Below are positions 1 to 64,000 of a DNA stretch of 64,000 bases, piece after piece. Both the position numbers and the translations under genes were made by a program. This stretch comes from Brevundimonas mediterranea (GTDB lineage: Bacteria; Pseudomonadota; Alphaproteobacteria; Caulobacterales; Caulobacteraceae). Numbering within the stretch: the stretch's first letter is position 1; every line of letters starts with the position of its first letter. The notes under the pieces were generated by a model that was not told where the DNA came from, searched no databases, and was given only the letters and a program-made list of their open reading frames with translations. The DNA lies in the NCBI RefSeq assembly GCF_011064825.1, contig NZ_CP048751.1, positions 2,418,001-2,482,000 of the forward strand, read 5' to 3'.

Positions 1-1
1 C

Positions 2-562
2 TTTCTGCATCTGGGCGGCGTGTTCGTCTCCTTCATGAGCGGAAACTCCACCCGGTTCGCCGCCAGCGTGGCCGAGGGACAGTGGCCGGCGGCGGCGCAT
101 CTGGCCGCCATACTCGGCCTGTTCGTCCTGGGATCCTTCGCCGGCGCCCTGGTCGCGGGCGGCGAGGACGTACGCTCGCGTAGTCGGGTGCTGATGTTCG
201 AGGCCTTGCTGCTGGCGCTGGCCGCCGCTGCGGCGGGCGCGGGGCTGACGCCTGCCGCCGTCGGCCTGATGGTCATGGCCATGGGCGCCGAGAACTCGGT
301 CTTCCTGAGAAACGGAGAGGTCGGGGTCAGCTTGACCTATATGACCGGAACCCTGGTCAAGCTGGGGCAGGCCTTGGCCGGCGCTGTAAAGGGCGGAGAC
401 CGATACGCCTACAAGGCCTATCTGACCCTGTGGGCAGGGCTGAGCTTCGGGGCTGTGCTGGGCGCCCTGACCTTCGGCCGTCTGGGACTGGCGGCCCTCT
501 GGCCCGCCGCCGGCTTCGCCGTGCTTATGGCCCTGATCGTGCGGCTCAACCGCGCGGCGTGA
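2..562 (+). CDS. DUF1275 (YoaK-like) membrane protein, 5' end outside window
   Basis: The reading frame is open from the first bases of the window, so the true start lies upstream and only about 186 residues are present. The segment FVSFMSGNST near the left edge is the hallmark of DUF1275 integral membrane proteins (YoaK family), which normally have about 220-240 residues and six membrane helices; four to five hydrophobic stretches rich in Ala, Leu and Gly are visible here. Function is unknown in the family. The 3' end overlaps the convergent thioesterase gene by 17 bp. A GTG at position 20 could be read as a start but falls inside the conserved region, so I treat the gene as partial. Confidence 0.8.
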   Translation, partial: FLHLGGVFVSFMSGNSTRFAASVAEGQWPAAAHLAAILGLFVLGSFAGALVAGGEDVRSRSRVLMFEALLLALAAAAAGAGLTPAAVGLMVMAMGAENSVFLRNGEVGVSLTYMTGTLVKLGQALAGAVKGGDRYAYKAYLTLWAGLSFGAVLGALTFGRLGLAALWPAAGFAVLMALIVRLNRAA

Positions 563-980
563 ACTTGCGGATCACGCCCGAGAAGGTCATCAGCAGCCGT
601 TCCCCCGTGTTGATCTGGCCGCGCACGAAGATCAGGCTCTTGCCCGCCTTGGTGACCTGGCCGGTCGCCTCGATCAGTTCGCCGACATAGGCGCCGTCGA
701 TGAAGGTGGAGTCCAGCTGGACCGTGACGCCCGAGGCGCCCTCCATCTCCTGATAGGCGATCTGGAACATGGCGATGTCGGCGAAGGTCATCAGGCATCC
801 GCCATGCATCCGCCCGCCGGCGTTCATGTGCTTCTGCTCGGCGCGGAAGGCGCAGCGCATGTGACCGTCAGGATCGAGCTTGCCGTAGAAGGGCCCCACC
901 ACGACGTCGAAGGTGTCGTGGAGGTCATAGGTCTGCCAGCCGGCGAATTCGCCCTCGGTGACGGTGATTTTCTTCGGCAT
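546..980 (-). CDS. PaaI-type hotdog-fold thioesterase
   Basis: This 144-residue protein has the size and pattern of a single hotdog-domain acyl-CoA thioesterase. The central stretch NAGGRMHGGCLMTFADIAM carries the HGG signature at the start of the long hotdog helix, followed by the helix with its acidic residue (FAD) that usually takes part in thioester hydrolysis. Homologues hydrolyse acyl-CoA or phenylacetyl-CoA-like thioesters in the cytoplasm, but the substrate cannot be read from sequence. It begins at an ATG (MPKKITV) and is divergent from the DUF3253 gene, leaving a promoter region of about 47 bp between them. It ends inside the DUF1275 gene. Confidence 0.85.
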   Translation of the reverse strand: MPKKITVTEGEFAGWQTYDLHDTFDVVVGPFYGKLDPDGHMRCAFRAEQKHMNAGGRMHGGCLMTFADIAMFQIAYQEMEGASGVTVQLDSTFIDGAYVGELIEATGQVTKAGKSLIFVRGQINTGERLLMTFSGVIRKFTPRG

Positions 981-1027
981 GACGACTCGGCCTTACTTCT
1001 GGTCTCGCTGTGCAGCATATAGGCGCA

Positions 1028-1330
1028 ATGAGCGATCCGATCGAAACCGCAATCCTGAACAAAATCGCCGGGCTGGAGCCCGGCAAGAGCATCGAGCCGG
1101 CTGAAGTGGCCAAAGAGCTACAGCCGGAGCAGTGGCAGCGCATGCTGCCCAAGGTGCGCGCCCTCGCCCTGAGCCTGATGCGCCAGGGCAAGCTGACCAT
1201 CACCAAGAAGGGCAAGCCGGTCGATCCGGACAATTTCCGAGGGGTGACGCGTCTGCGCCAGCCGACCGAGGAAGAGACGGCCCTGGCGCTGAGCCGCCGT
1301 CCGCCGGTCGTCGAGGATGATGACGACTGA
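1028..1330 (+). CDS. DUF3253 small protein
   Basis: A 100-residue soluble protein beginning MSDPIETAILNK. The layout (short winged-helix-like alpha/beta domain with Pro-x-x-Val-A, followed by a conserved GKLTITKKGKPVDP segment) matches DUF3253, which is annotated as an S-motif/biotin-synthesis-like small protein of unknown function. I chose the ATG at 1028 over an upstream alternative start at 1010 because the conserved region starts there. The acidic tail EDDDD is read through the start of the next gene: its stop at 1328-1330 overlaps the ATG of the glycosylase-like gene, so the two are probably translationally coupled. Confidence 0.75.
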   Translation: MSDPIETAILNKIAGLEPGKSIEPAEVAKELQPEQWQRMLPKVRALALSLMRQGKLTITKKGKPVDPDNFRGVTRLRQPTEEETALALSRRPPVVEDDDD

Positions 1331-1928
1331 TCTCGATGCAGTCCTGAGCGACATCCGCGCCTGCCGCGCCTGTGCGGGCGTGCTGCCGCATACGCCGCGC
1401 CCGGTGGTGCGGGTCTTTCCCGAGACGCGGCTGCTGATCTGCGGCCAGGCGCCGGGGCGGCGGGTGCATGAAAGCGGCCTGCCGTTCAACGACCCGTCGG
1501 GCGACCGGCTGCGCGACTGGATGGGCGTGGACTATGACAGCTTCTACGCCGACCGCCGCATCGGCGTGGCGGCCCAGGCCTTCTGCTATCCGGGCACGGC
1601 CCCGAAAGGGGGCGACCATCCGCCGCCGAGCCGGTGCGCCGACCTGTGGCGGCCGCAGTTGCTGGACGCCCTGCCGCAGATGGAGCTGACCCTGCTGGTT
1701 GGCGGCTACGCCCAGGCCTGGGCGCTGAGCGAGCGGGCGAAGCGGAACATGACGGAGACCGTACGGGCCTGGCGAGACTATGCGCCGGACATTCTGGCCC
1801 TGCCGCATCCGTCCTGGCGCAATACGGCCTGGTTGAGGAAGAACCCCTGGTTCGAGGACGAGGTGGTTCCCTATCTGCGGGAACGGGTGCGTTCGATCCT
1901 GACGCCCCCCGCAAGGATGCGCGCATGA
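1317..1928 (+). CDS. Uracil-DNA glycosylase superfamily protein, possible Fe-S type
   Basis: This 203-residue protein has the two UDG superfamily motifs: GQAPG (residues 43-47) with the following GLPFNDPSGDRL segment, and LPHPSWRN (about 162-169) near the C-terminus. Four cysteines are spaced as C16-x2-C19 and C90-x16-C107, which fits the 4Fe-4S ligands of family 4/5 glycosylases. The expected role is excision of uracil or damaged bases from DNA, but many members of this subgroup are uncharacterised. The gene overlaps DUF3253 by 14 bp upstream and the lysophospholipase by 4 bp (ATGA) downstream, so the three form a compact operon of unrelated functions. Confidence 0.8.
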   Translation: MMTTDLDAVLSDIRACRACAGVLPHTPRPVVRVFPETRLLICGQAPGRRVHESGLPFNDPSGDRLRDWMGVDYDSFYADRRIGVAAQAFCYPGTAPKGGDHPPPSRCADLWRPQLLDALPQMELTLLVGGYAQAWALSERAKRNMTETVRAWRDYAPDILALPHPSWRNTAWLRKNPWFEDEVVPYLRERVRSILTPPARMRA

Positions 1929-2968
1929 AAGCCGCCTTCCCCGCCGCCGCCATCGCTCTGACCTTGGGAGCGTCCGCCTGCGCCGCGCCCCACATCCAGC
2001 CGCCGCTGACGCCGCCGCCGGACTTCGCCGGCGCTCACGTCGAGGATCGCGCCCTGGTCATGTCGGACGGGGCGCGGCTGCCCTATCTGCGCTGGGGGCC
2101 GACCGATCGGGCGCCCTGGGCGGTGATCGTGGCCCTGCACGGCATGAACGACCACGACGCCAGCTTCCGTCTGGCCGGCCCGTGGTGGGCCGAGCAGGGG
2201 ATCGAGACCTGGGCCTATGACCAGCGTGGCTTCGGCGCCGCGCCGGGGCGGGGCGTCTGGGCCGGGCAGGCGCGGATGACCGACGACCTGCGCGAGGTCA
2301 CGGCCCTGGCCCGCGCCCGCTATCCCGACGCCGTCATCGCCGTGGTGGGCGAGAGCATGGGCGGATCGGTGGCGGCGGCCGCCTTCGGTTCAGACAATCC
2401 GCCGGACGCCGACCGGCTGGTGCTGCTGGCGCCGGGGGTCTGGGGGTGGTCGACCCAGGGGCCGCTGAACAGCGCGGCCCTGAACATCGCGGCGCGCGCG
2501 CTCGGCGATGTGGCGCTGGAGCCGCCCGAGTTCATCACCCGCGACATCCACGCCTCCAGCAATACGCTGGAGCTGATCCGCAACGGGCGTGATCCGATGA
2601 ACATTCTCGCGACCCGGTTCGACACCGTCTACGGCCTGGTCGATCTGATGGAGACGGCGTCGCGCAGCCTGGGCCGCATCCGGGGCGACGCCGTGCTGAT
2701 GTATGGCGCGCACGACGAGATCGTGAAGCGGGGGCCGATGCGTCTGGCCCTGGAGCGGGCGCTGGCTGACGGCGGCGCCCTGAAGACGGCCTGGTATCCG
2801 AACGGCTGGCATCTGCTGAATCGCGATCTGGACGCCGAGATCGTTTACCGGGACGTCGCCGCCTGGCTGAGGAATCCCGACGCGGCGTTGCCGTCGGGCG
2901 CGCCCGCGGTGCTGCCGGAGCTGGAGAAGCCGGCCGCTCCCGATGGCCGAGCGGCGAGCCGGCGGTGA
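1925..2968 (+). CDS. Lipoprotein alpha/beta hydrolase, lysophospholipase-like
   Basis: A 347-residue alpha/beta hydrolase. The N-terminus has a hydrophobic signal followed by Cys19 in LGASAC, a plausible lipobox, so it is probably anchored in the outer membrane or periplasm. The nucleophile elbow is GESMGG (Ser144), the oxyanion-hole segment LHGMNDH is near residue 71, and the expected Asp (YGAHDEIV) and His (NGWHLL) follow in the right order. This arrangement is typical of monoacylglycerol lipase / lysophospholipase PldB-like enzymes. The frame is open further upstream, but the ATG at 1925 overlaps the previous stop as ATGA and is followed immediately by the signal peptide. Substrate is unproven. 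Confidence 0.82.
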   Translation: MKAAFPAAAIALTLGASACAAPHIQPPLTPPPDFAGAHVEDRALVMSDGARLPYLRWGPTDRAPWAVIVALHGMNDHDASFRLAGPWWAEQGIETWAYDQRGFGAAPGRGVWAGQARMTDDLREVTALARARYPDAVIAVVGESMGGSVAAAAFGSDNPPDADRLVLLAPGVWGWSTQGPLNSAALNIAARALGDVALEPPEFITRDIHASSNTLELIRNGRDPMNILATRFDTVYGLVDLMETASRSLGRIRGDAVLMYGAHDEIVKRGPMRLALERALADGGALKTAWYPNGWHLLNRDLDAEIVYRDVAAWLRNPDAALPSGAPAVLPELEKPAAPDGRAASRR

Positions 2969-2972
2969 CCCC

Positions 2973-2999
2973 GTAAACGTCTCTTAACGTGACGTTTAC
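2973..2999. promoter_or_regulatory. CtrA-like box inside an inverted repeat upstream of fliF
   Basis: GTAA-N7-TTAAC at 2973-2988 matches the CtrA recognition pattern TTAA-N7-TTAA(C) with one mismatch. It lies within a perfect 8-bp inverted repeat, GTAAACGT at 2973-2980 and ACGTTTAC at 2992-2999, with an 11-nt spacer. In Caulobacter the fliF operon is a class II flagellar operon activated by CtrA and repressed by FlbD, whose gene is also in this operon. The site is about 36-60 bp upstream of the fliF start, a suitable place for a promoter. Whether the palindrome is an FlbD or other operator is inference. Confidence 0.55.
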
Positions 3000-3034
3000 C
3001 ATCCAGGCGGCATTTTCTGCCTAGCGGGGCGTCA

Positions 3035-4702
3035 GTGTCTCCCGCGAGTTTGGGGCGGGAACGCGTGGGCGGCTTTACAGCGGCGTTGCAGAAGTTCGGG
3101 ATCGGCCGTCTGGCGGCCGTCCTCGGCGTCGCCGCAGGCGTGACCGCCGTGCTGGTGGCCGTCATGCTGCGCATGGGTCAGGCGCCGGACGCCCTGCTGT
3201 ATTCCAATCTGGATCTGCGCGAGGCCGGCGAGATCACCACGGCCCTGCAACAGGCCGGCATCAAATACACCTCGAAGGGCGACGGTTCGACCGTGATGGT
3301 GAACCGGGACGACGTCGGTACCGCGCGGATGCTGATTGCAGGAAAGGGCCTCGTGACCTCTGGGTCGGTCGGCTACGAAATCTTCGACAACCAGTCGGTG
3401 CTGGGCCAGACGGAGTTCCAGCAACAGCTGAACGAGCAGCGCGCCCTGCAGGGCGAACTGTCGCGCACCATCATGTCCATGCGCGGCATCACCGCCGCTC
3501 GCGTCCACATCACCATGCCGCGTCGCGAGATGTTCACCGCTGCGGCCGGAGATCCCACAGCGGCCGTTCTGGTCGGGCTGGGCGGTCGGGATCTGACGCC
3601 TGACCAGGTGCGGGCGATCCGCAACCTGGTGGCCTCGTCCGTGCCGAACCTGAAGCCTGACCGCGTCACCGTCGCCGATCAGAACAACCGCACCCTGGCG
3701 GCCGGGTCCGATGACGGAACCTTCTCGTCCGCCTCCGCCGCCGAGACCAAGGGCAATACCGAGGCCCAGCTGCAGTCGCGGATCAAGGATATCGTCGAAG
3801 GCGTGGTCGGCATCGGCGCCGCGCGCGTCCAGGTCACGGCCGACATCGATCAGAGCCGCTCCACTACCCAGGAGCAGAAGTTCGATCCCGACGGTCAGGT
3901 CGTGCGCTCGACCACCGCCAATGGCTCGCAATCCTCGGACACCACGGGCCAGAACGACGGCGGCGTGACGGCCGCCAACAACATCCCCGGCGGCGCGCCG
4001 CCTGCCACCACGCCGGCCGGCGCGACCAGTGCGGAAAACGCCGAGACGACAAATTACGAGATCTCGAACACCACCACCACGACGACCAAGGAGCCGGGCG
4101 AGGTCAAGAAACTCGCCGTCGCCGTCGCTGTCGATGGCAAGTGGACCCCGGCCGCAGACGGCAAGGGCGAGCCGACCTATGCGCCGAGAACCGCCGAGGA
4201 GATCGCCCAGATCAAGTCCCTGGTCGCCGCCGCCGCAGGCATCGACGAGGCGCGGGGCGACAAGATCGAGGTGATCAATGTCCGCTTCAACCACGACACC
4301 GGCATCGCCGGCGGTCTGGAAGGCAAGTCGTCGCTGCTGGACTTCTCCCGCACCGACGTGATGCGTCTGATCGAACTGGGCATCCTGGCCGTCGTGGCGT
4401 TGCTGCTGATCTTCTTCGTGCTGCGTCCGCTTTTGAAAACGGCGGGCGGCGCGGCGCCTGGGGCTGTGGCCGCAGCCCCCGCCGGCCTGCCCGTGGCCAC
4501 GGTGACGACGACCGTCATCGGCGCCGACGGTCAGCCCCAGCTGGTGCAATTGCCGGCCCCGAACGAAATGGATCAGAAGATCGACATCGCCCGTATCGAG
4601 GGTCAGGTGAAGGCGTCTTCGGTCAAGAAGGTCGCGGATTTCGTCCAGGCGCACCCGGATGAGGCCGCCGGGATCCTGCGCAACTGGGTGGCCGAAGGCT
4701 GA
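3035..4702 (+). CDS. fliF: Flagellar MS-ring protein FliF
   Basis: A 555-residue protein that forms the MS ring in the inner membrane, the platform on which the rotor and export gate assemble. A transmembrane helix is present at about residues 27-45, then the periplasmic ring-building motifs ([24 protein letters not shown]), a Ser/Thr/Asn-rich low-complexity linker at about 300-345, and a second membrane helix ([12 protein letters not shown]) followed by the cytoplasmic tail that binds FliG. No ATG is available: GTG at 3035 or GTG at 3065 (VGGFTAALQ) could be the start. It is the first gene of the flagellar operon, and its stop overlaps the fliG ATG as TGATG. Confidence 0.96.
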
Positions 4703-5736
4703 TGGCCAAGCTCGTGACCAAGAAGCTGTCGATCGACGATCCCAACAAGCTGACGGGGCCTGAAAAGGCGGCCGTCATCCTGCTGGCTCTGGGCGAGGAG
4801 CACACCGCCCTGTGGGAACGGCTGGACGACGAGGAGGTCAAGGAGATCTCCCAGGCCATGGCCACCCTGGGCAATGTCACCGCCGAGGCGGTCGAGGCCC
4901 TGATGATCGAATTCGTCTCGGGCCTGGCCGGCTCGGGCTCGGTCATGGGCAGTTATGAACAGACCCAGAGGTTGCTGGCCGCCTTCCTGCCCAAGGACCG
5001 CGTCGATGGCCTGATGGAGGAAATCCGGGGTCCGGCCGGCCGGACCATGTGGGACAAGCTGGGCAATGTGAACGAGGCGGTTCTCGCCAACTATCTGAAG
5101 AACGAATACCCGCAGACCGTCGCCGTCATCCTGTCCAAGGTGCGTTCGGACCACGCCGCCCGCGTGCTGACCGCACTGCCGGAAGATTTCGCCCTGGAAT
5201 GCGTGCAGCGGATGCTGCGCATGGAGCCGGTGCAGCGCGAGATTCTGGACAAGATCGAGGCGACGCTGCGGACCGAATTCATGTCGAACCTGGCGCGCAC
5301 CTCCAAGCGCGACAGCCACGAGATGATGGCCGACATCTTCAACAGTTTCGATCGCCAAACCGAGGCGCGCTTCATCGGCGCCCTGGAAGAACGCAGCCGC
5401 GAATCCGCCGAACGGATCCGCGCCCTGATGTTCGTGTTCGAGGATCTGTCCAAGCTGGACCCCGGCGGCGTGCAGACGCTGCTGCGGGCGGTGGACAAGG
5501 ACTCCCTGGGCCTGGCCCTGAAGGGCGCCTCCGAGCCACTGCGCGAGATGTTCTTCTCCAACATGTCCGAACGGGCCTCCAAGATCATGCGCGAAGACAT
5601 GGAATCCATGGGGCCGGTCCGGCTGAAGGACGTCGACACCGCTCAGATGGCCATGGTGCAGGTGGCCAAGGATCTGGCCGCCCGCGGCGAGATCATGCTG
5701 GCCGGCCAGGGCACCGACGACGAGTTGATCTACTGA
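4702..5736 (+). CDS. fliG: Flagellar motor switch protein FliG
   Basis: This 344-residue protein is the C-ring component that contacts the MS ring and the stator. The N-terminal segment [18 protein letters not shown], the middle domain with [12 protein letters not shown] (the EHPQ-like region), and the C-terminal charged-ridge region [22 protein letters not shown] are all recognisable and in order. Length is normal for the family (about 330-350). It overlaps fliF by one base and is followed after one base by fliH, consistent with translational coupling and defined stoichiometry of the switch complex. Confidence 0.96.
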
Positions 5737-5737
5737 C

Positions 5738-6385
5738 ATGAGCACTCCCTTCGCCTTCGATACCGAGTTCGACGCCGACGGTTCGGTGGTGCGCGAAAGC
5801 GCCTGGAAGCCGACCAAGCGCAGCTATCTGCCGGCCGAGGTGGACGCCCTGGTCGCCCATGCGCAGCTGGAGGCGCGCCAGCAGGCGCTGAACGAGATCG
5901 AGAACATCCGGGCCATGGCTCTGACCAATATCGCCCAGGGCGTGGCGGCGGCCTTGCCCTCGCTGAGGAACGTGGCCCAGACGCATCGTGAACAGTCGGC
6001 CGACCTGGCCCTGGCGGCCGCCCGGGCCATCGGCGGCGCGGCGCTGGAGCGTTTCCCCCAGGCCCCCTTGCGCGCCGCCCTTGAGGCGCTGGCCCAGGAG
6101 ATCGACGCCTCGCCGCGTCTGGTCGTGCGCGCGGCCGGTCTGGACGACGAAGGCCGCGCCCAGATCGAGAGCGCCTGCGCCGACAGCGGTTTCACCGGCG
6201 TCGTCGCCTTCCGCGACGAGCCGGGCATGGGAGTTGCGGCCTTCCAGCTGGAATGGGCCGACGGCCGCGCCGACCACGATCCGGAAGGCTCGGCCACACG
6301 CGTGGCCGAAGCTCTGACCGCCGCCCTGGCCGCCGAGGCCGGGCACGCCGAACCCCCTATCAATACTGACCGGAGTGATTTCTGA
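5738..6385 (+). CDS. fliH: FliH/FlbE-like flagellar export regulator
   Basis: A 215-residue acidic protein in the position occupied by flbE (fliH) in Caulobacter, between fliG and fliN. It has the architecture of FliH: an unstructured N-terminus containing Trp (ESAWKPTKR), a long Ala/Glu-rich helical middle that could form a coiled coil (about 40-100), and a C-terminal alpha/beta domain (PRLVVRAAGLDDEGRAQI, with FQLEWADGR). FliH binds and restrains the export ATPase FliI and docks it to FliN. The primary sequence is weakly conserved, so the call rests largely on position. Start ATG follows fliG by one base; its stop overlaps fliN as TGATG. Confidence 0.82.
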   Translation: MSTPFAFDTEFDADGSVVRESAWKPTKRSYLPAEVDALVAHAQLEARQQALNEIENIRAMALTNIAQGVAAALPSLRNVAQTHREQSADLALAAARAIGGAALERFPQAPLRAALEALAQEIDASPRLVVRAAGLDDEGRAQIESACADSGFTGVVAFRDEPGMGVAAFQLEWADGRADHDPEGSATRVAEALTAALAAEAGHAEPPINTDRSDF

Positions 6386-6717
6386 TGGCCTCCGACGATC
6401 TTTCGCTCGAGGAGTTCCCGGACTCCACCGCCCTGGCCGTGGTCGATGATCATGGCGACAAGACCGCCGCCGACCTGGCCACGGTCTTCGAGGTGCCGGT
6501 GAACATCTCGGCCGTGCTGGGCAAGTCGCACATGTCGGTGGCCCAGCTGCTGAAACTGAACAAGGGGTCGGTGCTGGAGCTGGACCGCAAGGTCGGCGAG
6601 GCCATCGACATCTTCGTCAACAACCGTCTGATCGCGCGTGGCGAGGTCGTCGTCGTCGACGACCGGCTGGGCGTGACCATGACGGAAATCATCAAGACCG
6701 AGGACTCGGGGGGCTGA
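6385..6717 (+). CDS. fliN: Flagellar motor switch protein FliN
   Basis: A 110-residue protein with the C-terminal SpoA/FliN domain: VFEVPVNISAVLGKSHMSVAQLLKLNKGSVLELDR, followed by the conserved INNR-type turn (FVNNRLIARGEVVVVDDRLGVTMTEI). FliN forms the base of the C ring and binds FliH, steering the export apparatus. Length is normal for a short FliN (100-140). The stop is followed by 69 bp of non-coding sequence containing a perfect hairpin before flbD, which is the only sizeable gap within the first five flagellar genes. Confidence 0.95.
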   Translation: MASDDLSLEEFPDSTALAVVDDHGDKTAADLATVFEVPVNISAVLGKSHMSVAQLLKLNKGSVLELDRKVGEAIDIFVNNRLIARGEVVVVDDRLGVTMTEIIKTEDSGG

Positions 6718-6723
6718 AGCGAC

Positions 6724-6744
6724 GCCGCGCAGGTTCTGCGCGGC
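6724..6744 (+). other. Intercistronic hairpin between fliN and flbD
   Basis: A perfect 9-bp stem (GCCGCGCAG / CTGCGCGGC) with a 3-nt loop lies 6 bp after the fliN stop. There is no T-tract after it, so it is unlikely to be a strong intrinsic terminator. It may protect the upstream mRNA from 3' decay or lower expression of flbD relative to the structural genes. The flbD start has its own Shine-Dalgarno (AGGAG at about 6774-6778). Confidence 0.6.
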
Positions 6745-6786
6745 TGAACAACGGCGACCCGGATGAAAGTTTAGAGGAGAAGAACA

Positions 6787-8205
6787 ATGCGTCTTCTGGT
6801 GGTAGGCAGACTGAGCGGACAGCTCGCTTCGGCGGTGAAGATGGCCATGGCGCACGGCGCCAAGGTCAGCCACGTCGAGCGCGCGGATCAGGCGACCGAG
6901 CAGTTGCGACGAGGGCAGGGCGCCGACCTGCTGATGGTCGATTACCAGCTCGACATCGCGGCCCTGATCGCCGCGAACGAGGCCGAACGGATTACGGTGC
7001 CGGTGGTGGCCTTCGGCGTCGACGCCGATGCGCGTGAGGCTGCGGCGGCGATCAAGGCCGGGGCCAAGGAGTTCATCCCCCTGCCGCCCGACGCGGAACT
7101 GATCGCCGCCGTCCTGGCCGCTGTCGCCGACGACGAGAAGCCGATGATCTCGGCCGACCCGTCGATGAAGGCGGTGTTGCAACTGGCCGACCAGGTGGCG
7201 CGCTCGGAAGCCTCGATCCTGATCACCGGCGAAAGCGGCGTCGGCAAGGAGGTGATGGCGCGCTACATGCACGACAATTCGCGCCGGTCGGAACGTCCCT
7301 TCATCAGCGTCAACTGCGCCGCCATTCCCGACAATCTGCTGGAATCCGAACTGTTCGGGCACGAGAAGGGCGCCTTCACCGGCGCCGTCGCGCGCCGGAT
7401 CGGCAAGTTCGAAGAGGCCGATGGCGGCACCCTGCTGCTGGACGAAATCAGCGAAATGGACGCCCGGCTGCAGGCCAAGCTGCTGCGCGCGATCCAGGAA
7501 CGGGTCATCGACCGCGTCGGCGGCTCCAAGCCGGTGTCGGTCAATATCCGCATCATCGCCACGTCCAACCGCGACCTGGCCCGCGCCGTGTCGGAAGGCA
7601 CGTTCCGCGAAGATCTGCTGTACCGGCTGAACGTCGTCAATCTGCGCCTGCCGGCCCTGCGGGAGCGGCCGGGCGACATCGGGGTTCTGGCCGAGCATTT
7701 CATCAAGAAATACGCCGCCGCCAACGGCGTGCCGGTTCGGCCGATCTCGGCGCGCGCACGCCAAGCCATCAGCGCCCACCGCTGGCCCGGCAACGTCCGT
7801 GAGCTGGAAAACGCCATGCACCGGGCGGTGCTGCTGGCGACCGGGCCGGAGATCGACATCGACGCCATCCGCCTGCCGGACGGTCAGCCCCTGACCCCGG
7901 CCTCGGGCATGATGGGCGCGGCCTCGACGGGTCAGGAAAACCCCTACGGCGGCGGCGTCGCGGCGCGGGCGGCCCAGGCGGCCGATGCGGTGACGCGCAG
8001 CTTCGTCGGTCAGACGGTGGCGGCGATGGAAAAGACCCTGATCCTGGACACCCTGACCCACTGCCTGGGCAACCGCACCCATGCGGCCAATATCCTGGGC
8101 ATCTCGATCCGCACCCTGCGCAACAAGCTGAACGAATACGCCGACGAGGGCACGACCATCCCGGCGCCCCAGTCGGGCGTCTCCGCCTCGGGCTACGCAG
8201 CCTGA
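6787..8205 (+). CDS. flbD: Sigma54-dependent flagellar regulator FlbD
   Basis: A 472-residue bacterial enhancer-binding protein. It has an N-terminal receiver-like domain (1-115), a central AAA+ domain with Walker A GESGVGKE (148-155) and the sigma54-contact loop GAFTGA (195-200), and a C-terminal helix-turn-helix (NRTHAANILGISIRTLRNKL). The receiver lacks the usual acidic pair after the first strand (VVGRLSG instead of a VDDD-like motif), as in Caulobacter FlbD, which is controlled by the partner FliX rather than simple phosphorylation; Asp52 sits where the phospho-acceptor would be. FlbD activates late flagellar genes and represses fliF. A strong RBS precedes the ATG. Confidence 0.93.
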   Translation: MRLLVVGRLSGQLASAVKMAMAHGAKVSHVERADQATEQLRRGQGADLLMVDYQLDIAALIAANEAERITVPVVAFGVDADAREAAAAIKAGAKEFIPLPPDAELIAAVLAAVADDEKPMISADPSMKAVLQLADQVARSEASILITGESGVGKEVMARYMHDNSRRSERPFISVNCAAIPDNLLESELFGHEKGAFTGAVARRIGKFEEADGGTLLLDEISEMDARLQAKLLRAIQERVIDRVGGSKPVSVNIRIIATSNRDLARAVSEGTFREDLLYRLNVVNLRLPALRERPGDIGVLAEHFIKKYAAANGVPVRPISARARQAISAHRWPGNVRELENAMHRAVLLATGPEIDIDAIRLPDGQPLTPASGMMGAASTGQENPYGGGVAARAAQAADAVTRSFVGQTVAAMEKTLILDTLTHCLGNRTHAANILGISIRTLRNKLNEYADEGTTIPAPQSGVSASGYAA

Positions 8206-8207
8206 GC

Positions 8208-9104
8208 ATGGGGCGCGGTGTGGACAGACGAAAGCTGATCGCCGGCGCCGGTGCGCTGGGCCTGGCCGCCTGCACGCCGCGCACACAGGACGAGATCCCG
8301 GCCGAAAAGGCGCCGGACTTCTTCCTGAGCGATCTTGAAGCGCGTCACGGCGGCCGGCTCGGCGTCGCGGCCCTGGACGTCGCCAGCGGCCGACGCGTGC
8401 TGTGGCGCGGCCAGGAGCGGTTCGCCTTCTGCTCGACGTTCAAGGCCTTTCTGGCCGCCGCCACCCTGGAGCGGGTGCAGCGCGACGAGGAGAGCCTGGA
8501 TCGCGCCGTCGCCGTCACCCGCGCCGATATCGTCCCCCATGCGCCTGTGACCGAAAAGGCCGTGGGCCGTACGCTGACGATCCGCGAACTGATGCAGGCG
8601 ACGGTGGAGGTCAGCGACAATCCGGCCGCCAACATCCTGATCCGCGAAATGGGCGGAATCGCCGTATGGCGTTCGTGGTGGCCGACCTTCGGCGACACCA
8701 CCACCGTGATTTCGCGCCTGGAGCCGGACCTGAACACCGCCCTGCCCAACGACCCGCGCGACACCTGCCTGCCCGAGCAGACGTTGGCCAATATCCGCGA
8801 GATGGCCTTCAGCGAGCGGCTGACGCCGGAGAACGACGCCCTGCTGCACGGCTGGCTGACGGCCTCGCCAACCGGCCCGAACCGGATCAAGGCCGCTGCG
8901 CCCGAAGGCTGGACCGTGGCCCACAAGACCGGGACCGGCGCCAACGGCACGGCCAACGACATCGCCATGCTGACGCCGCTGAGCGGTTCGCCGGTCATCG
9001 TCGCCGCCTATTTCACCGGCGCGACCGAGGCGACCGACGATCAGCGCGACGCCGTGATCGCCGAGGCGACCCGCCGCGCCCTGAAGGCGCTGGGCCGTGA
9101 CTGA
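8208..9104 (+). CDS. Class A beta-lactamase embedded in flagellar operon
   Basis: A 298-residue serine beta-lactamase with every class A landmark in order: STFK (Ser70-xx-Lys73), SDN (Ser130 motif), ExxLN (Glu166 motif, seen as EPDLN) and KTG (Lys234 motif). The N-terminus DRRKLIAGAGALGLAAC combines a twin-arginine-like pair with a lipobox, so the enzyme is probably a periplasmic lipoprotein, possibly exported by Tat. It starts 3 bp after the flbD stop and its 3' end overlaps the GTG start of flhA by 8 bp, so it is genuinely inside the operon and should be co-transcribed with flagellar genes. Hydrolytic spectrum cannot be predicted. Confidence 0.92.
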   Translation: MGRGVDRRKLIAGAGALGLAACTPRTQDEIPAEKAPDFFLSDLEARHGGRLGVAALDVASGRRVLWRGQERFAFCSTFKAFLAAATLERVQRDEESLDRAVAVTRADIVPHAPVTEKAVGRTLTIRELMQATVEVSDNPAANILIREMGGIAVWRSWWPTFGDTTTVISRLEPDLNTALPNDPRDTCLPEQTLANIREMAFSERLTPENDALLHGWLTASPTGPNRIKAAAPEGWTVAHKTGTGANGTANDIAMLTPLSGSPVIVAAYFTGATEATDDQRDAVIAEATRRALKALGRD

Positions 9105-11208
9105 TACGCCCATGATGATGAAGGACGGCATGGCGCGCCCCACCGGGCGCGACGTCCTGGGCTGGGTCAACCGCGGCGAAGTGCTGATGGCCGTCGGCGT
9201 GATCGGCGTGATCATGCTGCTGATCCTGCCGGTCCCGAAGATGCTTCTGGACCTGCTGCTGGCGATCTCGCTGGTGTCCAGCGTGCTGATCCTGATGACG
9301 GCCGTGATGATGAAGCGGCCGCTGGACTTCGCCATCTTCCCGACGGTCCTGCTGGTCTCGACCCTGTTCCGGCTGGGCCTGAACCTGGCCTCCACACGCC
9401 TGATTCTGACCCACGGCCAGGAAGGCCACGACGCGGCGGGGCAGGTAATCAACGCCTTCGGCCAACTGATGATGGGCGGTAATTTCATCATCGGGGTGAT
9501 CATCTTCGCCATCATCCTGGTGGTGAACTTCGTCGTCATCACCAAGGGCTCGACCCGGATCGCCGAAGTGTCGGCTCGCTTCACCCTGGACTCCATGCCC
9601 GGCAAGCAGATGGCGATCGACGCCGATCTGTCGTCGGGCCTGATCACCGAGGATCAGGCCAAGCTGCGCCGCAAGGAGCTGGAGCAGGAATCGACCTTCT
9701 TCGGCGCCATGGACGGCGCGTCCAAGTTCGTGCGCGGCGACGCCGTGGCCGGTCTGATCATCACCTTCATCAACGCCATCGGCGGCGTCCTGATCGGAAC
9801 CCTGACACACAGCATGCCGGCGATGGAGGCCGCCAACACCTATGTGCAGCTGACCATCGGCGACGGTCTGGTGACGCAGGTGCCGGCCATCATCATCTCG
9901 ATCGCCGCCGGCTTCCTGGTGTCCAAGGCGGGCGTCGAGGGTACGGCGGACAAGGCCATGGTGACCCAGCTGGCCACCAACCCGGTGTCGCTGGGCGTTG
10001 TGTCCGGCGCCGCCGGCCTGATCGGCCTGATCCCCGGCATGCCGCTGATCCCCTTCGCCGCCCTGGCCATCGGTTCGGGCTTCATGGCCTGGAAACTGGG
10101 ACGCAGCCGGCTGAAGCCGCAGCCGACGGAGGCCGAGATCGCCGCCGCAGCGGCCAAGCCCAAGGAGGAGGTCGAAGAGCCGATCTCCAGCATCCTGACC
10201 ATCGACGAGGTGAAGATCGAGCTGGGCTATTCGTTGCTCAGCCTGATCAATGATCTGGAGGGGCGTCGCCTGACCGACCAGATCAAGGCCCTGCGCCGGT
10301 CGCTGGCCCAGGAATACGGCTTCGTCATCCCGCAGGTGCGCATCCTCGACAATATGCGCCTGCCGACCCAGGGCTACGCCATCCGCATCAAGGAGATGGA
10401 CGCCGGCGCAGGCGAAGTGCGTCTGGGCCATCTGATGGCGATGGACCCCGCCGGCCGCCAGGTGGAGCTGCCGGGCGAACACATGCGCGAACCCGCCTTC
10501 GGCCTGCCAGCCACCTGGATCAACGAGAACCTGCGCGAGGAAGCCACCTTCCACGGCTACACCCTGGTCGATCCCTCGACGGTGCTGACGACCCACCTGA
10601 CGGAGATCCTGAAGGAAAACATGGCCGACCTGCTGTCCTACAGCGAGGTGCAGAAGCTGCTGAAGGAACTGGGGGTCGAGGAGAAGAAGCTGGTCGAGGA
10701 ACTGATCCCCAGCGTCGTCACCGTCACCACCCTGCAGCGCGTGCTTCAGGCCCTGCTGCGCGAAAAGGTCTCGATCCGCGACCTGCCGGCGATCCTGGAG
10801 GGCCTGGCCGAGGCGGCGCCCCACAGCACGAGCGTCACCACCCTGGTCGAACACGTCCGCGCCCGCCTGGCCCGCCAGCTGTGCTGGCAGCACCAGGGCG
10901 GCGACGGCGCCCTGCCCATCGTCACCCTGTCGCCGGAATGGGAAAGCGCCTTCGCCGAGAGCCTGGTCGGCGGCGGCGAGGACAAGCAACTGGCCATGGC
11001 GCCGTCACGGCTTCAGGACTTCATCCGCTCCGTGCGCGAGACCTTCGAACGGATCGCCATGTCGGGCGAAAACCCCGTCCTGCTGACCGGCCCGCAGACC
11101 CGCCCCTATGTCCGCTCGATCATCGAGCGCTTCCGCGGGCAGACGGTGGTGATGAGTCAGAACGAGATCCACCCGCGCGCCAAGCTGCGCACCCTGGGGC
11201 AGGTTTAG
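9097..11208 (+). CDS. flhA: Flagellar export gate protein FlhA
   Basis: A 703-residue protein of the flagellar type III export gate. The N-terminal half has about eight membrane helices, including the conserved cytoplasmic FHIPEP-type loop region (ARFTLDSMPGKQMAIDADL, about 147-165), and the C-terminal half forms the cytoplasmic FlhA-C ring that binds chaperone-substrate complexes (LGYSLLSLIND, LREKVSIRDLPAILE). Length is normal. The GTG at 9097 overlaps the beta-lactamase stop; an ATG at 9112 is an alternative. It is the last gene of the operon, ending 18 bp before a convergent membrane-protein gene with no obvious terminator between. Confidence 0.96.
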   Translation: MTDTPMMMKDGMARPTGRDVLGWVNRGEVLMAVGVIGVIMLLILPVPKMLLDLLLAISLVSSVLILMTAVMMKRPLDFAIFPTVLLVSTLFRLGLNLASTRLILTHGQEGHDAAGQVINAFGQLMMGGNFIIGVIIFAIILVVNFVVITKGSTRIAEVSARFTLDSMPGKQMAIDADLSSGLITEDQAKLRRKELEQESTFFGAMDGASKFVRGDAVAGLIITFINAIGGVLIGTLTHSMPAMEAANTYVQLTIGDGLVTQVPAIIISIAAGFLVSKAGVEGTADKAMVTQLATNPVSLGVVSGAAGLIGLIPGMPLIPFAALAIGSGFMAWKLGRSRLKPQPTEAEIAAAAAKPKEEVEEPISSILTIDEVKIELGYSLLSLINDLEGRRLTDQIKALRRSLAQEYGFVIPQVRILDNMRLPTQGYAIRIKEMDAGAGEVRLGHLMAMDPAGRQVELPGEHMREPAFGLPATWINENLREEATFHGYTLVDPSTVLTTHLTEILKENMADLLSYSEVQKLLKELGVEEKKLVEELIPSVVTVTTLQRVLQALLREKVSIRDLPAILEGLAEAAPHSTSVTTLVEHVRARLARQLCWQHQGGDGALPIVTLSPEWESAFAESLVGGGEDKQLAMAPSRLQDFIRSVRETFERIAMSGENPVLLTGPQTRPYVRSIIERFRGQTVVMSQNEIHPRAKLRTLGQV

Positions 11209-11226
11209 ACCAGACTGGATCGCGGC

Positions 11227-11943
11227 CTAGTTCGCCACCCTCCAGCCGCCGGCGGAGGCGTTGCGTGCGACGTCGTTGACGGGGCGGGCGACCAGACCCG
11301 ACTGGGTGATCCAGACCTCGTAACGGGCGCCGTCGGCCATCGGCATATAGGCGGCCGAGCCGTACAGGGTGTCCGCAGCATCCACATAGCGCCGGTAGCG
11401 GCGGATGGCGTCCCAGGCCTCGACCTTGAAGGGGACGGCGCCGTTGCGGGCGTTGGCTTCGGCCGCCGCCAGGTCATAGGCGCTGCGTTCGCCGTGCAAC
11501 TCCTGTTCGATGGCTCGATACCGGCCGGACAACCGGTCCAGCCGGTATTGCGCATCCAGCCCCAGAACATTGGCCCAAGGCTTCCACTTCAGGACCTGGG
11601 CCTCGATCCGCCAGTCGTCGCCGTGAACCGGATAGAGGGCGCCCGCAGCGGCGGCCTGGCCCTCGCGCGGGGGCTGGACCAGGTTGATCTCGTAATACTG
11701 CGGCCCGATCTGGCGCAGGGTCAGGGTGGCGACCGGACGCTCGTAGGTGAGGCGGGCGTAGGTCTGAATATTCATGCCGAACAGGGCGGCCAGGCAGGCG
11801 GCCCAGAGAATGGCCCCGCCGAAGACTGCACCCAGGCCCCCGCTCAGAGGCTTGCCGCCGAACAGAGCCCGCAAGCCCCGGATCAACAGAACCAGCCCGA
11901 TCAGCGCCACCGCCGTCGGCAAAATCCACCACCACCCGATCAT
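11227..11943 (-). CDS. Conserved membrane protein, function unknown
   Basis: I place the start at the ATG at 11943 (MIGWWWILPTAVALIG), preceded by a GGGGACGGG ribosome-binding sequence; the frame extends further upstream but without a better start. The 238-residue product has two N-terminal membrane helices (about 3-22 and 42-62) and a soluble, presumably periplasmic domain containing QYYEINLVQPPREG and DDWRIEAQVLKWKPWAN. Related Caulobacterales proteins are annotated only as hypothetical or, loosely, as efflux-associated. I do not recognise a function. It is convergent with flhA and divergent from the sensor kinase gene. Confidence 0.75.
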   Translation of the reverse strand: MIGWWWILPTAVALIGLVLLIRGLRALFGGKPLSGGLGAVFGGAILWAACLAALFGMNIQTYARLTYERPVATLTLRQIGPQYYEINLVQPPREGQAAAAGALYPVHGDDWRIEAQVLKWKPWANVLGLDAQYRLDRLSGRYRAIEQELHGERSAYDLAAAEANARNGAVPFKVEAWDAIRRYRRYVDAADTLYGSAAYMPMADGARYEVWITQSGLVARPVNDVARNASAGGWRVAN

Positions 11944-12074
11944 CGTCCCGTCCCCGATTAAGCCCCGCCCCCGCAAGGTCATGCCGGGCCATATTAACCA
12001 CAAGCCGCGAAAAGCCCGCAGGTTTCGTGCAACAGGCGTTTGACGCACGCCCCGGCGCCGCTAATGCTCGTGGC

Positions 12075-13601
12075 ATGACACCTCGACAAAGCCAGAACTG
12101 GTCGCGTTTCAGCACCTTCCTGCGGACGCCGTCGCTTGTGCGATCCGTCTCGGGTTTGCTGATCCTGGCCTTCGTCCTGCTGCTTACGGTGAATATCTCG
12201 ACCTTCGTCATGATCCGGCGCACCGCGACGGTGAACGACACGATCGAACATGCACAGCAGATGCGGCGGGCGTCACGCACCGTCCTGATCTCCATGCTGG
12301 ACGCCGAGACGGCGCAGCGCGGCTTTCTGCTGACCGGACGGAGCGACTTCCTTCAGCCCTTCGAGGCCGCAAGGGCGGAGCGGGAGCCGGCCCTCAGCTT
12401 TCTGGAGCAGGGCGTGGTCGGCGACCCTGTCCTGGAGGAGCCGGTGGCGCGCATACGACGCCTGGCGGACGCCAAGCTTCAAGAAATGGAGGGCACGCTG
12501 GCCCTGGCGCGCGCGGGTCGCATAGGGCAGGCGATCCAGTCCGTGCGCTCCGGCGAAGGCAAGCGCTACATGGACGAACTGCGCGTGGCCATCGACGACT
12601 TCGACGCCCTCAAGTCCGCCCGCATCGCCGACCGCACCCATGCATCCGAGCGATCCGCCTTCGTCACGGTATTGATGAACGCCATGACCGGCCTTCTGGT
12701 GCTGATTTTGGCCCTGCTGTCGGCCTGGATGGTGCGTCGCTACGTCGGCGAGATCCAGAGGGCGCGCGAGGAACTGGATGCGGTGAACGCCGGCCTGGAG
12801 GACACGGTCCGCGACCGCACCGCCGCCCTGACCCGCGCCAACGACGAGATCCAGCGGTTCGCCTATATCGTCAGCCACGATCTGCGCGCGCCCCTGGTCA
12901 ATGTCATGGGTTACACCTCCGAACTGGAGCAGGCCGGCAAGGTGATCGATGCGGCGATCCGAGAGGCGGAGGCCGAAGGCCCTGTCAGCGCCGACGTCGT
13001 CACGGCCGTGCGCGAGGACATGCCGGAGGCCCTCGGCTTCATCCGGGCCTCCACGGAAAAGATGGACCGGCTGATCAACGCCATCCTGAAACTGTCGCGC
13101 GAGGGGCGGCGCAATCTGGCGCCGGAGCCGCTGGACATGACCGCTATGGCCCAGAACATCGCCGACAGCGTCCACCATCAGACCGAGGCCTCCGGCGCAC
13201 GGATCGTCGTCGAAAGCCTGCCGCCGATCGAGAGCGACCGTCTGTCGATGGAACAGATCCTGGGCAATCTGATCGACAACGCCGTCAAATATCTGGACGC
13301 CGGCCGGCCGGGCGAGATCGTCGTCTCGGGAGAAGAGGTCCCCGGCGGCTGGATCGTCTATCGGGTCGCCGACAATGGACGCGGCGTCGCGCCCAGGGAC
13401 CATGAACGAATCTTCGAACTGTTCCGTCGTTCGGGCAAGCAGGACCGCGCCGGGGAGGGACTGGGCCTGGCCTTCGTTCGCAACAGCGTGCGCAGGATCG
13501 GCGGGGTCATCGATCTGGAGTCCGAGCTTGGCAAGGGCTCGACTTTCCTTCTGAAATTCCCCAAACGACTGATCCTGTCGGAACCCGGAGGCGTGCTGTG
13601 A
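12075..13601 (+). CDS. CHASE3-domain sensor histidine kinase
   Basis: A 508-residue membrane histidine kinase. A first membrane helix (about 25-45) is followed by a periplasmic helical CHASE3 domain (MLDAETAQRGFLLTGRSDF is the CHASE3 signature), a second membrane helix (about 200-220), a coiled-coil linker, HisKA with the H-box YIVSHDLRAPLVN, and HATPase_c with N-box (NLIDNAVKYLDAG), G1 (VADNGRGV) and G2 (GEGLGLAFV). This architecture resembles bacteriophytochrome-like and Rcp1-partner kinases. The ATG at 12075 was preferred to an upstream GTG because it leads directly into the cytoplasmic N-terminus. The stop overlaps the downstream receiver gene, indicating coupling. Confidence 0.88.
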   Translation: MTPRQSQNWSRFSTFLRTPSLVRSVSGLLILAFVLLLTVNISTFVMIRRTATVNDTIEHAQQMRRASRTVLISMLDAETAQRGFLLTGRSDFLQPFEAARAEREPALSFLEQGVVGDPVLEEPVARIRRLADAKLQEMEGTLALARAGRIGQAIQSVRSGEGKRYMDELRVAIDDFDALKSARIADRTHASERSAFVTVLMNAMTGLLVLILALLSAWMVRRYVGEIQRAREELDAVNAGLEDTVRDRTAALTRANDEIQRFAYIVSHDLRAPLVNVMGYTSELEQAGKVIDAAIREAEAEGPVSADVVTAVREDMPEALGFIRASTEKMDRLINAILKLSREGRRNLAPEPLDMTAMAQNIADSVHHQTEASGARIVVESLPPIESDRLSMEQILGNLIDNAVKYLDAGRPGEIVVSGEEVPGGWIVYRVADNGRGVAPRDHERIFELFRRSGKQDRAGEGLGLAFVRNSVRRIGGVIDLESELGKGSTFLLKFPKRLILSEPGGVL

Positions 13602-14023
13602 CGCAACCCGTCAAAATCATCATGGTCGAAGACGACCACGGTCATGCCAAACTGATCGAGAAGAATATTCGCCGTGCGAATATCAGCAACGAGATCAAGC
13701 ATTTCGACGAAGGCGGCGCGGCGCTCGACTATCTGTTCAGTGCGGAAATCCTGGCCAACGGCCCGCTGCTGATCCTGCTGGACCTGAACCTGCCGGATAT
13801 GTCGGGCACCGACATTCTGGAGAAGGTGAAATCCGACGACCGACTGAAGCGCGCGCCCGTCGTGGTTCTGACGACCACGGACGACAAGGTCGAGATCCAG
13901 CGCTGCTACGATCTGGGCTGCAACGTCTACATCACCAAGCCGGTCGATTATGAATCCTTCGCCGGCGCGATCCGCCAACTGGGTCTGTTCCTGTCGGTGA
14001 TGCAGGCCCCGGAGATCGAGTGA
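13598..14023 (+). CDS. Single-domain response regulator, Rcp1-like
   Basis: A 141-residue stand-alone receiver with no output domain. The acidic pocket (MVEDDHGH), the phospho-acceptor Asp in LLDLNLPDMSG, the conserved Thr/Ser position (VVVLTTTDD) and the Lys of ITKPVD are all present. The E-DDHGHAKLIEKN opening and its pairing with a CHASE3 kinase are typical of Rcp1-like regulators. It probably relays phosphate from the upstream kinase to other proteins. Start is GTG at 13598, overlapping the kinase stop by 4 bp; its own stop overlaps the next GTG by 4 bp. The three genes therefore form one tightly coupled signalling unit. Confidence 0.88.
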   Translation: MTQPVKIIMVEDDHGHAKLIEKNIRRANISNEIKHFDEGGAALDYLFSAEILANGPLLILLDLNLPDMSGTDILEKVKSDDRLKRAPVVVLTTTDDKVEIQRCYDLGCNVYITKPVDYESFAGAIRQLGLFLSVMQAPEIE

Positions 14024-15060
14024 CCGCAATCTCCGGCGCCATTCGACTGCTCTATATCGACGATGACCGCGGCCTGTCGCGGCTGGTCGAGAAGGAGTTG
14101 AGCCGCCACGGCTTCGCCGTGACCTGCGCGCCCGATGGTGACGCCGGGCTGGCGCTGCTTGCGGCCCATGAGTACGACGTCTGCGCCCTGGACCACTATA
14201 TGCCCAGCCGCGACGGGCTGGACGTTCTGCCGGACATCCTGACCCTGAACGCGCCGCCTCCGGTCGTTTACGTGACCGGCGCCCAGGAGGGCCGGATCGC
14301 TGTGGCCGCCCTGCGTGCGGGCGCTGCGGATTATGTCATCAAGGACGTGTCGGAAGACTTCACCTCCCTGTTGCGGTCGGCCCTGGAAGACGCCGTGCTG
14401 CGTCGCCGGCTGCAGCGTGAGAACGACATCGCGCAGGAGGAAGTCCGTCTGGCCCGTGACCGGGCCGAGGCCATGTTGCGCGAGGTCAATCACCGGGTCG
14501 GCAATTCGCTGCAACTGGTGTCCAGCTTCATGTCCCTGCAGATGCGCCAGATCACCGACGAGGGCGCGCGCGAGGCCTTGCGGGAATGCCAGGCGCGGAT
14601 CGAGGCCGTGGCCCACGTCCATCGCCGCCTCTACACCTCGGGCGACATGAGCCGGGTGGCCATGGACGAATATCTCGAAGGCCTGATGCACGAACTGTCC
14701 AAGTCCGTCGGTCCGGGCGAAGGCTCGCCGCGCCTGGTCGTGGACGCCGCGCCGATGTGGGTGACGACAGATCAGGCCGTGTCCCTGGGCGTCGTCGTCG
14801 CCGAACTGGTCACCAACGCCGTGAAATACGCCTATCTGCCGGGCCAGGGCGGCGAAATCCGCATCAAGCTGCAGCCCGAGGGCGAACATCGCGCCATATT
14901 GACGGTCGAGGACGACGGGCCGGGCCTGGGCGACGGCGCGCCCAAGGGCACGGGGCTGGGCGGCAAGATCATCTCGGCCATGGCCTCGGGACTGCGTTCG
15001 GCCGTCGAGTTCGACGCCGCCCACAAGGGCGTGCGCGCCCGGCTGGCCTTCGACCTCTAG
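14020..15060 (+). CDS. Receiver-HisKA_2 hybrid kinase
   Basis: A 346-residue cytoplasmic protein with an N-terminal receiver (LLYIDDDRG, phospho-acceptor in ALDHYMPSRDG, K in VIKDVSED) joined by a coiled coil to a HisKA_2-type kinase: the phosphorylated His is in EVNHRVGNSLQLVSSF, followed by HATPase motifs ELVTNAVKYAY, EDDGPGL and GTGLGGKII. HisKA_2/HWE kinases are characteristic of Alphaproteobacteria and often feed the PhyR general stress system. A kinase regulated through its own receiver by the preceding genes is the likely design, but its final target is not encoded here. GTG start overlaps the upstream stop. Confidence 0.87.
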   Translation: MTAISGAIRLLYIDDDRGLSRLVEKELSRHGFAVTCAPDGDAGLALLAAHEYDVCALDHYMPSRDGLDVLPDILTLNAPPPVVYVTGAQEGRIAVAALRAGAADYVIKDVSEDFTSLLRSALEDAVLRRRLQRENDIAQEEVRLARDRAEAMLREVNHRVGNSLQLVSSFMSLQMRQITDEGAREALRECQARIEAVAHVHRRLYTSGDMSRVAMDEYLEGLMHELSKSVGPGEGSPRLVVDAAPMWVTTDQAVSLGVVVAELVTNAVKYAYLPGQGGEIRIKLQPEGEHRAILTVEDDGPGLGDGAPKGTGLGGKIISAMASGLRSAVEFDAAHKGVRARLAFDL

Positions 15061-15073
15061 GGTCAGTTTAGTC

Positions 15074-15517
15074 ATGCTTCAGTTCGGCGTTCGCAATCCT
15101 GCAATCGACTACCGCCACCGGGCGACGGCGTTCGGCGTCGTCGAACGCGACGGCCTGATCGCCTGCGTGCGGGTCGAGCGGACGACCGGAGCCTATTTCG
15201 ACCTGCCCGGCGGGGCCGTGGACGGGGACGAGAGCGAGGTTCAGGCCCTGGTGCGAGAATTCGTCGAGGAGACCGGCCTGGACGTCAAGCCGCTGAACCG
15301 CATCGCCGAGGCGGGCCAGTATCACCTGAAAAGCAATGGCGAGCCGTTGTGCAACATCGGCGGTTTCTGGACCGGCGTGGTCACGGGCGAAAATCCTGAC
15401 GCCAAATGCGAGGACGATCACACCCTGGTCTGGCTGGACCCGACCGTCGCCCTGTCGCGCCTGCGGCATGACGCTCACGCCTGGGCGGTGGCGGTCTGGC
15501 TGCGTCGCGCAAGCTGA
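15074..15517 (+). CDS. Nudix hydrolase
   Basis: A 147-residue protein with a complete Nudix box: GGAVDGDE, then REFVEETGL, fitting G-x5-E-x7-REUxEExGU. Nudix enzymes hydrolyse nucleoside diphosphates linked to another moiety using Mg2+ bound by the box glutamates. Substrate cannot be assigned. It follows the kinase gene by 13 bp on the same strand and could be read through from it; the ATG begins MLQFGVRNP. Its stop is followed 8 bp later by the EcfG-like promoter of the CsbD gene. Confidence 0.88.
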   Translation: MLQFGVRNPAIDYRHRATAFGVVERDGLIACVRVERTTGAYFDLPGGAVDGDESEVQALVREFVEETGLDVKPLNRIAEAGQYHLKSNGEPLCNIGGFWTGVVTGENPDAKCEDDHTLVWLDPTVALSRLRHDAHAWAVAVWLRRAS

Positions 15518-15524
15518 GCCTTAC

Positions 15525-15550
15525 GGAACAAGCCCGACGGCTTTCCCGTT
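15525..15550 (+). promoter_or_regulatory. EcfG/SigT-type general stress promoter upstream of csbD-like gene
   Basis: GGAAC at 15525-15529 and CGTT at 15547-15550 are separated by exactly 17 bp, matching the alphaproteobacterial EcfG consensus GGAAC-N16-17-CGTT. It lies 53 bp before a CsbD-family gene, a protein class commonly controlled by general stress sigma factors. An 8-bp inverted repeat (GCGACGTC 15564-15571 / GACGTCGC 15577-15584) is present in the presumed leader. Confidence 0.75.
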
Positions 15551-15602
15551 TCTTCTGTGAGTCGCGACGTCATGACGACGTCGCTCGAACAGGAGAATTA
15601 GC

Positions 15603-15782
15603 ATGGCCGATCATGACCGTATCGAAGGCTCCGCCAAGAACATGGGCGGCAAGATCAAGGAAGGCGCGGGCAAGCTGACCGGCGATTCCAAGCTGCAGGC
15701 CGAAGGCAAGGCCGATCAGGTCGAGGGCAAGGTCCAGAACGCCGTCGGCGGCGTGAAGGACAGCTTGAAAGACGACAAGTAA
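15603..15782 (+). CDS. CsbD-family small stress protein
   Basis: A 59-residue, highly charged protein (MADHDRIEGSAKNM... ending DSLKDDK) made of repeats of the type EGxxKxxxGKxKExxGxxTGD, characteristic of CsbD proteins. CsbD proteins are abundant small hydrophilic stress proteins of uncertain molecular role, sigmaB-dependent in Bacillus and usually under EcfG in Alphaproteobacteria. A strong RBS (AGGAG at about 15591-15595) precedes the ATG. The gene stands alone with its own EcfG-like promoter and terminator. Too short for a long-ORF search but the repeats are unmistakable. Confidence 0.92.
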   Translation: MADHDRIEGSAKNMGGKIKEGAGKLTGDSKLQAEGKADQVEGKVQNAVGGVKDSLKDDK

Positions 15783-15808
15783 GCCTTCCCCCGATCCGTA
15801 ACCGCCCG

Positions 15809-15843
15809 AACGCCGTCCGCGAAAGCGGGCGGCGTTTCGGTTT
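15809..15843 (+). terminator. Intrinsic terminator after csbD-like gene
   Basis: A 12-bp stem with one G-T wobble (AACGCCGTCCGC / GCGGGCGGCGTT) closed by a GAAA tetraloop at 15821-15824, followed by TTTCGGTTT. It starts 26 bp after the CsbD stop and separates it from the convergent gene at 15859. Confidence 0.75.
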
Positions 15844-15858
15844 GGGCGGACCCTGTTT

Positions 15859-16359
15859 TCAGTCGTCCTTGCCGCCCCAAAGACGTAGCGACAGACCCTT
15901 GTTTTTGGCCTCATCGACCGGCCGGCACTCGGAGCTGAAACCGCCTTCGACGGGACGGGGGCGACAATCCATTTCCTGCGGGGTGGACGACGCGGCGGGC
16001 GTCCGCGATTGCGGCCCGCATTGCAGGCCATAGGGCGATCCGCGCTCCGTCGCCTGCGTCATCTGGCAATCGCCCGCCATGCCGACGGGTCGCAGCGCAT
16101 CCGGCAAATCCTCGCCCAGGGCCAAGGCGAGTTGTCCACGCACCTTGGCCTGACAGTCCTCCAGCGTCCTGGCGCCGCGCAGTTGGGGGCTGCAGCGCGC
16201 GCGCTCATAGCCGAAGGGATCCGCCAGGCCCCATTCCGGCACCGTATGTGAAGGCGCCGCGATCGGCGTTTCCGTCGCAGGTTCGGCGGCGGGCGCTTCC
16301 CACACGACGGAGGGGGCGGTCTGTTGCAGCAACAGCAGGGCGAAGGCGGCGGCGATCAT
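15859..16359 (-). CDS. Small exported protein, function unknown
   Basis: A 166-residue protein with an N-terminal hydrophobic segment (MIAAAFALLLLQQ) that looks like a signal peptide, then a Pro/Ala-rich linker and a Cys-containing C-terminal half (six Cys: ARCSPQ, LEDCQAK, GDCQM, LQCGP, MDCRP, SECRP) suggesting disulphides in the periplasm. I do not recognise a family. It lies 46 bp downstream of the start side of the VWA gene on the same strand order (VWA gene is immediately upstream in transcription direction) and may be co-transcribed with it. Confidence 0.65.
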   Translation of the reverse strand: MIAAAFALLLLQQTAPSVVWEAPAAEPATETPIAAPSHTVPEWGLADPFGYERARCSPQLRGARTLEDCQAKVRGQLALALGEDLPDALRPVGMAGDCQMTQATERGSPYGLQCGPQSRTPAASSTPQEMDCRPRPVEGGFSSECRPVDEAKNKGLSLRLWGGKDD

Positions 16360-16405
16360 CGGTCAGGCCCTTCGTAATGGGGCGCGTTCGCTTCGAACGC
16401 GAAAT

Positions 16406-17584
16406 CTACCTTGTCAGGGCGCGCATCGCCTTGTCGAGGCCTTCCAGCGTCAGGGGGAACATCCGCTCGTCCATCACCTCGCGCAGCAGGCCGACCGAGG
16501 CGGTGTAGCTCCAGTATCGTTCCTGCACCGGGTTCAGCCAGATCGACTTCTCCCACTGCTGACGGGCGCGTTTCATCCAGACCGCGCCGGCCTCCTCGTT
16601 CCAGTGCTCGACCGAGCCGCCCGGCATGGTGATCTCATAGGGCGACATGGTCGCGTCGCCGACAAAGATGGCCCGCCAGTCCCCAGGATACTTGTGCAGC
16701 AGGTCCCAGGTCGGAATCCGCTCGGTGTGACGCCGCCGGTTGTCCTTCCAGACGCCTTCGTACAGGCAGTTGTGGAAGTAGAAGAACTCCAGGTTCTTGA
16801 ACTCGGTCCGGGCCGCCGAGAACAGCTCCTCCACCAGCTTGATATGGCCGTCCATCGACCCGCCGATGTCGAGGAACAGCAGGACCTTGATCGTGTTGCG
16901 CCGCTCGGGCCGCATCTGGATGTCCAGCCAGCCCTGGCGCGCCGTGCCGTCGATGGTGCCGTCGATGTCCAGTTCTTCCGCCGCCCCCTCGCGCGCAAAC
17001 CGGCGCAGGCGGCGCAAGGCCACCTTGATGTTGCGCGTGCCCAGCTCGACCGTGTCGTCCAGGTTCCGGAACTCGCGCTTCTCCCACACCTTGACCGCCC
17101 GGCCATGCTTGCCCGGCCCGCCGATCCGCACCCCCTCAGGATTATAGCCGCCGTGGCCAAAGGGGCTGGTCCCGCCCGTGCCGATCCATTTCGAGCCGCC
17201 GGAATGGCGTTCCTTCTGCTCTTCCAGCCGCTGCTTCAGCGTCTCCATCAGCTTGTCGAAGCCGCCCAGCGCCTCGATCTGCGCCTTCTCCTCGTCGGTC
17301 AGATATTTTTCGGTCAGCAGCCGCAGCCAGTCCTCGGGGATGTCGGTGGTCAGATCCTCGCCCGCGCCGACCGATTCCACGCCCTTGAACACCGTCCCGA
17401 ACACCTGATCGAACCGGTCATAGTGTTTCTCGTCCTTGACCAGAACCGCGCGCGACAGGTGATAGAAGGCCTCGATCTCGCGCCCCGCCAGATCGCGATC
17501 CATGGCCTCCATCAGATGGAGCCATTCCTTCATCGACACCGGAACCTTGGCGTCGCGCAGGGCGGTGAAGAAGGGGAGGAGCAT
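16406..17584 (-). CDS. VWA-domain protein, CoxE-like
   Basis: A 392-residue cytoplasmic protein. The N-terminal half contains MLLPFFTALRDAKVPVSMKEWLHLMEA, typical of CoxE/YehP-like proteins; the C-terminal half is a von Willebrand factor A domain whose metal-ion site begins FLDIGGSMDGH (D-x-G-x-S rather than the canonical D-x-S-x-S). A Gly-rich linker (SGGSKWIGTGGTSPFGHGG) separates them. Such proteins normally act with a MoxR-type AAA+ ATPase as a metal-insertion or activation chaperone pair; no MoxR gene is adjacent here, so the partner must lie elsewhere. The ATG at 17584 gives full length. Confidence 0.82.
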   Translation of the reverse strand: MLLPFFTALRDAKVPVSMKEWLHLMEAMDRDLAGREIEAFYHLSRAVLVKDEKHYDRFDQVFGTVFKGVESVGAGEDLTTDIPEDWLRLLTEKYLTDEEKAQIEALGGFDKLMETLKQRLEEQKERHSGGSKWIGTGGTSPFGHGGYNPEGVRIGGPGKHGRAVKVWEKREFRNLDDTVELGTRNIKVALRRLRRFAREGAAEELDIDGTIDGTARQGWLDIQMRPERRNTIKVLLFLDIGGSMDGHIKLVEELFSAARTEFKNLEFFYFHNCLYEGVWKDNRRRHTERIPTWDLLHKYPGDWRAIFVGDATMSPYEITMPGGSVEHWNEEAGAVWMKRARQQWEKSIWLNPVQERYWSYTASVGLLREVMDERMFPLTLEGLDKAMRALTR

Positions 17585-17604
17585 GGAAAGGATGTGAACC
17601 CGGA

Positions 17605-18132
17605 TCAGCCGCGCCGCAAGATGAACTCGTGGTCGCGCCAGGCGCCGACCGGGTATTCGTATTCGCCCGCCTTCTCGAACCCATAGGCGGCGTACAGACG
17701 CTGGGCCTTTTCATTTCCGCTCCAGACGCCGATCCAAAGCGGCCCCTGGGTATGGGCCTCCATCCAGTCCAGCGACAGGGTCAGCAGTTTCGTGCCCAGG
17801 CCCAGGCCTTGCGCGGCCTTCGACACATAGAGGCGGCGCAACTCCATGTGCTCCGGGCGCGCCTCGGGGTGGGGCAGGCCGTTGGGACCCGCGTTGGCGA
17901 AGGCCAGCAGGGCGCCGTCCCGCTCGGCCACCCACCAGGCGCAGCCGGGTTCGGTCAGCTTCTTTCGCGTCGGCTCGGGGTCGAAACTGGCGTCCAGGAA
18001 GGCCTTCAGGTCCATCTCTGGATAGGGGATGGCGAATCCGGTCACGAAGGTGTCGATGAAGGTCCGGCGACCTAGGGCGCCCAGGGGTTCGGCGTCTTCG
18101 AGGCGGGCAGGGCGGATCAGAGTCTCGGTCAT
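17605..18132 (-). CDS. GNAT-family N-acetyltransferase
   Basis: A 175-residue protein with the GNAT fold: MELRRLYVSKAAQGLGLGTKLL contains the acetyl-CoA-binding R/Q-x-x-G-x-G/A pattern (AAQGLGLG), followed by WIGVWSGNEKAQRLYAAYGF, a typical C-terminal GNAT segment. Homologues acetylate small amines or protein N-termini; the substrate is unknown. It is 20 bp upstream of the VWA gene on the same strand and may share its transcript. Start ATG at 18132 is the only good one. Confidence 0.88.
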   Translation of the reverse strand: MTETLIRPARLEDAEPLGALGRRTFIDTFVTGFAIPYPEMDLKAFLDASFDPEPTRKKLTEPGCAWWVAERDGALLAFANAGPNGLPHPEARPEHMELRRLYVSKAAQGLGLGTKLLTLSLDWMEAHTQGPLWIGVWSGNEKAQRLYAAYGFEKAGEYEYPVGAWRDHEFILRRG

Positions 18133-18196
18133 GATCCGGCTCTACAATGGGGCGAGACGCGCGTCACCGCCGACAGGCGGCGCGCAGACATGTTCG

Positions 18197-18289
18197 GGCA
18201 AGGTTGTGTCCGCGCTCGAGGGCGGTTACGACCTTGAAGGACTAGGCCGCTCCGCGGTCGCACACGTCGCCGCGCTCGGGGAGGAATAG
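18197..18289 (+). pseudogene. C-terminal remnant of a histone-deacetylase-family gene
   Basis: The frame reads GKVVSALEGGYDLEGLGR and then SAVAHVAALGEE before a TAG. The stretch LEGGYDL followed by SxxAHV is the conserved C-terminus of bacterial histone deacetylase / acetoin utilisation (AcuC-like) proteins, which are normally over 300 residues. Upstream of 18197 the frame does not continue into the rest of the domain but into unrelated sequence next to the GNAT gene. In many Alphaproteobacteria a histone-deacetylase-family gene precedes xseB-ispA-dxs, so this is most simply the scar of a deletion that removed the first nine tenths of the gene. Confidence 0.72.
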
Positions 18290-18329
18290 GACGTCTAAAG
18301 CCTTGAAACTTAAGGGCCGTCCGATCGCC

Positions 18330-18992
18330 ATGTCATCCCCCGCCCTGTCCCTCGATTCGACCGATCAGCCTGCGCCGCAGGCCGCAGGATCGACTGAGTC
18401 CGGCGCTGTAACGGCTCTGCGGCCGGGCGCCATCACCCTGACGCGCCACGGCGAGCCGGCCCTGTCGCGCAAATGCCTGATCACCGCGCGTCAGTACGGC
18501 GACTGGTGGGCCAAATACGAGATCGGCGGCCTGCTGGCCGGCCAGACTCCGCCGCCCGAACTGGTCGCCACCGCCCAGGGCGCCGGCGCCATCTACGCCT
18601 CGACCCGCCAGCGCGCCCAGGAGACCGCCGCCGCCGCCGCCGCCGGGCGTGAGGTCATGTCGGACGTCCTGTTCATCGAGGCGCCCCTGCCGCCGCCGCC
18701 AATTCCCGACTGGATCAAGCTGTCGCCGAAATGGTGGGGCGTGGTGTCGCGCTTCTGGTGGCACGCCTTCGACCACCACGGCGGCCAGGAAACCCGCGCC
18801 GAGGCCGAGGCCCGCGCCGAACAGGCGGCGCGCAAGCTGATCGCCCGCGCCGAAACCGGCCAGGACGTGCTGGTCTTCGCCCACGGCTATTTCAATCACA
18901 TGGTCGGCGCCCGTCTGAAGGCCGACGGCTGGAAACTGGTGCATAATCAGGGCTTCAAATACTGGTCCCAGCGCCGCTACGAGAAGCGATAG
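18330..18992 (+). CDS. Histidine phosphatase (phosphoglycerate mutase-like) protein
   Basis: A 220-residue protein with the histidine-phosphatase signature LTRHGEPALSRK near residue 40 and the second catalytic His in VFAHGYFNHM near the C-terminus, plus an Arg in IYASTRQRAQET that lines the phosphate pocket. These enzymes remove phosphate from sugars, nucleotides or proteins via a phosphohistidine. An unusual Pro/Trp-rich insertion (PLPPPPIPDWIKLSPKWWG) lies between the motifs. I chose the ATG at 18330; a TTG at 18303 adds nine residues. It sits between the deacetylase remnant and xseB. Confidence 0.8.
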   Translation: MSSPALSLDSTDQPAPQAAGSTESGAVTALRPGAITLTRHGEPALSRKCLITARQYGDWWAKYEIGGLLAGQTPPPELVATAQGAGAIYASTRQRAQETAAAAAAGREVMSDVLFIEAPLPPPPIPDWIKLSPKWWGVVSRFWWHAFDHHGGQETRAEAEARAEQAARKLIARAETGQDVLVFAHGYFNHMVGARLKADGWKLVHNQGFKYWSQRRYEKR

Positions 18993-19040
18993 CCGCATCC
19001 ACCGTTGATGCAGGCTTCGACCCCCTCTAGGGTCCGCGCC

Positions 19041-19292
19041 ATGACCGATACCGCCGCCGCCATCCCCGCCGACCTCAGCTTCGAAGACGCCCTGCAGCGC
19101 CTGGAGACCATCGTGTCACGCCTGGAATCAGGCCAGGCTCCGCTGGAGGAATCCATCGCCCTGTACGAAGAGGGCGCCAAGCTGAAGGCCCATTGCGAGG
19201 CCCGTCTGAAGGCGGCCCAGCTGCGCGTCGAGAAGATCGTCGTTGGACCGGACGGCCAGGCCAAGGGCGTCGAGGCGGCGTCGTTCGAATGA
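19041..19292 (+). CDS. xseB: Exodeoxyribonuclease VII small subunit XseB
   Basis: An 83-residue protein with the XseB core: LSFEDALQRLETIVSRLESG, then PLEESIALYEEGAKL and CEARLKAAQLRVEKI. XseB binds several copies to XseA to form exonuclease VII, which degrades single-stranded DNA. The ATG at 19041 gives the usual length; a further upstream start at 19005 would add a non-conserved leader. Its stop overlaps the next ATG (ATGA), and the xseB-ispA-dxs order is conserved in Alphaproteobacteria although here a CsaA-like gene is inserted. Confidence 0.93.
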   Translation: MTDTAAAIPADLSFEDALQRLETIVSRLESGQAPLEESIALYEEGAKLKAHCEARLKAAQLRVEKIVVGPDGQAKGVEAASFE

Positions 19293-19630
19293 CGCCGACC
19301 ATCGCCTTCGACGACTTCATGAAGGTCGATATTCGCGTCGGCCGGATCGTCAAGGCCGAGCCGTTTCCTGAGGCGCGCAAGCCGGCGTTCAAGCTCCAGA
19401 TCGATTTCGGCCCCGAGATCGGCGTCAAGAAATCCTCGGCCCAGATCACCCGCCACTACACGTTGGAAGAACTGGAAGGCCGCAAGGTCGCCGCCGTCGT
19501 CAACTTTCCGCCGCGCCAGATCGGGCCGGCGAAGTCCGAGGTTCTGACCCTCGGCTTTCCCGATGCGGACGGCGAGGTGGTGCTGGTCGGGGTGGACCGC
19601 GACCTGCCGCTGGGCGGGCGACTGTTTTGA
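19289..19630 (+). CDS. CsaA-like tRNA-binding-domain protein
   Basis: A 113-residue OB-fold protein beginning [20 protein letters not shown], followed by [15 protein letters not shown] and ending with [18 protein letters not shown]. This is the EMAP/tRNA-binding domain in the stand-alone form known as CsaA, which has chaperone-like and tRNA-binding activity in Bacillus; the bacterial role in Alphaproteobacteria is not established. Start overlaps the xseB stop by 4 bp. It is followed directly by ispA. Confidence 0.9.
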
Positions 19631-19635
19631 CCCCT

Positions 19636-20541
19636 ATGCTCGCCGCCAATTCGCCCGAACAGGCCGTGATCGACCGGGTGGCCGAGGTCGCAGATCTGGT
19701 CACGGTCGCGCTGGACCAGTTGTTGCCGCGCGCCGACGGACCGGAAGCCCGCCTGACCGAGGCCATGCGTTACGCGGCCCTGGGCCCCGGCAAACGGCTG
19801 CGCCCCTTCTTCGCGCTTGAGGCCGCGCGCCTGTTCAATATCGACGAACGGTCGGTGCTGCGCGCCGCCTGCGCCCTGGAATGCGTCCACGCCTACAGCC
19901 TGGTGCACGACGACCTGCCGTGCATGGACGACGATGACATGCGGCGTGGGCGCCCAACGGTCCACCGCGCCTATGACGAGGCCACGGCGGTCCTGGCCGG
20001 CGACGCGCTTCAGACGGCGGCCTTCGACATCATCCTGCACGAAGACACCCACGAGGACGCGGTCGTGCGGTGCGAACTGGCGGCGCGGCTGTCGATGGCC
20101 TCGGGCGCGCGGGGCATGGCCGGCGGTCAGATGATCGACCTGCTGGGCGTGCGCGACGATCTGGGCGGCGTCGCCCGGATGCAGCGGCTGAAGACCGGCG
20201 CCCTGTTCGCCTACGCCTTCGAGATTCCGCTGATCATCGCCGAGGCCTCGGCCCAGCACCAGCACGCCCTGATCAGCTTCGCCCACGATGTCGGCCTGGC
20301 CTATCAGATCGTCGATGATCTTCTGGATGCGGAAGGTTCGGCCGAAGAAATGGGCAAGGCCGCCGGCGGCAAGGATGCGGCCTTGGGCAAGACCAATTTC
20401 GTCACCCTGCTGGGGCTCGAGGCGGCGCGACAGAGGGTCGCGCACCTGTCTGACCAGGCCAGGGCTCACCTGGAGCCGTTCGGGCACGAGGCGGAAATCC
20501 TCAAGGCGAGCGTGGACTTTGTGCTAAAGCGCCGGTCCTGA
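19636..20541 (+). CDS. ispA: Polyprenyl (farnesyl) diphosphate synthase IspA
   Basis: A 301-residue short-chain isoprenyl diphosphate synthase that condenses isopentenyl and dimethylallyl diphosphates to farnesyl diphosphate. The first aspartate-rich motif is [14 protein letters not shown] and the second is DDLLDAEG; the allylic-binding Arg-Lys region [10 protein letters not shown] and GG(K)DAALGKTNF are also present. The ATG at 19636 is used; a TTG at 19627 is also possible and would overlap the upstream stop. It supplies the precursor for undecaprenyl phosphate, quinones and carotenoids, and is followed by dxs, the first enzyme of the same pathway. Confidence 0.93.
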
Positions 20542-20601
20542 TACGAAACATTGATCTCCCCCAGGGGTTGATTGATCAGACTTTCAAGGTTTTCCCGGCT
20601 G

Positions 20602-22512
20602 ATGCCCGACACCCCGCTTCTCGACACCGTCAAGTTTCCCGCCGACATGCGGGGCTTCGACATCGCCCAGCTGAAACAGCTGGCGCAAGAAGTGCGGGCC
20701 GAGACCATCGACGCCGTCTCGGTCACGGGCGGCCACCTGGGCGCGGGCCTGGGCGTGGTCGAGTTGACTACGGCGCTTCACCATGTGTTCGAGACGCCCA
20801 AGGACATCCTGATCTGGGACGTCGGCCACCAGTGCTATCCCCACAAGATCCTGACCGGCCGTCGCGACCGCATCCGCACCCTGCGCCAGCCCGGCGGCCT
20901 GTCGGGCTTCACCAAGCGCAGCGAGAGCGAGTACGACCCCTTCGGTGCCGCCCACGCCTCGACCTCGATCAGCGCCGCCCTCGGCTTCGCCGCCGCACGC
21001 GACCAGAAGGGCGAGAAGAACAAGGTCGTGGCGGTCATCGGCGACGGCTCCATGTCGGCCGGCATGGCCTATGAGGCGATGAACAACGCCGCCGAGGCGA
21101 CCAATGGTCAGCTGATGGTCATCCTGAACGACAACGACATGTCCATCGCCCCGCCGGTCGGGGGCATGAGCGCCTATCTGGCCGGTCTGGTGTCCGGCGG
21201 CGCCTATCAGAACGTCCGCCGCCTGGGCCGCTCGGTCGCCCAGCACCTGCCGCGCCCGTTCCGCAACGCGGCCAAGAAGGCCGAGGAATACGCCCGCGGC
21301 ATGGTCACCGGCGGCACCCTGTTCGAGGAGCTGGGCTTCTACTACGTCGGCCCCATCGACGGGCACGACATGGAGAATCTGGTCCCGATCCTGAAGAAGG
21401 CGGCGGCCATCGAGGACCGGCCGGTGCTGGTCCATGTCGTGACGCAGAAGGGCAAGGGCTACGCCCCGGCCGAGAGCAGCGCCGACAAACTCCATGCGGT
21501 GGTCAAGTTCGACGTGGTCTCGGGCAAACAGGCCAAGTCCGTGTCGAACGCGCCCAGCTACACCAAGGTGTTCGGGACCGAGCTGATCAAGCACGCCGCC
21601 CTGGATCCCTCGATCGTGGCCATCACCGCCGCCATGCCCTCGGGCACGGGGCTTGACCTGTTCGGCCAGGCCTTCCCCGACCGCACCTATGACGTCGGCA
21701 TCGCCGAACAGCACGCCGTCACCTTCGCCGCCGGCCTGGCCGCTGACGGGATGAAGCCGGTCTGCGCCATCTATTCCACCTTCCTTCAGCGCGGCTATGA
21801 CCAGGTGGTCCATGACGTGGCCATCCAGTCGCTGCCGGTGCGGTTCGCCATGGACCGGGCCGGTCTGGTGGGCGCAGACGGCGCGACCCACGCCGGGTCG
21901 TTCGACATCGGCTTCATGGGCGCCTTGCCCGGCATGGTGCTGATGGCCGCCGCCGATGAGGCCGAACTGGCGGGCATGATCTCGACCAGCCTGGCCATCG
22001 ACGACCGCCCCAGCGCCTTCCGCTATCCGCGCGGCGACGGCGTCGGGGTCGAGATCCCGGAACTGGCCGCCCCGTTCGAGATCGGCCGGGGCCGGATCGT
22101 GCGCGAGGGGACCTCGGTCGCCATCCTGTCCCTGGGCACCCGCTTGCAGGAATCGCTGAAGGCCGCCGATCTGCTGGCCGCCCGGGGCGTGTCCGCCACC
22201 GTCGCCGACGCCCGCTTCGCCAAGCCGCTGGACGCCGACCTGATCCTGCGCCTGGCGCGGGAGCACGAGGCCCTGATCACGGTGGAGGAGGGGGCCATGG
22301 GCGGCTTCGGCGCCTTCGTGCTGCAACTGCTCGCCGAGAAGGGCGCGCTGGATCGCGGTCTCAAGGTCCGCACCCTGAACCTGCCCGACGTCTTCCAGGA
22401 CCAGGACGCCCCCGCCGCCATGTATGCTCTGGCGGGGCTCAACGCGGACCATATCGCCGCCGCCGCCTTGCGCGCGCTGGGCGTCGAGACGGCGCGGGCC
22501 GCCCGGGCCTGA
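20602..22512 (+). CDS. dxs: 1-deoxy-D-xylulose-5-phosphate synthase
   Basis: A 636-residue thiamine-diphosphate enzyme that condenses pyruvate and glyceraldehyde 3-phosphate, opening the MEP isoprenoid pathway in the cytoplasm. Visible motifs are [27 protein letters not shown], the ThDP-binding [17 protein letters not shown], and the transketolase-type [15 protein letters not shown] and [12 protein letters not shown]. Length matches the family (about 620-640). The ATG at 20602 ([10 protein letters not shown]) is typical; an upstream TTG/ATG extension to 20572 is less conserved. The 60-bp gap after ispA shows no terminator. Confidence 0.97.
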
Positions 22513-22522
22513 GACCCGCAGC

Positions 22523-23767
22523 ATGACCGCCGGCGTGTCTCCCCGGCCGGTCGGGTCGGCCTTCCTGATCGGTTACGCCGTCGCCTATATCGGCGCCTTC
22601 ATCGGCGTGGCGCCCCTGCTTCAGGTGCTCGCGCCCCTCCACGCCGAGATGATCGACGGTCAGGCCAAGGGGCCGTTGCTCAGCCAGGCCCTGTTCTGGG
22701 GCTGTATGGCCGCCGGGCTCGGCAATATCATCGGCGGCGCCCTTAGCGACCGGACACGGTCGCGGCACGGCCGGCGGCGGCCGTGGATCGTGGTCGGCGC
22801 CGTTCTGACGGTCGGCAGTTACGCCGCCATCCAGCAGTCCTCGACCCCTCTGGGACTGATTTTGGGCCTGGTCTGTTTCCAGCTGACCTTCAACATCCTG
22901 CTGGCCCCGCTGATCGCCCTGTTCGCCGACCGGGTGCCCGAGAACCGGCGCAGCGCCATGTCGGCCGTGATGGGCATGGCCTATCCGCTGGCCGCCATGA
23001 TCGGTTCGGTCGTGATGGCCTGGGGGCCGCAGGGCGAGGTGGCGCGCTTCGCGACCCTGGCCGCCGTGGTCCTGGCGGCGACCGTGCCCTTCGCCCTGCT
23101 GTCGCGCGAGGATCCGGCGCCCGCCGACCGGGTGCGGGCGCCCTTGTCAGGGTTTTCTCTGCCCAGCCTGCTGCACCCCTTCGCCGTTCGCGACTTCACC
23201 CTGGCCTGGACCTATCGGTTCCTGGTGGTGACCGGCTATTCGCTGGTGGCCTTCTATCTGCTCTTCTACATCGCCGACGCTATCGGCTTTCCGATCCTGT
23301 TTCCCGGCCGCTCGGCCGAGGCCGGCCATTCGCTGCTGACCGCCATCGCCGTCGTGGGGGTGGTCGGGGTCAGCACCGTCGTCGCCATGGGCGGCTCGCG
23401 CATCACGCGGCGCAAGCCGCTCGCCATCGCCGGCGGGGTGCTGCTGGCCATCGCGGCGGCTGTGCTGGCGACCACTCAGGACTGGACCACGGTGGTCGTC
23501 GCCTTCGCCCTCTATGGGGTGGGCCAGGGCTGCTATGGCGCGATCGACATCGCCCTGATGACCGATGTCCTGCCCTCGGTCGAGGACCGGGGCAAGGATC
23601 TGGGCCTGATCAATCTGGCCGTGACCCTGCCCCAGGCGATCGCGCCCCTGATCGCCCTGGTCCTGCTGGAGAACCTGGGTCTGGACTTCCGCAGCCTGTT
23701 CCTGGCCGCCGCCGCCTGTTTCGGCGGGGCGACCCTGGCGGTGGCCTCGATCAGGCGGGTTCGGTGA
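22523..23767 (+). CDS. MFS transporter, SLC45-like
   Basis: A 414-residue integral membrane protein with about 12 helices. The cytoplasmic loop between helices 2 and 3 reads GGALSDRTRSRHGRRRPW, the MFS signature in the GxxSDRTRSRxGRRRP(W) form typical of the GPH/SLC45 sugar transporter branch. The likely cargo is a disaccharide or glycoside, by family analogy only. I use the ATG at 22523, 10 bp after dxs; the open frame extends upstream into dxs in another frame. It overlaps the convergent PhoD gene by 17 bp. Confidence 0.85.
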   Translation: MTAGVSPRPVGSAFLIGYAVAYIGAFIGVAPLLQVLAPLHAEMIDGQAKGPLLSQALFWGCMAAGLGNIIGGALSDRTRSRHGRRRPWIVVGAVLTVGSYAAIQQSSTPLGLILGLVCFQLTFNILLAPLIALFADRVPENRRSAMSAVMGMAYPLAAMIGSVVMAWGPQGEVARFATLAAVVLAATVPFALLSREDPAPADRVRAPLSGFSLPSLLHPFAVRDFTLAWTYRFLVVTGYSLVAFYLLFYIADAIGFPILFPGRSAEAGHSLLTAIAVVGVVGVSTVVAMGGSRITRRKPLAIAGGVLLAIAAAVLATTQDWTTVVVAFALYGVGQGCYGAIDIALMTDVLPSVEDRGKDLGLINLAVTLPQAIAPLIALVLLENLGLDFRSLFLAAAACFGGATLAVASIRRVR

Positions 23768-25445
23768 CGTCTTCCAGCGGACCCAGACCGGTCGCGGTCT
23801 GAGCCAACCGATAGCGTTTCACCGTCTTGTTCTGATACGGCTTGGCCAGGATGGTCGAGACGGCGCGCAGTTCGCCCACCGCCTGATCCCGGTCCAGGGT
23901 CAGCAGGACATAGCCCTTGGACGCCTGGTCGCAGAACTTGACCTCGGGATTGGCGGCTTCCAGCGCCAGGCCCAGCGGCAGGCCGCCGACCATGTCGCCG
24001 GGCGACGGACTGGAGATGGCCGAGGTCCCGAACTCCACCGCGCGACGCTGGCCGCCGTTGTCATACAGTTCGTTGACCCAGAAGGCGTGGCTGTCGCCGG
24101 CCAGGACGATCGGCTCGACGCCCGCCTGTTTCATCGTCTCGTACAGACGCTCGCGACCGGCCGGATAACCGTCCCAGCTGTCCAGGTTGAACGGCAGGCC
24201 TAGCTTGAACAGCTGGATCGCGGCCTCGACCTGGGGCTGGATATCGGCCGGCAGGCTGGCGATCATCTGCGCCACCTGGGCGGGCGGCAGCATCTGTTCG
24301 ATGTTCGGCCCCTTGACCCGCGCCATGACCACCTGGTTGCCCAGGATCTGCCACGGACGACCGGCGCCCTTGGACTGGCTCATGGCCTCGCCCAGCCAGC
24401 GGCGTTGACCCTCGCCCAGCAGGTCGCGCGACGGCTCCTGACGCTGGGCCTCGAAGGCGGCGATGTCCGGGCGGCCGTCGGCGGTCTTGGGGATGTTGGC
24501 GAAGTCCATCTGTTCGGCGCGGGCCGTCAGACGGGTTTCGACCATGTGCAGGCTGGCCAGATCGCCGAAGTGGAAGCTGCGGTTGATCGCTTCCTTCATG
24601 GCGCCGGCCTTGGCCTCGCGGATCGGCATCCATTCGTAATAGGCGCGAAGGGCCGCCGCCTTGCGCGTGGCGAAGTCGCCTTCGGTCGCCGGCTGATGGT
24701 TCTCGGCCCCCATCATCCAGACGTCGTTGGCGACCTCGTGGTCGTCCCAGACGCAGATGAAGGCGGCGCGGGCGTGGGCGGCCTGCAGATCGGGATCGGT
24801 CTTGTATTGGGCGTGGCGCGTCCGATAGTCGGCCAGGCTGATGATTTCGTGGGGCGGCAGGGGCGCCCGGTTCAGCGGCGCGCCCGTCGCCATGCCGTAG
24901 TCGCCCGGCGCCGCGCCGTATTCGTAGATGTAGTCGCCCAGGTGAACGACGGCGTCCAACCGGTCCAGCTGCGAGATGGCCTCATAGGCGTTGAACAGGC
25001 CGCCCGGATAGAGCTGGCAAGACACCACGGCCAGGTTGACCTGCGGCGTCGCGCCCTGGGGCAGGGTGCGGACCCGACCCGCCGGCGAGGTCACGCCATT
25101 GGCGATGAAGCGATAGAAATACTCCCGACCCGGCTCCAGGCCGCGACCGTTCAGGTCGTGCTTGACGGTGAAGTCGCGCTCGGCCCGGGCGGTCAGGTCG
25201 GTAAAGCGACGCACCATGTCGGTGAAGTCGGCGTCCCTGGCCACTTCAAGAACCACCGCAATCTCCCCGACCGACGGATCGGCCGGGGTGACGCGGGTCC
25301 AGAAGACCGCGGAATGCTGATCCGGATCGCCGCTGGCCACCCCGTGAAGGAAGGCGACCTGACCGGCATGGGCGGTCTGGGCGACGGCGGGCGTCGCCGC
25401 CCCCGCGCCGATCAGTCCCAGAAGGCTGCGGCGATCCAGATTCAT
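23751..25445 (-). CDS. phoD: Alkaline phosphatase D (PhoD), Tat-exported
   Basis: A 564-residue PhoD-family phosphatase/phosphodiesterase. The N-terminus MNLDRRSLLGLIGAG is a twin-arginine signal, then the N-terminal beta domain and the metallophosphatase domain with LAVVSCQLYPGGLFNAYEAI, LDAVVHLGDYIYEYG, CVWDDHEVANDVW and VLAGDSHAFWVNELYD, which carry the Fe/Ca ligands. PhoD enzymes release phosphate from monoesters and diesters in the periplasm and are normally PhoB-regulated; I saw no convincing Pho box. It begins 10 bp after the stop of the TonB receptor upstream, so both are probably one transcript. Confidence 0.93.
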   Translation of the reverse strand: MNLDRRSLLGLIGAGAATPAVAQTAHAGQVAFLHGVASGDPDQHSAVFWTRVTPADPSVGEIAVVLEVARDADFTDMVRRFTDLTARAERDFTVKHDLNGRGLEPGREYFYRFIANGVTSPAGRVRTLPQGATPQVNLAVVSCQLYPGGLFNAYEAISQLDRLDAVVHLGDYIYEYGAAPGDYGMATGAPLNRAPLPPHEIISLADYRTRHAQYKTDPDLQAAHARAAFICVWDDHEVANDVWMMGAENHQPATEGDFATRKAAALRAYYEWMPIREAKAGAMKEAINRSFHFGDLASLHMVETRLTARAEQMDFANIPKTADGRPDIAAFEAQRQEPSRDLLGEGQRRWLGEAMSQSKGAGRPWQILGNQVVMARVKGPNIEQMLPPAQVAQMIASLPADIQPQVEAAIQLFKLGLPFNLDSWDGYPAGRERLYETMKQAGVEPIVLAGDSHAFWVNELYDNGGQRRAVEFGTSAISSPSPGDMVGGLPLGLALEAANPEVKFCDQASKGYVLLTLDRDQAVGELRAVSTILAKPYQNKTVKRYRLAQTATGLGPLEDVTEPA

Positions 25446-25455
25446 CGTTCGATCC

Positions 25456-27963
25456 TCAGAGTTTCAGTTTGAACACCAGGCCGTACGCCGCCGGGCGACC
25501 GGCGATGAAGGTCGGCATGCCCAGGGCGTCGCCGGTGTTGCCGGCGTCCTTGATGTATTCCTCGTCGAGAATGTTCTCGCCGAAGGCTTCGACGCCCCAG
25601 TTGGTCGAGTCCGGGGTGTAGCGGATACGCAGGTTCAACAGACCGTAGGCGTCCTGATATTCGTCCTGGATCAGGTCGGCGACGAAGTTGGCCGTCTGCA
25701 GCGCCGGGATGTCGTTGTCGTCGCTGAAGAAGACCTTGGACTGCCAGGTGTAGGTCGGCTGGACCTCGATCTCGCCGCCGGTCACCGGCAGGCGCCAGGT
25801 CGCGCCGATCGAGGCGGCGTTGTCTGGCGACAGGCGGAACTGGTTGCCGTCGTAGATGCCGTTCTCGAAGCGCGAGTGGTTGTAGGCGTAGGTGGCGAAC
25901 AGGTCGAGCATCGAGGCCACGGCGAAGTTGGCCTGGCCCTCGAAGCCGTAGGACTTGGCCTCGCCGGCGTTGGTGGTGATGAACTGCGTGCCTTGCTGGA
26001 TCGTCGTCTGGAAGTTTTCGTAGTTGTACATGAAGACCGCGCCGTCCACGCGCAGGCGCCCGTCCAGCAGGGCCGATTTGGCGCCGATCTCGTAGCTGTC
26101 GACGGTTTCCGCATCGACCGGGCTGAAGCGCGCCGCGCCGCCGGGGGCGGACGGACCCGAGGCGCTGATCACTTCCGGACGACGGCCCCGTGCATAGTTG
26201 GCGTAGAGATTGGTGTCGTCGGTCAGTTCGTAGCGGGCCGTGACCCGCCAGGTGACGCCGTCGTCTTCCGAGTCATAGTAGGAGAAATCGCCGTTGTTGG
26301 CCGTCGGCTGCGATGTCAGGCCGAACAGCGGGAAGACGCTGGCGGGCAGGTTGGCGAAGGCCGGATTGGCCATGGCGGCCAGGAAGGCCGGCACCTGGGC
26401 CGCCGGGATCGCGCCGGCCTGGATCGCCAGCAGGGCGCCGAGGGCCGACCGGCTATCGACCGAGCTGGCATAGCCGGTGGTCTTGTCGTCGCGGGTGTAG
26501 CGGACGCCAGCCGACATTTCGAACTTGTCGGTGAAGGCGTAGGTGGCGTCGGCGAAGACGTCATAGGACGTCAGTTCCGAGCTGTTGGTCGAGGTCTCGA
26601 TATGGTTCGAGTCGAGATTGGCGGTGATCGGAGCAGCGTAGGCGCCGGCGCCCAACGGCGTCAGCATAGATGTCAGCACGTTACGCGCCACCGTCGGATA
26701 GACCGACAGCGGCAGGGTGTTGTCGCCGACCGCCGTCGGCGATCCGTCCAGCAGCCCGGCCAGTTGTGCCAGAACCAGACGTTCGTCGAACTGGGCCGGG
26801 GCGCGCTGGTAGCCTTCCTCGTGGAACCAGCCGGCGCCGACGAAGCCCGTCAGGCGACCGCCGTTGTCGAAGCCCAGGCGCAGGTCCTGGCTCCATTGTT
26901 CGCCATGGGTCTCTTCCGCCGCCGTCAGGATGGGCAGGGAGACGCCGTCCGCGTCGAAGGTCTCGTAGTTGTCGAACTCGCGATAGGCGGTGGTCGAGTT
27001 CAGGGTCCAGGCCGAATTCAGATTGATCCGGGCCAGACCCGTCACGCCCCAGACTTCGCGGCTCAGGCCCAGCGTCTTGCCGCCGTCGAAATCGCCGCCC
27101 GGCGTCAGGGCCGCGCCCTCCCAGGGCTCCTTGCCGCCCAACACCGCGCCGGTGTTCGGATCGGCCGGTTCGTAGGCGATCGACTTGAACGAGGTGCCCG
27201 AGGCGTGGTCGTTCTGATAGTTGCCGATCACGTCGAACCGCATGGCGTCCGACGGCGCCCAGGCGCCCGACAGACGCACGGCCTTGGTCTCGATGGCGTT
27301 ATAGTCTTCGCCGCCCAGCAGGTTCTCGACCGAACCGCCGCGCGTCTTCAGGCGGGTGGCGAGGCGCAGGCCTCCCGTCTCGCCGACGGGCAGGTTCAGC
27401 GCGCCCTCGACCATCCGATAGTCTTCGTTGCCGGCCTCGATATTGGCGTAGGCTTCGGTCTCACCCGGCTGAGCGCGGTTCTGGACCAGGTTGACGGCGC
27501 CGATCAGGGCGCCGCGGCCGTACAGGGTCGATTGCGGACCCTTGGCGATCTCGACGCGCTCCAGGTCGAACAGTTCGACATAGGAGCCGCGCGACTTGGA
27601 GATCGACACGCCGTCCTGGAACACCGAGACGCGGGGTTCGGCCGTGGCGGCGCCCGAGTCGGAGGTGATGCCGCGCATCACGAAACCGGGGTTGTTGGGC
27701 GACTGGTTCTGCACCAGGAAGCCGGGCACGAAGGCCGACAGCTGTTCGAACTCCTGAATGCCCAGGTCTTCCAGGAACTGGCCGGAATAGGCGGTCAGGG
27801 CGAACGGGACCTCAATGGTCTTCTGTGCGCGCAATTGGGCCGTGACGATGATCTCGTCCAGCGTCGCCGGCTCCGCCGACTGGGCCTGGGCCCCGTGCGC
27901 CGCCGCCATCACGCCGGTCAGCGCCGCGGCAGCCATAAGCCGCGTCTTGAATTCACTCGCCAT
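25456..27963 (-). CDS. TonB-dependent receptor (835 aa)
   Basis: An outer-membrane TonB-dependent receptor. It has a signal peptide ending AHGAQAQ, a TonB-box-like DEIIVTAQL, a plug domain (VPFALTAYSGQFLEDLGIQ, GFVMRGITSD), and a 22-strand barrel ending in YGLVFKLKL. The ATG at 27963 has a GGGGAA Shine-Dalgarno; the frame continues upstream without a signal sequence. The sequence ETxVRLSG, RVTARYELTDDTNLYANYARG and QPTYTWQSKVFF are typical barrel segments of the IroN/CirA-like COG1629 group. It lies upstream of phoD, so the ligand may be a phosphorylated compound; the LacI gene is immediately upstream but separated by 192 bp. Confidence 0.92.
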   Translation of the reverse strand: MASEFKTRLMAAAALTGVMAAAHGAQAQSAEPATLDEIIVTAQLRAQKTIEVPFALTAYSGQFLEDLGIQEFEQLSAFVPGFLVQNQSPNNPGFVMRGITSDSGAATAEPRVSVFQDGVSISKSRGSYVELFDLERVEIAKGPQSTLYGRGALIGAVNLVQNRAQPGETEAYANIEAGNEDYRMVEGALNLPVGETGGLRLATRLKTRGGSVENLLGGEDYNAIETKAVRLSGAWAPSDAMRFDVIGNYQNDHASGTSFKSIAYEPADPNTGAVLGGKEPWEGAALTPGGDFDGGKTLGLSREVWGVTGLARINLNSAWTLNSTTAYREFDNYETFDADGVSLPILTAAEETHGEQWSQDLRLGFDNGGRLTGFVGAGWFHEEGYQRAPAQFDERLVLAQLAGLLDGSPTAVGDNTLPLSVYPTVARNVLTSMLTPLGAGAYAAPITANLDSNHIETSTNSSELTSYDVFADATYAFTDKFEMSAGVRYTRDDKTTGYASSVDSRSALGALLAIQAGAIPAAQVPAFLAAMANPAFANLPASVFPLFGLTSQPTANNGDFSYYDSEDDGVTWRVTARYELTDDTNLYANYARGRRPEVISASGPSAPGGAARFSPVDAETVDSYEIGAKSALLDGRLRVDGAVFMYNYENFQTTIQQGTQFITTNAGEAKSYGFEGQANFAVASMLDLFATYAYNHSRFENGIYDGNQFRLSPDNAASIGATWRLPVTGGEIEVQPTYTWQSKVFFSDDNDIPALQTANFVADLIQDEYQDAYGLLNLRIRYTPDSTNWGVEAFGENILDEEYIKDAGNTGDALGMPTFIAGRPAAYGLVFKLKL

Positions 27964-28155
27964 CGTTTTTCCCCAAGCTTGGCCTGAACGGCGATCAGTA
28001 ACCGGCGGTGATGTCGCCGAGGCGACACTGCGAACGCCGATGCATGACGTTGAGGCGGCGGATGAAAGACAATTAAGCCGTGTACGTTTCATTAACCGCC
28101 CAGGCCGCGACGACAGCGGCGTCGGGCGTTTGGCCGAGCGGGTCCGGACGACGGA

Positions 28156-29223
28156 TCAGGTCGTCGGCGGCGCCGTGGAGCCTCTGGGGGCGAAGCCGAA
28201 ATCGACCATGCTCTGCCGGGGCAGTTCGGCGTCGCCGGCCGTGGAGCGGATCAGCAGTTCGGCGGCGACCGCGCTCATTTCGGCGATAGGCTGAATGACG
28301 GCGGTCATGTCGGCGAACCGGGCCAGGGGCGTGTTGTCGAAGCTGATGACCGACAGGTCGGCAGGGACCGCCAGGCCGTTCCGTCTGGCCGTGCGCAGGG
28401 CCGCGTGGGCCATGCGGTCGTTGCTGGCCAGAACGGCGGTGGGCCGCGACGGCAGGGCCAGCAGGGTCTCCATGGCGGCGACGCCGGACTCGTAGGAAAA
28501 ATCGCCGCGCGCGACCAGCGTCTCGTCCAGGCCGTGCGCCGAGGCCGACATGGCGCGGCGATACCCCTCCAGCCGCGCCCCGCTGACCGCATATTCCTCG
28601 CTGCCGGTTATGAAGCCGATGCGGACATGGCCCAGGCCCAGCAAATGGTCGGTCGCAAAGGCGGCCGCCTTGGCGTCGTCCATCGACACCGCGAATCCGT
28701 CCCCTTCTGCGATCGAGGCGATCCGGGCGAAGGGCAGGCCCAGCTGGCTCAGCAGGCCGGTGATGGCCGGGTTCTCAGAGTGGGGAGGGGTCAGGATGAC
28801 GCCGTCGGGGTGCAGGGCGGCGATGGCCCCGCGCACCGCCGCATCGACGTGGTCCGAATGGGTGTCGACCAGTTCGAAGATCATCCGATAGCCGTGGGCC
28901 TCGCACTTCAGCATGCCGCCCATCAGCATCTGATCGACCCAGTCGGTGCCCTCGCCGGACTTCCAGCCCTCGATGGTCCGGTCTCGGTCGTTCAGCGCCA
29001 TCAGCAGATAGGAGCGTGATCCCCCCATTCGCCGCGCCGCCAGACTGGGAACATAGCCCAGCTTGGCCACGGCGGCGCGTACACGCTCCTGCACAACCGG
29101 TCGAACATTCGGCTCGTTGTTGATGACCCGCGACACGGTCTGCAGCGAAACGCCCGCCTCGGCGGCGACGTGTTTGATGGTGACGGCGCGACGCAAACTC
29201 TGATCCCTTATCCCCTGCGCCAT
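28156..29223 (-). CDS. LacI-family transcriptional regulator
   Basis: A 355-residue regulator. The N-terminal helix-turn-helix and hinge (AVTIKHVAAEAGVSLQTVSR, INNEPNVRPVVQERV, LGYVPSLAARRM) is classic LacI, followed by a periplasmic-binding-protein-like ligand domain (GSRSYLLMALND, VISFDNTPLARFADMTAVIQP). Such regulators sense a sugar or glycoside and usually repress neighbouring uptake and hydrolysis genes. The gene follows the halogenases by 39 bp on the same strand, so it may be autoregulated as the last member of the GH3-TonB-halogenase unit. A LacI-type palindrome is found at 38156-38169. Confidence 0.93.
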   Translation of the reverse strand: MAQGIRDQSLRRAVTIKHVAAEAGVSLQTVSRVINNEPNVRPVVQERVRAAVAKLGYVPSLAARRMGGSRSYLLMALNDRDRTIEGWKSGEGTDWVDQMLMGGMLKCEAHGYRMIFELVDTHSDHVDAAVRGAIAALHPDGVILTPPHSENPAITGLLSQLGLPFARIASIAEGDGFAVSMDDAKAAAFATDHLLGLGHVRIGFITGSEEYAVSGARLEGYRRAMSASAHGLDETLVARGDFSYESGVAAMETLLALPSRPTAVLASNDRMAHAALRTARRNGLAVPADLSVISFDNTPLARFADMTAVIQPIAEMSAVAAELLIRSTAGDAELPRQSMVDFGFAPRGSTAPPTT

Positions 29224-29262
29224 TGTGTCAGCCTTGGCCGCGCGAAGGCAAGCACGCCGGTA

Positions 29263-30819
29263 TCAGGCCGGCACGGCCAATGGGGCGGGCAGGTCCACCG
29301 ACGGGGCTGGACAATGGGTGTCGATGAAGGCCTGATGCGTCGGCAGGTCGGCGACGAAGGCGTTCAGAATATTGGCGGCGCGGTCCATCTCGTCGGTCAG
29401 GCCGGTGGAATCGATCCGGTCCACCAGCGGCGGATAGGACCGGGGCCTCACTCCCATGCCGTCCATCACCGCATACCAGCTGACATTGCGGAACAACGGG
29501 TCCAGCGCCTCGACAAGGCTGCCGTTGGCGCGGAAGACCTCCAGCTTGTGCTGCAGCCCTTCGGGCAGGACCATGTCGCGGCATTGCCGCCAGAAGGCCG
29601 TGTCGTCCCGCCGCGTCAGGGCGTAGTGCAGGATGATGAAATCGCGAATCTCCTCGTAATCCACCGTCATCCGCCGATTGTACTCGGCCGCCAGGTTCGG
29701 ATCGCAGTCCAGGTCCGGCATCAGGCGGAACAGGAAGTCCATGCCGCGATAGATCAGGTGGATGGCCGTCGATTCCAGCGGTTCGATAAACCCGCTCGCC
29801 AGACCCAGCGACAGGACGTTCTTGTCCCAGATCTTCTCGCGCACTCCGGTCTTGAACGGCACCACCATCGGATTGACCACCGGCCGCCCTTCGACCTGCG
29901 CCAACAGGCGCGCCGTCGCCTCGTCGTCCGACATGTAGCGGCTGCAGAAGACATGGCCGTTGCCGGTGCGGTGCTGCAACGGGATGCGCCAGCGCCAGCC
30001 GCAGTCCTGAGCCTGAGCCAGGGTATAGGGTGTGGGCGGCCCCACATTCTCGGTCTGGACGGCGATGGCCCGATCGCACATCAGCCATTCGGACCAGTCC
30101 GTATAGCCGACGCCAAGGGTCTTGCCGATCAGCAGGGCGCGGAAGCCGGTGCAGTCGATGAAGAAGTCCGCCTCGACCGTCTGGCCCGATTTCAGCTTCA
30201 GCCCGCTGACGAAGCCGTCGGGCCGCGTCATCACATCCTCGACGATCCCCTCGGTGCGTTTGACGCCCCGCGCCTCGGCGAAGTCGCGCAGATAACGGGC
30301 CACCCGTTTCGCATCGACATGGACGGCGTAGGACGCGCCACCGATCGGGGTGCGCTGGGCCTTGAACGGCAGCATGAAACGCCCTTGGGACGCCATCCGG
30401 GCCGCAGCGGCGAAATCCATCAGCGGCCGGTCATAACCGTTCATCCGCGCCTTCAGCCAGACCGGATAGAAGTCGCTGATATCCACCGGAACCCCAACGG
30501 CGCCGAACGGGTGGAAATAGCTCTCGCCCTTCTGCGTCCAGTCCTCGAACTGGATGCCCAGCTTGAAACTGGCCTGGGTCTTCTGGATGAAGTCGCGCTC
30601 GTCGATGCCCAGCCGCTTCAGCATTTCCAGAAAGGGCGGCACGGTGGACTCGCCGACGCCGATCGTGCCGATGTCGTCGGACTCGACCAGTTCGATCTCG
30701 GCCATCCGCCCCTTGAAATGTTCGGCCATCAGGGCGGCGGCGACCCAGCCGGCGGTGCCCCCGCCGACAATGCAGATCTTCTTCAGGGGGCGGCGGGGCT
30801 GGTCCATGTCGGGTCTCAT
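29263..30819 (-). CDS. Flavin-dependent tryptophan-halogenase-like protein (1)
   Basis: A 518-residue flavin-dependent halogenase homologue. It has an N-terminal Rossmann motif KICIVGGGTAGWVAAAL, the halogenase signature GWRWRIPL (W-x-W-x-I-P), a Lys in TQASFKLGIQF that should correspond to the catalytic Lys of PrnA/RebH, and the EPLEST segment holding the conserved Glu. These enzymes use FADH2, oxygen and halide to make HOCl/HOBr and halogenate an aromatic, commonly an indole. No flavin reductase is adjacent. The ATG at 30819 overlaps the stop of the second halogenase gene by 4 bp, so the two are translationally coupled. Confidence 0.9.
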   Translation of the reverse strand: MRPDMDQPRRPLKKICIVGGGTAGWVAAALMAEHFKGRMAEIELVESDDIGTIGVGESTVPPFLEMLKRLGIDERDFIQKTQASFKLGIQFEDWTQKGESYFHPFGAVGVPVDISDFYPVWLKARMNGYDRPLMDFAAAARMASQGRFMLPFKAQRTPIGGASYAVHVDAKRVARYLRDFAEARGVKRTEGIVEDVMTRPDGFVSGLKLKSGQTVEADFFIDCTGFRALLIGKTLGVGYTDWSEWLMCDRAIAVQTENVGPPTPYTLAQAQDCGWRWRIPLQHRTGNGHVFCSRYMSDDEATARLLAQVEGRPVVNPMVVPFKTGVREKIWDKNVLSLGLASGFIEPLESTAIHLIYRGMDFLFRLMPDLDCDPNLAAEYNRRMTVDYEEIRDFIILHYALTRRDDTAFWRQCRDMVLPEGLQHKLEVFRANGSLVEALDPLFRNVSWYAVMDGMGVRPRSYPPLVDRIDSTGLTDEMDRAANILNAFVADLPTHQAFIDTHCPAPSVDLPAPLAVPA

Positions 30820-32345
30820 GCGGCGGAGGCGGCAGGGTCTAGCCCCGCCAGGAATTGGGCGTGTTCGGGGGTGCGGGCGACCAGATCGGCGATATTGGCG
30901 CGCATCTCGGCCAGGCTGCGCGCCAGATAGGCCGGGTCCATGGCGTCCACGGCGGGATCATGATGGTCGGGGTACAGGCCGAAGCCGTCATAGATGGCCA
31001 GCCAGCTGGCCGGGTGGAACATTTCCCACCGATAGCGGACGAACTGGCCCCGCGCGGTCCACAGGGCGATCTTGCGCTCCAGCGTCTCGGGGACCGGCAT
31101 CTCGCGACAGTCGCGCCAGAAGTCCGTGTCGGTCCGCCGGTTCAGCTTGTAGTGCAGGATGATGAAGTCGCGGACCCGCTCCATCTCGCGCGCGGTCTGG
31201 TCGTTGAACTCGTCCAGGATCGGCTGGGCGAAGCGGCGGTCGGGGAACAGGGCTTTCAGCCGTTCGATCCCGGTCTCGATCAGGGCGATACTGGTGCTCT
31301 CCAGTGGCTCCAGGAAGCCGGACGACAGACCTATGGCGACGCAGTTCTTGGCCCACGCCTGCGATCGCCGACCGGGGCGGAAGGGAATGCGGCGCGGCTC
31401 CGTCAGCGGATCGCCCAGCAGGTGTGGCATAAGCTCGGCCAGGGCCTGATCGTCGCTCAGATGGGCGCTGGAGAAGACCAGTCCGTTGCCCGCCCGGTGT
31501 CGCAGCGGGATCCCCCACTGCCAGCCGGCCGATCGGGCGGTGACGCGGGTGAAGGGCGCCGGCGCGTCGCCGGGCCGGTTCTCGCTCTGCACCGCATAGG
31601 CGGCGTCGCACGGCAGCCAGCGGCCCCAGTCCTCGAACCCGACGCCCAGCGCCTCGCCGATCACCAGCCCCTTGAAGCCCGAGCAGTCGACGAAAAGATC
31701 GCCCTCGACCTCGCGTCCGTCGTCCAGGGTCAAGGCGCGCACGAAACCGTCCTCGGGCCGCAGCTCGACCGAGCGGATGCGGGCGTCGATCCGGGCGCAG
31801 CCCCCGGCCTCGGCATAGGCGCGCAGATGCTGGGCGAACAGGCCGGCGTCCAGATGAAGCGCCCAGTCGAACACCGACAACTGCGACGGCGGATGGGGCG
31901 AGGGCAGGGTGAACTTGCCGCCCGCGGCCAGCGCCGCCCCCAGCGAATAGGCCGCCAGCGGAGCGGCGTCGCCCGCGCGGCGCTGTTTCAGCCAGTAGTG
32001 ATGAAAGCCGATCCCTTTGACGTCCTGTCCATACAGGCCGAAGGGATGGATGAAGTCCGAGCCCGGCCCGGACCAGTCCAGAAAACGAATACCCAGTTTG
32101 CAGGTCGCCTGGGTCGCGCGCATCACGTCGTCGTCGCGCAGCCCCAACTGGCCATAGAAGCGACGGATGGTGGGAATGGTCGCCTCGCCCACGCCGATCG
32201 TGCCGATGTCGGACGACTCGACCACGGTGATCTTCAGCGGCGCAGTGCGGAAATGCTGGACCAGGGCCGCAGCCGTCATCCAGCCGGCGGTGCCGCCGCC
32301 GACGATGACGACAGAACGGATGCGAGGATCGTCGATCTCATCCAT
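30816..32345 (-). CDS. Flavin-dependent tryptophan-halogenase-like protein (2)
   Basis: A 509-residue paralogue of the adjacent halogenase. It has VVIVGGGTAGWMTAAAL (FAD site), the catalytic-Lys segment TQATCKLGIRFLDW, the W-x-W-x-I-P motif as AGWQWGIPLRHR, and SGFLEPLESTSIALI with the conserved Glu. All hallmark residues are intact, so both copies look active. They clearly differ in the region that lines the substrate pocket, so they probably act on different compounds or positions. The start at 32345 (MDEIDDPRIR) is preferred; an upstream ATG at 32384 overlaps a terminator hairpin. The leader therefore begins right after the receptor gene's terminator. Confidence 0.9.
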   Translation of the reverse strand: MDEIDDPRIRSVVIVGGGTAGWMTAAALVQHFRTAPLKITVVESSDIGTIGVGEATIPTIRRFYGQLGLRDDDVMRATQATCKLGIRFLDWSGPGSDFIHPFGLYGQDVKGIGFHHYWLKQRRAGDAAPLAAYSLGAALAAGGKFTLPSPHPPSQLSVFDWALHLDAGLFAQHLRAYAEAGGCARIDARIRSVELRPEDGFVRALTLDDGREVEGDLFVDCSGFKGLVIGEALGVGFEDWGRWLPCDAAYAVQSENRPGDAPAPFTRVTARSAGWQWGIPLRHRAGNGLVFSSAHLSDDQALAELMPHLLGDPLTEPRRIPFRPGRRSQAWAKNCVAIGLSSGFLEPLESTSIALIETGIERLKALFPDRRFAQPILDEFNDQTAREMERVRDFIILHYKLNRRTDTDFWRDCREMPVPETLERKIALWTARGQFVRYRWEMFHPASWLAIYDGFGLYPDHHDPAVDAMDPAYLARSLAEMRANIADLVARTPEHAQFLAGLDPAASAA

Positions 32346-32363
32346 GGACGAATACCAATACGC

Positions 32364-32398
32364 GAAAAAAGAGGCCGGCGACACGAATGTCGCCGGCC
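32364..32398 (-). terminator. Intrinsic terminator between TonB receptor and halogenases
   Basis: On the minus strand a perfect 11-bp stem GGCCGGCGACA / TGTCGCCGGCC with a 4-nt loop is followed by TCTTTTTT. It starts 18 bp after the receptor stop and ends 18 bp before the halogenase start, so it is well placed to attenuate transcription from the GH3-receptor genes into the halogenase-LacI genes. Confidence 0.88.
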
Positions 32399-32416
32399 AG
32401 TCTGCTCAGGAAGAGA

Positions 32417-35400
32417 TCAGAAGCGAGCGCGCACGCCGAGCATGTAACGGGGCTCGAACTGATTGCGGCTGTGGAACTGCTTCTGGCCGGGTTCGAACTC
32501 GAAGTAGTATTCCTCGATTTCACCGAAGACGTTCGAGCCGTTGGCGTAGACGGTCACCATGTCGTTGACGTCATAGGTGATGTTGGCGTCCACGTACTGC
32601 GACGTATCCTGGTAGATCGGGATTGCGCCAAAGGTGTTGGCCAGTCGCGGCGTGCGATAGTTCCACGCCACACGAACCTGCAGACGGTCGCCCTGGTACC
32701 AGACGGCGGCGTTCATCGAATGCTCGGAGTTGTCGGGGAAGGGCAGGTCCTCGCCCGACAGGTTCTGCGCGTTCTGTGAACTGTCCGAATAGGTATAGCT
32801 GCCGTCGAAGCCGAAATCGCTCCAGATCGGCGTGTCGATGAAGTCCGACAGGCCGATCTTGGCGCCCAGTTCGACGCCCTGCAGTTCGCCACCCTCGCCC
32901 TGGACTGGGCGATTGACGTCGACCATGCGGCGAATGATGCCGTCGCCGTCAGGATAGGAGCCGCTCAGGGGCACGGTTTCGCGCTTGACGAAGCTCTCGA
33001 TGTTCAGGCGGAAAATGCCCGCATTGAACATGGTCGCCGGGCCGAAATAATACTCCAGCGCCAGATCGTAATTCGTCGAGCGCCAGGGATCGAGTTCGAC
33101 CGTGCCGCCGATGGTCGCGCCGGTGACGCGTCGGATGCCGAGGGGCGGGGCGCTGGGATCGTCTGGCGTCGGACCCAGGGAGTCCACCGTCGAGATCGTC
33201 ACGCCACCGCCGTAGTTGCCGAGATCCAGAGGGATCATCGTCTTGGCGTAGGACGCGCGAAGTTTCAGCTTGTCGGTGAAATCGTACCGGAAGTTCGCCG
33301 TCGGCAGCCAGTCCGTATAGCTTCGGCTCGAGATGGTGTCGCCGACGTCGTTGTTGGTGTCGCCATAGGCACGCGTATCACCCGTCAGATTTTGGCGAGC
33401 CCGCAGTTCCGTGCGCACCATCCGCACGCCCAGGTCTCCGGTCAGATTGCCGAAGCCCAGGGCGAAGTTGGTGTAGGCGCTGTCCTCGTACAGATCGACG
33501 TCATAAGTGTTGCCCGGAATGATGACCTCGTAGGCGTTGCCGAACACGCGCTCCTGGAAAGCGCGCACGTCGTCGAAGTCGCGCGGATCAGCCACCCACA
33601 CGCCCGGCAGGCCTGAGGTGATCGAGCCGTAGTCGGACATGAAATAGGTGTTGTTGTTCTCGCGCAGCAAGGTCGGACGGTTGACCGTATAGCCTTGGAA
33701 GCAGGTCGGGGTGTTCGCGACGGTCCCAGCGGTGCAACTGTTTGGCGTCGCATCGACCGGAAGCGACGCGTTGAAGCCGGGGTTGGTGACGAACTCACCC
33801 GACTGGCACTGCGTGTTGTCCATCACGACGTCGATGGCTTTCCACTGGGCCGCGCAGCCCGCCTGGTTCCCTGCGCCTTGTCCGGCGTAGAAGTCGGAGA
33901 ACAGGTGGAAGTTGCGGATTTCGACCTCTCGGCCGCTGTGCCGGACGCCGACGTCGATCTTGTTGACGAAGCCGAACAGCGGCGTGTCCTGGAACTCATA
34001 GCCGCCGTCGAAGCGCACCACGGTAAGGTCGGAGTTGTTGCGCTGGTTGCCTTCCGACGAATAGGCGCCGACCGTGTAGGAATCGAGATTGGACATGTAG
34101 TCGGTCAGCGGCACGGTCCCCAGACCGCCCGGCAGCGGCGTGTCGAAACCGCTCCAGGCCAGACTGGAGCCCGTCTGGCTGATGTGCAACTGCGGGTCCG
34201 CGCCATAGCCGAACGGGTTGGGCGAAATGTAACGTCCGCCCTGGCTGCCGACGACGCCGTTGGAATAGCGCGAGGCGGGATAAAGCGCCGCGATCGAGGC
34301 GGGATAGAAGGTGCCGCGCGTCCGGTCCGCGCCTTGGCGGAACAGGGTGAAGGTACGATCAGGACCGTATTCCCAGTTGGACAGATCGCCCTGGACCTGA
34401 CCGTTCATACTCTCCAGGTTGGCTTCGGCCTTGATGGCCCTTGCGCTGAAGGTGAACGGGCCGCCCTTGTCGTAATCCAGCTCCAGATTGAAGTTCTTGG
34501 ACTCGTTCTCGGTCGCCCGGTTCACGGTGAATGAGTTCATCCACCAGACGTCGAGGTCGTATTCGCTGACATTCAACCAGGGCAGACCATTGGGGCCGCC
34601 GTTCACGCCGGTCTCGACGAAGTCTGTCGGCGTCGTCCAACCCAGCCCGCTCCAGCGGTTCGAGATGTTCAGGCCGGCGGCGCGGTTGTATTCCTGCTGG
34701 TGGGTGTAGAAGACCTCGGCCGTCAGGCGGACGCCGTCCTCGATGTCGAACTGGAAGGCGCCGTTCAGGCTGTAGCGTTCGCGCTCAACGGCCCGGCTGA
34801 AGCTGTCGTAACCATGAGGCGAAATCCAGTTGGGATCGGTGGAATCAGGACCGCTCCAGTCGTTGTTGCCCAGAACGCTCTGGCTGATGCCCGAATAGTT
34901 ATTGCCCAGGTTCGACTTGCTCATCACCCCCGAGATCATCACGCCCAGCCGGTCGCCGCGCCAGTTCAGCAGGCCGTTGACCAGATAGTCGTCTTCCGCC
35001 GTGCGTTCGCCGGTCTGATACTCGGCGGCGGTGAAGACGGTCGGGCCGTAGTCGAAGTCCATCGGGCGGCGCGTCCGCAGGTCGATGGTGCCGGAGATGC
35101 CGGAAAGGGCGTTCGACACGTCCTGCGACTTGAACACGACGATCGAGTTCATCAATTGCGACGGCACGTCGTTCAGGTTCGGCTGGGCCGTACCCAGGTT
35201 GCCGGGCGCCAGATATTGTTCACCGTTCAGCAGGGTGATCACCTGAGGCAGGCCGCGGATGTTGACGGTCGAACCCTCGCCCGCGGACCGCTGCACCTGG
35301 ATGCCCGGAATACGCTGCAGGGCGTCGGCGACGGTGACGTCGGGCAGTTTGCCGATGTCTTCCGCCGAGATGGCGTCGACCAGAGCGGATTCGTTGCGCT

Positions 35401-35578
35401 TGATGTTGATGGCCTGGGCCTGCGACGCCCGGATGCCGGTGACGACGATTTCGCCGACCTCGGTCGGGTCTTGGGGCGCCGGGATCGGCGCCTGTTCCGG
35501 GGTCTGGGCATAGGCCGGCGCGACAAGCGCCGAACTCGCCATCAAGGCCGCCAGCATGGGCCTCTTGTGGATTCTCAT
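32417..35578 (-). CDS. TonB-dependent receptor, large Xanthomonas/Caulobacter type (1053 aa)
   Basis: A 1053-residue outer-membrane receptor. The signal peptide (MRIHKRPMLAALMASSALVAPAYAQ) is followed by a TonB-box-like EIVVTGIRASQ and a plug with DAISAEDIGKLPDVTVADAL, VNIRGLPQVITLLNGEQ, and a long barrel ending RYMLGVRARF. This plug signature and length match the TonB-Xanth-Caul group (TIGR01782), which in Xanthomonas and Caulobacter takes up carbohydrates and sits next to glycoside hydrolases. Start at 35578 is set by the strong AGGAGGG ribosome-binding sequence and the signal peptide; longer frames upstream lack it. It follows the GH3 gene by 49 bp. Confidence 0.93.
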   Translation of the reverse strand: MRIHKRPMLAALMASSALVAPAYAQTPEQAPIPAPQDPTEVGEIVVTGIRASQAQAINIKRNESALVDAISAEDIGKLPDVTVADALQRIPGIQVQRSAGEGSTVNIRGLPQVITLLNGEQYLAPGNLGTAQPNLNDVPSQLMNSIVVFKSQDVSNALSGISGTIDLRTRRPMDFDYGPTVFTAAEYQTGERTAEDDYLVNGLLNWRGDRLGVMISGVMSKSNLGNNYSGISQSVLGNNDWSGPDSTDPNWISPHGYDSFSRAVERERYSLNGAFQFDIEDGVRLTAEVFYTHQQEYNRAAGLNISNRWSGLGWTTPTDFVETGVNGGPNGLPWLNVSEYDLDVWWMNSFTVNRATENESKNFNLELDYDKGGPFTFSARAIKAEANLESMNGQVQGDLSNWEYGPDRTFTLFRQGADRTRGTFYPASIAALYPASRYSNGVVGSQGGRYISPNPFGYGADPQLHISQTGSSLAWSGFDTPLPGGLGTVPLTDYMSNLDSYTVGAYSSEGNQRNNSDLTVVRFDGGYEFQDTPLFGFVNKIDVGVRHSGREVEIRNFHLFSDFYAGQGAGNQAGCAAQWKAIDVVMDNTQCQSGEFVTNPGFNASLPVDATPNSCTAGTVANTPTCFQGYTVNRPTLLRENNNTYFMSDYGSITSGLPGVWVADPRDFDDVRAFQERVFGNAYEVIIPGNTYDVDLYEDSAYTNFALGFGNLTGDLGVRMVRTELRARQNLTGDTRAYGDTNNDVGDTISSRSYTDWLPTANFRYDFTDKLKLRASYAKTMIPLDLGNYGGGVTISTVDSLGPTPDDPSAPPLGIRRVTGATIGGTVELDPWRSTNYDLALEYYFGPATMFNAGIFRLNIESFVKRETVPLSGSYPDGDGIIRRMVDVNRPVQGEGGELQGVELGAKIGLSDFIDTPIWSDFGFDGSYTYSDSSQNAQNLSGEDLPFPDNSEHSMNAAVWYQGDRLQVRVAWNYRTPRLANTFGAIPIYQDTSQYVDANITYDVNDMVTVYANGSNVFGEIEEYYFEFEPGQKQFHSRNQFEPRYMLGVRARF

Positions 35579-35627
35579 CTCGTTTTCCCTCCTCATTGGC
35601 GCCGCGTTTTTGTTGTGCGGCATTGGC

Positions 35628-37916
35628 TCAAGGCTTGATGATCGACCCTGAAAGCGTGACGTTCGCGCTCAACCCCGCCTCGGCGGCGTCGCGGGCGACG
35701 GTGATGCGGTAATCGCCCGGCGCGATGCGCCAGCCGGGCAGTGCGGTGTCATATTCGGCCAGGATGCGCGGCTCGGCCTTCAGCACGATGCGACGCGTCT
35801 CGCCCGGCGACAGCGTCATCCGCGCAAAGGCGGCCAGACGCCTGGGCTGGTCGGCCGAGGCGACATACAGCTGGGCCACCTCGGCTCCCGCCCGGTCGCC
35901 ACTGTTGGTCACATCGACGGCGACGCTCAGACCCTGGGTGTTCGAGACCGCCAGGTTGGAATAGGCGAAGCTTGTGTAGCTGAGGCCGTAGCCGAACGGG
36001 AACAGCGGCTTGCGCCCCTCGCGTTCGTACCAGCGATAGCCGACGTCCGACCCCTCGACATAATCGACGGCGAAGGGCTGCAGCACGGCCGCCTGCGGCG
36101 CCCCGGGGTTGGAGGCGGCGGCGGCGTCCACGGCCTTCATCTCGGCCAGGCCTGGCACGGTCGGGCGCGGCGCCTGATCGGCCGAGGCGGGGAAGGTGAT
36201 CGGCAGGCGGCCGGACGGATTGACCTCGCCGAACAGGATGCGGGCGATGGCTTCGCCGCCGCGCTGGCCGGGGTACCAGGCCTGGATCACCGCCGGGGGC
36301 TTCTCCAGCCAAGGCATCAGCACCGGCCCGCCGGTCTCCAGCACCACCACCGTCCTGGCGTTGGCGGCGGCCACGGCCTCGATCAGCCCGTCCTGGTCGT
36401 CCGGCAGCGACAGGCTCTCGACGTCCTGGGCCTCTGTGGTCCACTGGGTGGCGAAGACGACGGCGATGTCCGCCGCGCGCGCCGCCGCAGCCGCCGCCGC
36501 AGGATCCCTGCCATCGACATAGGTCACGGTCGCGTCCGGCGTGACGGCGCGGATCGCGTTCAGCGGCGAGGACGCATGCCAGGTCATCCGCGCGAAAGAC
36601 GCCGCAGCGCCTGAGGTCAGCGGAATCTCGACCGGCGCGCCGCCGACCGACCGCACCTGGGACGATCCTCCGCCCGACAGCACGCCGACATCGGCATGGC
36701 CGCCGATGAGCACGATCCGCTTCGCCGTCCTGGCCAGGGGCAGGACCCCGCCCTCGTTCTTCAGCAGCACGATCCCCGCCTCGGCCGCGCGCTGGGCGAT
36801 CTCGGCGTTCCGGGCGTAGTCGATGGGCTGCGGGGTCGTGACCACCGGCGCGTCCAGCACCCCGGTCTCGATCAGGCCGACCAGCAGGCGACGCACCATG
36901 TCGTCCAGCCGCGCCTCGGGGATCCGCCCGGCGTCCAGGGCTTCACGGAAGGGGGCGTCGAAATACAGGGCCCGGTCCAGCTCCTGGCCCGAGGCCTGGT
37001 CCAGTCCCGCCAGGGCCGCCTTCTCGGTCGAATGGACCGCGCCCCAGTCGGACATGACCCAGCCGTCGTATTTCCAGTCGCGCTTCAGCACCTGGTTTAG
37101 CAGGAAGTCGTTCTCGCAGGCCCAGTCGCCATTGACCTTGTTGTAGGCGCACATGACCGAGCCGGGATTTCCCCGCTCGATGGCGATCTGGAAGGCCAGC
37201 AGGTCGCTTTCGCGCAGGGACGCCTCGTCCAGGCGCGCGTCCATGATCATTCGCCCGGTCTCTTGCGCGTTGAAGGCGAAATGCTTGATGGTCGAGACGA
37301 TCTTGTTCGACTGGACGCCGCGGATATGGTCCCCGGCCATGACCCCGGCCAGCAGCGGATCCTCGCCCAGATATTCGAAATTCCGCCCGTTCCACGGGTC
37401 GCGCGTCAGGTTCACCCCGCCGGCCAGCAGGATGTTGAAGGTCTTGGCTCGCGCCTCGGACCCGATCATGGCCCCGCCGGCATAGGCGATCTCGGGATCG
37501 AAGGTGGCGGCCGTCGCCAGGCTGGAGGGCAGGGCGGTGGCGACGTCGCCCTTGCGCTGTTCGACCTGGTTGGCGACGCCCAGGCTGGCGTCGCTTTCGC
37601 GCAGGGTCGGTATGCCCAGGCGGGGTATGCCGGGGATATGGCCGGCCGAAGGAATCATGTCGGCGACGGGAGCGCCGGGCGTCTGCGCGGCCATCGGCGG
37701 GAAATAGCCGTGGATCAGCTGCAGCTTCTCGTCACGCGTCATCCGGGCCAGCAAGGCGTCGGCCCGGGCGGCGGCTTCGGTTGGGACGGGGGTGGCCGAG
37801 GCGGGTTCGCTCGAGACTGCCCGGCCGTCCGTCTGGGCGAAGACCGCGACAGGCGTCATGCCGATGGCCGTCGCCAGGGCGAGACGACTGATCAGCGACA
37901 ACGAGAGGAAATTCAT
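35628..37916 (-). CDS. Exported GH3 family beta-glycosidase
   Basis: A 762-residue periplasmic glycoside hydrolase family 3 protein. A signal peptide (MNFLSLSLISRLALATAIGM...VFAQ) precedes the (beta/alpha)8 domain with the conserved GARAKTFN...GGVNLTRDPWNGRNFEYLGEDP and VSTIKHFAFNAQE, the nucleophile Asp in GWVMSDWGA (about residue 290), the alpha/beta sandwich domain, and a C-terminal fibronectin-type-III-like domain (FPFGYGLSYTSFAYS). This is a typical beta-glucosidase/beta-xylosidase layout. The ATG at 37916 has a GGGAG Shine-Dalgarno and starts the signal peptide directly. It is the first gene of the minus-strand cluster. Confidence 0.94.
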   Translation of the reverse strand: MNFLSLSLISRLALATAIGMTPVAVFAQTDGRAVSSEPASATPVPTEAAARADALLARMTRDEKLQLIHGYFPPMAAQTPGAPVADMIPSAGHIPGIPRLGIPTLRESDASLGVANQVEQRKGDVATALPSSLATAATFDPEIAYAGGAMIGSEARAKTFNILLAGGVNLTRDPWNGRNFEYLGEDPLLAGVMAGDHIRGVQSNKIVSTIKHFAFNAQETGRMIMDARLDEASLRESDLLAFQIAIERGNPGSVMCAYNKVNGDWACENDFLLNQVLKRDWKYDGWVMSDWGAVHSTEKAALAGLDQASGQELDRALYFDAPFREALDAGRIPEARLDDMVRRLLVGLIETGVLDAPVVTTPQPIDYARNAEIAQRAAEAGIVLLKNEGGVLPLARTAKRIVLIGGHADVGVLSGGGSSQVRSVGGAPVEIPLTSGAAASFARMTWHASSPLNAIRAVTPDATVTYVDGRDPAAAAAAARAADIAVVFATQWTTEAQDVESLSLPDDQDGLIEAVAAANARTVVVLETGGPVLMPWLEKPPAVIQAWYPGQRGGEAIARILFGEVNPSGRLPITFPASADQAPRPTVPGLAEMKAVDAAAASNPGAPQAAVLQPFAVDYVEGSDVGYRWYEREGRKPLFPFGYGLSYTSFAYSNLAVSNTQGLSVAVDVTNSGDRAGAEVAQLYVASADQPRRLAAFARMTLSPGETRRIVLKAEPRILAEYDTALPGWRIAPGDYRITVARDAAEAGLSANVTLSGSIIKP

Positions 37917-38283
37917 ACCGGCTCCCAAACTCATCCAGGGACGGCGACGGCCGTCAGAACAGAAGTTGGGACGCGGCGCACACCATCGGGGATGACGGCG
38001 GGCAGCCGACATCGTTGCTCGCCGAGGCGAGCTTTTCGATCATGTTTGCGGATGGCGTTTGTCGCGCCGTGGTTCGCCGGCCCGAATGGCCGATGATCGT
38101 TCCGCTCCCTGCACGGAGGATCTTCGTCCTCTCGCAAGCAAAGGAAAGCACGGATTGAGAGCGTTCACAATACGAAATGGATGTAATGGAACGGCGTTAT
38201 GCCTGATGGGCGGATCACAAGTCGTTTCAGTCAGAGGTCCAGTCAAACGCCGCAGCGCAAGTCCGCCCGGGCGCACCTAAGCG
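37917..38283 (-). other. Promoter region of the GH3-TonB cluster
   Basis: No gene is visible in these 367 bp. The segment is less GC-rich than the surrounding genes between about 38100 and 38220, as expected for a promoter. It contains the LacI-type palindrome at 38156-38169; on the minus strand TATTGT (38167-38172) overlaps it and could be a -10 element, which would place the operator over the transcription start. The long leader (about 240 nt) before GH3 is unexplained. Confidence 0.5.
38156..38169. promoter_or_regulatory. LacI-type operator candidate
   Basis: The 14-bp sequence TGAGAGCGTTCACA is an imperfect palindrome centred on CpG, with 10 of 14 positions symmetric. LacI-family operators typically have a central CG flanked by TGA(g/a)A(a/g). 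The cluster contains its own LacI-family gene at 28156-29223. Assignment of this site to that regulator is inference. Confidence 0.45.
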
Positions 38284-38313
38284 TAAAACCCAGGCGCGCA
38301 CTGCGCCTGGGTT
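38284..38313 (-). terminator. Intrinsic terminator of phoH
   Basis: On the minus strand a perfect 11-bp stem (AACCCAGGCGC / GCGCCTGGGTT) with a 5-nt loop is followed by TTTT. It lies about 50 bp beyond the phoH stop and insulates the downstream GH3 promoter region. Confidence 0.85.
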
Positions 38314-38364
38314 CGCCGGTCCGTCTGACGACATAGAGAAGCTTGGATGCAGGGCGGTTCGGGC

Positions 38365-39144
38365 TCAGATCACCCCGATCATCGAGGCCACCAGCGGGTG
38401 GCGCACGATGTCGCGTTCGGCGAGGCGCACCACGGCGATTTCGTCGATGGCCTCCAGACGGGCCGAAATATCGGCCAGGCCGGAAATGCCCGGCAGCAGG
38501 TCGGACTGCTGCGGGTCGCCCGTGACCACCATGGTCGAATGCCAGCCCAGCCGCGTCAGCAGCATCTTCAGCTGGACGTAGGTGCAGTTCTGGGCCTCGT
38601 CGACGACGATGAAGGCGTTGTTCAGGGTGCGGCCGCGCATATAGCCGATGGGCGCGATCTCGATCAGGCCCTCCGCCATCAGGGCCTTGACCCGCTTCAT
38701 GCTCAGCCGGTCCGAAAGGGCGTCGTAAAGCGGGCGCAGATAGGGGGCCAGCTTGTCCTCCATGTCGCCGGGCAGGAAGCCGATCGACTCCCCGGCCTCG
38801 ACGGCGGGGCGGCTCAGCACGATGCGGCCGACCTTGCCGGCCTCCAGCGCCTCGACCGCCTTGGCCACGGCCAGATAGGTCTTGCCCGTGCCTGCCGGGC
38901 CCAGCGCCATGACCAGATTATGCGCGTCGATGGCCGCCATCATTTCCGTCTGGCCCTCCGACTTCGGCTTCAGCGTCTTCAGATAGCCCTGCTCGCGGTC
39001 GTCGTTCGAGGAATGGGGCGACCATCCTGACCGTTCGTTATGGGGGGCGTGGAGCCGACGCACCTTCGACTCCTCCATGAACTCCCGCGAATCCAGGATT
39101 CCGTTTTCACGGGACTGACGCTTCATTGCCGCACGCTTTGTCAT
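38365..39144 (-). CDS. PhoH-like ATPase
   Basis: A 259-residue PhoH-family protein, the short form related to E. coli PhoH rather than YbeZ. Walker A is GPAGTGKTYLAV, Walker B is AFIVVDEAQN, and the intervening RIVLSRPAVEAGESIGFLPGD and TGDPQQSDLL are family-typical. PhoH proteins are ATPases linked to RNA metabolism, often phosphate-starvation induced. The basic N-terminal tail (MTKRAAMKRQSREN) is unusual-looking but preceded by a GGAG ribosome-binding site. A terminator-like hairpin lies just 19 bp upstream of the start on the same strand, suggesting leader attenuation. Confidence 0.9.
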   Translation of the reverse strand: MTKRAAMKRQSRENGILDSREFMEESKVRRLHAPHNERSGWSPHSSNDDREQGYLKTLKPKSEGQTEMMAAIDAHNLVMALGPAGTGKTYLAVAKAVEALEAGKVGRIVLSRPAVEAGESIGFLPGDMEDKLAPYLRPLYDALSDRLSMKRVKALMAEGLIEIAPIGYMRGRTLNNAFIVVDEAQNCTYVQLKMLLTRLGWHSTMVVTGDPQQSDLLPGISGLADISARLEAIDEIAVVRLAERDIVRHPLVASMIGVI

Positions 39145-39162
39145 GGACGTCTCCAGGGCATG

Positions 39163-39193
39163 AAAAAAGGCGGACCCATACGGGTTCCGCCTT
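39163..39193 (-). terminator. Terminator-like hairpin in the phoH leader
   Basis: On the minus strand AAGGCGGA-A-CCC / GGG-TCCGCCTT forms a stem with a single bulged base and a 4-nt loop, followed directly by TTTTTT. Its T-tract ends about 18 nt before the phoH ATG. There is no minus-strand gene upstream for it to terminate, so it is either an attenuator for phoH or the 3' end of a small RNA encoded in 39194-39467. Confidence 0.7.
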
Positions 39194-39467
39194 GGCTGGT
39201 CTTGGGGAGGAAAAGGCCGTGGCCCGTGTCGTGACGGCCGCCCGGATCGACAGCTTGGCCGTCAGAAACGGGACTGACCCGCCGCCCAACAACCGAACCC
39301 GGATCCCAACGCGCCACGCGAAGCCCCGACTAATGACCGGATCGGGCTTGATCCGGCTTCGGATCCGGGGCCGAAATGGCGACCCACGAATCGCATCAAC
39401 ACTCTGATGCTAACGTGGTTAGAAATCTGTTAAAGCCCTCGTTTTTAGAAGATTAGGCGGCGTTCTG
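39194..39467. other. Intergenic region between phoH and gamma-CA genes
   Basis: 274 bp with no supportable gene. It holds a small inverted repeat (CCGGATC / GATCCGG near 39340-39360) and a CtrA-like TTAG-N7-TTAA at 39419-39433, 34 bp before the downstream ATG. It must contain divergent promoters for phoH and the gamma-carbonic-anhydrase-like gene. Confidence 0.4.
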
Positions 39468-39995
39468 ATGACCATTTACACATTGGGCGACAGCAAACCG
39501 CAGTTTCCCGCGCCTGGCGAATACTGGGTCGCGCCGAGCGCATCGGTGATTGGGAACGTGATTCTGCACCCCAACGCCAGCGTCTGGTTCGGCGCGGTGC
39601 TGCGTGGCGACAACGAGCCGATCGTTGTGGGGCCCGACAGCAACATCCAGGACGGCAGCGTCCTGCACACCGACATGGGCTCGCCCCTGACCCTGGGCCG
39701 GGGCGTCACCGTCGGCCACCAGGCCATGCTGCATGGCTGCGAGGTCGGCGACTACAGCCTGATCGGCATCGGGGCGGTGGTGCTGAACGGGGTGAAGATC
39801 GGCCGCAACTGCATCATCGGCGCGAACGCCCTGCTGACCGAGGGCAAGATCATTCCCGACAACAGTCTGGTCGTGGGCCAGCCGGGCAAGGTGGTGCGAG
39901 AGCGCGATCCCGACCAGATCGCCGTCCTGCAGATGTCGGCCGAACATTACGTGCAGAACTGGAAACGGTTCGCGGCGGATCTGCGCGCCCTCTAG
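39468..39995 (+). CDS. Gamma-carbonic-anhydrase-family protein
   Basis: A 175-residue left-handed beta-helix protein of the gamma carbonic anhydrase / YrdA family. Hexapeptide repeats run through most of the chain, and three His residues (His67, His84, His89) have the spacing of the metal ligands of Cam (two of them five apart). It likely forms a trimer with a metal at each interface; carbonic anhydrase activity has been shown only for some members. The C-terminal segment [18 protein letters not shown] is the usual closing helix. It is convergent with ribF. Confidence 0.9.
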
Positions 39996-40032
39996 TCTCC
40001 GCTCAACCCGGCTAGCGCCGGGATGCGCGGGA

Positions 40033-40962
40033 TCAGGAGGCTAGAATCCTTCGCGCCGCGTCGGCGTCCTTGTCGATCTGGGCCTTCAGGGCGCCCAGCC
40101 CGTCGAAGCTTTCCTCGCCGCGCAGCCAGGCGACCAGTTCCGTCTCGATGACCTGGCCGTACAGGTCGCTGTCGAAATCGAACAGCCAGACCTCGAGCAG
40201 CGGGGTCTCCAGCGCATACATGGGCCGCACGCCCAGGCTGGCGACGCCGTTGACGACCCGCCCGTCCGCCAGACGGCTGCGGGTCGCATAGACGCCGTAG
40301 GCGGGGCGCATGTAATCGCCCAGCGCGATGTTGGCGGTCGGCACGCCGATGGTGCGGCCGCGCTTGTCGCCGTGGATCACCTCGCCCTGAAGAGCAAAGG
40401 GGCGGCCCAGGATGGCGGCGGCCCGGTCCATGTCCCCGGCCTTCAGGGCTTCCCGCACGGCGCTGGATGACAGTTTCAGCCCGTCGGCGTCATCCAGCCG
40501 CTCGGCCACCGAAACCGTGAAGCCCAGCCGCTCGCCATAGGTCTTCAAGGCTTCGGGCGAGCCGGACCGCCCCTTGCCGAAGGTGAAGTCGAAGCCGACG
40601 GCGGCATGGCGCACGCCAAGCCCCCGCGCCAGCACCTTTTCGGCGAAGTCCGCATCGCTCATGCCCGCCATCTCGCCGTCGAACGGCAGCAGATACAGGA
40701 TGTCGACCCCCAGGGGCGCCAGGGCCTGGGCCATCTGGTCCGCCGTCATCAGGCGAAAGGGCGCCGCCTCGGGTTGGAACCAACGGCGCGGATGGGGATC
40801 GAAACTGACCACGCCGAGCGGCGCGCCCAGCCGTTCGGCGGCGGCCTTTGCGCCCGCAATGACCGCCTGATGCCCCCGGTGCACGCCGTCGAAGGCGCCG
40901 ACCGCGACCGCTGCGCCCCTCAGGGCGTTCGGCAGGTCGCGCCAGTCGCGGACGATCTGCAT
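40033..40962 (-). CDS. ribF: Bifunctional riboflavin kinase / FAD synthetase RibF
   Basis: A 309-residue enzyme converting riboflavin to FMN and FAD. The N-terminal nucleotidyltransferase domain has GAFDGVHRGHQAVIA (HxGH motif) and LSSSAVREALKAGDM; the C-terminal kinase domain has GDKRGRTIGVPTANI and the GVASLGVRPMY segment. Length is normal. It follows the MaoC-like gene with a 1-bp overlap. This enzyme supplies the flavin used by the two halogenases elsewhere in the window, but there is no regulatory link visible and no FMN riboswitch upstream. Confidence 0.95.
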   Translation of the reverse strand: MQIVRDWRDLPNALRGAAVAVGAFDGVHRGHQAVIAGAKAAAERLGAPLGVVSFDPHPRRWFQPEAAPFRLMTADQMAQALAPLGVDILYLLPFDGEMAGMSDADFAEKVLARGLGVRHAAVGFDFTFGKGRSGSPEALKTYGERLGFTVSVAERLDDADGLKLSSSAVREALKAGDMDRAAAILGRPFALQGEVIHGDKRGRTIGVPTANIALGDYMRPAYGVYATRSRLADGRVVNGVASLGVRPMYALETPLLEVWLFDFDSDLYGQVIETELVAWLRGEESFDGLGALKAQIDKDADAARRILAS

Positions 40963-41423
40963 CAGCGCTGGGAGGGCTTGCGCCGGCGCGGAACGCGGAC
41001 GACGGCGACGCCGTCCATGATCATGGTCTCGCCGACAAAGCCTTCGCAGCTCAGCTTGACCCGTGCGCTCTCGGCCTCGACCTCGATCACCGTAATCAGG
41101 ATGCGGACGACGTCGTCGATCCGCACCGGCTGATGAAAGGCCAGGGTCTGGGAGATGTAGATCGACCCGGCGCCCGGCAGGATGGTGCCGACCACGGCCG
41201 ATCCGAACGAGGCGCTCAGCAGGCCATGCGCGATCCGGCCGCGATAGGCGGTCTTGGACGCAAAGGCCTCGTCCAGGTGGACAGGGTTGAAGTCGTCGGA
41301 CGCCTCGGCGAACAGCCGAATCCGGTCCTCCGTGGCGACCACGATTTTCTCGGCGGCCATGCCGACGTGAAGTTCGTCCAGGATGTAACCACCGGACGGA
41401 TGCTGCTGTACCAATTCGACCAT
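40962..41423 (-). CDS. MaoC-like hotdog dehydratase
   Basis: A 153-residue single-domain R-specific enoyl-CoA hydratase-like protein. The motif FAEASDDFNPVHLDEAFA contains the Asp and His of the hydratase 2 motif, and RIAHGLLSASFGSAVVGTILPG is the following conserved helix. It probably hydrates trans-2-enoyl-CoA in fatty-acid or polyhydroxyalkanoate metabolism. It is the middle gene of a minus-strand HAD-MaoC-ribF set that is common in Alphaproteobacteria. Its start ATG is the first in a short leader after the HAD gene. Confidence 0.9.
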   Translation of the reverse strand: MVELVQQHPSGGYILDELHVGMAAEKIVVATEDRIRLFAEASDDFNPVHLDEAFASKTAYRGRIAHGLLSASFGSAVVGTILPGAGSIYISQTLAFHQPVRIDDVVRILITVIEVEAESARVKLSCEGFVGETMIMDGVAVVRVPRRRKPSQR

Positions 41424-41462
41424 GCTGCAGGCTTTAGCTGCGGTGCGACAAAATGGCGAGCC

Positions 41463-42332
41463 TTACCAGGCGAGTTCGAGCGCGGCGTATCGCGCATATG
41501 TTGTTTCAGCCTTCAGCAGATCGCCGGCGCGGGCGGGATCCAGCGTCCCGTCCTGGCCCCGGGCCTGGTCGCCGTGGATGCCCTGGGCGATGAACAGGCA
41601 GTCCAGGGCCTGGGCGTTGGCCCCCATGATGTCGGTGACGACGCCGTCGCCGATGCACAGGACGCGCGACCGATCGACCGGTCGGCCCAGCAGCGTCTGC
41701 GCCTCCTTGATCGCCAGATCATAGATCGGGGCATAGGGCTTGCCCGCCATGACGACCCGGCCGCCCAGCGACTCGTACAGGTCGGCCAGCGCCCCGCCGC
41801 AGTAGATCAGCTTGTCGCCGCGCTGAACCACCCGATCGGGGTTGGCGCAGATCAGCTCCAGATCGCGCGCCGCGCCGACCGCGAACCGCTCGCGATAGTC
41901 CTCAGGCGTTTCGGTCGTGTCGTCCACGGGGCCGGTGACGGAGATGAAGGCGGCGTCCTCTGCGCCGGCGGCGCGGTCCAGCCCCAGCCCGGCGTAGAGG
42001 GGGGCGTCACGCTCTGGCCCGACGATCCAGGCCGGGCCAGGCGCCCGCTTGGCCAGTTCGGCGCGCGTGGCGTCCCCGGAGGTGACGAAGGCCTTCCAGG
42101 CCTCGCGCGGCACGCCCAGGCCGTCCAGCTGGGCGATTACGTCCGAGGCCGGCCGGGGCGAGTTGGAGATCAGCACCACATGCCCGCCCTCGCGGTTGAA
42201 CCGCGTCAGAGCATCGCACGGGGTCGCCCAGCTTTCGCGCCCGTTGTGGATCACCCCCCAGACGTCGCAGAGCAGGATGTCATAATCGCCGGCGACGGCG
42301 CCGAGGTGGGGCAGGGCGTGGGGGAGGGTCAT
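41463..42332 (-). CDS. HAD-superfamily IIA hydrolase (TIGR01459 type)
   Basis: A 289-residue HAD phosphatase of the NagD-like IIA class. Motif I is LLCDVWGVIHNG, motif II includes VVLISNSPRP, and motif III is CIGDGVVTDIMGANAQALD; a middle cap domain lies between. The alphaproteobacterial subfamily TIGR01459 has this length and position next to MaoC and ribF but no known substrate. The DVWGV motif has Trp where DxD is common in related families, typical of this subfamily. It starts 77 bp from a palindromic element beyond which tipF lies. Confidence 0.88.
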   Translation of the reverse strand: MTLPHALPHLGAVAGDYDILLCDVWGVIHNGRESWATPCDALTRFNREGGHVVLISNSPRPASDVIAQLDGLGVPREAWKAFVTSGDATRAELAKRAPGPAWIVGPERDAPLYAGLGLDRAAGAEDAAFISVTGPVDDTTETPEDYRERFAVGAARDLELICANPDRVVQRGDKLIYCGGALADLYESLGGRVVMAGKPYAPIYDLAIKEAQTLLGRPVDRSRVLCIGDGVVTDIMGANAQALDCLFIAQGIHGDQARGQDGTLDPARAGDLLKAETTYARYAALELAW

Positions 42333-42370
42333 GGGCGTCTGAGTAGCCGCTCGGACGCCATGACGAAAGT

Positions 42371-42395
42371 CTCCTCCCCATCAAATGGGGAGGAG
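42371..42395. repeat. Short palindrome / terminator-like hairpin between HAD and tipF genes
   Basis: A perfect 11-bp inverted repeat, CTCCTCCCCAT / ATGGGGAGGAG, with a 3-nt CAA loop. Palindromes of this CTCCTCCCC type are scattered in alphaproteobacterial intergenic regions. It lies 14 bp beyond the tipF stop and could terminate tipF on the minus strand, though the following T-tract is short (CTTTC). Confidence 0.65.
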
Positions 42396-42409
42396 GCAGA
42401 CAGGCCGGT

Positions 42410-43684
42410 TCAGCTGAACCGACGCCTTTGTTCGGCGCTGCGCAGGGTGGAGCGCAGGAAGTCGGCGGGGGGGTCGGTCTCGGCCAGCACCTGTTCCTTG
42501 ATGGCGCGGGGTTCGCCGAACAGGTGGCCCTGGCCCATCGCGACGTCCAGCTCGAGGATGTCGACGACCTGACGCTCGTTCTCGACCTTTTCGGCGATGA
42601 CCTCGACGCCGTAGCGGCGGGTCAGGGCGGCGAAGTCGGCGGCCTGGATGTCGGGCATGGAGCGCAGCGGCGCTCCGCCGTCGAGATCCAGAAGCTGTTC
42701 GATCAGCAGGTCGGCCGACACCTTGATGAACTTGACGTCCGCCCGCTGCAGGTCGGCGAAGTCGAGGTCCAGCGTCTGGACCTTGTCCAGCGAGAAGCGG
42801 AATCCCATGTCGGCCAGCCGCGCCATGTTGCGCGCCTCCACGGCGCCGCGCGCGTCGAAATTGGCCTGGCCCAGCTCGAAGATCAGGGCCTGGTTCAGAT
42901 CGCGGTTCTCGCTGAGGAACTCCAGGAAACGCGGGAAGAAGGTCTCGTCGCCCAGCGAGGTCAGGGCCACGTTGCAGAAGACCCCGACCTTGCGGTCCTG
43001 GCGCGCCAGCCGGCGCACGATCTGGGCGCAGCGGAACAGCAGCAGATTGTCGATGGCGGGCACCAGGCCCTCGCCTTCGGCCAGCGACAGATATTCGGCC
43101 GGCATCATGACCCGGTCGGTCGCGTCGCGCAGGCGGGTGAAGCTCTCGTAAAAGATCGTGCGGCGCTGGGGCAGGGATACGACGGGCTGAAGATAGAGGT
43201 CCACCCGACCCTCGCTGAGCGCCTCGTGGATGGTGCGCAGCAGGACGTTCGACTGGGCCTGGCGCCGGCCTTCGAAGGTCTCGACCCCGATGCTGGGGGC
43301 GGCCGACAGCCGGTGGTCGATGCTCTCGCTCATCTGCTGGACCAGGGTCTCCAGCATTCGCACTTCGCCGGTCAGGGCGTCTGTGTCTGACAGGGCGCCG
43401 CTCTCGATGGCGTGGGCCAGTTCGGTCAGGGCGCCCTGGGTCGACTCCATCGCATCGGCCAGCAGGCGGTGGGCCTCGCGGACCTGGTCGATCTCCTTCT
43501 TCAGGGCGCGACGGGCGGCGACGCCCGTGACGATGCCATGGAAGGCACCCAGCAGACCCAGCGCCCCGAGCGCGCCCGCCACGCCCGCGCCGGCGCCCAG
43601 GCCCGCACGCCACAGGAAGGCCCCCACGGTCATGCCGAGGAACAGATAGGCGAAGTACAGAAAGCCCGTGGTCAGGTTACGCAT
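42410..43684 (-). CDS. tipF: TipF-like EAL-domain flagellar positioning protein
   Basis: A 424-residue protein with two N-terminal membrane helices (about 5-25 and 30-55), a coiled coil (about 60-130) and a C-terminal EAL domain whose signature is degenerate (FYESFTRLR instead of EALxR). This is the architecture of Caulobacter TipF, a c-di-GMP-binding, catalytically inactive EAL protein that recruits flagellar switch proteins to the new pole. It retains FELGQANFDARG and VIAEKVENERQ, EAL core elements. The assignment is by architecture; it is unlinked to the flagellar operon at 3035. ATG at 43684 is divergent from the SDR gene. Confidence 0.72.
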   Translation of the reverse strand: MRNLTTGFLYFAYLFLGMTVGAFLWRAGLGAGAGVAGALGALGLLGAFHGIVTGVAARRALKKEIDQVREAHRLLADAMESTQGALTELAHAIESGALSDTDALTGEVRMLETLVQQMSESIDHRLSAAPSIGVETFEGRRQAQSNVLLRTIHEALSEGRVDLYLQPVVSLPQRRTIFYESFTRLRDATDRVMMPAEYLSLAEGEGLVPAIDNLLLFRCAQIVRRLARQDRKVGVFCNVALTSLGDETFFPRFLEFLSENRDLNQALIFELGQANFDARGAVEARNMARLADMGFRFSLDKVQTLDLDFADLQRADVKFIKVSADLLIEQLLDLDGGAPLRSMPDIQAADFAALTRRYGVEVIAEKVENERQVVDILELDVAMGQGHLFGEPRAIKEQVLAETDPPADFLRSTLRSAEQRRRFS

Positions 43685-43792
43685 CGGCTGGCGGTGGCCA
43701 CTCCCGGATGGAATCGCCTGAGTATCAGGCTATCAATGTCGTTCGGCTAGAGCCGGGGCGCAAATAACCCGGCGGAACTCAAGGGAAACCCA

Positions 43793-44563
43793 ATGGAACT
43801 GTTCGATCTCACCGGCAAGGTCGCCATCATCACCGGCTCGTCGCGCGGCATAGGCAAGGCGATCGCCGAGCGGCTGGCCGAACACGGGGCCAAGGTGGTC
43901 ATCTCCTCGCGCAAGGCCGGGCCGTGCGACGAGGTCGCCGCCGAGATCAACGGCAAGTACGGCGAGGGGCGCGCCATCGCGGTTCCCGCCAATATCGCCT
44001 CCAAGGAGGATTTGCAGCGGCTGGTGGACGAGACGAACGCCGCCTTCGGTCAGATCGACATCCTGGTCTGCAACGCCGCGACCAATCCCTACGCCGGGCC
44101 GATGGGCGGGATCGCCGACGATCAGTTCGAGAAGATCCTGCAGAATAACGTCATCTCGAACCATTGGCTGATCCAGATGGTCGCGCCGCAGATGGTGGAG
44201 CGCAAGGACGGGGCGATCCTGGTGATCTCGTCCATCGGCGGCCTGCGCGGCAACGCCCTGATCGGCGCCTACAATATCTCCAAGGCGGCCGACATGCAAC
44301 TGGTGCGGAACCTGGCGGTGGAGTGGGGCCCGTCGAACGTGCGGGTCAACTGTATCGCCCCGGGCCTGGTCCAGACCGATTTCGCCAAATATCTGTGGGA
44401 GAATCCCGAGCTGCTGAAGACGGTGACGGAGCCCGCGCCGCTGAAAAGGATCGGCCAGCCGGATGAAATCGCCGGCACGGCGGTCTATCTGTGCAGCCCC
44501 GCCTCGGCCTATGTGACGGGGCAGACCCTTGTGGTGGACGGTGGATTGACGATTGCCTGGTGA
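43793..44563 (+). CDS. Short-chain dehydrogenase/reductase
   Basis: A 256-residue classical SDR. The cofactor motif is [26 protein letters not shown] (TGxxxGIG), followed by NAATNPYAG (NAG-like), the catalytic Ser in ISSIGG, and a Tyr-Lys pair in [11 protein letters not shown], ending with [16 protein letters not shown]. It probably reduces or oxidises a beta-hydroxyacyl or steroid-like substrate using NAD(P)H. Closest resemblance is to the glucose/ribitol-type SDRs. It is followed by a lipid A acyltransferase, but the hairpin between them argues against tight coupling. Confidence 0.9.
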
Positions 44564-44584
44564 AAACACGCGAGAAGAGCCGAA

Positions 44585-44615
44585 GTTTGAGCGCGCCACA
44601 GAGGCGCGCTCAAAC
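44585..44615. terminator. Strong perfect hairpin between SDR and acyltransferase genes
   Basis: A perfect 13-bp inverted repeat, GTTTGAGCGCGCC / GGCGCGCTCAAAC, with a 5-nt loop (ACAGA), starting 22 bp after the SDR stop. There is no T-tract, so it is a weak intrinsic terminator at best but is a stable RNA structure. It also places the true start of the acyltransferase downstream, at GTG 44643, rather than at a TTG inside the SDR gene. Confidence 0.7.
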
Positions 44616-44642
44616 AGCCCGAGGGGCGGCAGCGCCACAAGC

Positions 44643-45572
44643 GTGCGGCAGGATCTGATCTGGCGCCTGCAGGCCGTCGCCTTCCAGGCGCTGTTTTCGT
44701 TCCTGCGCCTGCTCGGGGTCGAGCGCGCCTCGGGCCTGGGCGGCTGGCTGTTGCGGACGCTGGGACCGAAGACGGGCACCCAGAAGACGGTGATGCGCAA
44801 TCTGCGGATCGCCTTCCCCGACATGACGGACGCCCGGCGCGAGGCCCTGGCGCTGGAACAGTGGGACCGGACGGGGCGGACCTTCGCCGAACTGGCGGTC
44901 ATGGATCAGCTGACGCCCGAGGGCGGACGGGTCGAGGTGGTCGGGATGGAGCGGCTGCACGCCCTGCGTGACAGCGGCAAGGCGGCGGTGCTGATCTCGG
45001 GCCATCTGGCGAATTTCGAAGTCATGGCGGCGGTGATCATGGCCTCCGGCCTGCCGTGCCAGGTGACCTATCGGGCGGCGAACAATCCCTATGTGGACGC
45101 CCTGATCCGCCAGAGCCGCGAGCGCTACGGCATCCGCCTGTTCGCGCCCAAGGGCGACGGGACGCGCGAGCTGATGGCGGGGATGAAGCGGGGCGATTCC
45201 ATCGCGCTTCTGGTCGATCAGAAATACAATCAGGGGCCGGAGGTCGAGTTCTTTGGTCAGCCGGTCAACGCCTCGCCGGGGGCGGCGCGACTGGCGCTGA
45301 AGTTCGGGGCGGTGATCCAGCCCCTGTCGGTGGTGCGTCTGCCTGGCGTCCGGTTCCGGGTGACGGCGCATGAGCCGATCATGATCCCCGAGACTGCGGA
45401 CAAGGCGGCTGATGTGCTGGCGGGCGTCCAGGCGGTGAACCGCTTCGTCGAGGATCGGGTTCGCGAGGTTCCGGAGGACTGGTTCTGGGTTCACCGGCGC
45501 TGGCCGGACAGGGTCTATGCGGCCCTGGGCGATCGCCTGGAATCGGCCGCGCGGCGGAACGGCCCGGCATAG
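44643..45572 (+). CDS. Lipid A biosynthesis acyltransferase (LpxL/HtrB family)
   Basis: A 309-residue membrane-associated acyltransferase. The catalytic H-x4-E motif is GHLANFE, and downstream YRAANNPYVDALIR and PEDWFWVHRRWPDR are hallmark segments of the LpxL/HtrB family. An N-terminal hydrophobic helix (VAFQALFSFLRLLGV) anchors it to the inner membrane. I chose GTG at 44643 because it gives the normal N-terminus (VRQDLIWRLQ) and lies after the hairpin; a TTG at 44553 would extend it into the SDR gene. It adds a secondary acyl chain to lipid A; LpxL versus LpxM is unresolved. Its 3' end overlaps the convergent regulator. Confidence 0.85.
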   Translation: MRQDLIWRLQAVAFQALFSFLRLLGVERASGLGGWLLRTLGPKTGTQKTVMRNLRIAFPDMTDARREALALEQWDRTGRTFAELAVMDQLTPEGGRVEVVGMERLHALRDSGKAAVLISGHLANFEVMAAVIMASGLPCQVTYRAANNPYVDALIRQSRERYGIRLFAPKGDGTRELMAGMKRGDSIALLVDQKYNQGPEVEFFGQPVNASPGAARLALKFGAVIQPLSVVRLPGVRFRVTAHEPIMIPETADKAADVLAGVQAVNRFVEDRVREVPEDWFWVHRRWPDRVYAALGDRLESAARRNGPA

Positions 45573-46024
45573 GCCTCGACGTCGCGACGTCGGCGGCAGG
45601 GACCGCAGTAGGCGCTCGTCTTGATGAAGGCGCGGGGCTTGAGGATGACCGCGTTTATCCGGTCGAGGATGGCCTTGGCGGTGATCGGCTTGACCAGGAA
45701 TTCGGTGACGCCGGCGTCGCGGGCCGCATAGATGCGGCTCTTTTCGGCATGGCCGCTCATCATGATGATGGGCAGGTAGATGTTGGCGCTGTCCGGGCCG
45801 GTGCGGACCAGCCGCGTGAACTCGACGCCGTCCAGCGGGAACATGTTGTAATCGACGATGGCCAGATCGACGGGCTGGTGGCTGAGAATGTCCAGGGCCA
45901 CGGCGCCGTCGGGCGCTTCGTGAACCTTGTGGATGCCGGCGGAATTCAGCACGGCCGAGGTGATGGCGCGCATATGCTGATTGTCGTCCACCAGCAGAAC
46001 GGCCAGCGATTGAAGCGATGACAT
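45515..46024 (-). CDS. CheY-like response regulator
   Basis: A 169-residue protein with one receiver domain: LLVDDNQHMRAI (acidic pocket), AIVDYNMFPLDGVEF (phospho-acceptor Asp), MMSGHAEKS and FLVKPITAKAILDRI (conserved Lys). After about residue 125 it has a short basic Cys-containing tail (AYCGPCRRRRDVEAYAGPFRRA) that is conserved in alphaproteobacterial CheY-like proteins. It overlaps the acyltransferase gene by 58 bp on the opposite strand. The function, chemotaxis or other phosphorelay, cannot be read; no chemotaxis genes are nearby. Confidence 0.88.
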   Translation of the reverse strand: MSSLQSLAVLLVDDNQHMRAITSAVLNSAGIHKVHEAPDGAVALDILSHQPVDLAIVDYNMFPLDGVEFTRLVRTGPDSANIYLPIIMMSGHAEKSRIYAARDAGVTEFLVKPITAKAILDRINAVILKPRAFIKTSAYCGPCRRRRDVEAYAGPFRRAADSRRSPRAA

Positions 46025-46091
46025 CGGAGCCCCCGAAGCGAGGCGGGGAAACTACGTGTTTATCCTTACTATCGCAAGCTGAGCCATAAAA

Positions 46092-46967
46092 TCAGGCCAG
46101 ACGCCGGGGCGCGCTGGCGCCGACCAGCAGGGACGGGTCCAGATTGCGGTCGCGCCATTTCAGGCGCCAGCACAGATGGGGGCCGGTGGCGCGGCCTGCC
46201 ATGCCGACGCGGCCCAGGGCATCGCCGCGCCGGACGGGCTGGTTCGGGGTCACGTCCAGTTGCGACTGGTGCAGATAGGCGCTGATCAGGCCCTGGCCGT
46301 GGTCGATCAGGGTCAGGCCGCCCTCGAAATGCATGTTCGGGCGGGTGAAGACGATGCGGCCGTCGGCCGGGGCGCGGATCACGGTCCCGGCCGGGGCGGC
46401 CAGATCGACGCCGTAATGGGGCCGCGCCGGCGTGCCGTTCAGGATGCGCTGGGCGCCCCATTCGCTGGAGATGCGGTAGGTCTCGAGCGGCCAGATGAAG
46501 CCGTCGCGGAAGTCGTCGGCGTCGGCCCGGCTGGCGAAGGCCTCGGTCTTGAGGGCGACCTCCTGGCGGATGCGGTCCAGAAGCGCCGGATCGCTGGGTT
46601 CGACCGTGGCGGGGGGCAGGCCGTCCACGCGGGTCGAGGGGAAGGCGTAGGGCGCGACGTCCAGGACGCGGCGGGTGGATCGGGCGCCGGATCGGGCCTC
46701 GATCTCGGCCAGGGCGGGGGCGTCGCGGTCGAAGCCGACGATGAAGAGGCCGTCGGTCGAGGCGGTGGACAGGGCCTCGCCGTCCACGAGGATCAGGGCG
46801 CGCGGCTCGGTGCGGCCCAGGGCGTAGCCGCCCTGACGCCAGGCGCCGTTCAGGACCAGATCGACCGCGCCCTGAGCCGCGCCCTGGGGCAGGGCCGAGG
46901 CGCCCAGCATCCGCGGAGTCGCCAGGGCCGCGCCGAAGCCGAGCAGCAGCGGGCGGCGGCCGATCAA
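46092..46967 (-). CDS. M23-family peptidoglycan endopeptidase-like protein
   Basis: A 291-residue exported protein. A signal peptide (MIGRRPLLLGFGAALATPRM, twin-Arg-like) precedes a variable domain and a C-terminal LytM/M23 domain: first metal motif PHYGVDLAAP (H-x3-D), YLHQSQLDV, and the final motif GPHLCWRLKWRD. In canonical M23 enzymes the last motif is HxH; here the second His is replaced by Cys, which might still bind zinc or mark a degenerate regulator. Such proteins cleave or help cleave peptide cross-links in the periplasm. It overlaps DUF2093 by 4 bp and is co-transcribed with it. Confidence 0.85.
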   Translation of the reverse strand: MIGRRPLLLGFGAALATPRMLGASALPQGAAQGAVDLVLNGAWRQGGYALGRTEPRALILVDGEALSTASTDGLFIVGFDRDAPALAEIEARSGARSTRRVLDVAPYAFPSTRVDGLPPATVEPSDPALLDRIRQEVALKTEAFASRADADDFRDGFIWPLETYRISSEWGAQRILNGTPARPHYGVDLAAPAGTVIRAPADGRIVFTRPNMHFEGGLTLIDHGQGLISAYLHQSQLDVTPNQPVRRGDALGRVGMAGRATGPHLCWRLKWRDRNLDPSLLVGASAPRRLA

Positions 46968-47161
46968 GGGGCGGTCATCCGGGCGATGAATTCGGCCGGG
47001 CCGAAATAGGCCTCCTGCCGGGTCGGGCTCCAGTAGCGCAGCACCTCCAGCGGGATCGGCTTTTCCGTGACGGCGCAGCGCACGAACCGTCCCGGCTTCA
47101 ACACCGCGAATTCGCCGTCGCCATAGTGGAGGGCGGCCTGTGTCGTGTTCGTCGCGTCCAT
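46964..47161 (-). CDS. DUF2093 small protein
   Basis: A 65-residue protein containing LHYGDGEFAVLKPGRFVRC and PIPLEVLRYWSPTRQEAY, which define DUF2093, a small family confined to Alphaproteobacteria. It is predicted to be soluble; function is unknown. Its stop overlaps the start of the M23 gene by 4 bp (ATGA), so the two are translationally coupled, which suggests a related role in the cell envelope. Confidence 0.85.
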   Translation of the reverse strand: MDATNTTQAALHYGDGEFAVLKPGRFVRCAVTEKPIPLEVLRYWSPTRQEAYFGPAEFIARMTAP

Positions 47162-47204
47162 GGGGTCAGTTAACGATGATCGGGGTTCGAGGCCAAGGAC
47201 AGTT

Positions 47205-48473
47205 TCACGCCGTCGCCGGGTTGGGGCCGGCCATTTCGGCCTTGTGATCGATGGCGGCCTGTTTGGCCTCGGGCGAACCCGAGACCGGCGGGCGGGGCCG
47301 GCCGCCCATCCGGTCGGTGAACAGGAAGACGAAGGGGTTCAGCGAGATCGACAGCAGGGCGGCGGCCAGGATCAGGTCGTGGGTCTCGCGGCTCATGGCC
47401 CCCAGGCTGACGCCCAGGGCGGCCAGGATGAAGGAGAACTCGCCGATCTGGGCCAGGGAGGCGGCGACGGTCAGGCCGGTGGAGCGGTCCAGCCTGAAGA
47501 CGCGGGCGATGGCCAGGGCGGCCAGCGACTTGCCGATGATGACGATGCCGAGGACGCCCAGAACGGCCCAGGGCTGGCGCACCAGGATCATGGGGTCGAA
47601 CAACATGCCGACCGAGACGAAGAACAGCACGGCGAAGGCGTCGCGCAGGGGCAGGGACCGTTCGGCGGCGTTGTGGCCCAGCGGCGAGGCGTTCATCACC
47701 AGGCCGGCCAGGAAGGCGCCGAGCGCGAACGAATGGAACAGATAATAGGCCAGCCAGGCGATGCCGAGGGCGATGGCCAGGACGCCCAGGGTGAAGAGCT
47801 CGCGCGACCGGGTGTGGGCGATGCGGACCAGCAGCCAGGGGATCAGTTTGCCGCCGACGACCAGCATGCCGGCGACGAACAGGCCGACCTTCAGCAGGGT
47901 CCAGCCGATGCCCATGCCCAGGGCGGCGAGGTCGGTCTGGGTTCCGGCGGGCACGATGATCATGGGCAGCATGACCAGGGCGATGACGATGACCATGTCC
48001 TCGACGATCAGCCAGCCCACGGCGATGCGGCCGACCTCGCCCTTGACCTGTTTGCGCTCTTCCAGGGCGCGCAGCAGGACCACGGTGGAGGCGACCGACA
48101 GGGCGAAGCCCATCAGCAGGGCCTCGACATCCCCCAGGCCCAGCACCACCCGGCCCAGGGCCCAGCCCAGGACGGTGGCGACGGCGATCTGGACCAGGGC
48201 GCCGGGCACGGCGACCTGGCGCACTTGCATCAGATCCCGGGGCGAGAAGTGCAGCCCGACCCCGAACATCAGCAGGATGACGCCGATCTCGGCCAGTTGC
48301 GGCGCCAGTTCGGTGTCGGCGACGAAACCGCCCGTATAGGGGCCGACGGCGACGCCCGCGACCAGATAGCCGACCAGGGGCGACAGCTTCAGCCGATTGG
48401 CCAACATGCCGAACACGAAGGCGAGGACGAATCCTCCGACCAGGGTGAGAATCAGGCTGTCGGCATGCGGCAT
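47205..48473 (-). CDS. CPA2-family cation/proton antiporter without RCK domain
   Basis: A 422-residue protein with about 12 membrane helices and Na+/H+ exchanger core motifs: SPLVGYLVAGVAVGPYTGG, EIGVILLMFGVGLHF, the Asp-containing WLIVEDMVIVIAL and FFVSVGMLFDP. It resembles YbaL/KefB-type potassium/proton antiporters, which normally carry a C-terminal TrkA-N (RCK) nucleotide-binding domain making them 560-620 residues. Here the protein ends after a Pro-rich cytoplasmic tail of about 40 residues with no RCK, so its gating is presumably different. The 5' region contains the structured segment described at 48750-48903. Confidence 0.88.
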   Translation of the reverse strand: MPHADSLILTLVGGFVLAFVFGMLANRLKLSPLVGYLVAGVAVGPYTGGFVADTELAPQLAEIGVILLMFGVGLHFSPRDLMQVRQVAVPGALVQIAVATVLGWALGRVVLGLGDVEALLMGFALSVASTVVLLRALEERKQVKGEVGRIAVGWLIVEDMVIVIALVMLPMIIVPAGTQTDLAALGMGIGWTLLKVGLFVAGMLVVGGKLIPWLLVRIAHTRSRELFTLGVLAIALGIAWLAYYLFHSFALGAFLAGLVMNASPLGHNAAERSLPLRDAFAVLFFVSVGMLFDPMILVRQPWAVLGVLGIVIIGKSLAALAIARVFRLDRSTGLTVAASLAQIGEFSFILAALGVSLGAMSRETHDLILAAALLSISLNPFVFLFTDRMGGRPRPPVSGSPEAKQAAIDHKAEMAGPNPATA

Positions 48474-48749
48474 CGAGGCTCCTGTCGCGGGCGAAGGGGT
48501 GATTTTTGGATAGGTTCAGGTGGGGCGCTTTGCCCCGTCTGACAAGATGACGCAGTGTCGCGTCGGGTCGAATTGGCGTCGTCTTCGCGCTTTCGTTGCG
48601 AAGTTTATGGAGGGCTGGGCGGGGCGCCGGGCCTTCGCCCGGAGTTTGATCTAGAAATACCGTTTCGAAGGTTTGACGCCCCCGCGCGGTTGGTTGGCCT
48701 GCAAGCTCGGGGCGCCGAGCGGTGGCGGTCTTATCGCCTAACCCCGTAA
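48474..48749. other. Gene-free leader region upstream of the antiporter gene
   Basis: 276 bp with no coding signal. It contains small hairpins: CCGGGC / GCCCGG (48627-48642) and GCTCGG / CCGAGC (48705-48720), and a GGCG-rich segment. It would form the 5' leader of the antiporter mRNA if transcription starts near 48930 on the minus strand. A TTGACGC at 48673-48679 on the plus strand resembles a -35 element without a good -10. Confidence 0.4.
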
Positions 48750-48903
48750 GCCTGCGACGGGTCGGCGGTCCCTGCGAAGAACCGTCCCGAGTGCGGCCGA
48801 GTATCCCCCTCGACCCTCCGACGGCGTTTTGAGACGCCGTCGGCGCGGAGGGATTGCACCCCGCTCCCGTTCCATCCGCTCCCGCCGCCGCAAGGTCGCA
48901 GGC
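48750..48903. ncRNA. 154-nt rod-like inverted structure, possible small RNA or leader element
   Basis: The ends pair perfectly: GCCTGCGAC (48750-48758) with GTCGCAGGC (48895-48903); inside, GGCGG pairs with CCGCC, and the apex is a perfect 10-bp stem (48818-48827 / 48834-48843) with a 6-nt loop. In between, the two arms are imperfectly complementary, giving a long rod with internal bulges, as in 6S RNA. A TATAAT on the minus strand at 48938-48943 is ideally spaced for a transcript entering this element and then the antiporter gene. Parts of the plus strand (GTCCCGAG, GTTCCATCCG) recall conserved 6S segments but I cannot align them reliably. Coding strand is undecided. Confidence 0.35.
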
Positions 48904-48937
48904 CAAGCGAGCCCTCCAAGCGACGAGACCGGGAGTG

Positions 48938-48943
48938 ATTATA
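48938..48943 (-). promoter_or_regulatory. TATAAT -10-like element
   Basis: A perfect TATAAT in a very GC-rich context, reading toward the antiporter gene on the minus strand; the predicted start would be near 48931. No TTGACA-like -35 is found at 16-18 bp; CTTGTCAG lies too far upstream. It is reported as a possible promoter for the structured element and the antiporter leader. Confidence 0.35.
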
Positions 48944-49047
48944 GGGGGTGGGCGAACCCAGGCGGGGAAGTCGGGACGAGAATCTGACAAGCCGCTGGAA
49001 TCGTTACGGCAGGACCAGCGTCATTGTGATAGTTGGACCCGTTCGGG

Positions 49048-49168
49048 CCCCCTCCGTCACGGCGCTCTGCGCCGCGCCACCTCCCCCAAGGGGGGAGGAT
49101 CTCCGTCATCCCATTCCTCCCCCCTTGGGGGAGGTGGATCGCCGGCGAAGCCGGCGAGACGGAGGGGG
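49048..49168. repeat. REP-like bipartite palindrome
   Basis: Two arms of about 50 bp in inverted orientation. Each reads outward-to-inward as CCCCCTCCGTC, a GC-rich hairpin (GGCGC..GCGCC on the left, CGCCGGC..GCCGGCG on the right), a CACCTCCCCC box and an AAGGGGGGAGG box. Each arm also contains its own CCTCCCCC/GGGGGAGG hairpin. Elements of this kind are widespread intergenic repeats in Caulobacterales genomes and are often mobilised by RAYT-type transposases; no such gene is in the window. It lies immediately beyond the stop of the beta-helix protein gene. Confidence 0.8.
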
Positions 49169-49175
49169 CGCGGAC

Positions 49176-50615
49176 CTAGAACCAGCCGCCGCGGCGCCAG
49201 CGGTCGTCGCCGCGGTAGCGGTCGTCGGGGATGTAGCGGCCGGCGCGGTCGTACCAGCCATAGCCCTGCTGGTAGCGGTCGTAGCCGTCGAGGACGTAGG
49301 CCTGGTCGAAATAGGGACCGTCTTCCGCCTCCCACCAGTCGCGGGGGTAGGGGGTCTGCTGGCAGTCGTACCCGCCGTCGTTGCCGTTCCAGGACGGGGC
49401 GTAGCGGTCGCGGTAGCGGTTCTCGAAGCGGGGGCGGCACAGATCGCGGGACCAGACGCTGTTGCCGCGCGCCTGGATGGTCGCGCGTTCCTCGGCGTAG
49501 ATGGCGTCGCGGACCCCGGCGAAACTGTTGCCCGTGACCACGGCCCGGCCCGAGGCGGCCGCGACCCCGACCTGGTTCACGCGGACGCGGTTCTGATCGA
49601 ACAGCAGCTCGCCGTTATAGAGGACCGCCCCCTTGTCGCCCTTGCAGATCCGGCTGTTGGAGACCGAGACCGAGGCGCCCTCGACCGCCACGCCCTCGAC
49701 ATAGCCGCAGATCTTGGCGTTGCTGACGGCCACCTGGCCGTAGTCGCGCGCGGCGCGGACGATCAGGCCGATGGCGCGGGGGCCGAAATTGTTCGGCTGT
49801 TCCGAGCCGATCAGGGTGACCGAGGTCAGGGTGGACGGGGCGCCTGATCCCGGCGTCAGGTCGACGCCCGACTGGGCCCCGGCGACGGCGGTCTCGTACA
49901 GGGTCACGGCGGCGCCGTCGGCGACGATGGCGGCCGAGACGGTGCGGGCGTCGATCAGGACGTCGCGCAGGTCCAGCAGGCCGCCGTCGACATAGAGGGC
50001 GGCCTCGTCGCCGACGTGGCGGAAGCCGACCCGGCTCATGACGATCTCGGCATTGTAGCCGACCACGCAGGCCGCATCGCCGCCGCGGGGCGAGGCGAAG
50101 ACCAGGTCGCGGACCTCGACCCGGACGCCGGGCGCGACGGTCAGGCAGGGCAGGCCGTCCGGCGCCTGAAGGGTCGGCGTCGCCGCATCCCAGCGGCGCG
50201 GATCGAAGCCGCTGTCGCCGATGACGGTCATCGGCTTGTCGATGTTCAGCCAGCCGACGCAGGCGCCGGCCCGGGCGCGGATGATCAATGTGCCGCCGGG
50301 GCGCACGCGCTGGACCGCGCTTTCGATCGCGCCGGAACCGGGATTGCCGCCGCAATCGACCAGGACGACCTCTTCCTGGTGCGGCGGACGGGGCAGGGGG
50401 CGCCAGTCGGGGCCGCGATACCGGCCATAGTCATAGCGGCGATGGGCGCGCGGCCGGCTGCGGGTCGGCGGGTCCAGCAGGACGCCGAAGTTGGGCCGGG
50501 TCTGGGCCTCGACCTTGGCGGCGACTTGAGCCTGAACCGGGTCGGGCAGGGCCGCCAGGGTGGATAGGGCGAAGGCCGCGAGGAGCGAGACTTTCGCGAG
50601 CGAGCGGATGTTCAT
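49176..50615 (-). CDS. Exported right-handed beta-helix protein
   Basis: A 479-residue secreted protein. A signal peptide (MNIRSLAKVSLLAAFALSTLAALPDPVQAQ) is followed by an Arg/Pro/Tyr-rich region, then about ten beta-helix-like turns with alternating G/V/I and Asn/Cys (for example VSVSNSRICKGDKGAVLYNG, VVTGNSFAGVRDAIYAEERA), and an Asp/Tyr/Arg-rich C-terminal tail (DDRYRGDDRWRRGGWF). Parallel beta-helices usually bind or cleave polysaccharides but no catalytic motif is evident, and a structural role is possible. It is followed by the Sel1 gene on the same strand upstream (19 bp), so the two likely form an operon. Function unknown. Confidence 0.75.
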   Translation of the reverse strand: MNIRSLAKVSLLAAFALSTLAALPDPVQAQVAAKVEAQTRPNFGVLLDPPTRSRPRAHRRYDYGRYRGPDWRPLPRPPHQEEVVLVDCGGNPGSGAIESAVQRVRPGGTLIIRARAGACVGWLNIDKPMTVIGDSGFDPRRWDAATPTLQAPDGLPCLTVAPGVRVEVRDLVFASPRGGDAACVVGYNAEIVMSRVGFRHVGDEAALYVDGGLLDLRDVLIDARTVSAAIVADGAAVTLYETAVAGAQSGVDLTPGSGAPSTLTSVTLIGSEQPNNFGPRAIGLIVRAARDYGQVAVSNAKICGYVEGVAVEGASVSVSNSRICKGDKGAVLYNGELLFDQNRVRVNQVGVAAASGRAVVTGNSFAGVRDAIYAEERATIQARGNSVWSRDLCRPRFENRYRDRYAPSWNGNDGGYDCQQTPYPRDWWEAEDGPYFDQAYVLDGYDRYQQGYGWYDRAGRYIPDDRYRGDDRWRRGGWF

Positions 50616-50633
50616 GCGACCAGACCCTCCCTG

Positions 50634-52139
50634 TTAACGGCGCTGTTGTTGGGCGCGGGACACCTGGGACAGCAGGGCCTGCAGGCGCGAGGCCGAGGGG
50701 CCGAAGCCCGACAGCGCGGATTCGATGCGGTAGGCGACGGCGTCGGCCTTGTCCTGGTCCGCCACACCGGCGACGCCGAGGGCGAAATAGGTGGACATGG
50801 CGAACTTGGCCTCGGGGCTACCCTGGCGGGCCGCCTCTTCGAACCACTTGAACGACCGGGCGTAGTCGGCGGGCAGGCCGATGCCCTCGGCGTACATGAC
50901 CGCCAGCACCAGCTGGGCCTCGGACGAGCCGTTGACGGCGGCCAGCTGGATGGCGCGGACCCGTTCGACCGGGGACAGCCGGCTTTCGGTCGCATGGCCG
51001 ATCATGGCCTCGAAGGCCTCGATCTGCTGACGGGACAGTTGCTCGGGCGCGGTGACGGCCTCGGGGGTCACGCCCAGATAGCGCAGGGCGCGGCCGACGT
51101 GGACGAAGGGTAGTTCGCCCTGCATCCGCGACAGGGCGTATTCATAGGCGTCGCCGCGCGGGCGGCTCTCGTCCGAGAAGGGCACGCCGGAAGCCGGGGC
51201 CTCCAGCGGATAGAATTCGAACGGCGGCGTCCACTGGCGCGCCTTGGCCTCGACGAAGCCGGCGTACTGGGCGCGGCCGGGCGAGGAACGTTCGAAATCC
51301 TTCATCAGCACATAGGCGCCGACGTCGCCGGTCTGGACCGCCAGATAGTTGTACAGATAGGCGTCGACGTCGTTGCGCTGGAACAGGTTGATCGCGGCCC
51401 AGTAGCCGCCGCGCGGACGCTTCTGGCCGAGGCCCTGGCCGTCGGCCGCGCGGCCCAGGGCCTCGCGCGCCTCGGGATTGTCCTCGGGCTCGCCGAACGG
51501 GCCGTACAGACCGTCATGCAGCCGGGCCAGGGTGCGATAGCCCTCGGCGTCCTGGGTCGAGAGGACGTAGATGACCCGGTCGCGCACCGCCTCCTGCTCC
51601 TCGCGGCTCATCCGCGACAGCTGGCGGTCCAGCACCTGATAGGCGCGGTGGCGTTCGAAGGCGCGGCAGTCGTCGTAGCGCGACAGCGGGCGCCAGCCGC
51701 CGCCGAACAGTCCGCCCCTGTTGCGTTCGACCCGGTTGATCGGGGCGTAGCCCTCGTCATTGGCCAGGGCCATGGCGTACCAGACCGCGCTTTCGATCGG
51801 GTCCTCGATATTCTTGTCGGTGGCGCGGACGGCGGCGTAGCGCGAACCCAGCTCCAGCTGGGCGAAGACGTCGCCGCGGAAGGCGGCGCGGCGCAGGGCC
51901 CGCAGACCGGCCTCCTGGGCGTTGAACTCGGACCCCGTCACCGAGGCGGGGCGGGGGCAGGAGAGGGTGGCGTCATTCTGGCCGCCCCGACGCCAGAAGC
52001 CCGGCCGGCCGTCGCCGCAACTGGCCAGGAGCAGAACGGCGATCAGAAGGACCACGATCGCCAGGGCGCCGCCGGCCAGGGGCGTGCGATGCCGCTGGAG
52101 ACGGAAGGGGTCGTGCGCCGTTTTGTCGTGCTCCTTCAT
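50634..52139 (-). CDS. Sel1-repeat protein with N-terminal membrane anchor
   Basis: A 501-residue protein with a short cytoplasmic tail, a single membrane helix (about 24-42, ending LLLASC, which could also act as a lipobox) and a long periplasmic domain. Sel1-type tetratricopeptide repeats occur in the C-terminal third: SSEAQLVLAVMYAEGIGLPADYAR, EEAARQGSPEAKFAMSTYFA, with others more diverged around YAAVRATDKNIEDPIESAVWYAMA. Sel1 proteins are scaffolds in polysaccharide or signalling complexes. It precedes and overlaps the operon of the beta-helix protein (19-bp gap), suggesting a shared cell-surface role. Substrate unknown. Confidence 0.78.
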   Translation of the reverse strand: MKEHDKTAHDPFRLQRHRTPLAGGALAIVVLLIAVLLLASCGDGRPGFWRRGGQNDATLSCPRPASVTGSEFNAQEAGLRALRRAAFRGDVFAQLELGSRYAAVRATDKNIEDPIESAVWYAMALANDEGYAPINRVERNRGGLFGGGWRPLSRYDDCRAFERHRAYQVLDRQLSRMSREEQEAVRDRVIYVLSTQDAEGYRTLARLHDGLYGPFGEPEDNPEAREALGRAADGQGLGQKRPRGGYWAAINLFQRNDVDAYLYNYLAVQTGDVGAYVLMKDFERSSPGRAQYAGFVEAKARQWTPPFEFYPLEAPASGVPFSDESRPRGDAYEYALSRMQGELPFVHVGRALRYLGVTPEAVTAPEQLSRQQIEAFEAMIGHATESRLSPVERVRAIQLAAVNGSSEAQLVLAVMYAEGIGLPADYARSFKWFEEAARQGSPEAKFAMSTYFALGVAGVADQDKADAVAYRIESALSGFGPSASRLQALLSQVSRAQQQRR

Positions 52140-52389
52140 CAGTCGCTGTCGCCCCCGGTAATCCTGTGTACGCCATGACGCAGGACGACGCCCACGTGCG
52201 CCGACAGGTCCGATCGTTCATCATGGTTAACGCTGTTTTGCGACAAAGCTGTGCGGCAGCAAGCCCCTATTTTCAGGCCGGAGAACCTTGTTGTTTGATT
52301 TCCGATGCTTAGAAAATTCGGTCCTGAGACGAAAGCTCGCGTCGGAGACGACCGCCCCCTATATCGGCTGCGAATCGAAGGAGCCGCCC

Positions 52390-52887
52390 ATGTCCTACGT
52401 CGCCCGCGACGACCGCCCCGCCGACAAGGCTGACCGTTACGCCGAGGTCGAGGCCGAGGTGCTGGCCGTGCTGGAGGGGGAGCCCAATCTGACGGCGCGG
52501 ATGGCGACGGTGGCCTCGATGCTGGCCGACGCCTTCGACGACTTCTTCTGGACGGGCTTCTATGTGGTGGCGCCGGACAAGGCCGACGAACTGGTGGTCG
52601 GGCCGTATCAGGGCACGCTGGGATGCCTGCGCATCGCCTTCGGGCGCGGGGTGTGCGGGGCGGCGGCGGCGACGCGGCGGACCCAACTGGTCGAGGACGT
52701 TCACGCCTTCCCCGGCCATATCGCCTGCGACAGCCGTTCGGCCAGCGAGATCGTGGTTCCGGTGCTGGACGCGGCGGGCGAACTGATCGCCGTGTTCGAC
52801 GTGGATGCGACGACGCCGGCCGCCTTCGACGTCGTGGACCAGGCGGGGTTGGAGCGGCTGATGGCCAAGGTCTTCGCCGCCGGTTGA
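52390..52887 (+). CDS. msrC: Free methionine-R-sulfoxide reductase (GAF type)
   Basis: A 165-residue GAF-domain protein with the three catalytic Cys of fRMsr: Cys79 (GTLGCLRIAFG), Cys89 (GRGVCGAAA) and Cys113 (GHIACDSRS), whose spacing (10 and 24) matches E. coli MsrC/YebR. It reduces free methionine-R-sulfoxide using thioredoxin. The ATG at 52390 is used because upstream frames lack conservation. It is followed by an SDR and a CitE-like gene after 21 bp. The EGEPNLTARMATVASMLADAF segment is typical of the family. Confidence 0.92.
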   Translation: MSYVARDDRPADKADRYAEVEAEVLAVLEGEPNLTARMATVASMLADAFDDFFWTGFYVVAPDKADELVVGPYQGTLGCLRIAFGRGVCGAAAATRRTQLVEDVHAFPGHIACDSRSASEIVVPVLDAAGELIAVFDVDATTPAAFDVVDQAGLERLMAKVFAAG

Positions 52888-52908
52888 GCTGAAAAACAGG
52901 GGGAAGGG

Positions 52909-53598
52909 ATGGAGGACGAGATGACGCAACGGGTGATGGTGATTACCGGCGGGCACGGGGTGCTGGGCCGGGCCGTGCTGGAGGCCGCGCAGGCGGCGGG
53001 GCTGGCGGTGGCCGTCATCGACCACGCCGAGGGTCATCCGGTCCCGGCCGGGGTGCTGGAGATCGGCGGGGTGGACCTGACCGACCCGGCCCAGGCCGAG
53101 GGGGCCGTGGCCTCTGTCATCAGCCGGTTCGGGCGGCTGGACGTGCTGGCCAATATCGCCGGCGGCTTCGTGTGGCAAACGACGGACGACGCGGCGCCGG
53201 CCTGGGACCGGATGCAGGCGCTGAACCTGACCACCGCCCTGAACGCCAGCCGCGCGGCCCTGCCCTATCTGAAGGCGGCGGCCGACGGGCGGATCGTCAA
53301 TGTCGGCTCGGCCGCGGCGCTGAAGCCCGGCGCGGGCATGGGGGCCTATGGGGCGGCCAAGCTGGGCGTTCACGCCCTGACCCAGGCCCTGGCGGAGGAG
53401 CTGAAGACGACGGCGGTGACCGTCAACGCCGTCCTGCCCTCGATCATCGACACCCCGACCAATCGCAAGGACATGCCGGACGCCGATCCGGCCGCCTGGG
53501 TGGCGCCGGCCGATCTGGCGGCGGTGATCCTGTTCCTGGCCTCGCCCGAGAGCCGGGCCATGACCGGGGCGCTGGTGCCCGTGACCGGGCGGGTCTGA
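52909..53598 (+). CDS. Short-chain dehydrogenase/reductase
   Basis: A 229-residue SDR. The cofactor site is ITGGHGVLGRAVLEAA (GxxGxxG-like), followed by DVLANIAGGF, NVGSAAALKPGAG (catalytic Ser), and GAYGAAKLGVHALTQALAEEL (Tyr-x3-Lys). The C-terminus reads TGALVPVTGRV. The coupled downstream CitE-like gene (ATG overlapping the stop, TGATG) suggests a joint pathway on an acyl-CoA or hydroxyacid. Start can be ATG 52909 or 52921; the latter has a GGAGG sequence 6 nt upstream, so I am not sure of the first four residues. Confidence 0.87.
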   Translation: MEDEMTQRVMVITGGHGVLGRAVLEAAQAAGLAVAVIDHAEGHPVPAGVLEIGGVDLTDPAQAEGAVASVISRFGRLDVLANIAGGFVWQTTDDAAPAWDRMQALNLTTALNASRAALPYLKAAADGRIVNVGSAAALKPGAGMGAYGAAKLGVHALTQALAEELKTTAVTVNAVLPSIIDTPTNRKDMPDADPAAWVAPADLAAVILFLASPESRAMTGALVPVTGRV

Positions 53599-54443
53599 TG
53601 CGGGGCGAGCTGGTCCGCAGCGTGCTTTATCTGCCGGCGTCGAACGCGCGGGCGGTGGAGAAGGCGCGGACGCTGGACTGCGATGTGGCCATTCTGGACC
53701 TGGAGGACGCGGTGGCGCCCGAGGCCAAGGCCGAGGCGCGGGCGGCGGCGGTGGCGGCGGTTCGCGCCGGAGGTTTTGGGCCGAGGCTGGGGGTGCGGAT
53801 CAACGCGCTGGACAGCGACTGGGGCGAGGATGATCTGGACGCCCTGGCGGAGGCCGGCGCCGGCCTGATCGTGGCGCCCAAGGTGGAGACGGTGGAGACG
53901 GTCCATGCGATCTCGGTTCGGGCGCCGGGGGCGGCGCTGTGGGCCATGATCGAGACGCCGCGCGGGTTGATCGGGTTGAACGACATTGCTGCGGCCGGCG
54001 GGCGGCTGGACGGGCTGATGCTGGGGGTCAACGACCTGGCCAAGGCGCTGGGAACCGGGGCGTCGCCGGACCGCGAACCGTTCAAGCCGTGGCTGGCGGC
54101 TCTGGTGGTAGCGGCGCGGGCGCAGGGACTGCTGGCCATCGACGGGGTGTTCAACCGGATCGAGGATGCGGACGGACTGGCGGCCGAGGCGGTGCAGGGG
54201 CGGCTGTACGGGTTCGACGGCAAGAGCCTGATCCACCCGTCGCAGATCGCCTGCGCCAACGCCGCCTTCTCGCCGTCGGAGGCCGAGGTCGCCCGGGCGC
54301 GCGACATTGTCGAAGCCTTCGCCGCGCCGGAGGCCGAGGGCCGTGGCGCGATCCGGGTCGGGGGCGCCATGGTCGAACGTCTGCACCTGGACCAGGCCGA
54401 AGCCTTGCTGGCGCGACACGCCGAGGCGACGAACCGCCGGTAA
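53598..54443 (+). CDS. CitE-like (HpcH/HpaI) CoA-ester lyase
   Basis: A 281-residue TIM-barrel aldolase/lyase of the CitE-like group (citrate lyase beta subunit or malyl/beta-methylmalyl-CoA lyase). Key segments are RSVLYLPASNARAVEKA, AILDLEDAVAPEAKAEAR (Mg2+-binding Glu/Asp), MIETPRGLIGLNDI and DGKSLIHPSQIACAN. Such stand-alone CitE proteins are malate synthase-like or acyl-CoA lyases in carbon catabolism. The ATG overlaps the SDR stop as TGATG, so co-translation is likely. Substrate unresolved. Confidence 0.9.
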   Translation: MRGELVRSVLYLPASNARAVEKARTLDCDVAILDLEDAVAPEAKAEARAAAVAAVRAGGFGPRLGVRINALDSDWGEDDLDALAEAGAGLIVAPKVETVETVHAISVRAPGAALWAMIETPRGLIGLNDIAAAGGRLDGLMLGVNDLAKALGTGASPDREPFKPWLAALVVAARAQGLLAIDGVFNRIEDADGLAAEAVQGRLYGFDGKSLIHPSQIACANAAFSPSEAEVARARDIVEAFAAPEAEGRGAIRVGGAMVERLHLDQAEALLARHAEATNRR

Positions 54444-54511
54444 AGCGCCGATCCGGCGTTTCCTATTGCGCCCGGACGCTGTAGGAAGCCCGCCCTTCGA
54501 GGAGCCGGGTC

Positions 54512-55825
54512 ATGACCACGCCACAGCCGCTGACGATCGGCATAGATTTCGGTACGACCAATTCCGTCGTCGCCCTGGCCGATCCGAAGACGGGCGCCGT
54601 CCTGGTGCAGTTCGCGATCGAGGGCGGCGAGACCGCCACCTTCCGCTCGGCCCTGAGCTTCCAGTTCCACGCCGCCGAGGGCGAGGGGCGGCCCGAACGG
54701 ATCGTCGAGGCCGGGCCCTGGGCCATCGAGGCCTATGTCGAGGATCCGCACGACACCCGGTTCATCCAGTCGTTCAAGACCTTCGCCGCCAGCGCCGCCT
54801 TCACCGAGACCCGCATCCACGACCGCCGCTATACGTTCGAGGACCTGCTGTCCGCCTTCCTGCTGAAGCTGCGCCACCATGCGGGGGCGGCCATGGCCGA
54901 CCTGCCGCCGCGCGTCATCGTCGGCCGGCCCGTCACCTTCGCCGGCGGGCGGCCGGACGAGGCCCTGGCCCTGGAGCGCTACGAGACCGCCTTCAAACGG
55001 CTGGGGTTCGAGGACGTCCGCTACGCCTATGAGCCGGTCGGCGCCGCCTTCTATTTCGCGCGGACCCTGAAACAGGATGCGACGGTGCTGGTCGCCGATT
55101 TCGGCGGGGGCACCAGCGACTTTTCGATCATCCGTTTCGAACACACGCCCGACGGGCTGAAGTCCACGCCCCTGGCCCGGTCGGGCGTGGGGGTGGCGGG
55201 CGACGCCTTCGACTACCGGATCATCGACAATCTGGTGTCGCCGGAACTGGGCAAGGGCAGTTTCTACACCAGCCTGGGCAAGACCCTGCCGGCGCCCCAG
55301 CGCTATTATTCCGCCTTCGCCCGCTGGGACCAGCTGGCCCTGCTGCGGGCCTCGCGCGACATGCGCGACATCCGGGGCCTGGCCTCGACCTCGCTGGAGC
55401 CCGAGAAGATCGAGCGGCTGATCGAGGTGCTGGACGACAACCACGGCCACGCCCTGTACCGCGCCGTCTCGACGTTGAAGCAGGACCTGTCGCGCGCCGA
55501 GACGGCCCAGTTCTCGTTCGTCGCCGGCGGGGTGCGGATCGAGGCCCCGGTCGCCCGCGCCCAGTTCGAGGCCTGGATCGCGCCGGAGCTGACCGCCATC
55601 GAGACCGCCCTGGACGAGGCGCTTCAGGCCTCGGGCCTGCCGCTGGAGGGGATCGACCGGGTCTTCCTCACCGGCGGCACCTCCCTGACCCCGGCCGTGC
55701 GCGCCCTGTTCCACCGCCGCTTCGGCGCATCGCGGATCGAGACCGGCGGCGAGTTCGAATCCATCGCCGCCGGCCTGGCCCTGATCGGGCTCCAGCCCGA
55801 CGTGGAGCGCTGGACCGAGGGCTGA
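54512..55825 (+). CDS. Hsp70-family YegD-like ATPase
   Basis: A 437-residue protein with the actin/Hsp70 nucleotide-binding fold: GIDFGTTNSVVALADP (phosphate 1), VLVADFGGGTSDFSIIRFE (phosphate 2) and GIDRVFLTGGTSLTPAVRAL (adenosine motif). There is no C-terminal substrate-binding domain, as in YegD-type members, so it is not a canonical DnaK. Function of YegD is unknown; it may be a disaggregase or regulatory ATPase. It stands alone, 68 bp downstream of a CitE-like gene and upstream of the interrupted small gene. Confidence 0.9.
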   Translation: MTTPQPLTIGIDFGTTNSVVALADPKTGAVLVQFAIEGGETATFRSALSFQFHAAEGEGRPERIVEAGPWAIEAYVEDPHDTRFIQSFKTFAASAAFTETRIHDRRYTFEDLLSAFLLKLRHHAGAAMADLPPRVIVGRPVTFAGGRPDEALALERYETAFKRLGFEDVRYAYEPVGAAFYFARTLKQDATVLVADFGGGTSDFSIIRFEHTPDGLKSTPLARSGVGVAGDAFDYRIIDNLVSPELGKGSFYTSLGKTLPAPQRYYSAFARWDQLALLRASRDMRDIRGLASTSLEPEKIERLIEVLDDNHGHALYRAVSTLKQDLSRAETAQFSFVAGGVRIEAPVARAQFEAWIAPELTAIETALDEALQASGLPLEGIDRVFLTGGTSLTPAVRALFHRRFGASRIETGGEFESIAAGLALIGLQPDVERWTEG

Positions 55826-55893
55826 GCCGCCGCCGCGGTGCGGGAACATCGGCGGCGCGCGGGTCTTATTTCCTGAAACCCAGGAGATAGACC

Positions 55894-56181
55894 ATGACCG
55901 ACCGCAACCGCGAGCAACAGGCCTAGGACGCCCTGCCCCAGGGCGTCGCCCGGGGCCGATCGCTGAACACCCCGCCCGAGGAGCTGCGGCTGCGCGCCGG
56001 CGGAATCGGGCCGGGCGGCCAGATCGGGCCCGACCCCATGACGCAGCGGCTGCAGGAAGGCCCGTCGTCCAGCCGCCAGCCCGAAGGCGACCTGCCCCAG
56101 GGCCCCCTCAGCGCCGACCCCCGCACACCGGTCCCGACCACCGCGAAGGATGAGGACGTCGACGACCTGGACCAGAGCTGA
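55894..56181 (+). pseudogene. Small gene interrupted by an in-frame amber codon
   Basis: From an ATG with a good ribosome-binding sequence (CAGGAGATAG) the frame reads MTDRNREQQA, then TAG at 55924-55926, then continues for 84 further codons without a stop to TGA at 56179-56181 (DALPQGVARG ... DEDVDDLDQS). The composition is that of a real gene: acidic, Pro/Gly-rich, hydrophilic, with codon-position GC skew preserved after the TAG. A single substitution of CAG or GAG to TAG explains it. Alternatively the codon is a sequencing error or the protein starts downstream (ATG at 56038). The intact product would be a 95-residue unstructured protein I do not recognise. Confidence 0.6.
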
Positions 56182-56466
56182 GGCCGATGGGGGCGGGGAG
56201 GCGGCGTCGCCTCAAGCGGAACCCTTGCCGCCGCCCTGCGGCTTGAGCTGAAAGGGGGGCGGACGGTTGGGCTGACGTCGGGTGCGAGCGCTTGTGGAGC
56301 TCCACGCCGGGTCTCGCCATGGAGGTGAACAGCCGGCGGAAGGGGATTTCCCGGCAGCTCTCAAACCTCTGTCGACCCGTCCGCGCGAGATTTAATCAGG
56401 GGGTCGGGAATAATCGCCGTGCGTGGGCTGTCTATTGCAGGTCCAGCCCACAGAAGGAGTTGACCT

Positions 56467-56847
56467 GTGATAACCCGCGCCATCATCGCAACCGTGCTCG
56501 CGCTGTCCGTATCCACCGCCGCGCTGGCCGCTGATCCGGCCAGAACGGGGGAAACCGCAAAAGGTCCCGCGCTCACGAACGCGCAGGGCATGACCCTCTA
56601 TACGTTCGATAAGGACAGCGACGGCAAATCGGTCTGCAATGGACCCTGCGCCGCAAACTGGCCGCCCTTCGCCGCCGATGCGGATGCGCAAGCGAGCGGA
56701 AGCTATACCGTCGTCATCCGGGACGACGGCTCCCGTCAATGGGCCTACCAGGGCCGCCCCCTCTACACCTGGACCAAGGACGCCAAGCCGGGCGACATCA
56801 CCGGCGACGGCGTCCTCAACGGCGCTTGGCGCATCGCGCAGCCCTAG
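56467..56847 (+). CDS. Exported lipoprotein_15/COG4315-type protein
   Basis: A 126-residue secreted protein with a signal peptide ending AALAAD and the repeated core TLYTFDKDSDGKSVCNGPCAANWPPF and QWAYQGRPLYTWTKDAKPGDITGDGVLNGAW. The Cys-x3-Cys (CNGPC) and YTFDKD motifs define the Lipoprotein_15 / COG4315 family of small exported proteins; function is unknown. Start is GTG at 56467 with an AAGGAG sequence upstream. No partner gene is adjacent, although members are often near ECF sigma/anti-sigma pairs. Confidence 0.88.
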   Translation: MITRAIIATVLALSVSTAALAADPARTGETAKGPALTNAQGMTLYTFDKDSDGKSVCNGPCAANWPPFAADADAQASGSYTVVIRDDGSRQWAYQGRPLYTWTKDAKPGDITGDGVLNGAWRIAQP

Positions 56848-57155
56848 GCGCTCTAGGCTGCGGACGCGAGATTAGCAGCTGGCGTGACGGCTGTCCGGAC
56901 ACGACCTCGCCGTTGCGACTATCGGCAGCGGCCGGGGCTCGTTCGGAGCCGCACGGACCTGGCCTCGCAATGGCTCAGCTGAGCCTTCGCAAGCGACTTT
57001 GCCTTCCGAATGAGCCCTGTTCGCCGAAAGCGGACTTTCTCGATGTCCCTTAGAGTCAGGCGCGGACAGCCAGCCGGTGCATGGCCGATGACTCCAGTCG
57101 CTGAGCCGCTCTTAACCGAATTTGACCCACCTCTTAAGTGGTCTCGACACAGAGT
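56848..57155. other. 308-bp gene-free region before tRNA-Ile2
   Basis: No coding frame of merit is seen. The composition drops toward 57100, where TTAACCGAATTTGACC and CCACCTCTTAAGTGG occur. These could be parts of the tRNA termination region or a CtrA half site, but neither matches well enough to call. Confidence 0.4.
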
Positions 57156-57231
57156 TGGTAGGCCCGGAGGGACTCGAACCCCCAACCAGACCGTTATGAG
57201 CGGTCGGCTCTAACCATTGAGCTACAGGCCC
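57156..57231 (-). tRNA. tRNA-Ile2 (CAU anticodon, lysidine type)
   Basis: A 76-nt cloverleaf on the minus strand with encoded CCA: acceptor GGGCCTG / CGGGCCT (one G-U at position 1 and a U-G at 6), D-arm TAGCTCAATGGTTAGAGC, anticodon stem GACCG / CGGTC with loop CTCATAA, and T-arm GGGGG-TTCGAGT-CCCTC. The anticodon is CAU. C4-G69 and C5-G68 are the pairs recognised by the lysidine synthase TilS, which distinguishes tRNA-Ile2 (reads AUA after C34 is modified) from elongator tRNA-Met. The D-loop and anticodon loop are also like E. coli ileX. Confidence 0.9.
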
Positions 57232-57284
57232 CCAGGACGCGACGGGACCGGCGGTCCTGGCGCGCGGTGCGGCGGGAGGAACCG

Positions 57285-57312
57285 CCTAGCAGGGGTTGGC
57301 GCGGCTTGCCAA
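57285..57312 (-). promoter_or_regulatory. Candidate promoter of tRNA-Ile2
   Basis: On the minus strand TTGGCA (57312-57307) and GCTAGG (57290-57285) are separated by 16 bp, resembling alphaproteobacterial stable-RNA promoters. The -10 lies about 54 nt upstream of the mature 5' end. This is a motif match only. Confidence 0.45.
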
Positions 57313-57466
57313 GGGGCGCGGGGTCGTCGGACGGTTTTCGGCGAATTCATCAAGATGAACGGAAACCGACGGGGAGGCGCGGACGTTGGTTCAGGTGTAA
57401 AAGGCCAAGGTTGCGGCCATGGATCGACGAACCCGTCGGTCGGGATCGTTCTACGGAGACTTCTGC

Positions 57467-58219
57467 ATGAAACGCGCGTTCAAAACCCTGATGCTGGGCG
57501 GGGCCCTGACGGCCGCTGTCGCCCTGGGCGCGGCCGCGCCGACGATGGCCCAGACCCTGCAGCCGGGCGCGATCCAGATGATGCAGCCGGCCCCGTCGCT
57601 GAACCTGTCGGCCTATGGCGAGGTCAAGGCCGCGCCGGACATGGCCACCATCAGCTTCGGCGTCCAGACCGAGGCGGCGACGGCCCAGGAGGCCATGCGC
57701 GACAATGCGACCCGGATGACCCAGGTCATGGCCGCCCTGCGCCGCGCCGGGATCGCCGAGCGCGACGTCCAGACCTCGGGCCTGAACCTGTCGGCGCAAT
57801 ATGACTATGTGCAGAACGAACCGCCCAAGCTGCGCGGCTATCAGGCCGTGAACCGGGTGACGGTGACGATCAACGACCTGAGCAAGGTCGGAACCACCGC
57901 CGACGCCGTCGTCGCCGCCGGGGTCAACCAGATCGACGGCATCAGCTTCGGCCTGAAGGATCCGAGCGCGGCCGAGGATCGCGCGCGTCAGCTGGCCGTG
58001 CGCGCCCTGCAGGCCAAGGCGCAGCTGTACGCCCAGGCCCTGAACGTCCAGCTGGCCGGCATCCGCAACCTGAGCGAAGGCGGCGGCTATTCGCCCGCGC
58101 CGCCGCAGCTGTTCGCCGTGCGCGCCATGGCGATGGAAAGCCGCGACAGCACCCCGGTCGCCGCCGGCGAACTGACGGTCCGGATCGACATCACCGGCGT
58201 CTACGACATCGCCCGCTGA
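57467..58219 (+). CDS. SIMPL-domain (DUF541) exported protein
   Basis: A 250-residue protein with a signal peptide (MKRAFKTLMLGGALTAAVALGAAAPTMAQ) and a SIMPL/DUF541 domain: LNLSAYGEVKAAPDMATISFGV, AMRDNATRMTQVMAALR, DVQTSGLNLSAQYDY, and KAQLYAQALNVQLAGIRNLSEG. Such proteins are periplasmic or outer-membrane associated; BP26 of Brucella is a member that forms a channel-like oligomer. Start ATG at 57467 follows GGAG. Followed by a terminator shared with convergent panD. Confidence 0.88.
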   Translation: MKRAFKTLMLGGALTAAVALGAAAPTMAQTLQPGAIQMMQPAPSLNLSAYGEVKAAPDMATISFGVQTEAATAQEAMRDNATRMTQVMAALRRAGIAERDVQTSGLNLSAQYDYVQNEPPKLRGYQAVNRVTVTINDLSKVGTTADAVVAAGVNQIDGISFGLKDPSAAEDRARQLAVRALQAKAQLYAQALNVQLAGIRNLSEGGGYSPAPPQLFAVRAMAMESRDSTPVAAGELTVRIDITGVYDIAR

Positions 58220-58239
58220 TCCGCGGTTCGGAATGAAGA

Positions 58240-58265
58240 AAGGCCCGCCGGCGACGGCGGGCCTT
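58240..58265. terminator. Bidirectional terminator between SIMPL gene and panD
   Basis: A perfect 10-bp stem AAGGCCCGCC / GGCGGGCCTT with a 6-nt loop lies 20 bp after the SIMPL stop. On the minus strand it is followed by TTCTTC; on the plus strand by GTTGC. The placement between convergent genes fits termination of both. Confidence 0.75.
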
Positions 58266-58317
58266 GTTGCATTCGGCGTGAGGGTCGATTGTTTCCCTGG
58301 TGGGAAAGGGGCGGGCG

Positions 58318-58674
58318 TCAGCCGGCGCGCTTGATCTCGTTGGCGTCGTCCAGCAGCACGACGTTCGGCGTCCACTGGCGGGCTTCTTCCTGGGGCAGCT
58401 GGCCGTAGGTGACGACGATCACCTTGTCGTTCTTCTGGACCAGGCGGGCGGCGGCGCCGTTGACGCCGATGACCCGGGAGCCGCGCGGCGCCTCGATGGC
58501 GTAGGTGGTGAACCGCGCGCCGTTGGTGATGTTCAGCACATCGACCTGTTCGTGCGGAAAGATGCCCGCCGCGTCCAGCAGGTCCATGTCGATGGCGATC
58601 GAGCCTTCGTAATCGAGGTCGGCCTGGGTCACCGTGGCGCGGTGCAGCTTGGATTTCATCAGGGTGACCAGCAT
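58318..58674 (-). CDS. panD: Aspartate 1-decarboxylase PanD
   Basis: A 118-residue pyruvoyl enzyme making beta-alanine from aspartate for pantothenate and CoA synthesis. It begins [13 protein letters not shown] and contains the self-cleavage site Gly24-Ser25 in YEGSI, which yields the pyruvoyl-bearing alpha subunit. The catalytic Lys9, Arg54 and Tyr58 (ARFTTY) are in the expected places. Length is slightly shorter than E. coli PanD (126), with a normal C-terminus. It stands alone, divergent from sppA with about 220 bp between. Confidence 0.95.
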
Positions 58675-58895
58675 GGGGCGGTCTCCGGTCTATGGCGCGG
58701 GCGACAGGCCCCCGCTCGCTTGCGGCTCATATAGGGATTTCCGGGACGCGCATCAATCGTCACGCGGCGCCGCAACATGGTGGATCCGGGGCGATCCGAC
58801 GCGCCTACGTTGCGGGACGTTCATTTGACGGTGACCGTTCCGAGGCTATGGTGAAGCCGAGCCATTTTCGGCCCCTTGCGAGCGCGCCTTCTCCC

Positions 58896-60674
58896 ATGAA
58901 GCAATTCTTCCTGACGGTCCTGGGTGTCTTCACCGGACTGATCCTGTTCGTCGTCGTCATTCCGGTGGTGCTGCTGACCGTGGCGATCGCCGGCTCGTCC
59001 AAGCCGACGGCGCCCGCGACCTCGGTGCTGGAGCTGGACCTGCGCGAGGGCGTCAGCGACCAGCCCTCGACCAACCCGTTCGCGGCCTTCGGCGGGTCCG
59101 GCCTGTCGGTGACCCAGGTGGTGGACGGCCTGGCCCAGGCCGAGGAGGACAAGAGCGTCAAGGCCCTGCTGATCCGCCTGCCGGAAAGCGGCATGACCCC
59201 GGCGACGGCGGACGAACTGCGCCAGGCGGTCCGCCGCTTCCGCGCCTCGGGCAAGCCGGTCATCGCCCACAGCCAGGGCTTCGCGCCCATGGGGGCGGTG
59301 ATGTCCACCTATATGGTCGGGGCCTCGGCCTCGGAACTGTGGATGCAGAACACGGCCGGCTTCCAGGCGACGGGCTTCTCGGCCGACAGCGTCTTCCTGG
59401 GGCGGGCGTTCGAGAAATACGGGGTGCGCGCCGATTTCGAGCAGCGCTACGAGTACAAGAACGCCGTCAACGAATACACCCAGAGCGACTATACCGGCCC
59501 GCACCGCGAGGCCATGACCGCCTGGATGACCTCCCTCTATGACAGCGCCCTGGCCAATGCGGCCCAGGACCGCAAGACGACGCCGGCGGCGCTGAAGACC
59601 GTGATCGAGGCCGGCCCCTATTCGGCCGAACAGGCCCTGGCGAACAAGTTGATCGACAAGATCGGCCAGGTCGAGGAGGCCGAGGCCGAGATCAAGCGCC
59701 GCGCCGGCAAGGGCGCCGAAATCGTCGAGTTCGACCAGTACACGTCGGACAAGGGCGAGCGGACCGGCTCGGGCAAGAACGCCATCGCCATCGTCGGCGG
59801 CGAGGGCGCCATCGTGACCGGACGCAGCGACGGCGGCGGCTTCGGCGGCGGCTCTTCGATCCATTCGGACGACACGGCCGAGGCCATCTATGACGCCATC
59901 GAGGACAAGGGCGTGAAGGCCATCGTCTTCCGCGTCTCTTCGCCGGGCGGATCGCCCGAAGCCTCGGAACAGATCCTGGCCGCCGTGCGCGCGGCCAAGG
60001 CCGCCGGCAAGCCGGTGGTGGTGTCCATGGGCGCCTATGCGGCCTCGGGCGGCTACTGGATCAGTTCGGAAGCCGACTGGATCGTGGCCCAGCCCTCGAC
60101 CCTGACCGGCTCGATCGGCGTGTTCGGCGGCAAGTTCGTGATCGCCGACGCCCTGGGCCGGTTCGGCGTGGACATGCGTGAACTGACGGTCGGCGGTCCC
60201 TACGCCGACGCCTTCTCGCCGACCCAGTCCTTCACCAACAGCCAGCGCGCCGCCTTCGCCGGCTCGATGGACCGGATCTACGACGACTTCATCACGCGGG
60301 TGGCCACGGGCCGCAAGCTGGAGCCGGCCCGCGTGCGCGAGATCGCCAAGGGCCGGGTCTGGACGGGGGCCCAGGCCCTGCCGCTGGGCCTGGTCGATCA
60401 GTTGGGCGGCCTGACCGAGGCGGTGGCCAAGGCCAAGGCTCTGGCCAAGATCCCCGCCGGGGAATCGGTCCGCTTCAAGCATTTCCCCAAGTCGAAGTCG
60501 CCGTGGGAAGCCCTGTCCGAGATGTTCGGGGTCCAGAGCGAGGCGGCCCAGGCCCTGGTCATGCTGGGCGGCGTCATGGCCGATCCCCAGGCCCAGGCGG
60601 TGATGCGCCGCATCGAAGGCGAGCGGATGCGCAGCGAGGGCGCGGTGGTCCTGGCCGACCAGCCGATGTTCTGA
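58896..60674 (+). CDS. sppA: Signal peptide peptidase SppA, 67-kDa type
   Basis: A 592-residue membrane-bound serine protease of the double-domain SppA type (E. coli SppA is 618). An N-terminal membrane anchor (FLTVLGVFTGLILFVVVIPVVLLTVAIAG) is followed by two ClpP-like domains. The catalytic Lys lies in the first (RYEYKNAVNEYT) and the Ser in the second (VSMGAYAASGGYWIS); GSIGVFGGKF follows. It degrades leftover signal peptides in the inner membrane. I chose ATG 58896 (MKQFFLTV); ATG 58848 with a nearby GAGG would add 16 residues. Confidence 0.94.
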   Translation: MKQFFLTVLGVFTGLILFVVVIPVVLLTVAIAGSSKPTAPATSVLELDLREGVSDQPSTNPFAAFGGSGLSVTQVVDGLAQAEEDKSVKALLIRLPESGMTPATADELRQAVRRFRASGKPVIAHSQGFAPMGAVMSTYMVGASASELWMQNTAGFQATGFSADSVFLGRAFEKYGVRADFEQRYEYKNAVNEYTQSDYTGPHREAMTAWMTSLYDSALANAAQDRKTTPAALKTVIEAGPYSAEQALANKLIDKIGQVEEAEAEIKRRAGKGAEIVEFDQYTSDKGERTGSGKNAIAIVGGEGAIVTGRSDGGGFGGGSSIHSDDTAEAIYDAIEDKGVKAIVFRVSSPGGSPEASEQILAAVRAAKAAGKPVVVSMGAYAASGGYWISSEADWIVAQPSTLTGSIGVFGGKFVIADALGRFGVDMRELTVGGPYADAFSPTQSFTNSQRAAFAGSMDRIYDDFITRVATGRKLEPARVREIAKGRVWTGAQALPLGLVDQLGGLTEAVAKAKALAKIPAGESVRFKHFPKSKSPWEALSEMFGVQSEAAQALVMLGGVMADPQAQAVMRRIEGERMRSEGAVVLADQPMF

Positions 60675-60789
60675 GGCCGGCAGTGACGATCCATCGCACG
60701 CAGGCTTGAAGGCGGATCCATTGACCGCGAGGCCCGATGGACCGACATTGTGGAATGGGCGTTCTTCGGGACGCCTGAAAGGATGACCC

Positions 60790-61113
60790 ATGTTCCAGCC
60801 TGAACGTCTCGCCACCATCGGCTTCGCCGCTCGCCGCCGGCCCAACGGCCTCGTGGCCTCCGTGATGTGGATCGCCGGCATGATCGCCGCCGTCGCCGCC
60901 ATGGCCGTGGGCGCGGTCCTGGCCGTCTTCACCGCCGCCGCCGTCGCGGTGATCGCCCTGTTCGCCGGGGTGCTGGTCTTCCTGGCCGGTCTGGCCATGC
61001 GCGCGCGCCGCAACCTGGCGCCCCGCCGCCGCGCCGGGGATCCCGACGTGATCGAGGCGCACAAGGTGGACGGGACTTGGGTCGCCTACGGCTGGGAACG
61101 CCACGGCCGCTGA
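60790..61113 (+). CDS. Small membrane protein, function unknown
   Basis: A 107-residue protein with a short cytoplasmic N-terminus and two adjacent hydrophobic helices rich in Ala and Val (about 21-45 and 47-68), then a basic segment (RARRNLAPRRRAGDPD) and a small soluble tail (VDGTWVAYGWERHGR). I do not recognise a family. It precedes the amidase gene by 11 bp on the same strand, so co-transcription is likely. The plausible ATG has an AAAGG upstream sequence. Confidence 0.7.
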   Translation: MFQPERLATIGFAARRRPNGLVASVMWIAGMIAAVAAMAVGAVLAVFTAAAVAVIALFAGVLVFLAGLAMRARRNLAPRRRAGDPDVIEAHKVDGTWVAYGWERHGR

Positions 61114-61124
61114 GGCCTGAAGCC

Positions 61125-61886
61125 ATGATTGACCTGATTGCGGCGCCCTCGCCGAACTTCGACACGCGTCGGGCGCCGCCCGACATGCTGGTGCTGCACT
61201 ATACCGGCATGGAGACGGGCGAGGCCGCCCTGGCGCGGCTGCGCGACCCCGAGGCCAAGGTGTCGGCCCATTATCTGGTCGAGGAGGACGGCCGGATCTT
61301 CCAGCTTGTGCCCGAAGAACGGCGCGCCTGGCATGCCGGGGCGGGGGGCTGGCGCGGCGAGGACGACTGCAACGCCGCCTCCATCGGCATAGAGATCGTC
61401 AATCCGGGCCATGAGTTCGGCTATCGGCTGTTTCCCGAGGCCCAGATCGCGGCGGTCATCGCCCTGATCGGCGACATCCGCGACCGCTGGACCATTCCCG
61501 ACAACCGCATCATCGCCCATTCCGACCTGGCGCCGGCGCGCAAGACCGATCCCGGCGAGCTGTTCCCGTGGAAACGCCTGGCCGAGGCGGGCCACGGCCT
61601 CTGGTTCGAGCCCGCCGCCGACCGGATCAAGGCCCTGGGCGGCCTGTTGCAGAAGGGCGACCAGGGGATCGGGGCCGTGGTCCTGCGCGCCGGCCTGCAC
61701 CGGCTGGGCTATGGGCTGACGCCCGGCGGCGACTATGACGCCGAGACCGAAACCACTGTCCGCGCCTTCCAGCGCCACTGGCGCCCCGACCGCATCGACG
61801 GCGTCGCCGACGGCGAGACGCGGGCGCGGCTGGTCGGCCTGCTGCAACTGGCCAGCGTCGAAAGCGTCACGGGCGTGCTGGACTAG
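61125..61886 (+). CDS. N-acetylmuramoyl-L-alanine amidase (AmpD/AmiD-type) with PG-binding domain
   Basis: A 253-residue amidase_2 protein that cleaves muramoyl-L-alanine bonds of peptidoglycan fragments. Zinc ligands are in LVLHYTGM (His25), the AWHAGAGG segment and IIAHSDLAPARKTDPG (His and Asp). A C-terminal peptidoglycan-binding domain (GDYDAETETTVRAFQRHWRPD) is present. There is no signal peptide, as in cytoplasmic AmpD, although the extra PG-binding domain is more typical of AmiD. The ATG at 61125 is clear. Overlaps the convergent SEDS-like gene by 20 bp. A cytoplasmic recycling role is inferred. Confidence 0.9.
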   Translation: MIDLIAAPSPNFDTRRAPPDMLVLHYTGMETGEAALARLRDPEAKVSAHYLVEEDGRIFQLVPEERRAWHAGAGGWRGEDDCNAASIGIEIVNPGHEFGYRLFPEAQIAAVIALIGDIRDRWTIPDNRIIAHSDLAPARKTDPGELFPWKRLAEAGHGLWFEPAADRIKALGGLLQKGDQGIGAVVLRAGLHRLGYGLTPGGDYDAETETTVRAFQRHWRPDRIDGVADGETRARLVGLLQLASVESVTGVLD

Positions 61887-62751
61887 GGGGCGGCCTGCGG
61901 TGCAGGGCCGCCAGCAGGCCTACGCCCAGCCAGGCGCCAAGAATGGGGCTCATGCCGATCCCGACGAGAGGGACGGGGAAGGCGCCGAACATCGGCGTGA
62001 CCGCCCACAAGGCCAGGCAGAGGCTCAGCGCCGCGCCGGCCAGAGCCGATCCGGATTTGGATGGACTCAGGGCGGCCGGAACCGCAACGACGCCGATCAG
62101 GGCGATCAGCGCCAGGCCGCCGATGACGGGCGACAGTCGAAAGGCCATCCCGACGATCTCCTCCACTTCGGCGACCGGTTGCAGGGGATCGGGCCGCATC
62201 CAGGCCACAGTGGTCAACAGACCGGCGCCCGCGATGGCCAGCGCCTTCATCACGCGGGTCTTCAGCGAAAAGGCGGCGACCAGCCCGATCACCCCGGCCA
62301 TCGCCGTGGCCTGGGACGCGTCCGGCTGGGCGACCAGGAGCGCCAGGGCGACGAAGGCCGCGATCCAGACCGTCAGGCGGTCCGCCGCCATCGCCAGAGC
62401 GACCGCTGCGGCAGGCGAAACGACCATGGCGACATTGACGTGAAGGGGACCGACGTCGATCCAACGATGAACGCCCTCCTGGGCCGGATTGAAGAAGGTG
62501 GTCGCCAGCCCTGCGCCCGCCAGCCAAGGCACGATAGGCAGGACCGCAGGCCGCGCCGTCGCCGCCAAACCCGCCGCAGCCAGCCCCCCAACCATCCAGG
62601 CCGCCAGATTTCGCACCCAGGATCCTGTCGGCACGCCGCTGGCCGCGCACACCCACGCCCCCACGCCGACCGCCGCCAGCGAGGCGGCTCCGAAGATCAC
62701 CAGCAGCCGCGCGCGCCCGTTGGCCGCCCCATACTTCATCATGTCCGCCAT
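61867..62751 (-). CDS. SEDS-like (FtsW/RodA-related) membrane protein, short form
   Basis: A 294-residue polytopic membrane protein with about eight helices. Segments resembling FtsW/RodA are QEGVHRWIDVGPLHV (cf. RWIxLGPxxxQPSE), VAQPDASQATAMAG (cf. PDxGTA) and the closing VPLVGIGMSPILGAWLGVGLL (cf. VPFVGYGGSSLLxxxxGxGLL). The order is right, but the QPSE motif is lost and the family length (about 370-400, ten helices) is not reached, so it may be inactive or divergent. Its placement near rnpB and the start of the dcw cluster is suggestive, not decisive. The resemblance is my inference from short motifs. Confidence 0.5.
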   Translation of the reverse strand: MADMMKYGAANGRARLLVIFGAASLAAVGVGAWVCAASGVPTGSWVRNLAAWMVGGLAAAGLAATARPAVLPIVPWLAGAGLATTFFNPAQEGVHRWIDVGPLHVNVAMVVSPAAAVALAMAADRLTVWIAAFVALALLVAQPDASQATAMAGVIGLVAAFSLKTRVMKALAIAGAGLLTTVAWMRPDPLQPVAEVEEIVGMAFRLSPVIGGLALIALIGVVAVPAALSPSKSGSALAGAALSLCLALWAVTPMFGAFPVPLVGIGMSPILGAWLGVGLLAALHRRPPPSPARP

Positions 62752-62824
62752 CCTCCGACAGGCTTATCAGCCATGGCGGTTCTGTCTCGTCAATCAGCCG
62801 CGCAGGGCCTCGCCCAGCTAGTTG

Positions 62825-62853
62825 TTGACCTGCGCGACGTGGCGGCGCATCTA
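62825..62853 (+). promoter_or_regulatory. rnpB promoter
   Basis: TTGACC (62825-62830) and CATCTA (62848-62853) are 17 bp apart, with the predicted transcription start about 62860, exactly the 5' end of the RNase P RNA inferred from its terminal helix. The sigma70-type -35 is perfect in five positions. A small gene-free spacer (62752-62824) precedes it. Confidence 0.6.
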
Positions 62854-62859
62854 GCCCCC

Positions 62860-63247
62860 GCCAGACGGCTGGGCGGTCGCGGCGGGACTTGATCTCGTCG
62901 AGGAAAGTCCGGGCTCCACGGTGAAAAGGCGGCGGATAACTTCCGCCCGGGGCGACCCGAGGGATAGCGCCACAGAAAGCAAACCTCCGGCCTCGCGAGA
63001 CCGGTAAGGGTGAAAGGGTGGGGTAAGAGCCCACCGCGTGCCTGGCAACAGGGACGGCATGGCAAGCCCCGCCTGGAGCAAGACCAAATAGGGACATCGC
63101 GCGGGGTTCGCCTCGCGGGGCTCACCGCCTCAGATGTCCGGGTAGGTCGCGAGAACCGTTCAGCAATGGACGGTCCAGAGGAATGATCGTCGTCGTTCCA
63201 GGTTTCGGCCTGGGGCGGAACAAAACCCGGCTTACAGGCCGTCTGGC
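62860..63247 (+). ncRNA. rnpB: RNase P RNA (type A)
   Basis: About 388 nt. The ends pair (CCAGACGGC near 62861 with GGCCGTCTGG at 63237-63246) to form helix P1. Core landmarks are GAGGAAAGTCCGGGCTCCA (62899-62917, CR-I), ACAGAAA, the GGTAAGGGTGAAAGGG segment, GTAAGAGCCCACCG, the GGCAACAGG element, and CAGAGGAATG near the 3' end. This is the catalytic RNA that cuts tRNA 5' leaders, including that of tRNA-Ile2 here. The promoter at 62825 places the start well. Ends are known only to within a few nucleotides. Confidence 0.95.
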
Positions 63248-63250
63248 ATA

Positions 63251-63360
63251 TTTTCCCAAGGCCTATCGCGCTTCGCGCTGCTTGAGGCGGTTTTCTTGGG
63301 CCTATCGCGCTTCGCGCTACTTGAGGTCGAATTTTCTCGGGCCTATCGGCCTTCCTGAGC
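63251..63360 (+). repeat. Tandem repeat of about 40 bp, three copies
   Basis: Copies begin at 63251, 63291 and 63332. The first two share the 26-bp CCTATCGCGCTTCGCGCT(G/A)CTTGAGG at 63262 and 63301 with a single difference, and all three contain TTTTC-NNN-GGCCTATCG-like starts; the third decays after CCTATCGGCCTTCCTGAG. Each unit contains GCGC-TTC-GCGC, which can form a small hairpin. The array sits between the 3' end of rnpB and the mraZ promoter; it is not a CRISPR (too few copies, no unique spacers). Confidence 0.85.
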
Positions 63361-63474
63361 CCGTGGGGTGGGACGCCGGCGCCTCCCCATTGCGCGTCGC
63401 CTGGTCCGAGTTCGGATTATCCCCGCATTTCAGTGTTCTGACGACGCTCCCGCAGTTTTGCGGTCGTTAACCTG

Positions 63475-63499
63475 TTGACGGGGCAGGGAAGGTTAGAAC
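63475..63499 (+). promoter_or_regulatory. Housekeeping-sigma-type promoter upstream of mraZ
   Basis: TTGACGG (63475-63481), a 10-bp spacer and GTTAGAAC (63492-63499) match the Caulobacter sigma73 consensus TTGACGS-N10-14-GCTANAWC with one mismatch. The transcription start would be near 63506, giving a leader of about 215 nt that includes the MraZ boxes before the GTG of mraZ. Confidence 0.7.
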
Positions 63500-63602
63500 G
63501 CCCCACAGCCTGTGAATACTAGGCGTGTTCCGTGTATGTTCTGTATGTTCAAGCGTGCCTAAGTCGTCACATGTCAAAACATGGTTAAATCTTGGCTTCG
63601 AT

Positions 63603-63636
63603 CCCATTGAGACCCATTTCGTCCCATGCTATCCCA
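63603..63636 (-). promoter_or_regulatory. Four MraZ-binding boxes with 10-bp period
   Basis: CCCA occurs at 63603-63606, 63613-63616, 63623-63626 and 63633-63636, exactly 10 bp apart; on the minus strand these are four TGGG-N6 units. MraZ is known to bind tandem TGGG repeats of this spacing upstream of its own gene. The array lies about 87 bp before the mraZ start, between the promoter and the gene, so it is a strong candidate for autoregulation. Confidence 0.85.
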
Positions 63637-63722
63637 GTCGCATGATTTGGGGCTGAGAGGCGGGCGCGTCGGGCGTTCGTCGGGCATCTAGGGACGGGCC
63701 GAAGGGTTCGATTGGGCAGAGC

Positions 63723-64000
63723 GTGTTTCTCTCGACCTACGAGAAGCAGCTGGACGGCAAGCGCCGTCTCCTGATCCCGAACGATTTCCGCACGACCGAA
63801 AACGGCGCCGCCGGCGGCGTCTTCATCTTTCCCTCCATCGAGGCCGACTGTCTGGAAGCGGGCGGCGACCGCCTGTTCGCCGTCTATGCCGAGATGATCG
63901 AGTCCCTGCCGTTCGGCTCCGAAGAACGTTCGGCGCTGGAGTGGCAGGTGATGGGCGAACAGGTGCGCCTGGCCTATGATTCCGGCGGTCGCATCACCCT
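63723..64000 (+). CDS. mraZ: Cell division regulator MraZ, 3' end outside window
   Basis: The first 92 codons of a protein beginning VFLSTYEKQLDGKRRLLIPNDFR from a GTG at 63723. This is the first of the two AbrB-like SpoVT folds of MraZ; FIFPSIEADCLEAGG is also typical of Caulobacterales MraZ. The frame is open to the end of the window and the second fold has only begun. MraZ represses the division and cell-wall (dcw) cluster, of which it is the first gene. The promoter and the four boxes precede it. No other start is in frame nearby. Confidence 0.92.
   Translation, partial: MFLSTYEKQLDGKRRLLIPNDFRTTENGAAGGVFIFPSIEADCLEAGGDRLFAVYAEMIESLPFGSEERSALEWQVMGEQVRLAYDSGGRIT

Follow-up and report, generated by a model that had tools for sequence, protein, structure and literature searches.

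A 64,000-nucleotide stretch of the Brevundimonas mediterranea genome (the window) carries what appears, with good support from its gene content and a conserved operator, to be a LacI-controlled carbohydrate-uptake (CUT) type locus in which two flavin-dependent halogenase genes follow a TonB-dependent receptor (TBDR). Across relatives, the halogenases track this receptor rather than the GH3 glycosidase encoded beside it. We therefore prefer a protein substrate, perhaps the receptor, to an imported aglycone. The tentative reading that the halogenases act on proteins or peptides, the cognate TonB receptor being the leading candidate, has in our view somewhat less than an even chance.

Gene calls and domain matches agree with the seven genes, all on the minus strand, and with the order given in an earlier note on this DNA (Table 1); its assignment of the first receptor to the TonB-Xanth-Caul type was likewise borne out by a profile score above the cut-off. 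That note had treated the seven genes as one unit. Their identity and order stand, but TBDR2 and PhoD do not belong to the conserved locus: the two occur together in 4 of the 61 named loci, besides which L009 shows TBDR2 pieces where its contig ends, and they are therefore lineage-specific neighbours. The link that the note drew to BrvH was also correct, except that halA is BrvH itself and not a mere relative, with identity to PDB entry 6FRL over 510 aa, so that the DNA comes from Brevundimonas BAL3 or from another strain carrying this gene. Because of this identity, we placed the halA start at ATG 32348; the alternative GTG at 32384 sits within a terminator-like hairpin. No NCBIfam equivalog matched the GH3 protein at its cut-off, and TBDR1 had no relative among PDB sequences at E 0.001. 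Judged by eye, the GH3 N-terminus looks signal-peptide-like. The MFS gene just past PhoD may, with some uncertainty, encode the inner-membrane transport partner of the locus; its product shares mostly 25–35% identity with MFS proteins of other loci, most of which come after LacI.

Table 1. Features of the halogenase locus in the window.
Feature	Coordinates	Strand	Evidence and remarks
LacI-type operator, imperfect palindrome ATTGTGAACGCTCTCAAT	38154..38171		239 bp before GH3 start 37916; 0.02 matches expected
GH3 glycosidase	35628..37916	-	Pfam PF00933, PF01915, PF14310; longest ORF reaches 38012
TBDR1, TonB-Xanth-Caul receptor	32417..35623	-	TIGR01782, 475.9 bits, cut-off 310
Terminator-like hairpin and U-tract	32373..32398	-	11-bp stem, z -3.42; between TBDR1 and halA
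halA (BrvH), flavin-dependent halogenase	30816..32348	-	510 aa identical to 6FRL; longer ORF to 32384
halB, second flavin-dependent halogenase	29263..30807	-	PF04820, 610.5 bits; also called to 30819
LacI-family regulator	28156..29196	-	PF00356, PF13377; also called to 29223
TBDR2, siderophore-type TonB receptor	25456..27963	-	Profile matches; also called to 28092; neighbour outside conserved locus
PhoD phosphatase	23751..25445	-	PF09423; neighbour outside conserved locus
MFS transporter	22523..23767	+	PF07690; just past PhoD

The proposal of a CUT-type locus under LacI control was upheld: the TonB receptor (TIGR01782 above cut-off), the GH3 domains and the LacI domains are accompanied by a conserved operator upstream of GH3. 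Allowing no more than one mismatch, we found its core, TTGWGARCGYTCWCAA, in 24 of the 26 loci that have an orthologous LacI but in none of the 34 others, while shuffled sequence yielded 0.2 sites; these groups were defined by LacI identity and position, and four of the 64 loci (L040, L041, L060, L065) fell in neither. The two loci without a core match, L016 and L019, have two-mismatch sites. In six loci (L012, L017, L032, L039, L049, L056) the operator precedes the receptor, which is therefore a LacI target in its own right; five of these have a poorly related GH3 (26–29%) and L032 has no detectable GH3. Two more operator sites occur in the genome, 203 bp before a GH3 gene with an Exop_C domain and 22 bp before a GH5 gene, making beta-glucans plausible as the inducer; we infer that both sites are controlled by this same LacI. 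For Caulobacterales, the available text of an earlier regulon study describes BglR1-3, three regulators of the LacI type that are predicted to act on beta-glucoside operons (PMC4052901).

A pattern-based scan of genome contigs for BrvH relatives yielded 61 named loci, spread over the Alpha-, Beta- and Gammaproteobacteria, and gene calls were made on 64 loci, comprising these, the window and two more loci from the window's genome. The four halogenases of that genome form three loci, each with a GH3, a TonB receptor and a LacI gene, and the two halogenases other than halA and halB likewise adjoin all three. The order GH3-TBDR-halA-halB-LacI was found again in Brevundimonas and Sphingomonas relatives, and a receptor-halogenase run was present in 52 of the 61 named loci. 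Same-strand TBDR-HAL-HAL (HAL, halogenase) occurred in 38 of 64 loci; LacI lay directly downstream in 25 of these, and the halA-halB gap measured -14 to 11 bases in 36. In loci where the receptor and halogenases persist, GH3 was replaced by a poorly related GH3 or absent. Pairwise-distance correlations, in all of which species descent is left in, were 0.870 for TBDR-halA, 0.948 for TBDR-halB and 0.880 for halA-halB (38 loci), as against 0.562 for TBDR-GH3 (29 loci). The enzymes thus travel with the receptor gene and not with the glycosidase, and a protein, perhaps the receptor, is therefore a candidate target. Counting against the receptor as target, LacI follows halA nearly as well (0.838, 35 loci, species descent again left in).

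To view these neighbourhoods across the family, we searched 60 Caulobacteraceae genomes, including the window's own, with PF04820. The 59 other genomes yielded at least 96 full or near-full halogenases, which form 70 clusters and come from 21 genomes; the 96 listed leave out 19 weak short matches and the window genome's own four, and count two G014 pieces as one. Within the genus, one of five other genomes had a full-length match, the receptor of L123 lying 2.2 kb off on the opposite strand. A TonB receptor lay within 3 kb of 70 of the 96 listed halogenases, and LacI within 8.5 kb of 37. Altogether 62 of the 96 are preceded by a TonB receptor on the same strand in a continuous run, in which a halogenase, SapC, Cupin_8, DUF6445 or GH3 gene may intervene. 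Broken down by score, such runs comprised 50 of the 70 listed halogenases with at least 500 bits, 7 of the 19 between 370 and 500, and 5 of the 7 below, so that the 370–500-bit class is less often receptor-coupled. At the cluster level, a receptor was present within the retrieved stretch in 58 of 70. These receptor counts are too low, because the profiles missed outer-membrane receptors that Pfam detected at L103, L135 and L157. In seven genomes, a TonB-Xanth-Caul receptor lay within 3 kb of 48 of 69 halogenases, against 3.1 expected at random from rounded genome sizes; conversely, a halogenase lay within 3 kb of 40 of 130 listed TonB-Xanth-Caul receptors (at least 130, leaving out 20 lower-scoring or split rows). 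The earlier note had reasoned that its functional link would fail if the halogenases occurred in most relatives without GH3 and receptor. The GH3 half of that link gave way, since 69 of 96 listed halogenases have no GH3 within 8.5 kb by profile, whereas the receptor half held.

Both halogenases belong to the PF04820 family and retain the catalytic K, E and WxWxIP; they share 42.8% identity. A long loop closing over tryptophan, a trait of free-tryptophan halogenases, is missing from BrvH according to the text available of its description (PMC5945002), and halB gave no sign of it either, its loop segments equalling those of BrvH in length (36 and 61). A protein search with halB returned, among the matches listed, nothing new beyond more relatives. 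In the same text BrvH brominates free indole and prefers bromide, with low activity and an open pocket (PMC5945002); the low activity and open pocket speak against indole as the natural substrate. BrvH and Xcc4156 share the open pocket and inactivity on free tryptophan, and passages of both reports suggest peptides (PMC5945002; PMC7336383). These properties suit a substrate that is a protein or peptide, and the receptor is the protein whose gene is retained beside the halogenases.

Two small-molecule routes compete with a protein target. The sugar regulator might instead turn on a halogenated signal or defence compound such as bromoindole, an unlikely reading for which the close placement of halA, halB and LacI downstream of a LacI operator and the acceptance of indole by BrvH (PMC5945002) can be cited; yet the locus has no biosynthetic neighbour, the linkage is with the receptor, and Brevundimonas BAL3 has one antiSMASH cluster, a bacteriocin, in the text accessible (PMC5945002). 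We judge quite improbable the chain proposed in the earlier note, in which TBDR1 imports an aryl- or indolyl-glycoside, GH3 frees the aglycone and the halogenases modify or detoxify it. In 22 of the 38 TBDR-HAL-HAL loci a GH3 gene in the same orientation does immediately precede the receptor, the operator is common to these genes, and free indole is brominated by BrvH (PMC5945002). The chain is nevertheless not well supported: GH3 occurs within 8.5 kb of just 27 of the 96 listed halogenases, is swapped or missing elsewhere, and correlates with halA at 0.514 (29 loci, species descent left in), while the published indole activity is low (PMC5945002). Moreover, GH1, GH2, GH13, GH20, GH27 and GH30 domains and sugar transporters lie near other halogenases (80 of 123 unlabelled neighbours; among the matches listed, 25 of 125 families), and a separate Pfam look at halogenase neighbours found GH92 and GH2. 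Glycosidases of so many families suggest many glycans, and therefore argue against a single GH3-freed aglycone.

The hairpin between TBDR1 and halA led us to drop the idea of a single plain operon. A hairpin was present at the same position in 54 of 87 TBDR-HAL junctions, against 2.0 in shuffles (pooled loci, some duplicated), and in 3 of 11 TBDR-SapC, 1 of 64 HAL-HAL, 0 of 30 HAL-LacI, 0 of 27 GH3-TBDR and 1 of 5 HAL-GH3 junctions. Among unpaired TonB-Xanth-Caul receptors, 19 of 38 were also followed by one, as were 12 of 39 receptors with another same-strand gene next, compared with 36 of 536 other genes. Since such hairpins are found outside halogenase loci as well, the one before halA points to attenuation and not to a dedicated switch. 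Expression of halA and halB is likely low and sustained by read-through, giving much receptor and little halogenase; receptor and halogenases would then probably be co-expressed at unequal levels. We accordingly picture a LacI-regulated carbohydrate uptake unit of operator, GH3 and TonB receptor, behind whose attenuating terminator would lie the halogenase pair and then the LacI gene. The halogenases would form a receptor-coupled family acting on protein or peptide, foremost the cognate receptor, whose exposed aromatic side chains might be brominated or otherwise oxidised at low catalytic levels. In relatives, they may work beside 2-oxoglutarate (2OG) oxygenases.

The partner genes of relatives bear on this last step. 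Their Cupin_8 proteins resemble protein hydroxylases of the FIH/JMJD5 kind. DUF6445, considered as a possible protein prolyl hydroxylase and fused to a halogenase in three loci, has a 2OG-oxygenase fold; it gave no meaningful match to PDB sequences, and the fold emerged by fold comparison of a model. Its invariant residues are H117, D119, H213 and R231, which we take to be the HxD, H and R motif of 2OG oxygenases. In the Foldseek comparison, the sugar-directed enzymes HygX and KanJ ranked above protein hydroxylases, both kinds being among the matches, and the window locus has none of SapC, Cupin_8 and DUF6445. Both observations weigh against a protein target, as do the 7 of 19 runs in the middle score class. 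Of 209 halogenase sequences, 202 retain the catalytic lysine; some genomes were counted both as named loci and under G handles, so the pooled 209 sequences and 87 junctions include duplicates. Seven halogenases have S, T or A in place of the lysine; all of these have lost the glutamate as well and occupy inner positions in triplets or quadruplets. In L064, also an inner gene, the glutamate alone is lost, and one further sequence has an altered glutamate motif. Such dead inner halogenases may hint at mixed complexes. A broader conjecture, which we regard as doubtful, is that nutrient receptors of Proteobacteria undergo bromination or hydroxylation after translation, carried out by a receptor-coupled oxidative set (BrvH-type halogenases, FIH-like Cupin_8 and DUF6445, with SapC) under the receptor's sugar regulator, the dead halogenases in triplet loci serving as binding partners. 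We know of no modified receptor of this kind.

Receptor tryptophan was considered as a marker of pairing and dropped. Comparing 75 non-redundant paired receptors (of 96 with at least 850 aa) with a random 60 of 86 unpaired ones, we found no tryptophan column both general in and specific to the paired set, the best reaching 0.44 vs 0.02, and tryptophan content was equal (14.9 and 15.2 per 1000). Nine tryptophans are kept in 36 or 37 of 38 TBDR1-type receptors, a set that has no contrast group and so proves nothing. It is because this comparison was negative that we set the protein target no higher and keep the small-molecule routes. Paired receptors fall mostly in few clades (9 label changes vs 44.8 in shuffles), and shared descent therefore explains part of the pattern. 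This clustering, together with the patchy presence in 21 of 59 other family genomes and one of five in the genus, would suit halogenases that hitchhike on a mobile receptor unit and contribute nothing to uptake, but we consider that very unlikely given the run kept in most named loci across three proteobacterial classes, the near-constant catalytic lysine and the fact that one genome has three separate halogenase loci, all of which include a receptor, GH3 and LacI.

Structures exist for BrvH and Xcc4156, for which no natural substrate is known, and our counts move the search away from small indoles and aglycones and towards the TonB receptor, or towards another protein made with it. Should a protein target prove correct, common bacteria of aquatic habitats and plants would use halogenation to modify proteins in connection with nutrient uptake.

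Among known systems, the gene for a PiuC-type 2OG oxygenase is linked to a TonB receptor gene. The PiuC-type enzyme of pseudomonal iron uptake (PDB 9QN4) is a fold match to DUF6445, which does not amount to membership; that system differs in serving iron uptake and having no halogenase, and DUF6445 is missing from the window. A search of the open-access literature by title and opening of the abstract, its scope mostly excluding subscription papers, gave no halogenase-TonB receptor coupling among the matches listed, and papers on Shewanella sugar regulons (PMC2996990) and LacI regulons (PMC4052901) had 0 matches for "halogenase". The peptide tryptophan halogenase MibH resembles the present enzymes in its open substrate site, from which the authors, in the passages available, hint at peptide substrates (PMC5945002; PMC7336383); it differs in sharing 26% identity with Xcc4156 and in not grouping with BrvH (PMC7336383, in part). 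Xcc4156 and other bromination-preferring Xanthomonas halogenases are described in the accessible text as having an open pocket, 45% identity to BrvH and no known natural substrate (PMC7336383); the best PDB match of halB is 6Y1W. The CUT loci of Xanthomonas and Caulobacter, with TonB receptor, degradative enzyme and sugar regulator adjoining (PMC1790865), match the layout found here, but the main text of that paper contains no halogen- words, whereas here two halogenases follow the receptor. The BrvH paper, in the text available, does not discuss a receptor or regulator (0 matches for "TonB" and "receptor"; PMC5945002). CUT loci, BrvH and an adjoining second halogenase are thus already known: Neubauer et al. 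report, in the same available text, that BrvH is 100% identical to a protein of Brevundimonas BAL3 (Botany Bay), where a second halogenase gene, "gene 13", lies next to it with 42.7% identity (PMC5945002), close to the value for halA and halB.

Seven halogenases of relatives (in loci L109, L112, L124, L144, L152, L153 and L164) lack both the catalytic lysine and the catalytic glutamate; they are always inner genes of halogenase runs, flanked by active copies behind one receptor, a placement that looks, from sequence, as if they were retained for a non-catalytic partner role. In three further loci the gene order was TonB receptor, halogenase, SapC, Cupin_8 and a halogenase-DUF6445 fusion, whose DUF6445 part has a 2OG-oxygenase fold. 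The single PF01613 flavin reductase match in the genome (G000:C1:2227673-2228107), distant from the halogenases, could be a source of reduced flavin.

An ORF of equal length (window 20584-22524), matching no family in Pfam or NCBIfam, lies antisense to the 1-deoxy-D-xylulose-5-phosphate synthase gene. Two genes near the genome's two other operator sites share an identical N-terminal sequence, and their products, judged by eye, are transposase-like (putative transposases).

Coordinates of features in the window and in other loci
Feature	Location	Strand
Halogenase-DUF6445 fusion	L043:10067-12244	
Halogenase-DUF6445 fusion	L045:9956-12220	
Halogenase-DUF6445 fusion	L062:9974-12208	
1-deoxy-D-xylulose-5-phosphate synthase gene	window 20602-22512	+
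Gene near other operator site	L257:3336-3932	-
Gene near other operator site	L258:6805-7677	+
tRNA	window 57159-57231	-
RNase P RNA (RF00010)	window 62861-63250	+
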